Assembly: GCF_037975245.1 (NCBI RefSeq) | Contig: NC_092574.1 | Coordinates: 18,877,713 to 18,941,712, forward strand | Reading direction: 5' to 3' | Source of the DNA: Apostichopus japonicus | Taxonomy: Eukaryota; Echinodermata; Holothuroidea; Aspidochirotida; Stichopodidae | DNA: 64,000 bases | Shown: positions 1 to 64,000 of the stretch, in pieces | Numbering within the stretch: the first letter of the stretch is position 1 | How the letters are laid out: each line of letters begins with the position of its first letter | Position numbers and translations under genes: made by a program | The notes under the pieces: model-generated | The model's database searches: none | Told to the model about the DNA's origin: nothing | Seen by the model: only the letters and a program-made list of their open reading frames with translations

Positions 1-2910
1 ATTACTTGAAAAGCAAACTTGAGTAGCCAACCGAATATAATACATTTTTATTGGATGGTAAAATATCCCATAGACCCATATTGAATCCAAAATTTTACAG
101 AAAATGAACCCAAGAAGCTTCTTTAATGAACCAGATCTGATGAACTGTTCAGTTCTTGTCTGTTGTCTGCAAAACCAATTATAAATTCAACTCCTTGTCC
201 AATATGCTGACACCACAGTACTTACAGTACAGACGTTGTACAAGTCCTGATAAGACATGGTAATGTTATATGTCTGGCCTCTGGGACTCTCCATGTCCAC
301 AATTACTCTACATGAGTCCATGATTTTAAGTAATCTGGTAGTCTCAGCCTATTATACCCACAATCAGTAAAAAAGTCTCAATAGTTAGCAAGAATGTGAC
401 AAATTCTGTTTCATAGATGTGTTGTTTCTGGTAAATTGCACTCGTAATGTCATTACCATTGACTCAGTTCTGATTAAGTGCACATCACTGCAACTCACTA
501 TGACTCATGATATTTCAACGAAACGTACCGAGAAGACGATCAATTTGGCGACGTCGTCTGTGGAATATACTCCGCTCTGATACGAAAAGGAAAAATAACA
601 CTTGGCAGGTTTTTAGGACTTCCCAAGGTTTGAAAGTATTTGTTTACAATAACCAGCATTAGAGGGAAAGGGAATCTGGTCCCCTTGATCAAGCAAAAAC
701 AGACATATTCCTTTCTAAATAGTGGCATTTTTTTGCGGGGGGGGGGGGGGGGGACTCTTTATGTCTACATTCATGGCCACTTATCAACTGAAGGCATCTA
801 CATATCTCTGGCTAAAATCTCGGGTATTACAAGGACACTCTTCTCGTAATGGTGATGAAGAATTGAGAATGTCCTTAGCTATTGTAATAACTATCTAATA
901 AAGGCCTTATTGAAGAGTACATCATGACTTTATTAAAGTGAAGAGATGTACATGCAGTCCAAGAATGATTCAGAAAATGAAATATTCAGTAGTTGATAGT
1001 TTGTGGTGTGATTTATTAGATTATTGATGTTTGAACAAGAGAATGATATTAGAAATTGGTTTGTCTGTTTCAAGGACTATTATCCTGACATTGTGCACAC
1101 TTTACAAGGTATACTGTATTGACTTACTGTATAGACAAGCAGCAGTTAAGATAATTACTATTGAAAAGATGATATGTAGTGCAGTAAGAAAGAAATTCTA
1201 AGCAAACATTGTCCTTCAGTGTAAATAAATTAAAATACAAATCAACCTTGTTATCATGAACATGCATTATACTCTTTACTATAAAGCAGTTTATAAATTG
1301 GAGACTTTTAATGGAGGCTCTTTACTTCGAAACAGTTTCTAAATAAATAAAGTTGTTTATGCACATTCGTGTCTTTAACCAAGAAGTCGGTTGCAGGCTG
1401 GGGGAGGAAAAGTCGCCAAAATTGTTTGTACATTAGCTCACAAATTGTATTGCTTTGTTACATTGATATATGTAAGTTTGTAACAGGACTAATAAACAAC
1501 AAATACAGAAAGGAAAGATTGTGGGTTGAAGAAGTTGCCCATGTTTTCCATGCGCTTGGGTTTTGTTTAATGGGCAATTCCGTAAAGCCGGACATACATT
1601 TCGGACAGTTTGTTGATCTTTATCTCAATGGCTATATATAGAAGATAACATAAACTTGTGCATAGGGTGTGCATTTGCATTGAAATGTTAGGTTGATAAA
1701 AGGGTTGACTGATACATTAAAATATATTTATCTGTGCAACTGTTTATCAATCTACAGTAGTATTATTTATAAATATTATAGCAATAGAGGAACTGTTATG
1801 AGTTTTTTTTGTCAGCATTTATTAAGTAGGAAGCAAATATAAATAGTGAGCTATATATCAGCTTTTTGAATATGCATATCTATTGAGCAGATTTACAGTA
1901 GAATGCTTGGGAATATGAGATTCATAGCTTTTAGCCTTTTGCTATCCGTGGCAGAGCAATGTATGCAGAATGTATGAGATTCATGTACCAGCTTTACATA
2001 TAATATTTGCATATATCTTAGTGTAGTATTATCGATATGTTAGTATATAGAAAAGATAATGACAGATTCCGTACTAAAACACAACAGGAATTTCATATTT
2101 TTGGTCGGTTCATTTGTCCTTTCATCGGTTCAATGATTTATTCCAAATTGGGTGAGTTCAAACTGACTTAAAAAAGTAATGTAAATGTTGAACCGAATTA
2201 GACTCTAAAAGATTAATTAAAATGTGACTTCAAATGTAACAAAGTTACTGTATGTTTTACCAACATGACTTATGTTCAATTTCAACTTTGCTTTAGGGCA
2301 GACTAACATGAGGAGAAAAAATATATTGTAACCTCATTTCAAATATTGTCAGTGATGGATTCTTTGGCTTACCTCAAAACCAATAAGATAATAAGATTAT
2401 GATATGATGATGATGATATTATCTCAGACTCACGGCAGATGTTACTTTCTTTTAAAAAAAAAAAACAGATGTGACTGAGAAAGTGACAGAATTAGACAGA
2501 AAAATGGATAGAAATAATTATTCAGGAGCAGTCAAGGGTGACAAGTAATAAAACTCATTAAGTTTTTGTAATGCGTAAATATACACATGTATGCACTTAT
2601 GGAAATGAAAACTTAATAATAGTTAGTGTATTTGTGTGCAAGCTGATGGTTACTGTATTAGTCACTGTTTTACTTGCAGATATTGTGTAACCATGACGTT
2701 ATAGTGTACTGTATTTAAATTTATTTAAATTAGTTTTGTCTTTTTTTTTTGTCTTGAGCACATGGACTACAAGATTGAAACATTTGTGTTTGTTTGATTT
2801 TACAGTTTTTTTGTTTGATTTTACAAGTTTTTGTTGTTGTATTTGAAGCATATGTAGGAACTTGATAATGTTTACATTACTCTTTCTTTCTTTCCTTTTC
2901 TCTCTCTTAG
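1..2910 (+). other. Probable upstream DCLK intron
   Basis: The first recognised DCLK exon needs one upstream nucleotide (phase 2 acceptor after a pyrimidine-rich tract), so this stretch is read as intron. It contains a 17-base G run at 737-753, a short GAT-type microsatellite near 2404-2417 and a long pyrimidine stretch before 2910. I saw no doublecortin-domain exon in it. A small alternative first exon could be missed by eye. Confidence 0.6.
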
Positions 2911-5900
2911 AATGTCGATTTGTTGCATCATACAAGAAAGGTCCTCAAAAGGATCGAGTTCTGCTCAGCAGTCCAAGATTGCCCAGGAGAGGTTCACCGA
3001 CCAGTCGACCGAATCAAAATGGTAAATGCTGCAACTAATTTAAATGCAGAGGATCTATTTTAATGTTTAACATAAACATCTTTTGGTGGTGTACATTGCA
3101 CACTTATTTGATAAACTGGAAAATAATCAATTTTGTACAAAGGGAAAACAACAGGAATAATATCAATTTATTATCAAAAATTATTTAATATCAAAAAATA
3201 ATATCTATTTATATATGTACTATTAAAGTCTGTACTTGAAGTAACTTTTTGTCAAGCAGAGGACACATTTCAGTCTTGTTAGCAGCAGGCCTTTCAAACC
3301 AATTATTCTTTCAAATTCTTTACTCTCAAGGAAACTACTATACATAGGTCGTGTTCCAAGTACATCACTCACAATAGGTCAAGTATTAATCAACAACCAT
3401 CCCCCTTTATGATGTCTTTCATAGATAAAAAGACAAGAGCATGTGTCTACAGTTGTGAGCGATAATAAATCTCACTGAACGTTGGTTGCACACTTTACAT
3501 ACTGTACAGGCTATTGGCCTGACCAATAATCCAATCATTTAGTAAATGCAATGGCTTTGTGGTACAGTATTAAACCTCACGGCGGCCCTTATTATAATTT
3601 TAAATTAAGTGTCGCTGATTCTTCATTTAGTGTGTTCTTTGAGCTTGAAATTGAGATTGGATATGTTATCTGATGAGCTGTTTGGAAATGTGCTTGCTGA
3701 AAATTGATGGTTTTTATTTTTACAGAGTATAAGAAATGACTGTATCAGAATTAAAGGAGTAGGTTCAAGATTTCAGTTCAAAGAAAGCCTATCTGAAAAG
3801 TTTGATATTTATGGAATTCATAAAGATGAACTGTTTAAAACAACTATTGGAAAAGAGGGAAAAAAAATTTGGCTGGAAAAGAAGTCCAGCCTTTTGCAAA
3901 CCAAGCTACAGTATCCAGCCATTGATGGCAATCCCTTCAGTATGTGGCTATAGGAATCACCACCAACTATTAAAGGGCTGAATAGCTCTGCTGGTTGAGC
4001 GCTGTGCTTGGATCACCACCAGCTACTGTATTAAATGGGCTGTATAGCTCTGCTGTTCCAATCCCGATCCAGCCAACAATTTCATTGCTCTGTGCGAGCC
4101 CTAGTTGGATAAGTAAGGTGTTCCCGTCTGAAATGGTGAAATAAATCTAAAAACAGCAAAACAAATCTTACTAGATTCAAAAATTGGATATCCCCCATAT
4201 GTGAAGTTTAAGCTACTGTAGATTATTCACTTGCATATGTGTTTGCTTAGTGTCATAAAGTAAGATCCTTCCAGGCTTATTATCATATATGTATTTGTTC
4301 TTCCAGGCTCTGCCAGTTCATCTCATCAAAGTAGACCCAATTCAGCTAGCAATGGGAGGCCCAATGGATCCGTTAGAACAAAGGTTAGTGTTTGCTTTAA
4401 GGTCTCTGCTAATATTTCGATTTTAAATATTAAGTTTGAAAAAACACTTGGTTTCATCCTCTCTATCGCTATATGTTGGAAGGCTTTAGCTAGCGACCAT
4501 TGGATAGCTGCAATGGATGTCCAATAAGTTGTCTTCAAACATAACTAAATAAATAAATATGAAACCAATGGGAAGGGTCACCCTCCACCAGGCCATGAAT
4601 AGGACTCTCTACTCCTATCTTTGAGTAAAGTCTTGCTACAGTAGGTCCAGGTAAAGATTGCAATTGTGTTATTGTCCCATGGATGGGCCTGGGTTGGGCT
4701 TCTCAAACTGGCTGCATCCAATTGTAGTGTGATATTTGAGCCTAGGAATCTCCAGTCCTAATATGCTTTATTAAAACGTTTAATCCCTTTTGGTTGAACA
4801 CGAAGGGACCTTTGACACTCTATTCCATCACAACACAGCTCAGTTCTGCTTTCCATTTATGAAAAACCCAATTCTCTGATTTGTTGTTGAGTAAGACGAC
4901 AAAGAGCTGAGCAGAAACTAATTGAACATAGCAATCAGACTATTCTCATTGAAGAATAAGTTCATAGCTTTTCTATGCTATTGTCTGAATTTTACTGTAT
5001 TTTACTTGTCTTTATCTCCACTGCCACTTCTAAATGAAACCAAACGGACCTAACACTTCATTCAGTGTCCTTTTCATATAAGTATCCTTTTCCATTTAAG
5101 AAAAATCCTAATTTAACTAGTCTGGGAATAGCTCTGATCAAAATGCTTAATTCATTCTTGCTTTCATTGTCCTTAAAGGGCGAGAATGATTCATATCCTA
5201 AGGGAGAGCAAAACCTTTGGAATTATTTGACACAGAAAGTGAGGTTATCACTCTGCATCTCCGAGTCTCTCATTAACGGACTCTATAATCCAATTTATTA
5301 GTGTTCGTCTATTTGTCCTTCAATCATCCATCAGATGCAGAGACCGTTGGAGTCGATGCTCTGGTCAATAAAATAGTTCATGGAATAATTACTGACCACT
5401 GAAGGCTGAGACAGCTAGGGAATAATTTATCCAGTAGTGCATTGCAAACATAGTGTGTGAGAAATAGTCAAATTGCTATAAAAGTCTAAAGATTTAAACA
5501 GACAAAATTCAGTGCCTTCAAAACTGCTACACAAACTTTGAACAATAAATTTTCCCCTAATTTTGACATCACTATAGACTCTTCAGCATTACAGACTTGT
5601 CATCTTTAGATTAGCAGGACTTCTAACAGAGGGTCTATATTGAAGTATGATATTCATATTGTTCTTCCACAGAGAACGTTTCTGTGCTATATGATGTTAG
5701 TATTCTATATTTTCCGTAGTGAAGATTGTAAACAGAAATAGGTATCTGTGTTTAAATTGGTTCTTTGTAAAGCCCAAAAGATCGTCAACTTCTTTGTAGG
5801 AAATCACACCCTATTACCATGCCGATCTTTGATAATAATTGTTTGTTTTCTTTGTGTTTGTCCATACAATATTAAGCTTTTTCACTTCTATGCTGCTGTA

Positions 5901-8900
5901 TTTCCCTTCAGCAGTAACTTGAAGCTCGGTAGTCAATGTCTTTCCTTATTACTAAATCTTCAGTACCCTATTCAATAAACAACATAAGAATATATAATAA
6001 ACAGTGAATCATACTGACCACAGTTGCTTGTTTTCTGTGGAAATATTAGCACATTGTTTGGTGGTAGTATTAATGTTTGCATTGTGGAGTATACATAATG
6101 CAAGTGTTGGAAAATAATATTCCTTTTCTTTTCTTATTGTTCAGAGCAAGGATGCCATAAGGTCTGGTTCTGGTTTCAAGGGAGGAGAAATGTGTAAGTA
6201 AGAAATAGTCAGAGCCTGAGATATGAGCTTGGCTAGAATGTTCTCGCCTAGACCCACCATATGCGACCCATATAAAAGATGACAAACACATCGTAAGTGA
6301 TGTAGATCAAGTGCTTCAATAGATGGACACGTTGCTATACTGTAATTGTTTGCTGTGAATTTCAAATGAACCAATTTGGAAACAAACAGAGTCACTTTCA
6401 TTTTGTTTATTTTCTCCTCTTTATATTTTAAAGCTGCCGTACCAATAGACATAGCCCAAACAGATGATAACCCAGAGCCACCAATCGATTTGCAAGAAAA
6501 GTATGAAATCAAGCAACTCATCGGCAATGGTAATTTTGCTGTAGTCAGACAGTGCACTAACAGGTAAGTAGCTATTAATTACTCCTACCTGTTATAATGT
6601 TGCATGAGCTTACTAAATAAATATCCTGGTCTGTACAACCAGCTTTGAGAGGGTAGAAATGCTGGCAACAAGGTTTTATGATTAAAATAATAAACTTTTA
6701 TCGTCGATAATGCAATTTTTTACTTGAAAACGTAGACAATGACAGGTTGCAGGTACTTTTCCAATTGATTTGCAAAGGATAAACAATTGATTGGGTATGG
6801 CCTTGGTTGAAAGTGCACTTGTGAGGTTATATGATTGTCCACTAGTCTGCTAAGAAGTGATCGATAACAAGTATGTATGGTCTCAGGTAAACATTGGATA
6901 TTAGGTAAGGTGAGTGGACACATTACTTGTATTCCTGAAAGCTGCAGCAGTATTCCAACACTTTAAGAATGGAGCAAAATTGGAAACAGTAATAAAAAAA
7001 AATTAAACAACAGGAAAGTTTATTTCCAACAAGTTTGATATTGCAATAATTTGAATAAGACCAACATAATCTGGCCCCTATTAGGTTTAAATAAAAAAAT
7101 ATATTGATTATTCACCAAACAAGACACTTGTCCATACATTCTGGACTCCTCCGAGTGTTTCATTCATTGTCAATACTACACTCATCAGATTTACTTCGCA
7201 ACCTTGCTTACCTGTCTCCCCACAACCTTAGCACTCTCATTCTACCGTGTCTAGAATTAACTGGTAACCATTTACCAGTGTGCACTCTCTATGATCGGAA
7301 CCCTCCGGTCAATGGCCTTCCTTCTCATTCTACCACCAAAAGTGTCTACATCGTTCATTTTTTGTGTGGATTCATATTCTACTTAATTCGGTTTCCTAGG
7401 ATCCTTGTTTTATATTTACTGGAAGTAAGAATACTATTACTCTTCATGCCCAGGTTGTGGGGAGACAGGTAAGCTCATCACTTGTAAATATCCAAACCAG
7501 TAAGTTTTGGAATAACAATAATCTCTCTTACTTTATTTTTTAGAAATACTGGTGAAGAGTTTGCTCTGAAAATAATCAACAAGGCCAAGTGCAAAGGAAA
7601 GGTAAGATCATTTTTGTTCATCACTTTCACTAACTCTACATATAATACCACTTTGTATGTTTAAATCGGGTACGTGCAACCCCCTTCCGCCCGCCTGCCC
7701 CCTCAAGGTGTGTCAGTTAAGTATGGTAAGTTATCTCAGCTATGTTGTGTTCTGTAAGTCGAATTGAAGATGAGTAAACTTTTGTGAACCTTTAATATCA
7801 TTTCTCTTATTTATTATTTATGGCTGGACTGTTCCCTTTCTTTTCATTTTGTAGACAGAGAATCATTGCATTTGAAGTATGTCAGGCAAAATAGAATTCA
7901 TAACCATTGTATAAGTTAAGTTTAAGTTTTTAAGTTTCTACAAATATTTCGGTCTCCTATTTTCAGTACTTATAAATTTACAGTGCGCATAACACACACA
8001 AAATATGAAGAGTGAATTATTCCCTGGTCACTCTGATCTTCATAGCTTTACAAACACTTGTAAGTGATATAGTACCATTGGTTAAATACACAAACCGGTA
8101 ACTTCTCTGATGTTGATTCTTTTCTCCTCGCTGAATAATAACCAATCTCAAAGATTCCTTTCATTCTTGCCCTCTCTTTACAGGAACAAATGATTGAGAA
8201 TGAGGTCAGTATTCTGCGTCGAGTACACCACGTTAACATCATCCTCCTCGTAGAAGAATTTGATGGACCAAATGAACTTTATCTTGTGATGGAGCTGGTC
8301 AAGGTACGTCTCTCTGCGATTGTAGAGTTTTATCTTAAACGTAATTTGGTAAGAAATGCTTCTCACTTTAACAAGTGCGTTGCATTTGACTTGTCTGCAT
8401 GCTGAATACTTTAAATTTAAAATTCAAAATTGTATTTCTGCGGTGTGATAGTCATATCATGTTCAATTGTTAAAGCAGCATTTTGCGTCCTTTTCTATGA
8501 TATTTCTCAACCTCACTGACTCCACTATGCAATAACGACATACATAACTAGCTTATCTATATAAATCTTACTTCAAATGGTGGCATAAAAGTCGAAAAAT
8601 TTGCAACTTTCAACTTTGTTTTTCTCCAAGATATTTTCCGTTGGGATCCCAATAAACCTCGCCCATAATATGAATATTTAAACACTACGAACGTCATTGA
8701 CCAATACGTAATCCAACACCAAGCTTGATTTGTGTACAGTCTATATGGCAGTTGTACCAGGGAGTTCCATTGCAACTCCCTGGTTGTGCCAACGCAAAGT
8801 TTTGAATCTATTTTTAGCAACGGCTCATAACTAAACCTGCATCTCTGATTGGTTGAATTCAAACTAGTGGATTTGGGGTACTGTATGCGATTAATTTTAA

Positions 8901-11900
8901 ATGTGGAATTTTGTCGTGGATACTTTTCTCATTCTCTGCAAATATCCTTAATTACTCGCCAATTAACGATGTTGGCAGGAAAAACTTGGCTGATACCTTA
9001 GTTTGCTGTTTTGTGATTGATATATGTAAAAAACTCGATGGACATGTCAAAAAAATAGAAAACGGCGACCAAACGCAAAATGCTGCTTTAAGACATGTTA
9101 TTTGATAACAATAAACATCTAAAACATGGAGATTCTTCTACAAACGAGGCAATTAGGTCTATAGAAACATTTTATAATATAGACCTGTAGGAAGTGCTTA
9201 ATTTGATCTTTGGGGGGGGGGGGGAGGAGTGCAGCAGGATTTCTTGATGTACCAGAAAGTTAACAGTGTAGTTGAAGGTTCACTTACATGTTAATTTATG
9301 TCATTGCTAATGCTTTGATGCAGCATTTTGAGTTCAACATTTTAAAGTTTTTTGACAATCAAATTCTGTAACAGTGTCAGTGTTTTGCTGGAAGAGTTAA
9401 CTTTCATTACAAAATAATGAACTAAAAAGGTGCTACATGTTTGAAAAACTTCCAGTATTCATTTTGAATACAGTCACACTCCTATGAAAAGTGTACAGCC
9501 ATGCAAATGTCGATGATGGCTGCTTTAAGCTTAGATGAAGTAATAATAGACAAGTGCAATGATGACATGGAATTGACCCATTGACCCTGGAATAAGTTGT
9601 TACCATGGTGACATTATCATCTCATAGTTCACTGCTCATAGTTACTCAGAAAATACATCTTCTCACGGTTGTTATTATAAGACAACCAGTGCATATCAAC
9701 TTGATACCTTTGTAGCAACCTCCAAGGAATGATGAGAGTTACTTAAACAGGAAATTAAAAAGGAAGTACACTTTCTCCATTTTCATTAATTCTGAGCAGT
9801 GTGTCTTTATTGTGAGTTTTTTTTTCATTTTCAATTTGGTTTGTATACATTAAGAGTATATTGACATTTAAAATATGTGAGTTTTGAAAGTTTGAAGAAC
9901 CAAACATCATTTTTTCTTAGAAGAGTTTGCAAAATTTGATTCTATGAAGCATTTTCAGTTTTTATATCCTTGTAACCCTATTTACATGTCAAATTTAAAA
10001 ATTATTCTACATTTTACATATAGTGAGGATTACATGGAATTACGGAGATTGACGGTGATGCCTTCATCACATTGTGGGTAATAAATGGGATTAGGTGGTT
10101 AGCACCAGATAGGATAGTCTCTTTAACCCAGTGCAAGAGATTCAATATAGTTCTTAAAGGTCTACCACTGCATAACTTAATCAGTGGTCAAAGTCTTACA
10201 AACATACCTGACAAAACTGCCACCTGCATCACCAGCTATGCAGCTTGCCACCTGATCTGTCTACACAAAACAGACCTTACTCATTAAGGAACTACAAAGC
10301 TTCAACACACAGCTGTAAAGCAGACTGTTCCTAATACCTTCAACAACTCTATTTATTAGATGGTTCTTATGATCACAAGATTTGCAAACATTGCAGTGAA
10401 TGAGAACTGAGAAAAGTAGATCAACCCCTAGAGTAGGACACGCTCTACCAACATCTTGCCGGCAAAAGTTCTCCAAAGGTTTTCTAGTTCTTAGGCCCAT
10501 TACCACAGATTCTCTTATTGCAAGCCAGCCTTTCAGACCTTAGTCTCTCAGGTATCGAAAAATCTTTTCTTGAAAAGGAGTAGGAGTCTTTCATTGCTGG
10601 CTTGTTTGCACTCTACCTAAGAACTTCAAGCTTGCTAACTTGATCCTTAACACTGATGTTAATGCTGGTTCTAGGACCATTTGGATATGTCTAATACTTC
10701 CAAATTGTTAAGCCTCCTAGTATACCAACCATCACTGGTATAGGGACCCTTACTGAAGGATTTCCAGTGATAATGATTCTATACATTGTCCTTTACTGCC
10801 TCAAACTTTCAGGATACCATCCATTTCTCAGAATCATAAACAGGGTTGCCAGTCTACCTAGTGAAGAGTTACTTGTCACCCTAGATGTGACCTATCAGTA
10901 CAATTTAATACATACTTCAATGATGAAGGTGAACTAGCATGTTAAGAATGTTTGCTTATTGGATCCTGACAAGCTTTGACTCTCATTAGACTTACCAGTC
11001 ATCCACTCAACCTTGGCAAACCATTCACAAGATCACATTTTGGAGACAGTGCATGTTTATATTATTATCAATTATTTTGACATTGTCCTTTCTTCTACTG
11101 CAGGGTGGAGATCTATTTGATGCCATTTCTTCTGCTACCAAGTACACAGAGAGAGATGCCAGCTGCATGATACACAACCTCTTCAGTGCTCTGCAGTACC
11201 TCCACAACCTGAACATTGTCCATCGGGACATAAAACCAGAGAATCTGCTCGTCTTCGAGCACCAGGACGGCTCCAAATCACTCAAACTGGGAGATTTTGG
11301 TCTTGCCACAGAGGCCACTGGACCACTCTTCACTGTGTGTGGCACACCTACCTATGTGGCCCCAGAAATAATCTTGGAAACAGGGTGAGGCAATAAGATG
11401 CAAAGAAATAAAGGATAGGTAGAAAAACTTCAGTGTCTGCTTTAACACCTTCCAGTCGTCATGGTCTCAGCATGAGATTTGATATTTTCACACATTAGAA
11501 ACAGAGAAGCTCACTGTGAGTTGACCATGTATTTCCCTAAGGCACAGTGTCAAAAGTTAGATGCTGAGGGGGCTGCAGCATCCTGCAGCCAGGTTGCATA
11601 GCACATAATCCTTTGTACCCTACAGTGTCACACAATAGGCACTCCAGGTCACCACAGATATTATGTATCATTTGATATTGACTCAGCCTTGCTGCAATGG
11701 ATCTTGCAGCAGCTGCAGCTTTTCTTTTTGACAACATGCTGAAACTGCTTTGCCAAAAAACAGCCCCAATTTTACCATTGTAAAATTTTGTGTGAGTCAA
11801 GTAAGTTCCTCTCCTGACAAACTTGAAGGTAAAGATATTGATGATACATTCTTCAATGCAGTAAAGATGTATACTAGCTTGTAATTATTATCAGTTTGAT

Positions 11901-14900
11901 ATGTTATTATGATATTTGTTACATAATGTGTTAATATGTTGTGTCCGTGTAATATTGCCCGCAATACCGTTCTAGTGTGTATCGTAGCTCCTTTGCTATC
12001 AGTGGAGTAGTTATCTATCATGTTATTATCTTAACATTTTACTCCTTCTCTCTTTTCAGATACGGTCTAAAGGTAGACATCTGGGCAGCCGGAGTGATTA
12101 CTTACGTTCTTCTTTGTGGTTTCCCACCGTTTAGAAGGTAAACATATATCAAAGAACACCGACAGAGAAATGTAGTAATGAGCTAAAAAAATCCTTGAAA
12201 TGTTCCTCTTCCAAGGGAATGGTATAAGTCGTTGACAAAAGCTTCTTCCATAATTTGCAAGAGGATCAAGCAAAGATGAACAAGAGTATCTGAAATTGAT
12301 TTATTATATGTTAGACACACAGACCACATGCAAAGGTTAAATTCTTTCATGGTGTGTGAACATAGGCGTAGTAGCCTAATTTGATTTGGGGGGCTGTAAC
12401 GACTTGCCCGGAAAATATAACAAACATTTTTCACGTGCTCCGCTCGCGTTCAACAAGTTAATGTGCATATCATATAGGCATTCATGGGTTATTACATCAC
12501 ATGCCAATAACATACAATCATTTTCACAAAAAGCCCCCCCGCCTCCTACGCCTATGTGTGTGAACTATGAACCATGATACAAGTCAAGGTGGCCTTGGCA
12601 ATGTTCGGTATAAAAAATATACCAGATTTATGTACTGAATATAATGACATTACATTTTGAAAAATAGTGAAAGTAAAACCGATGATGAGGAAAGTATGGG
12701 CTATTAGACATTGTCAAAAGTCAATTGAGCTCCATCAAGATGGAATTTTCAAAGGTTCTAGAGAAAATCCTTACAAGCATGCATAAATAAAGCATTGAAC
12801 CTTCCAGGGGGTATCATTTTCCTAAAGGATGCATCAAATCCGTGATGTAATTTCGCTTTTCTGGCTTTCACAAAGGCTTAATTTTCAAACCAGGATTTGA
12901 GATGTGTTGTTCTATTCTCCCGTGGTCTACAGATATTAAGTTATTTTGTTCACTGCCTATGTTATCTCAACTTTTACACAGCACAAACAATAACCAGGAT
13001 GAGGTCTTTGACAAAATCGTCGCCTGTGATTTCACGTTCTTGTCTCCTTTCTGGGATGGTATCTCGGAATCTGCCAAGGAGCTCATCAGCTGCATGTTGA
13101 CCATCGACGTCGAGCAGAGGTACTCAGCTGACGATGTCTTAGCTCATCCCTGGATGGCGGTAAGTGTGGTCTCCATGGCAACAATGATTTTAATGCAGCC
13201 ATTTGGTCGGTTATCTATCAAAGTATTTCCTCCAAATAAGTTTGAAATTCGTGAATACGTAAGACACCCCTCCTAGATCAGCCAGTTTGGACAATTTTCA
13301 AATCTTAATACCGCTCTAGACTTTACCTCTCAAAGCAAAAGCTCTCAAACGGACAGTGTGAACAGTTCCTAACTTTTATCTAATATAAACAGGATGCTCA
13401 TACTGTCAGTTCAAGTGTTTTGCAGCTGGACATTGAGATACAGTATTTCAAAGGTTGTCTATTGGCTTTCTCAAGAGGTAAATGTAAATCAGTGACTTCA
13501 TGACTTTGTCTGCTTATCCAATCAAAGAAGGACGTTTCCAATTTTCAAAAATTTTCCCTCCAATCTTTACAATTTGCAAAGTTTTACTGGTCAGTCAACA
13601 CAATGAAGTAAATTTGTATGGGCTGTATAATAGTGAATAATTTTGACAAATTACCAAAATCAGAAGGAGACCTGATTTTAATGGAGCTTATAGAGTATTG
13701 CTAATATTGCCATATTGTTTTTCTAGCATGATTTTGGCCATGCCCATAAAATGTCAGACATTTTATGCCATTGATCAAACTCAGAGATGTACAGAGCTTG
13801 AGCACTGTTTTCATGTTGCAAAAATCATTGAGTCAAAACTATAATTCTTTACATCAAGTACCCAACCCTCAATTTATATTTCTTTTAATATACCACAGCA
13901 CTCTTGACTTGATCTGGATAATTTCTGTTTCTAGAGATATTATCCGATTCAAAAGTCTTAAGCCCTTTTAGCTATCGTGTACACTGCGGGTGGTATTAAT
14001 GAAGGAAGTAGTGATTTTCTGAGTTTTCTTACATTTGTCTTTTTTTGGCAGGATGAGGAAGGCGTTGATGGCGACGCTCCTCTTGATGTTTCTGAGCTCT
14101 CTACAAACTTTCAGATAAAACCCAAACCATCGGAAAATGCAGCTGGAATTGCCCTCATCGCTGTAAGTATCTCTTAGAGTTAGAAATTACAAAGAGATCA
14201 ACCTGATAAAAATGATTTGTTCCTCAGAAAGGTAAAATATCTGGGTGGCATGTCACAGCTAGTACATGATATTAAAGGTGAAAGTTAATTTAAAATGTGA
14301 GTCAGAGTAAGTTATAATTATGAGAGGGAAATCTTAATTTAGAAAGTACATGTTCAATCTGTAATTATTTCTTGTCATTAACTTGGAAGTTTGGTAAGAA
14401 ACTTAAACAACAGACATGTTTATGCATGAGCATTTACTTATAATCTCTTCCCCTCCCATGTAAACCTTAACTTCAAACCTTTTCCAAATAACATTGCAGC
14501 TTAAATCCATAACATATACTAATGGCCTCAAGTTGTAACAGTTTATCGTCTTCCAGTGTCACTGTGAATTGGTACAAAAAAAAAACATTTTCATTGTAAC
14601 TACTGTACTTTCGTTACAAAGTGTGATGCAAGTCAATATGTGTCATAATGGCATACCCTGAATTAAAGTGTAGGTAATTCTTATCTTTAAACACACTTAG
14701 CTCTGTGTATGAAGCAAGGACACAAGCAGTGGACCAAAGTTGTAGATAATATTGATGGAATGTTGCTTTTATTGGTTTACACTTATGGATACCATGTAGG
14801 CTATGATGAATAGGTAGTGAGTAACATCGGTCAAGGTAGCTTCATGAAATGTGTATAAGTGGGGTTTGAGTCACCAAGTAATGATGAAGTTGCACTGTGA

Positions 14901-16492
14901 GTTGCAAAACAAAGTCAAGTTATGGATTGTCACCTTGACAACACCACTTCAACCTCCCTTGCTCCCTCTGTAATACTGATTTTACGGTCATAATATCTTC
15001 CTCCTCCGTTTCCCAGGCTGCGGTCTGACTTTTGGCATCATAACACCCAGATTGAGAAGTATAGTTTATTATGTATGTCACTGTCTTAGTCTATATCTTT
15101 CTGAAAGCATGGATATGATCATGGATTGCATGCTCCTATAGCTAGTTAGCCCTCCCTCTATGCATACATATAAACTCTCAGGGAGGGGTCTGTAATGTAG
15201 TATCTATGGTTCTTTCTTCAGTTACTTTGTAACCAGTCTATAGGTAATTATTTATGTAATTCATATGTATAGTCAGTGTTTATATAGAGCTCTGGGAAAA
15301 AAAACTTTCATCTGGTTCTCTAAATCTGCTGTATTTACGTCTTAAACGTAACAAAATAGAAAACTCCTGCTGATGTAATTATTCATGGTTGTCATGACAA
15401 TCTGTCAAAAAAAAAAAAAAATTTTTGGGAAGACTCTTTTGAAAGAAATCTTATTCGTCTGTATTGTGTGACTGTAACTAAATTGACATCAAGTAAAGGA
15501 GAAAATTACACAACATTTTGTTTTCTTTCTGTCTTGTTTCTGGACTGTAAATGTTCCTTTCACGACAAAATGGTTTAGCTTTTACTGACCGAAAAATGTC
15601 TAGCGTTTGGTTTCAATTGATGTTATTGTTCATAGAAACATGTCAAATAGTTTGTGGACATGAGCTATGTAAACAAAGTTTGATAGAAAAGTAGGTCTTC
15701 TTTGCATGATGTTGAAAGTGTTTGCATATCTTTTGGTTACAATCTCTTGGATTCCATGATACTTATTATTATACCTTGTTTTTATAATTCATTGCTTACA
15801 ATATTTCCATATCAATATCATATTCAGCTATAGCTTGAAAGGTAGAGGAATTACAAGTATAGATAGGAAAGAAATAGAAATTGCAATTTCAGCTATGTGA
15901 AGCAAAATATTTTTTTTGATAGAATGTAATTTTTAAACTTTACAAACCATTGTGCAGTCTTTATGGAAACTAGTGCTGCATCTTCTTATTTAACCAAATG
16001 TATCACTTTACTACCTTACCACCTTACCACTTACCACCAGTAATTCTTGCATTGGCAAACACATGAAGACATTTACAGAGTATATGCACAGGATAATCCT
16101 AAGCAGTGAAATTAAATTCAATATCGGTTAACTGTGAAAATTCCTTGAATTTTACAAATCAGATCTTCCAGATCAAGAGATTTCAAGTAACCAGTCTACT
16201 CCCTCCCTATTATATTATAAACTACAATGTAATGATTACATGGATTTTATTCTGTGCAAGGATTTGCTGGCAAAAGCACATCCCACATGAAATGCAAACT
16301 GATGGACCAGTGTGGTAGGAGGTGTTTAAAGTGTTGTCTTGAATTCAGTGCCTGCTGTATGATTTCATGTCGTCGTGTATTATTTTTATCTCACAGTCTA
16401 CGGCGCTGGATAACAATGGTCGTTACTTCCAGGGCCTGAGGAACCGAGAGACTGCAGATGGTGCTGACTCCACACCGGATGATGAGTACTAG
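2911..16492 (+). CDS. DCLK: Doublecortin-like Ser/Thr kinase (DCLK), 3' part: linker, kinase domain and C-terminal tail
   Basis: A CaMK-group kinase that in the full protein follows two microtubule-binding doublecortin domains. Coding exons read: 2911-3021, 4307-4383, 6145-6193, 6434-6563, 7544-7601, 8184-8303, 11104-11384, 12060-12137, 12982-13159, 14052-14162, 16397-16492. All have AG/GT borders and join in phase (428 residues plus a split first codon). The first exon opens with ECR, the motif that follows the second doublecortin domain in DCLKs, then an Ser/Pro/Arg-rich linker. Kinase motifs in order: glycine loop [11 protein letters not shown]-binding Lys in FALKII, helix-C Glu in IENEVSIL, catalytic loop [24 protein letters not shown], helix [11 protein letters not shown] and HPWM closing the C-lobe. 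All catalytic residues are present, so it should be active. The tail keeps [15 protein letters not shown], as in DCLK1/2, and ends DDEY. The 5' part (promoter and DCX domains) is outside the window. Exon calls are strong; a finer paralogue name is not possible because invertebrates usually have one gene. Confidence 0.93.
3952..4135 (+). repeat. tRNA-derived SINE remnant in a DCLK intron
   Basis: A head with a box-A-like TAGCTCTGCTGGTTGAGCG is followed about 75 bases later by a box-B-like GTTCCAATCCCG. That is the layout of a tRNA-derived SINE promoter. The stretch from the CACCACCA motif to GCTCTGCTG occurs twice in a row, so the head is partly duplicated. No foldable complete tRNA was recognised. 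Confidence 0.45.
7206..7474. repeat. 23-bp perfect inverted repeat with a 223-bp loop (DCLK intron)
   Basis: Positions 7206-7228 and 7452-7474 are exact reverse complements (GCTTACCTGTCTCCCCACAA then CCT). The intervening sequence is unique in the window. It can form a hairpin in the pre-mRNA, or it may be the ends of a small foldback element. No target-site duplication was seen. Confidence 0.7.
8470..9091. mobile_element. TTAA-flanked MITE, copy A (DCLK intron)
   Basis: About 622 bp. It starts TTAA-AGCAGCATTTTGCG and ends with the reverse complement CGCAAAATGCTGCT-TTAA, so it has 14-bp terminal inverted repeats inside a TTAA (or TA) target duplication. An internal palindrome (CAGGGAGTT / AACTCCCTG) lies near 8757-8786. 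It shares most of its length, in inverted orientation, with the element at 18423-19242. No transposase is encoded, so it is non-autonomous. A TTAA target would fit piggyBac-type mobilisation, a TA target Tc1/mariner; the sequence does not decide between them. Confidence 0.8.
12361..12556. mobile_element. hAT-type MITE with exact 8-bp target-site duplication (DCLK intron)
   Basis: A 196-bp element begins CATAGGCGTAGTAGCC and ends GCCTCCTACGCCTATG, with imperfect terminal inverted repeats extending into GGGGGGCT / AGCCCCCCC. It is flanked by the identical octamer TGTGTGAA at 12353-12360 and 12557-12564. An 8-bp duplication and termini starting CA..GG are the hallmark of hAT-superfamily elements. 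It has no coding capacity. Confidence 0.85.
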
Positions 16493-16533
16493 ATGATGAG
16501 TACTAGATGATGTGTATCAGATGATGAGTACCA
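16478..16533 (+). repeat. 14-bp tandem repeat, four units, spanning the DCLK stop codon
   Basis: GATGATGAGTACTA occurs exactly twice (16478-16491, 16492-16505). It is followed by GATGATGTGTATCA (16506-16519) and GATGATGAGTACCA (16520-16533). The first unit supplies the last codons (DDEY) and the start of TAG at 16490-16492; the other units lie in the 3' UTR. Confidence 0.9.
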
Positions 16534-17078
16534 GATGAGGTGGTGATCCTGAGCTAATTCAGAAAGAGACAGCTGGAAAGGCAAATGGTAGTTACTTCAT
16601 CAATAGAAATACACCAACATCAATAGAATACCTCAGAGTGATATGTGTACGACCATCTGAAGGGTCACCATTGCTGCATTGAGAACAACTTACTAGGCCC
16701 ATCCCATCATATTAACCCTCCTCCCCTTCCCTCATACCTACAGTTTTTCCTCCTTAGCATTCCTAAAGACTGATTGACAATATAAGTAGTTCATGCTCTT
16801 TATCAATACAACATGCAAGACAACTGATTATGGATTTACAAAGAGTTATTTACACGTCAAAATATAGTGGGGTTTTTTTTGCCCCAAAAGGAGCAGGGTA
16901 TTAGGAAAACTGGGTTCATATTACAATTGCAGTGTCTAATTTTGATCTACAACTTTTCACTCTCCACAACAAAGTAGAGGTTAATAATATATCATGAAAA
17001 GTTCAGTGAATTAACCCAAAAATATGGGTACCAATGTTTTGAAAGGGAAAGGAAATTTGAAAAATACTTTACTGTTTA

Positions 17079-17092
17079 AATAAACAAATAAA
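17079..17092 (+). promoter_or_regulatory. Candidate polyadenylation signals of DCLK
   Basis: Two AATAAA hexamers (17079-17084 and 17087-17092) lie about 590 bp after the DCLK stop codon. The region is AT-rich, so such hexamers also occur by chance, and further AATAAA hexamers follow downstream. The true 3' end cannot be fixed from the sequence. Confidence 0.3.
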
Positions 17093-18422
17093 TGTAAATG
17101 ATAATCTATATGTTACGAAATTGTGGAGCCAGCTGTACTTATAAGGCAATACTTTTGGTTGACAATTTGTCCACCTGCATAAGGGTTCAAATTAACTATA
17201 AAACAAGTAATTATTACTTGATTTATCTTGTTTTGGTTAAATTAAAACTATGATCTCTTTGACTTTCCTCCCGTAGGATGAAGTTATGTGTTAAAGGAAT
17301 TGCTTTATTGTTTAAAAGCAATTGAGTTAATTCTCTGATCTGTCATGTTTAAAAAGGATTCCAGAGATAACTATAAATTAGAAACTTTAAGCATTCTGAA
17401 AGCATCTATGAAGATCTTTAAAAAATACAGACATCATGAAAACAAATACTAATTATCAAAGGGAAAATATGGTCCTTAAAAGACAGATTTCTTTGTAATT
17501 TTCTCATGTGGAACAATGTAATAATGCTGTTTGTAAACAATGGATCAAAGAAGTGATTATTCATGATACAAGCTATTTTCAAAGGGGGGGGGGGGGGGTT
17601 AGGGGAAGGTTGGACAGTCAACATGGCTTTGAATTAGCTTCAATTTAAGGTTCCATTTTATTCTTGATTTCTGATTGCTAACATTCAGTGGCATTACTTT
17701 GACCAAGAAAGGTTTTTTCTTCTCACTTTTTCTGTTTTTGCTGCTTATAAGTTGTATTTTATTGTTCTTGAAAATTGTTGGTTTGTAACATATCATATAT
17801 AAACATTTCTCAAGATAACAAGTAACTCAAGAATGTTTATTCAATCATCAAGGAAAGAACAGTGCTCATTTATTTTGTTTCTCCAAGAGATAAAAATTTT
17901 CCGCCTGAAAAATAAAATTTGAATGGCAATGTAAGGTGACCTAGACGTTTCCCTCATAAAGTCCAATTTTCAAAATTATCAGGATTGATTTCATAGGACA
18001 TCTTTTTGTATCTTTTGTAAATAATACCAAAAAAAAATTATGTGTGCTGTGTAATATCAACTTGAATGTATTCTTTCTAGTATGGTATCATAATTATTTA
18101 TGTCAAGCATAACATTCCCTCTGTGTGCAATTTATACCCTTTATGCAAATTGTTTATTGTGATTATTATTATATATTTATGTATTTGTGTCATTCTTGGC
18201 CAGTCAAACTAAAAAAAGTGTTTAAAACCCAAACAAATTAAATGCATTACAAAAAGGCAATTATATATGAAACATGTTTTAAAGTTATTTCAACGCTGCC
18301 AGTTAATTTAATGAGTGTGCATAATTGGTCTATGCAGTTTCTTTATTTGACATTCTTTTTCACATTTTCCATGTAATAATCATGCCTGCAACATTCACAA
18401 TCATTAATCTTTTCAAGTTTTA

Positions 18423-19242
18423 TTAAAGCAGCATTTTGCGTTGGGTCGCTTTTTTCCACCTTTTTAACATGTGCATCGATTTTTTTAGATGTATCAATCA
18501 TAAAACAGCAAACTAAGATACCATCCAAGTTTCACCCTGCCAAGAGCGTTAATTAGCGAGTAATTAACGATTTATGTCGATAACGAGTAAAAGTGTCCTC
18601 GACAAAGTTTTCATATCTCCAAATCCACTAGTTTGAATTCCACCAATCAGTGAATAGTATGTTTATTCATGAGCATTTTGCGTTTGATCACCGTTTTCTA
18701 TTTTTTGACATGTCCATCGAGTTTTTTACATGCATCAAATCACAAAACAGCAAATTAAGATATTAGCCAAGTTTTTCCCTGCCAAAAACGTTAATTGGCG
18801 AGTATTCCACATACAAAATTAATCGCATTCAGTTCCCAAACCCACTAGTTTGAATTCAACCAATCAGATATGCAGGTTTAGTTATGAGCCGTTGCTAAAA
18901 ATAGATTCAAGACTTTGCCTTGGTACAACCAAGGAGTTGTTATGCAACTCCCTGGTACAACTGCCATATAGACTGTACACAAATCAAGCGTGGTGTTATA
19001 TTACGTATCTGTCAATGACGTTCATAGTGTTTAAATATTCATATTATGGGCGAAATTTATTGGGTTCCCAACGGAAAATATCTTGGAGAACAACAAAGTT
19101 GAGAGTTGCAATTTTTTTGACTTTTATGCCACCATTTGAAGTAAAATATAAATAGATAAGCTACTTATGTATGTCGTTATGGCATAGTGGATTCAGTGAG
19201 GTTGAGAAAAATCATAGAAAAGGATGCAAAATGCTGCTTTAA
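18423..19242. mobile_element. TTAA-flanked MITE, copy B, with a duplicated end
   Basis: About 820 bp, in inverted orientation relative to copy A at 8470-9091. It has the same termini (TTAA-AGCAGCATTTTGCG ... GCAAAATGCTGCT-TTAA). One terminal segment of roughly 240 bp is present twice: 18423-18670, and again from 18671, where AGCATTTTGCG restarts. This explains its greater length and suggests tandem end duplication or a nested insertion. The shared central part contains the palindrome AGGAGTTG / CAACTCC near 18932-18953. Confidence 0.8.
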
Positions 19243-22200
19243 GTTTTGGTGAAAAGTGCATGGTAAGAGAGCTGTGGAGGATATTGGAAGCTTTGATATA
19301 TCATGTAAAAGACAAGCAGCCATTACTTGAACCAATGATGTGTATGACGTGTAAATAAAATATGAAAAGAGCGATTGAAAGAATGATACTGGGTGAAGAG
19401 CGTTGGTGGGTGAGAGAGGTCATGACATTATGGGGGGAGGGGGTCAAAGAATACTGATGGTGTAGAAAAGGAGTTAGTCAACTGGAGATATGGGTTGAGC
19501 CACCATCATCCGAGTGCCGTGTGAATTTTGTGTCAGAGGTTTTCGAAATTATGTTGTACAATGAAATACTGTTACAGGTTAACTACACTTTATACATATA
19601 GTTATATTTCATGTATTTTCTTGCCATCAACCTTACCCAAAGTTAAACATTCCCATTTTTAGTTCTAGGAAAGTATGGGGAGGATGTGCTTACAGGGTGT
19701 AGGAGAACTAAACTCAAACCTTGATATGATCATTTCCACCTTTTAATTGTTTTGTTTCGGGGAATTGCTTTGCAATTTCGAGTTCCTCTTTTTTCAGTGC
19801 AACAAGACTTAAGTGTGTTACACTATTAAAGAAATGGTGTATTGTTATTATTCATTATTATCTTTTTCACTAAATTTTTACGATTGAAATAAATCTATGA
19901 AAGTGATTGATTGACACAGAAAACTATGTTACTGTGGGTACAAGGGAAAAACTATTTGTTATTAGCCGTTTTAAGGCAGAGTATAAAACTAAGCAGAGAA
20001 ACCAATTGTAGTTTATGTCGGTTATGCAGCATTTACATCATTATGACTTTGTGCATAAAGGTTACAGTTTGCCATAAGAAATGGGCATTGAAGCAACTAT
20101 GTGGTTTTGAATTGAAAGGTACAGTAGGCACTTCTGGAAATATTCTTACAATAAGGCAACTATGGTGAGATGGAGTTGGGGGTGGGGGGTGGGGTGAGGT
20201 GTGTCCACTTTATACCTGTAAATGTTCTAGTTGGAAGATGCAAACTCGCTCTTTAGAGATATTGGATTAAGTTACAACTTGCAAAATCCACCCACCCTCT
20301 TCCAAAGAATTTGCTACCTACATGTTTGTTCTTCTCCAGTAGTTTGTGACGGTCAGTTTTCAGATAACATATGGATAAACACAAGTACAAGTTCAGTACA
20401 ACAAAATAACATCCTCAAACAGGACAATGAATTGAAGACTTTGGATTGGATTGTTTGCTAATAATGTATTTCATGTGTATCTAATATTCATCTTTGACTC
20501 TTTTTGCTTAACTTTATCAATAAGTTTATTTTGTGTCATATTTTGTTAAACTGTAGCACTTATTTTTCCATATCAAAAATTATAAATGCTGAATGTGAAT
20601 TGTGCAAAATATCTGGGCTGAATGCAATATACGTTTGCTTTGTATGTTTGATGTGAATGTTTAATATATTAACAGTTGTGAACTGACCAAAGAATTGAAG
20701 AGTCTGGGCTTTTCTTAAAAGAAGTTTAAGAAATTGACATTTATCTGAAGGAATTTTATGATTTCCTCTACAGTTACTTTCAATTGCATCCTCCTTTGGC
20801 CCCCCCCCCTTCCCCCTCCACTCTTAACCACAAGAAAAAAGAACAAGGTGAGCAATTATTCAGATTAAATCTGCTTTGTTGAAATGACTGGATTACAAAG
20901 AATTTTTTTTTGTAAACTAACAGAAGATGGTTTACATTCCACATAACACAGTATAACATAATATAACATAATAGCAGTGAAAGGAGTATCATCACAAGCT
21001 GTAGGGAGAAATGTTAATATCGTAAAAGTATACACAGGACTTCAACAATTTCAAACCTTATTGTTCATGACAAATTGGTAAATAATGTCGACAAAGAAGC
21101 ACAATTACTTACAGATGTAAATATAAGGTTGAAAAATGTAATTCATTTAAAGATGATACTTGGACTTTTTGTTTCTCTTGGTGGGAAAGGGCTGCACCTT
21201 GCTTTTAGGACCTGGAATTAACTCACGGAGACAAACATACTTTACGACAGAAAATGTGGAAAGATGGTTAACTTCTTCCCTGAAGGTTTCCTATTTCTCT
21301 GAAAAGTGGTCCCAGTTTCATTAGTTTTTTTGGTGGAACCAGGACCCACTTGAGTGTAACCATGGGCCATTTTTTTTTATTTTCTATTCTATCATGTCTA
21401 CACATTCCTTTTGAGCTACTGAACTAGCAACTAGGTGGCAAGCACTCATCTGAAAATTTATTTTATGCTGTCAAAACAAAAAGAAAGGAAAAATGTTCCT
21501 GATACTGACATTTCTGCTCAGTGGTCTGAGGGGCCACTTGGTCCCTTCCTCAACCCCCTCCCCACCGCTACTAATTTTACCCTTGGAGTTTTGATTTTAT
21601 TTCAAGGCAGAGCAATAATTACTATACTGTTTCATGATATTCACTGGATATGTGTGTTTCAAGCAATACACAGAACACAATTGAAATGTGGGGAACATGC
21701 TGATGAAATTTCTTGTAGAAAAAAAGTCATTTCTGCAAAACTGCTGATGATAACTCTAACTAAAGTCGTAAATACAAAGTTTGAAAACAGACGCATTGAA
21801 TGGTCTTGCTTGATATGTTCTGAGTAAGCTTAATGCATATACATTCTGAGTAATGCATATGCATATTGGATGAGTCCGATAAAGACATCGATGAGGGAAT
21901 TGGAAGAAGGAAATTGTATCATTAAAAATAGCATTACTGACAAACATTCTGATAAAAGGGTCAGATCAGGGAACAGGGGCCTGCAAGACCTTTGTTAAAA
22001 AGAAGGTACCATACAGTGGATAAATGTATAGAATAATTCATGTGTGGTCTTTCCTTATTCTACCAATGTTTCCTTATACGCTGCTACTTTCAGGAGTAAT
22101 TTTGTTACCTACCAATTAATATTAATAATTATTACTGGTCTCCAGGGCCTCTCTTCCGAGAAACCCTGGATCGATCATTGGATCTTACGCAAATTATATC

Positions 22201-23499
22201 ATAAACACTTCTGTACATTCCTAATCTAATGCTTGTCCCTTATTGACATAACTGGTTGAAAATAAAATGTAATGTGACACATTCTTCCCCCTACTAAACA
22301 AGCATAAGCACACACACACACTCATGCATACAAACTGACTGAAATAATAATTATGTCAAAAAAAAGTATTAAACTTAATAGTACCATTATAGGAAACAAA
22401 ACTTCTGTAAGCAATATCTAAAAGTAGCAATTACCATGACAATAATAAATTTAGCCCTGAATTATTCAATTTAGCCACAAAATTTGCATAACACTCTTCA
22501 GCATTTCATTGTTTCTTGAACACTTATTTACATGGTATACGTTTTTGACAAATTTTTGTAACGTTTTTTTCTCACAAGGTTTTATGAGTAAGCAAATCTT
22601 CACTGAATCTTGGATGCCTCAGTTTATAGTCATATTAACTGAATGCAATCACAACAAGCTCCTACCCTGTACTTCATACTTGGGTAGGGAGAGGATGCAT
22701 ATATTTTAGATTAGATTAGTTTTAGTATTTCCCAAGAGTTAGGAAGCTGACAGAAGTTTCTTTGAGACCATATATGCTTGAGATGACCCTGGATTAAAAC
22801 ATGTTTATATCAAACCGTCTCTTTCCAATAAGTGTCAGACAATTAGGATGTACCCACCCATTTCCTGCTCCCCACCCATTCCTGGACCACCACTTAAAGC
22901 CCATCCAATGGACGAGAGTGCACCTAAGCATCTGACAAGTTGCTCAAACACTGTGGGCGTTGAAAGGCAGCCCATCCATTATCACCTGCAGCGCAGCTAT
23001 GGTGAACAATGTTGTTTCAAAAACCGATTGAAAATATGCAACCACCAATCCCAGTTTTCAATTCACAAAGCAGAAGTACCACATCCACTTAAGCTTCTGA
23101 AGCGCAACAACACTGCAAAGCAGCAGGTTTGATCATGTCAAGAGATCCAGGGAAGCTTTTGAACTGTATGCAACCTAATGGTTGTGGGTCAGACACTCTG
23201 ACCCAACACAATGCAGCCCTCACCTTACACCTCAAGATCAGATCTAGATGTAAAGTGGTGGAAACAGTTAGTGGTCTTCACAATACTGTTGGATACACTG
23301 AAGGTTATAGTGTGGTAGTAGTTATTAGGAGATAAATGAGAATGAGTGATTCACATCCCATTACAAAGTATAAAGGGACATTGTCTGGTCTATAATTCTT
23401 ACTTCTTTTGGAACATCAAAAAGTATTTAGAATGCAAAATGTTTATGATTAAAATCAGACGATAGACTGGCAAATTATCGATAGTTTCGATAGAAGAAC

Positions 23500-23585
23500 A
23501 AGACCAGTGACTACCACAGGATTCAAACCGGTGATCTTAGGAGAGTATTAATTACTCCTGCTCTCCACCCTACGTAGTTATCTTG
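23500..23585 (-). repeat. Possible tRNA-derived SINE head
   Basis: On the minus strand a box-B-like GGTTTGAATCC (23519-23529) is preceded about 40 bases upstream by a box-A-like TGGAGAGCAGG. The spacing resembles a tRNA with a T-arm-like stem, but acceptor-stem pairing is poor, so a SINE remnant is likelier than a tRNA gene. Confidence 0.3.
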
Positions 23586-24052
23586 CCCTACAACTATAAT
23601 GTGATCTAAAACTAAACTGACACCACTGTTCCCTACTAAATTAATGCGTATTAGATGATGAATAAAAAGCTTGATTAACACATGAATTCACTCTTCTGAT
23701 TAAATACAGGGAAACCGTTTTAGTAATACGTAAGAGAAATCATTGCTTGTCAATTTCAAAAAAGATAGAAAATTATGCCCTAATAGGTCATTCCTTAATA
23801 GATGTTCAGAGTCGCAAAATTGTCTTCGGGACCATAAGCCATTCTCTGCACAGTGGAAATGATAATCGATAAATCAATCAATCAATCAATCAAAGAGTTA
23901 TGTGGAAATAATGCTGATCATGAAACCAATTGCTCAACCCAAGAATGATACAAACCCTCTCCACTAGCTCAAGAATCAATGATATGATTTTGCAGTTGAG
24001 CTATTTCATCCAAACTGTATCCACACTTAGAAGGTGAGGGACCTTTGTAAGG

Positions 24053-27000
24053 TTAATCAAGGCCCATATCTGTGGGCCCAGATGGTGGTGGATCATCCTG
24101 TGGTGGATCCTGTGATGGATCTGTATCAGGAGGAGGGCCACCTGCTGGACCTGGACCAAAACTGCTCTGAAGTTTCTCCATCACCTTCTTAATTTTAGGA
24201 TTGTCCTGATATTTCAAGATGTTACTCCGGTTAGAGCTGATGTCAGCAAAGGCCATCTGAACTTCTGGATCCTGAGAAACAAGACAAGGATAAGCTTTTG
24301 TAAACCAGAGTATGTAAACTGGGGGTCTCGACCCTATTTAGGGTCACCAACATGTTTAGAGGGTCGCCACAAATTTGGGACAAAAAAAAAAACATGGCCC
24401 ATATCTGTAGAAAATCTTGAACATAAATTACTTTTGTCAGACGTTGTAAAATATAACGCCATTTTGCAACTAAGCACCCAATAATCATATAAAAGCGTTT
24501 CAAATGTGAAGGAGACACATCCCATCCCCCCCCCCATCCCAATTGGGCCCCCTTTCCCAGGCCACAACATTTGATACTGGAGGGTCGCTAAGATGATCAA
24601 GGTGAATGTTGGGGTCACCAAGCAAAGAATACGTTTGCAATACCAGGACTTTGTAGGTATACCTCAAGCCACTCAGTATTTACACATAAATGGATGCTCA
24701 GCAATCAAATTATTAAGAGATATATATGTGATATGATCATTTAGATGCAACTCAATAGAAATATATCACAAGGAATAAATTCCTATTTCAAATTTTCTCT
24801 AGCAGTTTCGAAGGTTCTGACTTTTGTGCCTTCCTTGTTCTTAGGACTAGTATATAGTAAATGGACCATTTAAAGTCTACTTAAGACACATCTTTTCACT
24901 TGTTCTTTTGTAAATTAATTTGCTTTCTTTGTAAAGCGGATTGAGCAGTGACTTTTGTCTACTGATTTGGCGCAATATAAGTCTCATTTATTATTATTAT
25001 TATTATTTCGCACACAGTGTTTTGCGATTGGAATACTGGATAAATAATTCCCTGCATCATAATGGAAAGTGAATTGGAAATGTCTCTGTTTTTTTTTCTT
25101 TGCAATATGCATAATTATTTTAAAATAAAATTGCATATAAAAGAAAAAACAATGAACATAATGATGATTCTTTGAATCTTAAGTTCATTTTCATCTAAGA
25201 GAACATTTAAATTGTAACGTATAATGCACGAGTTTCGGTAGGCAAAAAAATTGTCAAACAGTCATATCTTCTTACTAGGGAACAAGATTTTGGGATTTTC
25301 AGCAATAAATAAGGATAAGTTTCATACATGTTCCTGTCACATTATGGGCCTGGAATATTCTTTGAGAAATCGGCATAATTCTTTAATTCACCATTACTAC
25401 AGAAAGGACTTGGTATGATGTAACTCACTTAATCAATTTCTTCACATAAATCATCTCAAGAATAGAAATTTGATGTTAACTTTGTTTGTACCAATGTTTC
25501 AGCTATTACTGTAAGTGACATAGTAACATTAAAGACAACTCTTTAAGATTGGAAAACAGAAGATATTTTAAGTGTTCCTACAATACTTACCTGATCTCAT
25601 CATATCCTTCAAATTTTTGTTCAATCAAACCAAACTTGGTTAAAACAATATTCATGTAGAGATTCCAACAACTGTCCCAATTTCCTAATGCTAGTACCAC
25701 TCTATACTGCCCTCTCATACCATGCTTCAAAGCACTTGCACTAACAGTATGAACAGTTCTGGACCTTGATCTTACAGAAACAGGATATTCATACGGCTCA
25801 TACTGTCATATGACAAGTCTTTTGAAGCATGCCATGAAAGTACAAGTATACAAAATACTGGATGAAAGTAAATAAATCTTAACTCACTTGGAATGCTTCT
25901 AGGAGCTCTGGGTCTGACATGAGGCTCCCCAAATCAATGCCTCCTGGAGCTCCACCTCCAGCACCAGGGAATCCCCCAGCACCTCCTGGACCACCAGGGA
26001 ATCCCCCAGAACCTCCTGGACCACCAGGGAACCCTCCAGCACCACCTGGAAATCCACCAGCACCACCAGGAAATCCTCCGGCACCACCAGGGAATCCTCC
26101 AGCACCACCTGGAAATCCTCCTGGAAAACCACCAGGGAACCCTCCTGGAAATCCACCTGGGAAACTTTGAGATGAACCAGACTTCTTGGCTTCCTCCTGA
26201 AGAGAAATTGGTTAAAGTCGGTTTAAGATATTACTCACCATGAAATTGCTAATTATGTTCTTATTTACCAAAGAGTAACAAGTTGTCATCGTCGTCATCA
26301 TATGTGAAACAACACTCAAAATATTTCCTGCTTTGAAATGCACTGGGATGAGGAGAGTGGGGGTGGGAAGAGAACTTCATGATATGGAAACTTAACACAT
26401 GTCTATTTCCTTCCCATTTTCTTATTTCAAACTTAGCACATTTTAACTTTCATAGCCAAAACTCAGTCCCAGTACCCATTGCCAAAAGATTTCTCATAAA
26501 ATTCATAGAGATGAGAAACACCCACTCCATAACGAGCTGAAGTCACTTCTTCAACAGACTAATTATAATTTGAGAAATAGGACAATCACGCCAACATTTC
26601 GATCTGTACGTTTTAAAAATTCTTTCATTTACCTGTATAGGGCTGCCATATTTATTCAGGTTGTTGTTCCACAAAACTTACTTTAATTCATTTATTAACT
26701 GATTTATTATTTGTACATACAGTACATGCTATTTTAAGCTTTATAACTCTTTAAACTGTTTTTCATATCCTATTTATAAATATGTACTTTCATGTAGTTA
26801 TACTGGATTTTTAGTAAACTTGAAACTTGAATGTGATTCTGCCCTTCATTGTTCCTTTACAATGCATTCATGGTAAAGCATTAAGATAGGAAACTGATAT
26901 AACATTGAAGTCTGCAATCACCACAGACATAATATGATATATAATATATGATATGATATATGATATATGATAATATATGATATATAACATGAACATCATT

Positions 27001-30000
27001 TGTGAAATAGAACAGTCGAGTACTCTAAGTGTTTGCACTACACTCCTGAAAAGTTTCATGTAACGAGTTGAAGGTATAAGCCAAGGAAATACAATGTATT
27101 TGATGATTTTGCACTTCTAAAGACAACTCACACATAGCTGTTCACCACAATAGACCAAAGTGGCTACATTGAATTATCAAAATAACTGGTCCATGTAAAT
27201 TGTTGTATTCATGTCCTCTAAAGGCATTCTTCTACTATTTCCTTATATCTGTGTACCTGTCATACACTGTAAAATCTTTCTCTTTGCAGAGATCTCAGAC
27301 TAGGTGGAATTGTAAACACCTACCCTTGCTTTTTCCTGAGCTTCCCTTGCTTTGCGAATCCTTTCTTTCTTTTCCTTCAGTTCTTTCTCTTCCCTTTTAC
27401 GTTCATACTTTCTTCTGTGCTCAGCAATTCTCTTGGCCTAAAAAGATAAAAAGGAAATTATTTATCAATTTCATAACAATAAAATATTCTCCTTTTAGCC
27501 ACTGTTAATAGCATAGAATAACAAGAATGTAATAAGGAAACAATGTCCATGTCATAAAAAAATGGGTATACACAGCACAACATCACACAGCTAGTGAACT
27601 TTTTAATACATCTATGCACCCTGAATGATGTTGCAACAACTACACTGAATGGGGATTCCCAGAGTGCTATACTACCTCACAACCATCAAAAACAAGAGGT
27701 CAAAGGTCAATACTGCCATTTTGAATAGCCAATACTGCATGCAACGGAGTGGTAAGGATAATGTAGTAGCACACAGTACACAGTACAGTTCTGCACATTG
27801 TGTCACAATGGAGCAAACAGCATCATACATAATTAGGGATGACTAGCTTAGTGAATACAACTCCAATTCATGTTAACAGTGCTGGGAAGATAAGGCTTGT
27901 GAAATACTAGCACACAGACAAAGACCTTTCTTTATAATACAAAAAAAAAGGAAGGAAAAAAGGACTACACTCAGAAAGATGAAGGTGCATTGCATAAGAG
28001 CCGTTATCTGTGTGATGCTCACACAGACAATTTCTACTGGTAAGTATTACATTCAGTTCTTTTTTTACCACCAATTATTTTTATAAAGGAATCAAATTGA
28101 ATTCATAGTTAAGGTTCTGTGTTAAGATTTTTTTTCTATTCGGACAAATAACTTGAAAACTACAGTACTGTAGGAAGTGCTTCTCTCTATGTTAGTAATG
28201 TTTATAGCAAAATTTGGACAATTTGTTCAACAAGATATAAATAATGCTTTCCTACTATTAAATGAATAATGTTCACTATACAGTGCAAGGTTCAAACACA
28301 GGAAATGAATAAGTTTTCATGGGATGTACGGTATAGACATACTGCAGTGTAAAATCAGGCCTACATGTTAAAACAAGACTAATTCCGGTCGTATACTTTA
28401 ATGCATCCTATGGTGTGATGCTGTATGATCTCTCTGCATATAAACCCTATGTACACATTGATGCGTAATTTCCAAGCAGAAAAAACACAGAGCTCATTGA
28501 CAAAAAGAATAAAGTAATAAAAGAAGAAGACGACAAAGAAAACAGACCTCACAAAAGGGAAGTCTTAACTGAACAATGAGATGTATCTTGACATAAGAGT
28601 GATCAAACAACTGGGCTTAAATTAGTAGATCTATCCTTTTCAACCATTGCTGGGGGTACATTCTAAGCATCCCAAATATATTCAATGGATTCTGAAAGCA
28701 TGTATATAACAGAATGTCTTGTTGTCATGCCACGAAAGTGTCCATTAGCTATAGGTTGCATCCAAAAAAAAACGTTTGTACTGAAAGGCAGGTTTTTTCC
28801 AGTTGGTTAGCTAAGTGATCAGTCCCATATTTCGCACCTTTAGTTGAGCTGCCTATTCGTCTATTATGCGACTCATCACACAGCTAGTAGCCAAATCAGT
28901 ATCAGATCAAGGCAGACATGGCAAGGTGTGAACAAATCAACTCTTCCACACTCACCAGTCTGTTTGCAGGATAGATAAAATTTCAGTAAGTTGAGGTCAA
29001 GAGAGCTCAAAAATGCAACCTATGGTTACTGGACTAATTCTCGTCATGGTAATTTGCTGTTTATTTCCCTCCATATTACAGTGACAGGAGCTAATGAAGA
29101 CGGCACTAGATCTCGAAGCCACATAGATGAGATACTGCGGTTACAGGAGGAAGAGTCGGGCCCGTACAAGCAGCTTCTACCCGAATTCACACGGCAACTC
29201 AAAAAGATCTACCACGACGATATCAAGCCGTTGGAAGATGTTTACAAATTCAATAACTTTAAAGATACAGGATACTCGGCAATATCAAGTGAGAAACTGT
29301 GACATATGTTGGCTGATAAAAAATTATCTTATGATATTATTCTATTTGTATCCTGTAAAAGTTCTCTATCTTAATCTTAGAAGGCTGAATCAAGACAGTA
29401 GGTCTAACATGTATATTAGATGGATGCTAGAATAATCTGTCTTTAGTGCAATCCAGTAGTAAAGTGCTACATCCAACAGTGTATACAGTATATACAATAT
29501 GAAATATAAGATGAGATATAGATGGCTGAGTCATTGCAAGGAGGGGTATAAGAAGTTATTAAGTTGAAAATCTTTCTGCTTATAGATGTACACTATTAAT
29601 AGCTTCTGTTGCTATGAAGCTGGTCTATAAAATTATTACACAATACACGTCAGGGAATTATTTCAAATTTCAAATTTTGTGTTGCATTTACTTAGGCTCT
29701 GAAATTTGTTCTTTTATTGAATACTACATTTCCTACGTAGAAAAACTGCTGTACATCTTTACATTTGTATAGCAACTTGACCATTTGCAATGTGGTACTA
29801 GATAAAATTATTCCATGCATGTGTGTTTATATGCTGTCCTGGTACTCAGAATCTCTTTGGTGACTTGGCAGAGGTACTTGTGTGACTAATGTGAAATACA
29901 TTTGCCACAAGAACTCAAAGTCCCAATACTACTGGAAAATATCATGTTGATACACACCATGGTAATTACACCTTTCAGTGTAAGTGTAAGTGCTGCATAA

Positions 30001-33000
30001 AATTGATATGAAATAAATTTACTTCAGGGTTTGCTGGCTGGTGTGACATTTAATGTAAAGGTACATGCAACAGGAACTCAAATTTAACAATACAACAATA
30101 GGAGCCCGTAGTGATTATCGTTGTCATGAGAATCAAAGTATGTTGATCATGTGAAAGCACTCACAAGCATTGCTCAGACACACCCTGCATGAACTTACAG
30201 ATCACAGGTACTAAGAGATTGACTAGTTCCATGATTCCAGTTGTGCAGTTTAGCCAAACGTCAAACATGAGTTAAGTCGCTTCGAACAAGTAGTTTGACT
30301 TGAAAATATGTTTCAAAGACCTCTACTTCAATAACTACTATTATGAATGAAATGTATATCCTGCTTGTGATCAACTCATAGTACCCCTAATGATCACTTG
30401 TCAATTTACGCGGAACTATTGATTTTAGGCGTGGCAAGAGAGCTGCATTGTTAATTAACCTTTCCTTAATTAGCTCAAGTAATTGCAACAAGAATGACTC
30501 ACCAACTTTTCTATCTCTATGTAACACAATCATTTGAATTGGCTCACTGAATATTATGCCAGTGAAAAATACCTCAAGTACACAGTATTAGTAAAAGTTT
30601 TCACACTTTCTCACACTGTTTTTTTTTTGTCTTGTGCCATTTTTATCCCTTAGATGCCGAATTGGATTCCAAACCTCTGATTCTTCTCCTGGGTCCGTGG
30701 AGTGGAGGTAAAACCAGCATTATCAATTACTTTGTGGGAGCAGACAAATCTCAGCAATTGCTAACAGGTATACGTATGTTACAACCCCTTTAAACTACTG
30801 AATATTTAAATTTGACTCTCTACAATGTTGACATATACTTGTTGTTGCTGTTGTTGTTGTTATAACTGAGGAGCAGCGGTTCCTAGCCCTGCATAACCGG
30901 CTGTTAATCACATCATGCAACACTGAACTTCTGCAGTGACGGTGGTTTCTTATATTTCTATATATTCATTGGTGATCTTAGATACACTGTTCTTACATGA
31001 TACTATCAGGCAACCTGTGGGTCTTCTTCTGATTGAATTACAGTAGGTGCGGGTATGTGTCTATTAGGTGTAGTCTCCCAATCCACCCTAACTACCGTGG
31101 CATACTCAAGATTGTTTCACTACTGTTAGTATTTTACTACATTTATTACATGCACAGTAGTTACATCCTACCTGACGGTTAGATGTTTTGACTCTTTAAC
31201 TGTATGTGAGTAATGGAGAAAGCATTTTTATTTTCCAAATTCTTTTTGATGGAAAAATGGCATTCCTTAAGGGGGGGGGGTGTCCAGGTAGGGGAGTGGA
31301 ATGTCATTTTGTATGGGGAGGGTGAGAGGAACAATAGGGAAAGTCATGATTGATGATACTTCACAGATGTAATATGAACAGTTTTCTTTACACATGTATG
31401 TATCTTAATTAATTTCTCCCTGAAGGTGCTGAACCTGTCACGTCAGAGTTTACAGTTCTGATGTACGGTGAAGAATACCGTAAGGTCGAGGGACTCGTCC
31501 TTGCCACGGACAGCCATAAACCCTTCGCCAGTTTAGAAAAATATGGCAAAGGCTTCATGGAGCACTTCACTGGCATCCAGTTCCCGTCCAAAATTCTTGA
31601 AAAACTGACGTTTATAGACACACCGGGAATTATAGAGAACCGGAAACAGCAAGAGAGGGGCTACCCCTTCAACGAGGTCTGTGATTGGTTCATCCAAAGA
31701 GCTGATCTCATACTCGTGGTATTCGATCCGACGAAACTTGACATCGGTACCGAGCTGGAAAGCATCTTTGACAGATTAAAGGGCCACGAGTCTCAGATAA
31801 GAATCATCTTCAACAAGGCAGATAACATCAGACCACAACAGCTGATGCGAGTCTATGGGGCTCTCTTCTGGAGTCTTGCACCCCTCATACAGGTCACTGA
31901 GCCACCAAAGGTCTATGTGGGGTCTTTCTGGGATAAACAGTTTAAACCAGGAACATACGAAGAACTATTCTTGGAGGAAGAAAAAGCACTTCTGACCGAT
32001 ATCAATAACGTGATCAAAAACAGTATGGAGCACAAAGTTGCGGCTATGAGAAAGAGGGCCATCTCTGGTCGCATACATGCCTTGCTCCTGGACCGGTATT
32101 TAAGGGCCTGGAATGACAACAAGCCTAGTAGACTATTTGGAGGAGAAAAAGAAGTTTGGAAAGAGATCCTACTGCATCCTGAAAATTACGACGTGATACA
32201 ATCCGTTCGGTCTCATCCAAACGTTAGCGGGTACGACATTCCAGATGCGACTGTTTACCAAAAGTTTTTTGAAATTCACGATATAAATTCTTTCGCGCCC
32301 TTGACCAGTCAATGTTCATTCTTACGAGGATGTTTATTAGATAAGATGGAAGATGCCATTTTTGACAAGTTACCCAGATTGTTATCTTCCATCAAGCAGA
32401 AGCCGGATCAAATTTGTGCTGCAAGTGGGATATGTTCGGATACCACAGGACACAACAAGTGGTCCAAACCTTAATACTGGCTGAAATTTAGGGCTTAGAA
32501 ATACTTTAGTTCATAACTATAATAACTTGTCAACTTAATTATAATTAACTTAACTTAATTATAGTTAAGTTAACTCATTTATAGTTAATTAAGTTAAGTT
32601 TAAAGCTGCAATATAGTTACAGTCAACTTATTATAGTTTTAAATTAACTTAATTATAGTTAACTTGTTAAAACATTATTTAAAGGATGACCTTAGGCATA
32701 AAATTAATCTTAATATGTTGTAGGCTACCAAAAAAGAAAAACAGGAAAAGAAAACAGGAAAACACTATAACCAGTTCATTCGGGTTGTTCTCCTAGATAC
32801 TACTTTTACCTTTCCGAGATATGTTCCTTTAAACATCTTAGGCTCATCTATTGAAGTGGATGAACTTCTTAGTTTAATACACAGACCACTATATCAGTTC
32901 CTCATAAGAAACATAAAAGTCATTAGAAAGAAACATGTTAGCAAATGTGTCACAATTCTGTCAGAAACAAATGATTTTGAACGTTAACCCAGGGTATAGT

Positions 33001-36000
33001 CGGGACACTTTCTGGTTGATTTTCTAAAATTTACCAAACCAAGAGATTGATAATTAACATTTACACCTGCGCAATTCTGCCTAACGTCATCCTTTAATTT
33101 ATTATCAATTAAATGAAACAACAATACTCTCTGAAAATGAAAAGAACAATGTCAATTAACATTTTACTTCAAATGAAACACTTTAGCACGGACTATGACT
33201 AGACATCTTCGACCAGATTTGAGAGAAAACATTCTAAAAATTCATATGTAAATGCATAGAACAATGAGGGAATCTTACATAATTTGCACTTGTACTACTT
33301 AGCAATGGATATCTTTAGCAATGAAAAGAAGGTAGTTGATTCAAGACTGATATTACTGGAAAATGACACTGATTATTTAGCCGACTTTGCAAGGCAATGA
33401 ATAAGTTTGATAATTCAAAGGAAATTAAGTTTCAAAATTTTAAACAACTGGAATGGAAAGTAACTGTACCACAAAAAAAAAACCTATTAATGTAAAGGGA
33501 TGAGCAAACATCACAGATAAACAAAAAATTGAATGCAGATTTATCTAAGTAAAATAATTGAGGCTTGATCCTCTAAAGTTGGTGAGCTGTAAGATAACAA
33601 CTGCTGTCGGGTTTACAGACAAGTTAATGAGACGAGAATACACAGCATAAATGTAACCTAGTTGCAATATTAATTATGTATTTGTATCATATAAATAATA
33701 GCAGAAAGCTCTTTCAACATGCAGTTGTCTTGATTAATTTTTATGTTTAAAGCTTTTTTTGTTTTCCACCAACTACAAGAGAACATGATAGATTATGTTT
33801 TGTTCATTGCTTTTATTTTTTAGAAAGTCTTACATTTCCCCTTGATGCTACTCTCACCGATGAGACTAACAACTTAGCAAATATTTAGGTTTCATCATTT
33901 CCAAAAGAGTGAAAATGTAACAAACAAGACGAATGGGATGGGTTTAAAATCTTTCATAATCTTTTTAGCAAGATAGTTAATCATTTGATTGTAGATTCGA
34001 ACTAATACAAACATCTACAACTTCACCTTTCAAGATTAATTGATGCTGCTTTTGTAAAGGGTGGTGGGTCACAAGATGCACCCAACTGGTGGTGCTTCAC
34101 TCTTCCAGTAAAATACAGCATCTATTACCCACACTCCAATAATGTGTGAACAAGATATCATATTCCATCTCCAAATATTTCAGACATCTTCTGTTCCTAT
34201 GTAGTAATTTTCAAGGTCAAAAATCAATGTTACACAAAGAGGGAAAACATAAATGGTAGCACACAAATTCCTTACTACCTTCTCCTATATATTTCTGTCA
34301 AATTTAATGTGCGATTTAGTTCATACCTGGTATGGTGATGTGACTACATAGTAAGTACATATTCTTTGCAAGAACAATTTTTACCTCATTAATATTTGTG
34401 AGCGAGTGGGGTCTGAAAACCTTTTAAACATGATTACTCCAAAATTAAAGCTACAATTAATTCTGCAAATTCTCCAATGCCAATTTTCTTTTGATGAACA
34501 TAGTTTGGTCAAATTCAGTTCAGTTTTGTGAAGGGGCTCTATAGGACTTCAACAAAACATAGTCATCCAGGAAATGAAATCTGCTTCAGAGAGTACTTGC
34601 TTTAAATGTGAGTTTAAATATGAAGAGTTTAAATTTGCAATCAAACTGCTATTATTAGTTTTCACCCTCAGAGCTGAAAGGGGTGAACATGTTTTCTCAA
34701 AAAGTGTATTAATTGGCTCAATGGGTCAACGGGTTATCTCAAATGGTCTCAAAATTGGCCATTTTCTCTATGATGTATACTAGATGACTTTTGCTGTGGC
34801 AGTAAGTGGTGAAAAAAATATTTCACAGTGTATAAACAATGTCATGTAGAGCTTTCATTCATTAATAACAATTATTGCAGGGATGGTTGCAAGGTGGCAG
34901 AGCTAATTTGGTCTCTCAATATTGGTAAAAGATCATGTTCCATTTATTCATACATGTTATGCATCTATATTTCATAAAGGCAGACTGCTTTTCTGGATAT
35001 TGAAACATTGTGGAATAAATATTGTGTACTGTAAAATCCTTACCAGTGAATGAAATGGTTGATGCCCAAAAGGAAGTGCTACAAATAAGAGCTGGAAATC
35101 TTGATCTTTTCTAGTTTTCACTTAATTCTTGGATAAATTTAACTCACTTGCTCTACATTAGTCAGATAGTTATTTTGAAGTTTGAGCACATTGTATGGCA
35201 AGGATTCACAAAGCCAACTGGCTTTCTGGTTATACTGTATCACTAAACAGACTTTGTTAACATTATACCTGATTCCTGGTACCTTTCTTTATACATTGCC
35301 ACATTAGTCAATAAATAATCCCTCTTTATTTTGGTGTGCACAAAGGTCATGAATATTAACATGTATGGCTTACCACACTATGAATATGTTGGGCATCGGA
35401 ACCACAAGACGATATCGTTTTCTGGTTAAACATATCACTGGTCTACTTAATAACCAGAAAAGGAAACACATACTGTGAAAGTCATTCCTTAATAAAAAGT
35501 TTTAATAATTTTTTGAGACTGATATGTTGTTACTACCTTTCTTTCATTTGGATTTAGCCTGTATAACTGGTGTCAATGGTTGAAATGAAATGAAATGGAA
35601 TGAAATGGTTGATGCCCAAAAGGAAGTGCTACAAATAAGAGCTGGAAATCTTGATCTTTTCTAGTTTTCACTTAATTCTTGGATAAATTTAACTCACTTG
35701 CTCTACATTAGTCAGATAGTTATTTTGAAGTTTGAGCACATTGTATGGCAAGGATTCACAAAGCCAACTGGCTTTCTGGTTATACTGTATCACTAAACAG
35801 ACTTTGTTAACATTATACCTGATTCCTGGTACCTTTCTTTATACATTGCCACATTAGTCAATAAATAATCCCTCTTTATTTTGGTGTGCACAAAGGTCAT
35901 GAATATTAACATGTATGGCTTACCACACTATGAATATGTTGGGCATCGGAACCACAAGACGATATCGTTTTCTGGTTAAACATATCACTGGTCTACTTAA

Positions 36001-39000
36001 TAACCAGAAAAGGAAACACATACTGTGAAAGTCATTCCTTAATAAAAAGTTTTAATAATTTTTTGAGACTGATATGTTGTTACTACCTTTCTTTCATTTG
36101 GATTTAGCCTGTATAACTGGTGTCAAAACAACTAGCTTTAAGATACAAAGTTGCTACAGCTGTGGGTGGGTCAATTTGGGTGCCAAGTGAATAATTTTTG
36201 GTGTGACATGCTAAGGCCTCATCAGAGTTCAAGAAAAATATAAGATTTACCTTACTAATTAATTGTTTTGTTTGGATTATTATCCAAAGTTATGCTTACC
36301 ATAGCGCTTTGAAAAGTTATTTTGAATGCTTTCTTTGCCTACCAACATGCCAGAGTGACAGGTGGTGATGAGGGGGGAGGGGGGGGTGAAGGGTTCATGT
36401 CCACAGGCACCTTTCACATAGCTGCCAATGATGACATGCTAATCAACTTATCAAAAACTTCTAAGCTTTACACAATTGCGGTATTCCCAAAACATAAATT
36501 TTGTTGTTATTCTGTAGCTTGATCAAGAGGTGGAAACTTACTATTGGTTCAACTTCCTTGAGCATTTCGTAAGCCGTATCATCGTAGTCTAGCTTGCATG
36601 CCATCTGGAGGTCGTGTGCTGCACTCTCCCAATTGCCCAGTAATCTATGGGCTTTACCCCTCCACTTGTAACCCTGAGCAGAGTCAGGGTTGAGTTTTAT
36701 TGCTCTGTCACAGTCCCTGATGGCAGCATTAGGTTTCTTCTGTTTGATGTAGATACTGTATGAGTAGTAAACAGAAGACAACACAATCTTGTACACATTT
36801 GGTGACAACACTCCATTAAGGAAATTCAGTAGAGTAACTAACTTTATATTTCATAAAGGTAATGTGGGGGGTTCATTTACCAGTAAGGACTGAAGGAATA
36901 CTGGAATAGTACTTGTGTAAGTTCTTGTGAGTTTGTCAGTGCAATAATATAAAACTGTGTGAAATTTCACAAATTTGTTTGCTAACATCAAGGTTGGCAG
37001 AAATGTCTACGTAAAACTTGTAACTGTAATAATAATCATAAAAATAAATAGTCAGTCGTTATTTTTACGACGCTTAAGCAACTACAAATGTGGGAGAAAC
37101 CGGCAAGGGCTTATGTATTACAACTTACACTTCAGGTGGCTTCCAATTCAGCATTTTAACTAAAATTTGGAATCTTTTCAATTTAGAAAGTCACTTCAGA
37201 TGAGAAAACTATAGATTGCTTTTTGGAGGAAAAACCAACTTGCTATGACCCAGCACAACCAGAAAATTTGGTCTTCCGCTAAAGTGTAGCAAAATAACAA
37301 GGAATTACCGATATGTTAACTGCAGAAGATTTGGTGGATAGAACACTAACTTTGGCAAGTAAAACCTCCATTTGGGTGGATCATAGGCCTACAACTATCT
37401 CCAAAGTGACAGGAGGTCTACTACAATTTATCATTTTACCCATGAGGGAGTATTTAGTTACAACAAAGTTACTATGCAATCTGAACTTGATCTACACAAC
37501 CAGCCATCCGACATACTACCTCCAAAGCAGATTTTGGTTGCCCAAACAGAAATTTGGTCACCTCGGATGATCCGCCAACCGTTAGGGCTTTGCCTGTATT
37601 AATTTAACTGAATCACTTAGAATTGAGGACCAAATGACATAAATGTTTGTTCGTTGTCTGTAAGGGTCTGAGCTTAATAACAGATGTTTCGTTCACACAC
37701 CTAGATACCTTACATCGTAATAATCATTTCTCACCTGGCACGCTTTGCATATAATAATGCCGAATGTGGATTTATTTTAATAGCATCTGTGAAAAGTCCC
37801 ACAGCTTCTTCAAGATTTCCATCGCTCATAGCAACCATCGCTTCTGATCTCTTGGCATTTGCTTGCTCCATCATATCATCTGTTACTTCCATTGTGTCAT
37901 CTCCCATTGGTTGAGGTTCATCTGTGTCACCCTCAATCACACCATCCATTTGAATTTCTGAGCAGAAAAAAAAAAAAAATCATGATATGCAATGCTAGAT
38001 TTTTCTATTAACATTATGAATGCATCTAGGCCTGTTTTATATCACCAAAACTAGTGAAATTATTGGCACAAAGTAAAAAAGATCTGGTAAAAAAGAGATA
38101 ACATGGGTTCCTCAAATGTAATCTTACATCCTATTATCTTTAAACCTTATCATGCCTAATATTGTGTTTTCTGGTGGTACTCTTGTAGGCTTAAGTAATA
38201 GAGATTGCTAGTTGTACCTATCATTCAAGTACAGAGATTAGTGTTGCACCTATAATCAACATGCATCCTCTGTATTGGCCGATATCAGTGACATGGGTCT
38301 GATATCATTATTGGTAAAATTTGCTCATCAAAAGTTTCTTCAATAGTGTTACGGGATAAATATTGTTTGGCCTTTCAAAACACTAGTAAATAGAGAATAT
38401 TCTGTTGACAGCAGCAACACTGACAGCAGTCCACTTCCCAACAAAACAACAGTCAAATTGTACTTATAAATTGGATCAAATTAAAAGCAATTATTGATCT
38501 TCCCATAAGTTTCACTTTCACAGAACCTTCCTTGCGATTTCCATTGACATGGAATGACCTTTGATCTCTACAGGCACAACAGAATTCGTGAACTCCCTAG
38601 GGTGGATGTGCAACGTTTCAAAGTCATACAGGCTTCAGTTTTTTTTTGCTTATTGTGTTGATGAGATTATTCAGACTGTAACATACATATGGACCTAAAA
38701 TGACCTCTGACCTCATTTCCATAGCATGATCATGCTTTGAACAAGTGTACACACAGACTTACCTAGATCACTCTCCTCACTTTCAGGTTCAGGTTCGGGT
38801 TCAGGTTTAGGTTCAGGTTTCTGTTCCTCTTTGCTGGAACCAGCAGTGGTAGAATCTGCCTTTTGGCTAGTATCCTATTAAGAAACAAGAAAATCATTTC
38901 ATTTCCTTTTAAATGACCATCAAAATGTTTAAGTACAAACTTGAAAGGTGAAAAAAAAATATTATTTTGCTATTTATCAATAATTATTATCTTATGGAAG

Positions 39001-42000
39001 GGACTCCTGTAAAATTATATAGAGAGACCAAAAGGAACAAAATTTATTAGTAAACAATATAGCCTACACTACAGGTATATTGAAATCAATAATGCACATT
39101 TGATGTAAATAACCTACTATCTAGCACACTTGCATATCTACTCTAGAATTCTAACCTTGCAATCCCAAAAGTGACCACTGTTCACAAAATGTCTAAAATT
39201 GCAAGCATTGGAATAAATAATATATGAAATATTATTATATGAAAAATCTCTGTACCTTTAGATACTGTTGTAATCACTGGAATGTCATGTGATATTTATG
39301 GAGTATATTTAATTTATTGTAAGCTCCTTTAGTTCCCCCCTAACAGCTCTTAAGGTAGTCCCCAGATTTATTGCACACCTGGGAGTGTGTCTACTTGTCT
39401 GTTCTCACACTCAGTTACAACCCTTGCAATCCTGGAATCAGTATTATACGTAGAATGAATGTCTACCCTTGAGTATTGTACATAAAATGAATGCTTACCC
39501 TTGCAATCCTTGCAATGAGTCGTAAATACTCATTCATTAATGATTAATCCTTCTGTGCTTGTTTGCTATAGTGCTCATAAAACATAACATGCTTAAGCAG
39601 ATGGTAATTTAAAGAAAAAAACAGGATATGTCAGTTCTTCACTGCCCCCCTTCCGTACCCCACCACCCCCTCCTTATAATACAGATGTCATTGGGGCAAT
39701 GGTGCAAAAAAGACTGAACTAATTATATATTTGTATCCTCATGGAAATTACCCCCTTTGCTTCTTCATCTTCTGCTGGTGTTTCTTGCTTTTTTAGTGGT
39801 GGTGGTGGTGGGAGTTTGGCTCCAATACTGAGAAGAGAGAAAAATCATCATAAATGGGACATCATTTAAAACTTATTAACACTTGTAAATCATTTTGTAG
39901 ACCCTTGGTTAGTTGATTAAGCCCTTATTTTGAGCGTAATGATGATTACCATTGATTTTGATCAGAGTTTCATAATCAGTTTTCTAATTTAGTGAAAGTA
40001 CTGTAAATTTAACATGCTTTTCAAACCACACTAGTGTATTCATAGGCCAAAGGCTATAGACACCTACATGCTGGTTTGTTTACGATGCTGGTAATTTTCC
40101 TTGCAAGAGACTTGGGGAGGATGTATTTACATGTATCTTATACTTTCTTTTAGATACGACACACGTCCAAGATTAGATTAAAAAAAGGTAATAACAGGAC
40201 TGAGGATTGTTCATGTTGAAACACCAAAGTTGGTTGTCATCAGTACCAATTTTAAGAATTGTTGGACATAAAGAATGTCTCATTCTGTTATTGTCCATGT
40301 ACCATAAGTATACTGTATTTGTGTGGATCATGGCTTGACCATATTGTACTCCCTTTTCTTATTTACAGGTAGGTCAATGAAGTGCAACCATTGAATATTC
40401 TGTTTTCTTAGCATTTGAAATTTGTTAAACAGTAGTACTGTGTAATGCATAACAGCTGAGCAGAGGATTCAATGTATTGTTTATCAAGAACAAACCACAC
40501 ATTCAATTTCACAAATTTCAACCTAATTAAGTGACTTTGTTTAAGATTTTTGGCATCTGAAAGATGAAAGTTATTCCTTTTCGTGGAATTTGTTATTTAA
40601 GGAATTATTTAGTGGTAGTCTATTGGGTATATGAAAAAACTCCACTGAAGCGAGGAAAGTTCAAATTTCTGAGAGTAAAACAGCGATTTGGATGGAAATT
40701 TCTTGGTGAAGTTTCAAGTAAGCAATCCTTTGAAGAGTTAAAAAAATGTTACATACTTCCCTAACTCAGTTTTCTTCATGATACAGTACACTGTATATTG
40801 TTCAGATATTTCTTATTTGAATGATTTTTTGAATCACAGCCGAACATGAAGTCTGTACACATTGGTGTGTATCATATCAAGGCCAAGCTTAAAGTGAGAT
40901 CTGATCGATTCTGACCAATGTGCCACTGATGTCAAGTCTTGACGTAAGTTAGTCAGTGTTAGATTCAAATTTTCTGGCAGGACGAGCCAACATTACAAGC
41001 ACATTATCACAGACACTAAAATTCATCATAGGGCAAGGCTTAGGGCGATTAGGAAAAAATGTTATGACTAAAAGGACTGGATCCCAGTTTTCACTAAAAA
41101 TTCCTTACAGGTAATTTAGCCTTGCTACCACATATTTAAACTAACAAACATATAACCTTTTTCTTAAATGTAAATTGATACTTGGGCTAAGCTAAGTCCC
41201 AAAATGTGTACCATTTAGATCATTTCTTCTTAGAATTTTATTGTTTGATGACTTTTCCACAAAGTTCTACCTCTTGTTTTGAACATCACCTACAATAAGA
41301 TGTATATGAAAATAAAGAAGGCAGTTTTACAGCAAAGCACAGGCTGGAATTGCTCTCAATGTACACCAGGTCTACTTGGCCATGGCAGCCCCTGTACTGT
41401 CAGAACTCTAGCATGTTTCATCAAAAATTTATGAGGACTCGAAAATTGGTGCTTGCAATGGAGGAATGCTCGGTCACAGCAAAAGTGGGTGTGGCAAGCC
41501 TTTGGTTGATTTTGACCCAAAAATGACCCAAAAATCTCTTTTATGGATACTACGCAGCGAACACCCATAATTAATATCTAATTTAAACAGACAAATTACT
41601 TTTGGGCGACTTATGCATTAACATAGCCTACGTTAGGTTTTTTTTTTAGTCCTTTGTTTCAATGCTAACTCAGGCATAACATATGACAGTAAGGTCTAAT
41701 GTTAGACTATGGTCCAAAAACTCAGTCTGACCTAGTTTGCGGAAGCTAAAGTGCCCTACTGTGTTGATTTTTTTGGCAGATACTGAGTCATCACCATTCT
41801 TTTTGATGCTTGGATGTTGAAGAGGATGAAATAAACTACTGATGCAGTGATGGTCTAAAAATCTGGAGGATTGAAGGTGATTTTGGGTATTTTAAAAAAT
41901 CTTGGCTGAAACAAGAAGATTCTGGAGCGACAACTGGCAGATGGGAAGGAGAGCACTATGATTAACTTTGGGCTCTTCAAGCTCAATATCTTAATGGTAC

Positions 42001-43018
42001 TGGTAGGAAAAGTTGAATATTTTTGATAACCCAAGCCATCAGCTATAATATGGTGGGTATGTATGTCAGTTGAAAACTTCTATTATCAATCAGCCTTGGA
42101 AAGTGACAAGTTGAGTGTGTACAAGTCCATGGGAGCAATTAATTGTGGTGGGGTACCTGTATTCTATTTATGAAATTGAAACTGATGTAGGCTAACTCCA
42201 CCAAACTTTAAGTTAGGCAAAATTAGGGTGCGTCAGTATAGGCAAAAACAGATAACAAATTTTTGAAGGCGAAAACACTATGAATCATATAAGTTTGCCC
42301 TTTCATTGACCTTTTGTCCAGTACAGAACAAGCATCAAGCAGCAAGAATGTTTACAGTGGGGACTTCAGGGACTTATAAGTTATACAAGATAAACAATAG
42401 CAGCAGAAATGTCCTTGCGTTCGGGTGTATTATTATGGGTCAGTATTTTTAATGGGTTTTCAATGTTTGTTCCGTGGTATATCCATGTACAGCTCCCTAT
42501 GTGCTTAATTGTTTAGCCCTAGCTTAGCGTTTGCCTATGGTACTAATAAGTACTATTAGTATAAGTAATTACTTGTTAGGCCTAGGCCACAATATCATGC
42601 CTAGGGCCTAGGCTGTAATAGTAGTTTTGCTAATGTTACTAATGTTAGGCCTCACTTTGTCTTTATTTTAGGCTAACGTTAGGCCGAGACTTAAGTTAGT
42701 CCTTAGTTACAATTGAAACGTTTGGACTTGCTTTCGGAAAATACAAGACGTTTGACCCATTGTAACATCTCAGTGAAGTGTGGGCTAAAATGGGAAGGCT
42801 TTAGGCCTAGGCCATGTGGATTTTAGTTAGACATACAGTAGCTTACAATACATAGGCTAGCCTAGGCCTACTTCGAAGCAGTTGCAATGGCTCAGAAAAG
42901 ATGTTTACCTCTCCAACCAGTCTTTGTAAAATTTCAACTCTGGTATATGCACAATCGTTGGAGTTTCCTTGCAAAGTTCCACAAAATCTTTCAGTAAAGA
43001 AAACTGATCTTTTTCCAT
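24053..43018 (-). CDS. ST13: Hsc70-interacting protein Hip/ST13, complete
   Basis: A cytosolic co-chaperone that binds the Hsc70 ATPase domain through TPRs and stabilises the ADP state. Exons in coding order: 43018-42909, 39827-39752, 38874-38763, 37957-37735, 36755-36542, 27437-27324, 26196-25888, 24271-24053. They total 1377 nt (458 aa plus stop), all in phase with AG/GT borders. Order: N-terminal dimerisation segment (FVELCKE... [11 protein letters not shown]), an acidic Glu/Pro-rich linker (repeated PEP), the conserved SEESDLE, and the TPR block ([59 protein letters not shown]). Then come the charged helix [18 protein letters not shown], a GGFPGG/GGAGG array, and the DP domain [19 protein letters not shown]. 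Vertebrate Hip is about 370 aa; the extra length is mostly in the glycine repeat and in a C-terminal Pro/Asp-rich tail. The start ATG opens an exon ending in phase with the next. An oppositely oriented gene sits in the fifth intron. Confidence 0.95.
24780..25012 (+). mobile_element. 3' end of a degraded non-LTR retrotransposon with ATT-repeat tail (ST13 intron)
   Basis: One frame reads [14 protein letters not shown] then stop, which resembles the C-terminus of CR1/L2/Jockey-type reverse transcriptases. It is followed by a 3' tail with TTTGTAAAGCGGATTGAGCA and GGCGCAATATAAG and then an (ATT)n run near 24987-25007. That tail plus microsatellite is typical of such LINEs and of the SINEs that borrow their ends. 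It is truncated at the 5' side and dead. Confidence 0.55.
25951..26165 (-). repeat. In-frame GGFPGG/GGAGG coding repeat of ST13 exon 7
   Basis: The exon contains a tandem array coding for about a dozen FPGG units, the later ones spaced by AGG, PGGSGG or PGGAGG. Copies are nearly identical in DNA as well as protein (GGATTTCCAGGTGGTGCTGG-type units), so the array is recent or is being homogenised. The matching position in vertebrate Hip has a shorter GGMP-rich stretch. Confidence 0.9.
26925..26992. repeat. ATATGAT/TATGATA microsatellite
   Basis: Irregular tandem copies of TATGATATA lie in an ST13 intron. It is low-complexity sequence with no other content. Confidence 0.8.
27438..29081. other. 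ST13 intron DNA and presumed 5' region of the sarcalumenin gene
   Basis: No ST13 exon is expected here. The sarcalumenin promoter and leader exon should lie here, or further left inside the same intron. The only leader-like frame is a hydrophobic 23-codon stretch from the ATG at 29013, which ends in TGA exactly at the splice acceptor (29082-29084). No TATA box could be defended. Confidence 0.4.
29082..32474 (+). CDS. SRL: Sarcalumenin-type GTPase (dynamin/EHD-like), lacking only the signal-peptide exon
   Basis: Sarcalumenin is a Ca2+-binding glycoprotein GTPase of the sarcoplasmic-reticulum lumen. Exons: 29082-29288, 30654-30767, 31426-32474; they join in phase to 455 residues, close to the mature vertebrate protein. 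Order: [15 protein letters not shown], matching the N-terminus of mature sarcalumenin; [16 protein letters not shown]; the P-loop GPWSGGKTS across the second exon; [18 protein letters not shown]3 motif [21 protein letters not shown]4 motif NKAD; and [20 protein letters not shown], then [11 protein letters not shown]. The GTP-binding motifs are intact. The first exon starts in phase 2, so at least one upstream coding exon (the signal peptide) is missing. It is transcribed against ST13 and lies wholly within an ST13 intron. EHD proteins are the nearest alternative, but the SR-specific N-terminus and the absence of an EH domain favour sarcalumenin. Confidence 0.92.
32500..32670. repeat. Low-complexity TTAATTATAGTTAACTT repeats after sarcalumenin
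   Basis: Partly palindromic variants of TTAATTATAGTTAACTT recur several times right after the stop codon, probably within the 3' UTR. No longer unit is evident. Confidence 0.6.
32671..35047. other. ST13 intron, no gene seen
   Basis: AT-rich sequence downstream of sarcalumenin with no recognised coding or mobile sequence. Confidence 0.6.
35048..36126. repeat. Perfect 529-bp direct duplication
   Basis: Segment 35048-35576 is repeated at 35598-36126 with no difference found on a line-by-line read. A 21-bp TGAAATG-rich spacer separates the copies. It lies in the ST13 intron between sarcalumenin and the TPR exon, and no gene or transposon ends were recognised in the unit. It is either a very young tandem duplication or an assembly join artefact. 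Confidence 0.9.
37069..37130 (+). repeat. 62-bp interspersed repeat, copy 1
   Basis: Starts GACGCTTAAGC, contains ATGTGGGAGAA and ends TTACAACTTACAC. By hand count 51 of 62 positions match 53884-53945. Both copies have the same orientation and no recognised termini. Confidence 0.6.
38875..42908. other. First ST13 introns apart from exon 2
   Basis: Apart from exon 39752-39827 this is intron. It contains several palindromic TAACGTTA and AGGCCTAG motifs around 42560-42870. No other coding sequence was recognised. Confidence 0.6.
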
Positions 43019-43440
43019 CTTGAGGTAACCTCGTTGTCTGCTGTGATAAAAAAAAGCCTAATCGTCTGGTAGACTAAGCGTGCGTTTATCGATAACAACA
43101 GCCTAACGTTAGGATATAAGAACTACAGTCAGGTGAAATATCTTTGCTACAGTACGCCACCAGAGTAAGCCTATGTTTTAAAAAGCCCCTAGTACCACAG
43201 TACAAGGTAGTTATTTCGTGTAAATATGCCAGTTACATGTAAATGTAGAAAGGTCAGGGCGCCACAGTTCACGTGCTCATCGTCTGCTAGCCTTGTATAG
43301 CAGACTTACATTTCGCGTCACGTTGCACTCTTTGTAACGATGTTCACCCGAATAAAACACTCACAATTAAGACAACCCTATCTTAAGTTAAAGCTAGTAA
43401 CTACTAGACTTACTCTTCGGTTTGAAGGGGTGTGGGGAAG
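43019..43440 (-). promoter_or_regulatory. ST13 5' flank and presumed promoter
   Basis: The stretch upstream of the ST13 initiator ATG is slightly richer in CpG than the introns and has no clear TATA box, as expected for a housekeeping chaperone gene. No exact start site can be given. Confidence 0.35.
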
Positions 43441-44530
43441 GGCGAAAATTGTTACTAGTGGCGAAGGAAGCTATCAAAAAAGTGGGAGGTGCAACAACAA
43501 CAAAACTGAGGTGTGTCCGGATATTCCCCTAAAGAATGTTCGTTATGTAGTACAGTAATCTAAATGTGAAATTCCAACATTTTCATTTCCAGTGGTTTAC
43601 TATGTTATCTCATAAGTTCAAAACTTTTGTCATTATCTCGTGCTTCTTTTCAAACCGGTATTAACACTTTTTATACCAAAATTCCGACTTTTATTATCTT
43701 GCTTTGACTATGTGCTTGCATTTTTGGAATATAAATAGTGGATATAGTTTTTACTTATTTGCTCTACTGCAGGGGATAATATCAATTTATCTTTAACTTT
43801 CGCCTTTAGTATCTCAAAGTTTCAACTTTTTCATTGACATTTCGACTTATTTAATTTTGACACTCTGTATCAAAATTCCACGTTTCATCGTAGTGTTTCC
43901 ACTGTTTTGGTTTTTTTTTCTTTGACAACAACTTTAAACTTTTCTATTTCAAAACCAATGCTATTTTTTTCTGCAAATTTCGCCTATTTTATCTCGAAAT
44001 TTTCATTCTACTTAAAGGGTGTGAAGACTCGCGCACAAAGAAACGTCTCATGTCGGTAATCTTACCCAGTTTCGAATGAGGTGTCACAGAAGTGTTACAC
44101 ACCACCATCGATCCCAGAATATACACACACAGCTTGCTACCGTCGGTAATTAGACACTAGTGTACAGTCAATACATACAGCTATGGTCAATACCCACACC
44201 ACAGTGTACATAGCAGCGATGGACATCTCAGGTGTAGATAAAAGATAACAAGGTATCACGTTTCATTACTGTCTGCATTTTGTAGCGACAAGAAGAAAAA
44301 TTCACTCGCAAGCAACGGAAAGTTAACTTTTTCAGAGCGCGGCACGCGATTTGGGGCGAGTCTTCAATGCCTTTAAGGCTACTCTCTAAATTTCGATCTT
44401 TCAAATTGTTGTCTTTTTATATCGAAGGTTCCATTATTTTATCGCAAAATATCGACTTTTCTTAATTTTTCGAAATGTTAATATAAAATGTTGACTTTTT
44501 ATCTTGACATATCAAAATTTATTTCGGCTA
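43441..44530. repeat. Degenerate TTTCGACTTTTTATCTC-type array, copy 1, split by a MITE
   Basis: From about 43560 to 44011 and 44377 to 44530 the sequence repeats degenerate units such as AAATTTCGACTTTTTATCTC with a period of roughly 30-45 bases. A lead-in (AGTGGCGAAGGAAGCTATCA, then TGCAACAACAACAAAA) precedes it and recurs in degenerate form at 63604-63712 before the second array. That suggests one composite interspersed element with an internal satellite. Confidence 0.6.
44012..44376. mobile_element. 365-bp TTAA-flanked MITE inside the array
   Basis: Left end TTAA-AGGGTGTGAAGACTCGC; right end GCGAGTCTTCAATGCCT-TTAA. These are imperfect terminal inverted repeats sharing GAAGACTCGC within a TTAA (or TA) duplication. 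It is non-coding and interrupts the surrounding pyrimidine-rich array, so it inserted after the array formed. Confidence 0.75.
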
Positions 44531-44872
44531 CGTGTGAAATTTTATGAAGAAACTTCCACATGAAGTGAAGAGACGTCGGCACTCGGTCCACGATTTATTT
44601 TACCAGCCAGAAATCCGCTTTAAAATCCCTGGTAGTGTTCTTCAAGTACATATTTAGGCCCGTGTGTGGGGCCACGTTTGATTGTTTCTGTAGGGGTGTA
44701 GATTATTAAAAAAAGAAACATTGAGACGAGCAAGAGACATGGGAAAAATTGTTTCATGATCTCCCATTAATGCAAACCACAAAATAATTGAAAGGTGGAG
44801 AAATGCATCGATGCCCACCGCCCTCCCCCTCCTATTATAAATATTAAAAGAAAGAATGACACATCCTCCTAC

Positions 44873-44900
44873 CAGGGAGTTGTTATGTAACAACTCCCTG
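44873..44900. repeat. Perfect palindrome CAGGGAGTTGTTA/TAACAACTCCCTG
   Basis: Two 13-base arms around a 2-base centre. The same palindrome core (CAGGGAGTTG...CAACTCCCTG) occurs inside both TTAA MITEs at 8.5 and 18.4 kb, so this is probably a remnant of a related element. Confidence 0.7.
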
Positions 44901-45371
44901 CTCCTACAGCTACACAAACTATACGCAGTATATAGATACGTATAATCAACGGACAGACCTGCAGTGCGTAATCGAACCACGGTATAACACATCCTTGGCT
45001 CAAAGCAATGGTGTACGCACTGAGGTAATTCAGGAACACCATTTTCGTTGAAAGTTCAATTTGGTGACTGATTCCACTAATGAACAATGTATTGAGCTGT
45101 TCCGTTTCAATTTGTAAGGGGAAAAAAGAAAGAATTGTATTATATGAGAATGTTTTATAAGAATATCCCCGACTGATTAAGGTAGGGGCTTGAACCTTTA
45201 TGTGAGGGCGAATGAAGGATTTTTATAATGGAGTGGTGCTGCCCTGGGGTCATTAGAGGCGTCTACCATTAAGGGGAATTTGGGGGTCTCCCCCAGAAGA
45301 AAAGACGTAACATATAGTGCATACTGAGCCATATTTAGACTATATAAATTGTGCACGTCACTCGTCTGTTA

Positions 45372-46550
45372 CATGGGCGGCAATCATGGGGGGGCGGGGG
45401 GGGGGGGGCATGTCCCCCAATATTTTAGGTGGGGGATATAGTATCTAATACCCCCCCCCCAATATTTGGTGGCATAGTCTTTTTGTGTGGCTATAAATAG
45501 AAAATAATGCGTGAGATTATTTATCCAAATCATATTTGGCGGTGGCTAAAACTTCATCCAACACTTGCTGCATGAGGTAAATGACTCTTCGTGGTCGTTT
45601 CTGTGACCGTATAGCATGTTGTCACTCATGATTATTATCATAATGTCTGTACATCTCATGTGTATGAGTGTAAGTATGTACAATCATATATAGGATCCAC
45701 ATCGATACGGGTTCCCTGGGTTTCCATTTGGCCTGTTTCCTACAAGATTTCTAACCGCAGGCGCGTAGCTAGGGAGACTAAGGGGGAGACCGCCCCCCCC
45801 CCCTCTCGAGCATATTTTTTTGTATTTTTTATGACATCGAAGTTTTATAGTAGCCGTTATAAGAGGTTTTAATATTTGTACACCAATAAATTAACTGTGT
45901 CTGAATTTTCGAAAATTCCCTGACCAACATTCTTCATCATGCTTCCCTCTACTCGTGCAATTTTGACCGGTCTGTTAGGGGTTGAAGGTTTTTTCTTTCT
46001 ATATTGGTTGTCCATAGATGATATTTTGTGCAACATTGGCGTACGTTTTGAAGTGATCTTTTTATTCAAATTCTGAACAAATAATGGGCTTAAAACCTTG
46101 AAAGTGGGGCTGACGGGTATTGTGGGGCGTTACGTAGAATTACCTACAAAAGCAATGGTCCACAGGAGATGCGATGAGGTCGAACATGATGTGTGACTGA
46201 TGTCAATCTTGAAAAAGGTTATGAATGAAAAAAAAATATTGGGAAAAACTTGGTTCTCAGGCAAAGGTGTACATCTGGTTGATCATTTTCAAGCCCGAGG
46301 AGTGCCATTTCCGGTGATCTGGGGGGCTATCAAAACCAGAAATTTTCTTGTACGCTGCGCCCCAGCTGATGGTGGCGCTCCGCTTAGATAGTATATAAGG
46401 CTCTGATAGTAATCAGAGCTGTATACGGCTCTGATAGTAATATACAAAATATCACGAAGCGCGCGAACAATTTGGGGGATGAAAGTTGCACCGCGCCTGC
46501 ACCCAAGCAAATGCCCCCCCCCCAATATTTGAAACAAATCGCCGCCCCTG
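45372..46550. mobile_element. 1.18-kb hAT-like non-autonomous element
   Basis: It begins CATGGGCGGCAATCATGGGG and ends with the inverse of CAGGGGCGGCGATTTG. Flanks CGTCTGTTA (left) and CGTCTGTA (right) look like an 8-bp target duplication with one slipped T. Subterminal G runs face subterminal C runs, each next to CCCCAATATTT. No transposase frame was recognised. An internal GGCGCGTAGCTAGG near 45762 may mark a nested element. Confidence 0.55.
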
Positions 46551-46994
46551 CGTCTGTATATATACGTATAATCTCCCCTTCTGTATTTCAAACGAGCACA
46601 GCTTGAGAGTGAACGATCCATTTCGGAGTATTTAATCTGATCGAACGGGCGGAAGGGGTGACTGAACCATCATACGACTTTCTCTTAAGTCTAAATTCTA
46701 AGCCTCTCTCAATGCACACGGAAAAGGGAGGTTCTCCAATATTGTAGCATCTCCCCTCCCTAAGTTCCCTAACCCCCACCCTTCTTTAAAGGACAAGCCA
46801 TAACATTACTTTATAACTTTCCATAGCGACTCGAGTTTTTCTTCGCAATGGGGCTTTTATTATATATCAAAGGTGGCACTTAGAGGTGTTTTAAAAATAC
46901 TGGAGGGCAGTGGCGTGCGTCCCTCTAAAGGTTGTATACCACTCCAATAGCATCTTTCAAAGATCCTCATTGGCGTGACAGTTATCCCATTGTC

Positions 46995-48420
46995 ATTTTG
47001 TCAAACTTTGTTTGTTTTTTTTAATTTTTTATTGCCCTAAGTATGTAAACATTAAACAAGGATAAAGAATCAATACACCACAGAAAATTAATACAAAATA
47101 TGGTGAACTCTGACTTTATGATTAAATTAAATATACACAAGGGAGCCAGTATTCCTCCCAAATAATCTCAGTCATATTTCTTCCGAAAAATCTACTTTTG
47201 TATTTTAAAGTAATTCATGAAGTAATTACTGCTGTCGTTCACTAAATAAATGCCTCTAATTTGTTGGCAATTAAAAATATAACATTGTATAAAAATAAGG
47301 ATTAAATTTAGCACCCGAGCAAAATCACCACCGAACGGTTCAATTGAAATATCCAACTATATATTAATATTAGCATAATTACTAAAAATTACTGATATAC
47401 TGATTAAATTAAATACACACAAGGTGTTCAGTATTTCTCCCAAATTTTCTCAGTCGTATTTCTTCCGAAAAATCAAGTTTTGTATTTTAAAGTAATTCAT
47501 TATGTTATTACTGCTGTCGTACACTGAAGAAATGCCTTTAATTTGTTGGCAATTAAAAATATAACATTGTATCAAAATAAGGATTAAATTTAGCACCCGA
47601 GCAAAATCACCACCGAACGGTTCAATTGAAATATCCAACTTTATATTAATATTAGCATAATTACTAAAAATTGTATAAAAATAATTCCAAATCCTTTGGG
47701 CAAAATCACAATGCCATAATTAATTCTGAATAGTCTCAGAATATATGAACCAGACAGAATGTACACATTTTATGTAAATATTGGTTGGTTAAAATGATTC
47801 TATAGAAATATGGTACTTAAACCAGTGAATGTATAAACGTCGCTGGAAGAGTGGAAACTGGAACCACACAGTACAAAGTCCAGTCTGTGCTTGAAATACT
47901 TAGAGACGACTAACATGGACGATATAAAAACTGAAGCAACTGCTTGTAAAAAAATTTACATTCGAAATTGTTTCCACGTATAACCGGGACTATACGTAAA
48001 TGCAGTGTCAGTAACCTGAGCTGCAAAAATTTAGCTGAAGTAATTAGGTTATAGTATTAAAAAATGGTATTTTATGAAATACTGCTTGAGGAAGTGAGCA
48101 AAAGAAAGAAAACTTCCATTATCACCAAGCAGATTATTAACAAAAAGAAGCCCAAATTTCGATAATTGATGGGACGTTTGGCGATCTGCAAGACAATATT
48201 ATTCCATATTGGCAAACAACCAAATAAAGAGCTGCCAGGGAGTGAGGAATTGACAAAATAATTCAAATAAAGGTTGACAGAATTGAAAACATCCTTCCAG
48301 AAAGGATACCGTACACACAAACTTGCTATGAAAGTCGTTAACAATTATGGTATATTTCATGAAGAGTAGTACGTACTAGCAGGGATATTGTCTGGTTTCC
48401 GAGCAACCTTTGAAATATAG
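46995..48420 (-). mobile_element. Decayed, 5'-truncated LINE of the L1/Tx1 type
   Basis: Minus-strand frames keep the C-terminal part of an ORF2 protein. In order: YPFWKDVFNSVNLYLNYFVN, LPIWNN...KRPINYRNLG, then after a frameshift FVNNLLGDNGSFLSFAHFLK. Further on come the zinc-knuckle remnant CTFCLVHIF followed by a frameshift and LWHCDFAQRIWNYF, and finally MNYFKIQNLIFRKKYD at the stop (about 47450). This order is characteristic of Tx1/L1-like elements. AATAAA and an A-rich tail end it near 47000. Multiple frameshifts and stops show it is dead. Confidence 0.7.
47120..47672. repeat. Tandem duplication of the LINE 3' end (two 271-bp units)
   Basis: Units 47120-47390 and 47402-47672 are highly similar (scattered substitutions) and separated by 11 bp. 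Both cover the last ORF2 codons (from DISIEPFGGDFARVLN on) and the start of the 3' UTR of the minus-strand LINE. Confidence 0.85.
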
Positions 48421-48828
48421 AAACTTTCAAAGAAGAGCAGTGAATAGAAAAATTCACCGTCCTAACTTGGGAACACCCCCCCCCCCCTCCCTGTCAGAAT
48501 AAAACTGACATATCTGATTACGAAAGTTATATCCGGTTGTCAAACTCCATCTCAGCAAAGAAGTTGAGATCACATGATAAGGCTTGACAAATCATTCATC
48601 GACATAATTTCCGAATAGAAAACGTCAACGCAGAGGACCCCGACTGGAGACTGTGTCGTGTTTTCAGTTTTCCCCATCCGCATACTTACATCAATGGACC
48701 CGAACCATAAAAACTTTCGTAGGACACGACATTGCTGGAATTTCGCAAAACTGATATGTCAGTCCGATGAGTGAAGTCCGTTTTGATTAAATTTGAAGTA
48801 CAATTGGATTGTTGACATGGGAACCATT

Positions 48829-50196
48829 CTAGTAGTCATTGTAATAGTCGTCACAATCATTATCACACCAATCAAAACTGACAATCACCACGCTGTCCGT
48901 CTTACGACCAATCGGCAGGAATAAAGACACGTCACGATCGTTGAGTGAACCATTGCACGCAAAGCAATCTTCACCAATGAATTGTCCCAGGCATGAAAGA
49001 ACATTGCTTTTATCATCGTATTCAATTTCGCAATCGTTCATATTCAATTCTAGTTCATGACTTACGATATACACAAACGAAGAGAAGACGTTGAGTAATG
49101 TTTTGATTCCCTTTGGACGCAGTCCTGGTCTTCGTATTTCTAGTAATGGGATATGTAATGAAGGAATAACTTCAACACCGATAAGGTAATTGTCAGGAAT
49201 ATTACTTGCATCTTCCATAAGTCCCTCGTAAGCCGACGGACGCAGAAAGATACGGTCAATACGATAACATGATTGGTCTTCAGCTCTTTTCAAAAAGCGC
49301 AGTGTTCGGTTGGCGAACCGTTTCATTTTCTCGAGATATCTAACAACCTTCGGAATGAGAAGGTTGTTAAAGGGATTCGTGGGGTCCATTAAATATGGAG
49401 CTTCTTGCAGGAAATCAGAAGGAATCATTTCCTCTCGGTAGTACCATTCCCAAAAGGCTTTTTGTTCGCTAATTTTTCTAACCATGAAAAGAAATTTGCG
49501 GAATCCCTCTAAGATGTTTTGTCCACATTCTAAATCTGCGGTCTGGTCGGCAGCTCTAACTGCAAGCAATTCTATAATATAGGAGCGCCCACGACAGTAG
49601 CCTTCGATCGGAACAGTCATTACCCAATATTTGGCGAGCCGACAAAGCGCGTGAGTGAACGAATCTTGTGATTTTAAAAAATCTACAGCAGCTTCAGACA
49701 AACACGTACTGAAGTCGTCCGGTCTCAGATTAGGATGAAATGATAAGTACCTCAACGTGTTCTCAACTTGAACCTTGGCAACGTCATCCCTTTTACTTCG
49801 GTGTGGGATGAAATTCGTTGCAGGTAGCAAGTCGACATGAAACTCTTTGTATTTGAACTTAATCCCATGATTAGTAGCGAAGTAATTCTGACCATACTCT
49901 GACCTCACCAAGTCTTCCAATTTGTTGATGACGTCATAGAAAGGAGGTGTGACGCTATTAAAATAAATAACAATATCGATATCCATCTTAATCCACAATG
50001 ACGTTTTCTTGCCGATGCTACCCAATAATTCAATGCGATTGATTGTAGGACCGTCCTCAAAATATTCTTCTAGATCCCTTCTAATCTGATCAGTATACTT
50101 TTGGACTCTCTTTCGAGTTTGTTGACTTGGAGCAAGTCCATCTGCAACTTCTCTCAGTCTAGCCGGTAAAGACATCACTGATAACCCTCTATTCAT
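48829..50196 (-). CDS. 2'-5'-oligoadenylate synthetase-like nucleotidyltransferase, copy 1
   Basis: OAS enzymes make 2'-5'-linked oligoadenylates from ATP, classically when double-stranded RNA binds. The single open frame has 455 codons from the first ATG. The likelier start is M8 (50175, MSLPARL; 448 aa), because it aligns with the start of the 58.2-kb copy and a splice acceptor (TTATCAG) lies two bases before it. From M1: the nucleotidyltransferase loop LGS 58-60 with KKT 63-65; catalytic Asp72 and Asp74 in KMDIDIVIYF; third Asp122 in FHVDLLPA, the OAS signature; SYIIELLAVRAA about 205-216; and the OAS C-domain motif LMDPTNPFNNLL 269-280. All catalytic residues are present. It ends in an acidic tail (CDNDCDDYYNDY). 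No signal peptide or membrane segment is seen. A cGAS-like receptor is the main alternative, but DLLPA and DPTNP favour OAS. Product and activator in an invertebrate are unproven. Confidence 0.88.
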   Translation of the reverse strand: MNRGLSVMSLPARLREVADGLAPSQQTRKRVQKYTDQIRRDLEEYFEDGPTINRIELLGSIGKKTSLWIKMDIDIVIYFNSVTPPFYDVINKLEDLVRSEYGQNYFATNHGIKFKYKEFHVDLLPATNFIPHRSKRDDVAKVQVENTLRYLSFHPNLRPDDFSTCLSEAAVDFLKSQDSFTHALCRLAKYWVMTVPIEGYCRGRSYIIELLAVRAADQTADLECGQNILEGFRKFLFMVRKISEQKAFWEWYYREEMIPSDFLQEAPYLMDPTNPFNNLLIPKVVRYLEKMKRFANRTLRFLKRAEDQSCYRIDRIFLRPSAYEGLMEDASNIPDNYLIGVEVIPSLHIPLLEIRRPGLRPKGIKTLLNVFSSFVYIVSHELELNMNDCEIEYDDKSNVLSCLGQFIGEDCFACNGSLNDRDVSLFLPIGRKTDSVVIVSFDWCDNDCDDYYNDY

Positions 50197-53113
50197 TTTA
50201 AAAGAAAGAAAAAAGTAATGTCGTAATGTATGTTACGTAATACATTAAAATGTATGCATAGTCTACATGCTGAAAATTGTTACGACAGAAATATCGACCT
50301 TTGAGATCATCACGGGTGGATCCATTATGCGGCGTTGCAACCCGAGGGTAGAGTCTATATGGTGTTATGAACAGGAAAATATAAGTGTTAGTTGAACTTA
50401 CACCACGAAGACTTGATAGGTAATGCAGCGTTAATAATTTCTTTCAATTGACTTTTTGTCTGAGATTGAAGGAGGGAGGTGGGTGTACACTAATCTTACT
50501 CCCACCTCAATTTCGGGATCACCCGACTATTCCGGGAAGTAATAGGAAGCGCACAAAGAATAAAGCATGAAATATATATTCCACAATGTATAGACATGTT
50601 GAACCTACGCAGCTTGCGATGACTCAACTACTGTGCTACTATACTGCCTGTGGTATATATAGCTCACGTGATCTGTGAGTGTATGTAGTTCTCCAAAAAT
50701 GCGGTTAGTTAATATTATATAGGCATATACAGTATTATGCGTATCTATATTCAACTATATTTGAACTATACTGTTCAAGCAGGGAGAATGTTACCGAGGT
50801 GTAATATCTTTGTGTGTGTTTCATCCTCCTTTTGCTAATTGCAATTGAGAAGGTTATTTCGCCCACTTAAGTTCATAAAACACATAAGACGCTCGCATGC
50901 GGGAACGTGAGCCTAGGGAATAATCCTGGCTATAAATACTGGTTAAATTATGGTATATGCAAACTGTGACAATATCACAAATATTTGGATATGGATTGAA
51001 TGCAAATTCAAGTTTACTGGAAAGCTTAGAATGTGTTCCTCTTTCATAACTCAAATATTATTTTTTAACATGGATGATCCGGCTTTAGAGTATGATATAC
51101 TATTACATACACTTTACTATGCTATTACATACCATTATACGACAAAATATGAGGGGGGGGGGACCTATGAAGAAGGAGGTGGGGAAGAAAGTAGGATATG
51201 AATTTTGACAAATAAACGGGAAGTTTAATGCTAATTTAAATATGATATTATACTTCGGCAACAATCAAGGAACCTGCATCAGTGTCGCCACAAATGCTCG
51301 TCTCTGCAAATGTACTTGGCACCTATTGTGCTTTCCTCGCTTCACCTCACAACCCCCCCCCCCCCTCACCAACCTCCAACCACCCACCCTCTTCCCTCCT
51401 CTATTATTCCTCTATTCTTGATGAGCCTATAGTCATACCGTCATGCAGAGACGAAATATCTTTGATACATATGAAAGTATAACAATAATCATTACAGAAC
51501 ATACCTTAGCATAGCTGTAATATATATACCTTGAGCCTTTTAACCTCTCCCGCCCTCCCCTTCCAACCCTCACCCTCACCGCAACCCCCTCCACCTTTCT
51601 CTGTCTACCTACCCCTCACTCCACCCCTCTCTCTCTCCACCTCTCTCTCTCTCTCCACCCCACTTGACCAACCTTAAAGTTCAGCAATCTCTGACAGAAG
51701 AGTTACTCCATTGGTAAGCTTGATTGCGAGCAGAATTTAACAAGAAGTAGATATTCGTTCCGTGCACATATATACGTTTGTTATGCTGACGTGTTGTTAT
51801 CACAGCAAACGCAACTTAAAAATCCCCACCAATCCAAATATTTCGCAATGTTGTTCAGATACTCCAAATAACGGCCATTATGCATATTAAAATGTTTTAA
51901 GATTTCTGTTGAAGGAGGCTGGGAATTCATGTGCTTAATTTGGGTTCATGGATGTAGATGTGGAAAGGAAAGGAAACAAAGTGCTTTCATTAATTCCATC
52001 CCTAAAAGGCGTAGGACTAGTGGCGTGAGTCAAACGGGAGGGCAGCGAGGCGGGGGGGGGGGGGGGGGGGTTTAGCGGCGCCCCATTCGACCATCAGTCG
52101 GGAGAAATGGTTCAGTCAGGGAAAGAACTGGACCATTACTACCCTATTTTTCCATCTCACACAACGTATTTATTAGCAAACCCCGGAGTTTCTTTGCCTG
52201 ATTTATTAGACATAAATATGTCAGGGGTGTCTGAGGTTCCTTCCTCCCCCACACCCACACTCACCCTCGCACCCCCCCCCCCCACAACGATGCATTCTGA
52301 GGCTTATTTCTACTACAAATTAGCCTATAGTTGGATCTAACCACAAGGTTATGCTAATAAAAAGTCGGATGGTTAGTCTAACCCCCCACCCCCCACCTTG
52401 GCCCGGCCTGAATATAAAAACCCCGACTGCCGATGGAGGAGAGGGAAATTACCTCCATACCCCCATTTCCATTTGCGCATGCTACTGCATGGATGTATGT
52501 ATTCTTATTCTAGGACTGGTCAACTAATGCAAACACACGCAAATATCACAGTTACATATAAACGTGCTCAAATGTTTATTGAAACTAACAACTGATAGGG
52601 TTTTCTTTCAATATCTCCAGTTTCGCTTCACTGATATTTTCCTTAACTTCATCTCATCATAAGTCAGCGGAGATTTCGAAGGCACTTTAAGCAAGGCTGA
52701 AGGTAGTGGACGATCCAGACTATAATAATAACTTTCCATAACGTTTTGTTTAGGTTCATGCCCCTACCTAAGTCAAGTCGGTGAAACTAAAAACCTGCCC
52801 CCCCCCCGTCACATATCAAATCATGGGCGCGCCACTGTAGATTATATAGCTAACTTAACTACATACACGGCGCATGCTCCTTTCAAATGCAAGACAACAC
52901 AGAGAGTCATTTTAGTTTAGCTATATCTCTTTTCTGAGAATAATATCAAGCCTACGTCAAAATGACAATTATGCAAGAGTATAGCGAAAAAATTTATACA
53001 TGTATGCAGTGTAACAAATTTCACGAGTATTTTCATTTAACGTTATCTTTTCCGAAACATATATGAAAGTTTCGTTCAGTAATATTTGTTTGTTTTTAGG
53101 CCTATGAACTCAC
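50197..53113. other. Upstream region of OAS-like copy 1; C-rich low-complexity DNA
   Basis: It probably contains the non-coding 5' exon and promoter of copy 1, which cannot be located by eye. It also has an 11-base C run (51353-51363), CT/CCA-rich microsatellite sequence (51540-51660) and a 19-base G run (52052-52070). CAGTGGCG-like ends near 52020 and 52835 (TAGTGGCG / CGCCACTG) may bound another hAT-like element without a matching duplication. Confidence 0.45.
50530..50538. promoter_or_regulatory. Palindromic TTCCGGGAA (STAT/GAS-like site)
   Basis: A perfect TTCN3GAA palindrome about 340 bp upstream of OAS-like copy 1. It fits a STAT element, but a single match to a short consensus is weak evidence. 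Confidence 0.25.
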
Positions 53114-53269
53114 CAGTGATGGTCCAGATCATAAAATCTTGAAGATGATAACGTTGGTTGGAGTAGTCGTGGACCAATATACACTACGCTTTTACACCTG
53201 TCACAGTTGTCTAACAATATAATGGTAGTATTCACATTTGGCTTACTGATTCGTTGAATGCGGTTATTC
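53114..53269 (-). CDS. Candidate orphan exon of unknown gene
   Basis: A 156-bp open stretch on the minus strand has a plausible acceptor (pyrimidine-rich, then TGTAG) and a strong donor (CACTG|GTGAGT). It reads NNRIQRISKPNVNTTIILLD, then DNCDRCKSVVYIGPRLLQ and SSSRFYDLDHHW. I do not recognise the family. It cannot be a coding 5' exon of OAS-like copy 1, because joining it to that acceptor puts the OAS frame out of phase. It may be chance. Confidence 0.25.
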
Positions 53270-53883
53270 CTACAGTACATCACCTCACGCATGGGAGAAA
53301 TAATAACAAGAGAAAAATCAATGCACATAAGTGAGTAATATGATATATTATGGGGATAAACTTATGTTTTATTTTTATTATTTGAACAAGGTACAATGAC
53401 TGGGAATTCCCTGTGTTAAATTAAGATATGACCTTTGACTGATTCATCGTCAGTGTTTGCAAACAGAAATCAAGGATTCCCATTACGTGATTAAACGTCA
53501 TTACATCACAGAGGGAAATTCCAACATTGACATTATTGCGAAATTACTCTGTTTGTACAGAGGCTTGCAAAATCGAGTATGAGTTAAAAATAGCACACAC
53601 TTCTGTACTAACCGCGTGTGTCGATCCTTATTTTAACACTGCATTTGTACTGCAAATACTGGCATCGAAGCATCGTGGTATGATATAGATTTGCTAGATA
53701 TTCGTATCATACTGTTAACTGTAAATCACACTCACGGTCAGCCTGTACGGTCAACCTGTATAACAAAAACAGAGATGAGCAGACGAGTCGATCAGCTTGG
53801 GTCGCATTTGTGTACCGCTCAGTGGTTATAATTAATCAATAACCAATCAATTAAATATTCAATAATCAGGGAGAACATTTAAA

Positions 53884-53945
53884 GACGCTTAAGCTCCCAC
53901 GAATGTGGGAGAAGCCCGCAAGAGATTATGGTTTACAACTTTCAC
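53884..53945 (+). repeat. 62-bp interspersed repeat, copy 2
   Basis: Second copy of the sequence at 37069-37130. A possible element end CAGGGGCGTAAATCATGGG follows within a few bases. Confidence 0.6.
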
Positions 53946-55769
53946 GTCCAGGGGCGTAAATCATGGGACACCCCCCCCCCTCCGCGCTTTATGAAGGGTG
54001 AAGGACACAATATCAAATGTCCCCCAGGTTTATTGACCGACTCGTGTAGGCGCTTTGCTATCAGGCTCATAATGACTCTTGTATTTCATAAAGGGAGCTC
54101 AAATATTGTGCTACGTACTTGAGACTTGTAACTGTTAATGTTTTATTCTCATCTGATCAGCACCCCGACGAGAAACAGAACTTTTCACCTGGGTTGGATT
54201 AAGACATGATTACGGAATACATTTATGGCGTAAATTAACTGAGGAAACGCTCCCATACACCGCTGAGGCTATCTGCTAAGCCACCAGATAAAACCCACAG
54301 CATTCGCTAACCTCCTATCCGGTATATTATTTTTCATATTTTATAGTATGTTGCATTTCACGTATACAAGCAATATAACACTATGAGTAACTTATACTGT
54401 ATGCAATATATAATATGGTTAGCACCCATGATAGTTTTTAAGTGTTTTTGAGATAATTATATATTTCAGTGGAGTTTTAAGACATACATATATGGTGCTA
54501 AGCCCGGGTGCTAAGCTGCTATTCATGTTGTTGTTATAACCATGTTACCCACTATACCTCAAGTTCTAATTTAGTAGTTATGTACATATTATGTTATGTA
54601 CACATGGCACTAGTCTGCATAGCGATCACTTGAGAACGTAATTTCAATGTTACCATTGGCCAGTAACCAATCGAGCAGGAAACTGCAGTAAATAATATAA
54701 ACGTAACTGGTTTCACCGGTTTCAATTAATACATATGTGTTGCTACGTAAGGTCGGTGCATGTCTTAATTGTTCGTTGAATGGGAAAGGGAGAGAGGGAA
54801 GGGGAGTATTCGATCTATACGCTATTTGGGCAGGGTGCCCGGGATTAAGCTTGGTCAGGTTTCTATATGAGAATATACGTATGTACTAAATGTGTAATTA
54901 TAGTTTCAGGTCAGATAAAGTGATATCAACACTAGCTTTAGCACCACCCTACCAAGCTTACCCTTCCCCTAGCCCCTCCCCCCCCCAATTTCTGACATAT
55001 ATGGGACATTGTCGCCCGTTATTAATGCATTACACTTATATAAATTATAACATAATTTCGTGCAATTTGGCATTGATATTTATTGAGGCAGCGGAGATAC
55101 GTTACCGAGTGAGATTGTCAATTCTCAGTACAGGAAATCATAACTCTTCTGCACTGACGTCTATTTAAATGAACCATTGGTATCTCCCTAACCTTCTAAA
55201 TTATTCTTATCAAAGAAAATTTCCATATGGTGATTATAATAATTACAATTCAGCGTGTACTGTATGCCTTACACGTTGGCATGAGGGTTTTTGAAAGTTT
55301 GATATGATTCCCCTGTTAGGAATATGTTGTTGCGTCCATTGTTACTTGAACAACTTGTGTAAAGCGCCCTATTTATAAGATACCTTCTTATTTTAGCATA
55401 TTGTGCAATCATGACTGTGTCTTGACTGTTGCGCTAATTGAAAACATTGAAATGAAAATTTTACATGACGTGTTGTTCACGTTTCAATTATGTTAACGGC
55501 TGTTTAGTTTCCAACGAATCTTTGTACTGTTTTGTACAGGGTCAATGCCAACGACAAAGTTTTGCAGTGGCGACGTATTCTTGTGGCTGGTAATCTCCGA
55601 CCCTATAAAGCCCAGTCCCGAAGCTGCTGTTGTATTGTAGTACATTCCTCCCCACTGGTGGATCCCGCTCTTCTGTTGCCGCCTGCTACATTGCTGCACG
55701 AAAATACAGAGGGAGGAAGCGAAACTCAAAGAACATCGGCAAGACCACTCTCTAAAATTGGCTAACTGA
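53946..55769. other. Intergenic, no gene seen
   Basis: AT-rich DNA with short C runs (near 53969 and 54980). A 77-codon plus-strand frame at 55532-55765 has no known motif and starts without support, so it is not called. Confidence 0.55.
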
Positions 55770-56140
55770 CTTGAATTAATTCATTTATTTGTTTTATCGC
55801 CAATTGTGTACAAAGGGAAAGGAAGTCTCCTAAAAAGTCATAAAAGACTTAACAAGGTAGGAGACTCCCTGGGAGAAAAGAAAAGAAAAATGAACAAATA
55901 TTTATAATACAGAATATACGCAATGATTAAATATACAGTAATAATATCCTAGTGACGCTGAGATGGATACGTGAAAAGATTAAATATTACTAGTACGAGT
56001 TAATGAACTCCTTTTTCAAATGCCTGGTGAATGTGGGTTTTGAAGTAATGAACTTCAAATTTTTTGATAAATCATTCCAAATTTGTATTGCTCTGTTTCG
56101 AAGACCGAATTTCCCTATGTTACTATGGTAAAAATTGCAA
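55770..56140 (-). mobile_element. 5'-truncated non-LTR retrotransposon, 3' end
   Basis: A minus-strand frame (about 56140-55996) reads FYHSNIGKFGLRNRAIQIWN, then DLSKNLKFITSKPTFTRHLK and KEFINSY before TAG. The IQIWNDL...TRHLK pattern is the usual C-terminus of Jockey/CR1/Rex-like reverse transcriptases. A 3' UTR follows with inverted GGAGTCTCC / GGAGACT motifs and ends at an AATAAA-containing tail near 55775. Only the last 50 or so codons remain. Confidence 0.65.
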
Positions 56141-56188
56141 TGAGCGATTTGCAATGAGCAATTGCAATGAGCAATTGCAATGAATTGA
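56135..56188. repeat. GCAATGA/GCAATTG short tandem repeat
   Basis: Several near-copies of TTGCAATGAGCAA lie at the 5' edge of the LINE fragment. Confidence 0.7.
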
Positions 56189-58207
56189 CTTTATTCATGA
56201 TTGGAATTATTCTTACGTCATTAAACGGTTATGTTCTTCACTTTATTTTGTCTTTTAGACAGCACTGTGTACGTGTGCCTTACTTAAACGAAGACTCTCG
56301 TAGATCTTGGTTTTTCCTTTAGACACAACCTGATTCTTGAAGCTTAATCATGATTTTCGGTCTTTTATTCCATCGTTATTAATCATACATTAAGAAAAAT
56401 GACGAGATTTAATTAGATATCATGAATGGATATTAATCCTTACTAATCAGATGATATAAGGAACACGATTGGACTGAATAAGATATCATATATGGATATT
56501 GATCACGTGAACTCTATAACTGGATTCAATAAACATAATATCCAGTATAGGATTATGAACTGCTCGGATCGGTTTCTTATCTGCTGGTATTGGAAGCAAA
56601 TTGTTGAAACAATAGGTGTCATATGCCAACAAAGATGAGAAATGTTGACATGCCATGTATACTTAATTGATGTGAACTTCGTTGTTTAGGTGTCGTTCTT
56701 TGTTTGGTTACTGTAATTCAATGTAAATTGACTCAATGACATTGTTGTCTCACGCATCAAGTTTCAACAAAAGACAAGTTCTTTTCATAAGTCATTTGGA
56801 AATACCCAGTTGCTAAAGAAATTGTTAGTGCAAAGTGCGAAGTTAAATGATAGCAATGAGTTAAATGATAGCAAGCAAAACACACCGCTGTCTATGTATC
56901 TGCCAATAATACCTCTATTCATCAAACAAAATGTTTAATTAGCTTGTTTTGTTCAATATCTGGCTACAGGGCTGCAAAAGGAGAGCATGATATAAAATAA
57001 TGCTTTTGTCATTTTGATTCAAGTTATGCACAACTTATGAATAGGGAAGCAATATCTAATAATTTTGCAGTGAGCTTCTTCAAATGTTCAAAGATTAGTC
57101 ATAAAGATTTCCCATTCATGGTGTGAACATCGTAGAACTGCTACCTCATAAACATAGATCTAGACCCCTGTTGGTTGGTGACCCTAACTTTAACTTTGAT
57201 AATCCTTGGGACCTTCCACCCCCCCCCCCCCAAAGGGGTTGATGTTTTAGTCTGGAGAAGGGGCAACCCGGCCCCTCCTATTTAAACATTAATATATATT
57301 TAAAAGTTTTTATTTACAGAAAACGGTGTAATATTTTGCAACTTTTGAGCTAATTATGTTGAATTTTTTGTCCATATCACCTCATCAAATTGGGCCAAAT
57401 ATATCTCTAACAGCCTACGAAGGAGAGGGTGGGCGAAAACAATGGCCGTACCGCACCACTTAGACAATGAAGTACGACGCCCTCCTCCGCTTACGCCGTC
57501 CCACCCGCCCCCTTTCTTCTCTTTCTCTCTCTCTTTCTACAAACGGAAAACAGAAGATCACATTATGACAACGAACTGTCTAGCTGCATCATTAATTTTA
57601 AAAATTTAGGCATAAATATTATAATGCAGTACTTAATTTATCACACAATTAACACATGCGCCCGAAGCTAAAGGTAAACAAACTTGAACCTGTAAATTAA
57701 CTGAAAATGCCATCAAAATGTAGCAGGAATGGTCGATGTTGCCCTTCTATATATCCATCCCGAGTTACCACTAACAGGAGTTTGTTCGAGTTATTAGTTC
57801 ATCACTTTGTATTAACTTGTACAATATGCACGATAATTTCACACTTGACGTGTTTTTAAGCAATATATGCATGAAGGATACGAAAACTTATATACTGTTC
57901 TAATATACGTTGTGGAAGTACCCTTTCACTTGCTAAAAATCAATAATAAACCAAACATCAATTTTCTTGCAGGTTGCCCAAGCAATGTACGACGTCGTAG
58001 GAGTGAACTTACACAATACGTCGACTCTTTAGTAGGTTAGATTATAACTATTTGAAGTTAGACATATCAGGAAGCAGAAGCATGATTCTGTATCTATCTC
58101 TATCAGACAAAATGCTTGCTGTTTATATTACTTTGTATTTACTTGAAAGATGAAAAAGCGCAGGTTACATGGCATATGAAAACATATCTTCAAGTTCCAA
58201 ATGACCT
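56189..58207. other. Intergenic between LINE fragment and OAS-like copy 2
   Basis: No coding sequence recognised. Includes a long C run near 57221-57234 and a CT-rich stretch at 57500-57540. Confidence 0.55.
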
Positions 58208-59527
58208 TTAAACCCAGTTGCAACTGATTTTAATGACGTCAGTCGCATCTTTGCCAATGGGAATCGTGAAAGTCGTGTGTCTGTCCTCATGTCGTTCACT
58301 CGTTGGTGTCCACGTGCCAGGGTCTATGAACTGCTCGAGCGCCGACTGGACCCTTTTTACAATATCTTCTCGCTGCCCAAAGCCCCTGTCTCCGTCGATT
58401 TTAGCAGCTGCTGCCACGATGTCAGTAAATGAAAAGAGATAGCTCGAAGCAATACTCGGATCTACTCCTCTTGCTCCAGATCGCTTCTCGATCTTCGGCC
58501 GTAAGAGCCGCTTTCGTTCGGTGCCTACCAAGAAATGTTGAGGTGTCTTGACTTTTGGAGATTTAAACATAACCCTCCACGTTGGTTGAGGCTCGAATAT
58601 CATCTTAAGACTGAAGCCCCCGTTTCTCTCTGACTTGTCTAATCGGGATAAAGTCTCTGTCGCGTATGTACTCATTTGCCTCAGGTTATCACCAAGAGCT
58701 CCTTGTAACATGTTGTTATACGGGTTGGTAGGGTCAAGCAGCAGTGGACGCTGGTGTAAAATGTCCGCTGGGATGTCGGTCCTTCGATAGTATCTTGTCC
58801 AAACTATGTTTAAGTTGTGCGACTGTTTTACCATCGTCAGGAATCGACGAAACCCTTGCAGGATATCCCTACTTCCACGACGTTCCTCTTCCTCAGCAGC
58901 CCATGCACCAAGGTACTCCATGATAGAGGAGCGACCAAAGGAAAATCCAGGAATCCCAATTGTGGTACTCCAAAACTTGGCGAGCCTCGACAAGGAATGG
59001 GAAAATGCTGAATGATTTCGCTCGAAAGCTACTGCTCCTTCGGACAGTGACGTGCTGAAATCCATATGGTTTCCTCGTCTGTTGTTCCTCAGATGTTGCA
59101 GCGTGTTGGCAACCTGCACGCCTATCTCATCAGTTTCCCCAGAGTAGCCGTTTGAATACAAGAAGTTTCTAGCAGGTAACAAATCCACGTCGAATCCTTT
59201 CACGGTCAGAGACAACCCCAGAGGACTCTGTTTGCAATCTTCATCAATATTCATGGTTATGACGTCATCAAGCTTTTGCTTGAATTTACTAAACGGTGGC
59301 ATCTCGTCATTGAGATAAATGATGACATCGATATCCATTTTGAACCAGAGTGATGTCTTTTTGGTCAAGCTACCGAGTGGTCGAATACGATCGATGGAGA
59401 ACTTAGATCCCAAGTGTCGATGTAAAACATCTTGGATGTGTTTCGTGGCTGCTCCTGCTTTCTCCAAGATATCAGAGGACGGAGCTAGTGAATCAGCGTA
59501 CTGCTTAAGTTGAATGCTCAAAGACAT
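58208..59527 (-). CDS. 2'-5'-oligoadenylate synthetase-like nucleotidyltransferase, copy 2
   Basis: An intact 439-codon frame starting at ATG 59527 (MSLSIQLKQY). The open frame runs 12 codons further up without an ATG, through a polypyrimidine tract and an acceptor (CAAACAG) two bases before this ATG, so the start is well supported. Motifs: LGS 51-53 with KKT 56-58; catalytic Asp65 and Asp67 in KMDIDVIIYL; third Asp115 in GFDVDLLPAR; DFSTSLSEGAVAFE and SHSLSRLAKFW; SSIMEYLGAWAAEEEE about 200-215; and the OAS C-domain motif LLLDPTNPYNNML from residue 242. The full triad and both OAS domains are present, so it is predicted to be catalytically competent, cytosolic or nuclear. It is the closest relative of the pseudogene at 62 kb and a more distant paralogue of copy 1. 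An ISRE-like GAAACTGAAA lies about 190 bp upstream. Whether dsRNA is the activator cannot be told from sequence. Confidence 0.9.
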   Translation of the reverse strand: MSLSIQLKQYADSLAPSSDILEKAGAATKHIQDVLHRHLGSKFSIDRIRPLGSLTKKTSLWFKMDIDVIIYLNDEMPPFSKFKQKLDDVITMNIDEDCKQSPLGLSLTVKGFDVDLLPARNFLYSNGYSGETDEIGVQVANTLQHLRNNRRGNHMDFSTSLSEGAVAFERNHSAFSHSLSRLAKFWSTTIGIPGFSFGRSSIMEYLGAWAAEEEERRGSRDILQGFRRFLTMVKQSHNLNIVWTRYYRRTDIPADILHQRPLLLDPTNPYNNMLQGALGDNLRQMSTYATETLSRLDKSERNGGFSLKMIFEPQPTWRVMFKSPKVKTPQHFLVGTERKRLLRPKIEKRSGARGVDPSIASSYLFSFTDIVAAAAKIDGDRGFGQREDIVKRVQSALEQFIDPGTWTPTSERHEDRHTTFTIPIGKDATDVIKISCNWV

Positions 59528-59718
59528 ATCTGTTTGATACGAAAACAAAAATAAAGCAAACAATAAATCAATCGTAAATTTAATACTTTGCCAAGACTCC
59601 CATCGATCTTACAGGGTCTATAGATATTTCTCTATTATTCATACTATGGAAGGAAACATTCATGACAGAGAAAAGAAGCACAATATTAATAACTTCAAAA
59701 CCTGTCAATCATATGTTT

Positions 59719-59728
59719 GAAACTGAAA
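59719..59728 (+). promoter_or_regulatory. ISRE-like GAAACTGAAA upstream of OAS-like copy 2
   Basis: An exact match to the IRF-binding core GAAANNGAAA about 190 bp upstream of the copy 2 ATG. If the acceptor next to the ATG is used, this lies in the first intron. Such matches arise by chance about once in tens of kilobases in AT-rich DNA. Confidence 0.3.
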
Positions 59729-62013
59729 AGTGTTATAGGCCTACATGCAGTCTTTTAAATTGTGATAGAAAAGGTAGAGTTTCACATAAATATCCCAGAT
59801 TGAAATTATTTTTCGGCCTCTAGCGTTGATCGTATTCTTTTTTTTTTACACTTTCAGATCCTACAGTTTCAACAAATTCAACTCTGATTAATAAAGAAAA
59901 ATATCAGTATTTAAATAGTGATGAAAAACGACATGAACACTCGTTCCATGACAAAGCCTTGAGGGAATGCTTTAGTTTGATCGATTATCATGTTATTTGA
60001 TGAATATTGAAAAAGTGCCGAAAATACACTACACGTGTTAAGCTTTTTTCCTTGAAATTTATGTTTACAAAGGTTTCCATCGCAAACATGACTATCGGGT
60101 ACCAAACGTGAAGTATGTCTGTACTCGTATGCATGCTTGCATGTACTCGCTCTCGTCCAAAATTTGTACTCATACTACCGACAATAAATAAATTTATTAT
60201 AAATGCTTGTGCGAAATTAAGTTCCCCGATTTGTACTCTGACTGACGAATTGCTCTCGTAAACAGAGTATTCATCCAGTTTCGATTGCCTGTGGTAGATG
60301 CATATGACAGACATGAACTAAATAAATTAAGAATAAAGTAAGTCAACTTACCGAGTTCAATCTTTAATTATCACGTCCGAATAATTTTCAGGTAAAAGGA
60401 AAATTCCTCTCCAATTTCTCGTGTCCCTTTAAATGGTTGTTTTACTGGGGGTAAGAATTTATCGTTTATGTTATTCGATACAACCCAATTGCTTGCCAAA
60501 GAACCAATGACGATATTCTCACCGAACTCTCTTAATTAATAGTCATATATTTGATTACATCACGCGAAGATTATCATTGTCTCATCCATAGCAAATAACA
60601 AAGAAACGAACAGGGACTGTACGCATTGCGACACTCTGGGAATACCCAATTTTGAAATCGCACTGCATGTGCAAAGTTCAATCATTTAATTTGTGAATAA
60701 CTGCAGACATAATGTTTTCTATAAACAGTCGACCGAAAGACTGCCACCCTTCGACGGGACCGTTGCCTATGCTTCGGGAAGGTATGTAATTAAAACAAGT
60801 TTGAAAATACACATTTGAAGCCGTTAAATTCGTCATTTTCATACAATCTTCTGCATAGTGATCTAACTGATCAAATATGACATGACAATTGCACAATGGT
60901 ATAACGACCTATCAGCTTAACAGAGAAGTCTTTTCCTTTGATGAAAACCATGTTTGTGTATGTTTGTGTATATATCATTTTTGAGGTTTCCTCCAAATAT
61001 TTCTCAGTTTATACTAAATAGGCAGGACGACTCTTATGTTCAGCACAATATTTGACATGCATATAGACCATTTTGAAGGTTATGACAAAGTTTAGCAAAA
61101 ATAGACTTGAAAAGAATTTACATTTAAAAGATCTGCATTACAGGGTGAAAAATTATAGTCTGATACGTACACAGTAGATGTTTGTTCATGTTTCTTGTAC
61201 ACGTCTTTAAACATGTCCATGTTCCTCAGAAGTTGAGAAGTTTGTTGAAATACTAAGAAAGATTGCAAATAAAATGTGCATTTCATCTTGAAGGGAAAAA
61301 AGACATCCAAATAATGGATTTTGTGGAGCAGAATGTTCAGATGATCCATTTTGCTCGAAAGTTTTGAGGTAACGTTTTGGTTTTCGCCTTCAAAAAATGT
61401 CCCACCGCCCAATGGAAGTTTGTGCATCCCGTCCCCTTCTCTCTAGAATGAGGCCTCTAAAAGCGCTTCTGGTTTAGTCAACCGCATACATCATCTTTGT
61501 TGAAATAAGTATATGCTAAAATCAATTAATAAAACACAATGTACTGTTATTTATTAGTCCAAGGCAGGTTTATTTTGACGGACAAGAATGCAAATCGAGA
61601 TATCCACATATCATGTTAGCAATGTATGACAAGCTTCACCAAATAATTTCGCATATAAAATCAATGGCGGAATTTAACACAAACTAAATACACAAACGAA
61701 AGAAACCTAAAAATAACCAATTACTGGAAACTTCAGTATGCAAAGTTCAGTGATAGCAAAAATAACTGATAAATTGTCTTTGTCTGTCAAGAATGATAAG
61801 GAGGTTAAACAAACTCTGCTTAACATCCCACTGACAGAGATCATTATAACAACATGCTTGGGGATGTGGATTCAAAGAAGGACAACGACTCAAGACAATA
61901 AATGAGTCATATGTTCAGGTATCTGTCAACCCACCACACCGCAAAACACGACACCATCCCTCAGGCAGAAGTTCGTTCAGAGTTCGTTTAGCAAAGTGAC
62001 TCAACAGGTGGTA
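59728..62013. other. Between OAS-like copy 2 and the pseudogene
   Basis: It should hold the 5' exon and promoter of copy 2. A 111-codon minus-strand frame at 61092-61427 and a 72-codon one at 60678-60896 have no recognised motif; neither is called. The lost 3' end of the pseudogene was not found here. Confidence 0.5.
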
Positions 62014-62857
62014 TTAGTCTTGTGAAACTCCTTGGAAGAAGTTATCATGCGGATTAGAATGGTCGAGCAGTAGTGGTCTCTGCTTCATTATTTTCTGTGC
62101 AATGTCGGCTATAGAGTATGAAATCATCCCAATAGACGCAAATACTATGTTAAGGAATCTTCTAAACGCGTTGAGAAGATCCTGACTTCCATGAGACTCT
62201 TCATTTTCCGCAGCATGTGCTCCGAGGTATTCCATGATTGAGGATTTTCCTTTCAAATTGAATGGATGTTGATTTCCCCAGTACTTTGCCGCTAAGCGAG
62301 ATGATAGCGTGTGAAAAGGCACTGTGTTTCTTTTCAAACGCAACCGCACACTTCGAGACAGAAGTACTGAAGTCCCGTTTCTTTTCTACGTTTGGACCTG
62401 CAATGTGTTTCGAATAATAAAGGACATTTGGCAGTTGGTTTTCCGCCACTGTGTTACCTTCTCTGACGTATTCATTGACCATATTCACTGTTGAGATTAC
62501 ATCAACGTCAACCCCGTTCGCTTTTAGCTTAAAGGCATGCGAACCCTCTAAAACGCTACTGTACGATCTTCCCAACGCGTTCACTATTCTTCTCTTAGCG
62601 TTTGTAAATGGAGGCATTTCATCGTTTAAGAAAACATGTTACATGTAAATCTACATCCATCTTTAATCCAAGAGAAGTTTTCTTGGCATAACTTCCCAGA
62701 GGTACTACGCGGGCAACAGAGAGACCATGCGTGTCTTGAAGCACACGTTGTATCATATCAGTTGCTTGACCAGCTTTGTCGAACATATCTTGGTTTGGCG
62801 CCAAGCCGTCCGCAAACTTACGTAAATACTTGCTCAATGATATGATGATCGGAACAT
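62014..62857 (-). pseudogene. OAS-like pseudogene, copy 3
   Basis: A broken paralogue of copy 2. The GS loop region (LGSYAKKTSLGLKMDVDL), the third-Asp region (GVDVDVI), DFSTSVSKCAVAFEKKHSAF and SSIMEYLGAHAAENEE and RPLLLDHSNPHDNFFQG are all recognisable, but in three frames. Breaks: the ATG after a conserved acceptor (62857-62855) is followed by about 14 extra bases that push it out of frame into TGA. A 7-base tandem duplication (ACATGTA/ACATGTT near 62630-62643) shifts the frame right after the catalytic DVD. A further small indel lies near 62305. A short deletion precedes RPLLLD, and a stop at 62014 removes the C-terminal third. The DPTNP motif has drifted to DHSNP. No coding use is likely. 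Confidence 0.88.
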
Positions 62858-63600
62858 ATCCTAAGGAGACAACGGAGATATTTTACTTTATTTTATTTAA
62901 GAACTTATGCATGTAATTTTTTCGAGTTATATTCGGTACGTGATAATTTACAAACTGTTCACACTTTCCGTGGTGTCTGAAGCCTTTTCCCACCAGGGTT
63001 AACGTCTCTTTTCCCCCAACATATTCACCAGGGGAGGGGAGGGAAGGGAAGGGAAGGAGAATGGGATAGGGAAGGGAAGGCTTGGGCTTGTCCGGAGAAG
63101 CAATTCGTCACCCTCTCCTTTCGCCTGTTTCCCCGAAGAAAAGGAATTTATTTTACATAAGAGGATAATTCTGATTTATATACTACAACATAACGACACT
63201 ATGTCAAAAACTCATTATCTATTTACCCGAATTTTTTTATGTCTTAGACCGCCATATTAATATATGATATATTCACCAACATGTGTTGTTCTCGGAATTA
63301 TCCATCCCTTGATGGAGGCAAATCGCCCTCTTTATCTGAGAAAATAAGTCAACAAATTTAGCAAACGTACATGAAGTTACGTAAATTCAGCGATAACACT
63401 TATATCGCTAAGAGTGCAATTTCCAATTAAGAAGGATAAACTTCAAACCTGTAACATAAATGTAAAGATATTTTGTGAAAAGTTTCTTTTGGTATGACTG
63501 TTTGGAATAACACTGGTAAAAAACACTACCTCCACGTCTTTATACTAACTTTGATTAGCTCTTTTCACTCCTTTGGTCCAATGAGGTCAAAATTGCAACA
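62858..63600. other. Upstream of the pseudogene; purine-rich repeat
   Basis: No gene seen. A GGGAAGGGAAGG-type tract at 63026-63080 could form a G-quadruplex. Confidence 0.6.
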
Positions 63601-64000
63601 GCAGTGACGAAGAAAGTGATCAAAAACTGTGGGATGTGATTTGGGAGGCGTTGATTGCCCTGACGAATTATAAGCTATACAGTTATCCAAGTCAGAAGTT
63701 GCAACAACAAAAAAATCATAGTACTACTAGCTTATCTTCAAATTTTACCTTTTCAAAAGTTCAAAATTTCAACTTTTTCTAACACAATTCTGAAAGTTTT
63801 AAATAAAAGGTTCGACTTGTTCTTCATTTTTATCTTCAAATTGCGACGTTCAACTTTATCTGACCCTTTTCCTCAGACTTTTGACATTTTCAGACATTTT
63901 GGAATCAAAATTTTAACTCTTAACGCAAACGTCTGTACTGTTAGTTTTTGTAATTTAGTCATTTCTCGAGCTGCTTCGATATGAAAATTCGAAAAAGTAG
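63600..64000. repeat. Degenerate TTTCAACTTTTT-type array, copy 2 (cut by the window end)
   Basis: A lead-in with AGTGACGAAGAAAGTGATCA, then TTGCAACAACAAAAAAATCA, precedes pyrimidine-rich repeats such as AAAATTTCAACTTTTTCT. This parallels 43441-44530 in the same orientation and order, and it continues beyond the window. Confidence 0.55.

What the first reader, a model, noticed from the sequence alone, without database searches (positions are those of the whole stretch)
48829..62857. Tandem cluster of invertebrate OAS-like genes with single-exon coding regions
Three same-strand paralogues within 14 kb, two intact and one dead. Vertebrate OAS coding regions are split over five or more exons; here the whole two-domain protein lies in one exon. 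In both intact copies the AG of an acceptor sits exactly two bases before the ATG, so each seems to have a spliced non-coding leader. All three catalytic aspartates, the GS loop, the DLLPA motif and the C-domain DPTNP motif are kept. This is a local birth-and-death family of nucleotide second-messenger enzymes in what is probably an echinoderm.
Basis: partly seen in the sequence, partly recalled or inferred. Interest (0 to 1): 0.75.

Follow-up and report, generated by a model that had tools for sequence, protein, structure and literature searches.

The report
Echinoderm OAS-like enzyme gene array
A probable echinoderm genome carries a tandem array of genes related to the antiviral enzyme OAS, nearly all with an intact active site, but the RNase L partner through which OAS acts in mammals was not detected, so the animal may use an as yet unidentified signalling route.

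Summary
The genes are real. Window 48829-50175(-) and 58208-59527(-) each hold one uninterrupted two-domain OAS-superfamily protein; 61969-62843(-) is a dead third type. They are the edge of a 67-kb array of types A, B and C: ten open genes, one dead C and one 5' remnant of an A gene. Relatives lie on C1 (four type D, one broken), C20 (E) and 2.6 Mb away on C14 (F, catalytic residues lost). The mitochondrial code suggests an echinoderm. Comparison with solved proteins puts the core nearer OAS1/OAS2 than bacterial CdnC; the tree is unresolved. Catalytic motifs are intact in 14 of 15 open genes. Best reading: OAS-superfamily nucleotidyltransferases making an oligonucleotide signal for an unidentified receptor. 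Known kind, new variant. Part of the copy number could be an assembly artefact.

The parts
48829..50175 (-). A1: OAS-like gene, 448 aa, single open frame, intact catalytic residues
49816..50175 (-). A1 nucleotidyltransferase domain (Pfam SMODS, 36.6 bits, cut-off 26.5)
49357..49728 (-). A1 OAS1_C domain (44.8 bits, cut-off 19.9)
48832..49278 (-). A1 C-terminal domain without assigned fold
   Evidence: aligned with the B1 domain that was modelled
50189..50190 (-). best-scoring AG upstream of the A1 ATG (candidate acceptor, weak)
   Evidence: top 13% of AGs
58208..59527 (-). B1: OAS-like gene, 439 aa, single open frame, intact catalytic residues
59171..59527 (-). B1 nucleotidyltransferase domain (Pfam SMODS 17.0 bits, under the cut-off of 26.5)
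58697..59101 (-). B1 OAS1_C domain (45.6 bits, cut-off 19.9)
58211..58621 (-). B1 C-terminal domain without assigned fold
59530..59531 (-). candidate splice acceptor AG two bases before the B1 ATG, behind a T-rich tract
   Evidence: top 2.6% of AGs; same in B2-B4
61969..62843 (-). dead type-C copy (start codon lost, indels, stops)

Best explanation
Types A to E are OAS-superfamily nucleotidyltransferases (N-lobe nucleotidyltransferase, C-lobe OAS1_C); types A, B and C have multiplied by segmental tandem duplication, with loss of copies. Shown: the domains, the intact catalytic triad and triphosphate-site residues, the OAS1-like predicted fold of B1, the array structure. Inferred: each enzyme is switched on by a ligand (viral or stress nucleic acid is the likeliest), joins ATP into a short oligonucleotide, and that messenger acts on a receptor other than RNase L, since the only KEN-domain locus detected in this genome is IRE1. 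The extra C-terminal domain of types A, B and D, which type C lacks, is my guess for the place of ligand or partner recognition.
For: OAS1_C matches in 13 of 13 aligned members and SMODS in 11 of 13 at E up to 1; OAS1_C is over its cut-off in 12 of 12 proteins scanned one by one, SMODS in 8 of 12. The family profile gives OAS2 127.7, OAS1 87.0, CdnC 49.9 bits. AlphaFold2 model of B1: mean pLDDT 76.7, pTM 0.79, the best of five (the others 61-68); VIA-align Z 19.4 to human OAS1 (3.7 A over 279) against 17.1 to CdnC (3.8 A over 275). GS, three Asp and the K213 equivalent kept in 12 of 13, R210 equivalent in 13 of 13; A4 and B2, not in that alignment, keep the motifs too. Array structure. dN/dS of 0.35-0.52 in all B, C and D pairs. 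Ribonuc_2-5A matches one locus (two exons), whose 70-aa piece matches IRE1 alone in PDB (16 of 16 sequences).
Against: No expression or enzyme data. The tree does not resolve whether the echinoderm group is nearer vertebrate OAS or CdnC. Poly(A) polymerase (Z 18.3) is nearly tied with the lower OAS1 rows in the fold comparison. dN/dS among A2-A4 is 0.71-1.01 (bootstrap for A2/A3 0.49-1.16), which also fits relaxed constraint. A search of G000 is exon by exon and may miss a divergent RNase L. E and F sit on long branches.
Confidence: 0.6

Rival explanations
1. They work as vertebrate OAS do: dsRNA binds a basic groove, 2-5A is made, an RNase L-like nuclease is activated.
For: Fold and catalytic residues; the K199 equivalent is K or R in 12 of 13, the K66 equivalent K or R in 13 of 13. 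An RNase L homologue is listed among genes detected in a cnidarian's poly(I:C) response (PMC8476169, passage), so RNase L-like genes are not confined to vertebrates.
Against: The R195 equivalent is V or I in 13 of 13 and the K60 equivalent P, L or V in 13 of 13; only IRE1 found with a KEN domain. A sponge OAS is reported not to need dsRNA (title seen in reference lists).
Confidence: 0.2
2. A bacterial clade-C CBASS cyclase acquired separately by an echinoderm ancestor, which would explain the lack of coding introns.
For: CBASS_cyclase_a matches both lobes of A1 at 56.2 bits; SMODS is over its cut-off in 8 of 12 proteins; DID, RLAK.W and DP.NP.NN motifs look like CdnC rather than vertebrate OAS.
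Against: Score far under the model's cut-off of 200; OAS1 and OAS2 score higher than CdnC. The family profile matches 5 of 1084 bacterial genomes of three phyla, best 35.8 bits; this is weak evidence, as it also missed the CdnC that G004 is known to hold. The shared motifs may be ancestral, as OAS is reported to branch within bacterial clade C (PMC10732462, section 7, part 1 of 2).
Confidence: 0.12
3. Much of the recent copy number is two haplotypes of a shorter array placed head to tail in the assembly.
For: Units 2 and 4 are 96.9% identical over 11.1 kb, and part of unit 1 matches unit 3 at 93.1% over 4.4 kb; echinoderms are often highly heterozygous (recalled).
Against: The rest of unit 1 is no nearer unit 3 (90.0% over 5.7 kb) than unit 4 (91.3%); gene content differs (C dead or missing in units 1-2, intact in 3-4; an A1-type remnant beside A3 only); no direct repeat of 300 nt or more joins the outer flanks in the 75 kb compared, though one 381-base inverted match does.
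Confidence: 0.2
4. OASL-like non-catalytic signalling proteins.
For: F at C14:21.63 Mb has lost GS, two aspartates and the K213 equivalent.
Against: 12 of 13 aligned proteins keep the full set.
Confidence: 0.08

Closest known systems
Vertebrate OAS1/OAS2 (2'-5'-oligoadenylate synthetases)
   Same: Two-lobe fold, GS and Asp triad, R210/K213 equivalents, OAS1_C domain
Bacterial CBASS cyclase CdnC (clade C CD-NTase)
   Same: Fold (Z 17.1); DID, RLAK.W and DP.NP.NN motifs
   Different: Profile score 50 against 87 bits for OAS1; far under the CBASS_cyclase_a cut-off; extra C-terminal domain
eSMODS superfamily (PMC10732462)
   Same: SMODS over its cut-off in 8 of 12 proteins scanned one by one
   Different: eSMODS are defined by SMODS as top domain (passage); here OAS1_C has the better E-value in 12 of 12, though in A4 the two tie (47.2 and 47.7 bits)
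cGLR superfamily (cGAS, Mab-21)
   Same: Also animal CD-NTases
   Different: Mab-21 (PF03281) is not among the Pfam matches of the 13 members at E up to 1

Membership tests
OAS superfamily | OAS1_C (PF10421) domain over cut-off | tested here: met
   Over the cut-off of 19.9 in 12 of 12 proteins scanned one by one; 16 matches over it in the genome
OAS superfamily | GS motif and three catalytic aspartates | tested here: met
   12 of 13 aligned, F the exception
OAS superfamily | OAS1-like fold | tested here: met
   B1 model: Z 19.4, 3.7 A over 279 residues to 4ig8; the fold is shared with poly(A) polymerases and others at Z up to 18.3
OAS superfamily | Branches with animal OAS, not with bacterial clade C | tested here: inconclusive
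   Echinoderm group 85/86, base unresolved
2-5A/RNase L system | RNase L in the genome | tested here: inconclusive
   Only KEN locus found is IRE1, but the search can miss exons
2-5A/RNase L system | dsRNA-binding groove residues | tested here: not met
   Of four positions, two fail: R195 equivalent V/I and K60 equivalent P/L/V in 13 of 13; K199 (12 of 13) and K66 (13 of 13) are K/R
2-5A/RNase L system | 2',5'-linked product | not testable with these tools
   needs enzyme assay
CBASS_cyclase_a (NF041116) | Score over curated cut-off 200 | tested here: not met
   best 62.3 bits among 7 proteins scanned
cGLR superfamily | Mab-21 (PF03281) domain | tested here: not met
   not among matches of the 13 members at E up to 1
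eSMODS superfamily | SMODS as top-scoring domain | tested here: not met
   OAS1_C has the better E-value in 12 of 12 proteins; by bits A4 is a near tie in favour of SMODS (47.7 against 47.2)

The most novel reading that the evidence does not exclude
A diversified nucleotide-messenger immune system without RNase L: several OAS-type synthases, three of the types with a C-terminal recognition domain of new fold, each tuned to a different ligand and feeding a messenger receptor not yet known in animals.
Probability: 0.25. Interest if true: 0.75.

Novelty: new variant of a known kind. Interest (0 to 1): 0.42.

Why it matters
OAS is held to be an ancient and widespread eukaryotic CD-NTase (PMC10732462, abstract and part 1 of section 7), and the 2-5A system is said to have been described only in vertebrates although OAS orthologues occur throughout the tree of life (PMC4481073, passage). 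A genome with 14 open genes that keep the catalytic motifs and no RNase L detected is a good place to find what OAS does without RNase L. The recent copies (A2-A4, B1-B4) are ready material for enzyme and ligand assays.

Tried and rejected
Bacterial relatives: tblastn of C1 and A1 against 72,556 plasmid records at E 0.01 gave no match; pattern scans with the family alignment found no relative in genome contigs or viral contigs. C-terminal domain: AlphaFold2 on the B1 domain alone gave mean pLDDT 68.0 and pTM 0.65; Foldseek found no PDB match with E of 0.001 or less (best 0.048), VIA-align best Z 4.3 (an outer dynein arm-Shulin complex chain, then dynein light chains), under the Z of 8 that the tool warns about; left unassigned. 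Remnants of this domain were sought 1.3-1.5 kb downstream of C1, C2 and the dead C; no match better than E 1. SAVED receptor: no match in G000, but no control rang either, so no conclusion. Tree: the tool warns that the CdnC rows and the distant bacterial row may attract each other, so the base is left open. Rfam: nothing in the window at gathering thresholds. Polyadenylation signals (AATAAA or ATTAAA): none within 800 nt for A1 and B1-B4, found for A2-A4, C1, C2; not pursued. dN/dS near 1 in A2-A4 was considered as positive selection; the bootstrap interval for A2/A3 spans 0.49-1.16, so only noted. A simple doubling of a two-unit block was considered; it fits units 2 and 4 but only part of units 1 and 3. 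Literature: seven answered searches, each showing a capped list of 12-20 papers; in those lists I saw no paper on an echinoderm OAS array, which does not show that none exists. Kjaer 2009 and Pari 2014 were seen only as reference titles. Papers opened: PMC10732462 (abstract, part of section 7, one passage); passages only of PMC6307210, PMC8195603, PMC4446440, PMC4420275, PMC6723221, PMC4481073, PMC2852836, PMC8476169.

Full report
What was checked. Pfam gives OAS1_C in both intact proteins over its cut-off, and SMODS over its cut-off in the first only (36.6 and 17.0 bits). The dead copy has lost its start codon (ATA) and carries five indels against C1, at 93.7% identity over 862 nt.

Organism. 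COX1 on contig C35 is one 517-residue frame under codes 4, 5, 9, 13 and 24 alike. Against solved COX1 it scores 923.2 bits under code 9 (echinoderm and flatworm) and 882.4 under code 5 (invertebrate) for the same best chain; the other codes were not scored. COX2 and a second frame that looks like ND4L lie behind it; their names and the claim that this order is usual in echinoderms are recalled. The genome has 671.6 Mb in 35 contigs.

The array. The window ends inside a cluster. In ascending order on C14, on the minus strand throughout: A1, B1, dead C, A2, B2, A3, B3, C1, A4, B4, C2, from 18926541 to 18993228. A 57-residue piece of an A1-type gene (87.7% identical) survives just upstream of A3. 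Outside the array: three open and one broken type D (one TAA) at C1:18.45-18.48 Mb, E at C20:23.75 Mb, F at C14:21.63 Mb. That makes 15 open genes. Within types, nucleotide identity is 92-99% for A2-A4, 94-97% for B, 92% for C and 84-92% for D; A1 against A2-A4 is 63-64%. Units 2 and 4 are 96.9% identical over 11.1 kb. Unit 1 matches unit 3 at 93.1% over 4.4 kb in one part and at 90.0% over 5.7 kb in another; other unit pairs run from 85 to 92% in their long blocks, with weaker short ones. This is a history of repeated duplication and patchwork; part of it could also be haplotypes set side by side, which I could not exclude.

Gene structure. The ten open array copies, the three open D copies and F hold the core in one frame with an ATG before it. 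E has its first in-frame ATG at residue 162, after the GS motif, and an acceptor-like stretch (TTTTCTTTCTTCCTCAG) before its core, so it probably has a coding exon upstream (inference). I scored AG sites with a simple pyrimidine rule of my own against 6902 AGs on the strand: best sites lie at -2 (B, top 2.6%), -10 (A2, A4 top 3.5%; A3 top 0.6%), -17 (C, top 1.8%) and -13 (A1, top 13%).

What family. The profile from ten proteins matches PDB sequences of OAS2 (127.7 bits over two domains), OAS1 (87.0) and CdnC (49.9). With the N-lobe alone the order is not clear: C1 gives OAS2 23.1 and CdnC 22.7 bits, A1 gives CdnC 14.5 and OAS1 14.4. The predicted structure of B1 (best of five models; residues 246-268 low) aligns best with OAS1 (Z 19.4 to 18.4), then poly(A) polymerase (18.3), OAS3, NF45/NF90 and CdnC (17.1); in Foldseek NF90 stands second behind OAS1. 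The fold is shared by a wide superfamily, so fold alone does not prove the family. The bacterial model CBASS_cyclase_a matches six of seven proteins given at 45-62 bits, in one piece over both lobes in four of them, under its cut-off of 200. In 1084 bacterial genomes of three phyla the profile matched five, best 35.8 bits; two of these were genomes already known to hold CdnC, while a third such genome (G004) was missed, so this search is not sensitive. A tree of 21 rows groups the 11 echinoderm proteins given (85/86), with B+C at 87/84 and A at 98/99, and leaves the join with vertebrate OAS and CdnC open. Culbertson and Levin place the OAS superfamily inside bacterial clade C (section 7, part 1 of 2 read); on that view the CdnC-like motifs here are ancestral.

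How it may work. The residue table covers 13 of the 15 open genes (A4 and B2 were not in the alignment). GS, three Asp and the K213 equivalent are kept in 12 of 13, the R210 equivalent in 13; F has lost GS, two aspartates and K213. A4 and B2 keep the same motifs. Position names follow vertebrate OAS1 numbering, which I recalled and matched to the alignments; OASL mutants R45E/K66E/R196E/K200E, K63E and K66E support a role of this groove in dsRNA-dependent function (PMC4446440, passages). Of four positions tested, R195 is V/I and K60 is P/L/V in 13 of 13; K199 is K/R in 12 of 13 and K66 K/R in 13 of 13. K66 is also present in CdnC and so tells little. The vertebrate dsRNA groove is thus only partly kept. 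The Ribonuc_2-5A profile finds one locus, in two exons, and a 70-residue piece of it matches only IRE1 in PDB, 16 of 16 sequences. A STING-like domain gives two equal weak matches (25.5 bits each, 34.8 with frame neighbours) and Mab-21 three matches.

Extra domain. Types A, B and D share a domain of about 137 residues after the OAS core; type C stops before it, and no remnant was seen downstream. Predicted alone it is an alpha/beta domain at mean pLDDT 68.0 (best of five; the others 44-61); no PDB structure matched convincingly. Of five type-B pairs computed, this domain carries 30 of 41, 26 of 42, 26 of 43, 14 of 22 and 9 of 21 replacement differences (B1/B2, B1/B4, B3/B4, B2/B4, B1/B3), but its synonymous rate is also raised, so selection is not shown.

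Selection. dN/dS is 0.35-0.52 for B, C and D pairs, 0.26-0.31 for A1 against the other A copies (dS above 1.2, near saturation), 0.71-1.01 among A2-A4; bootstrap for A2/A3 0.49-1.16. Most types are under constraint; A2-A4 are either relaxed or diversifying.

Verdict. A tandem family of OAS-superfamily enzymes, larger than reported, in a probable echinoderm. OAS genes in invertebrates are known, and their wide spread is stated in papers seen. The array, the extra domain and the undetected RNase L make it a variant worth an assay, not a new kind of system.

Noticed in passing
C14:21629257-21630255 (L017): F, an OAS1_C relative with an open 329-aa frame that has lost GS, two catalytic Asp and the K213 equivalent: a candidate pseudoenzyme.
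   Followed up: partly
L006 1213-2820, L007 6608-8188, L009 7761-9368: A2-A4 are 79-88 residues longer than A1, with a tail ending in a basic stretch, and evolve at dN/dS of 0.71-1.01.
   Followed up: partly
C14:18959564-18959734: 5' remnant of an A1-type gene beside the intact A3: trace of a gene replaced or lost.
   Followed up: no
C19:25345154-25345381 and C19:25353503-25353730: Two equal STING ligand-binding-domain matches, each with one TAA inside the stretch.
   Followed up: no
C29 (31,219-base contig): Five COX1 pieces on one small contig beside the whole COX1 on C35: rearranged mitochondrial copy or nuclear insertion.
   Followed up: no
window 8557-8928(-) and 18823-19155(+): Two inverted frames with closely similar peptides and no Pfam match: an unnamed dispersed repeat.
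   Followed up: no
window 47110-47672: Two head-to-tail copies of a 281-base repeat, 91% identical, about 1.2 kb beyond the 3' end of A1.
   Followed up: no
window 10990-13276(+), 31413-32474(+), 36461-36850(-): Flanking ordinary animal genes: protein kinase exons, a Dynamin_N GTPase, a TPR protein.
   Followed up: no
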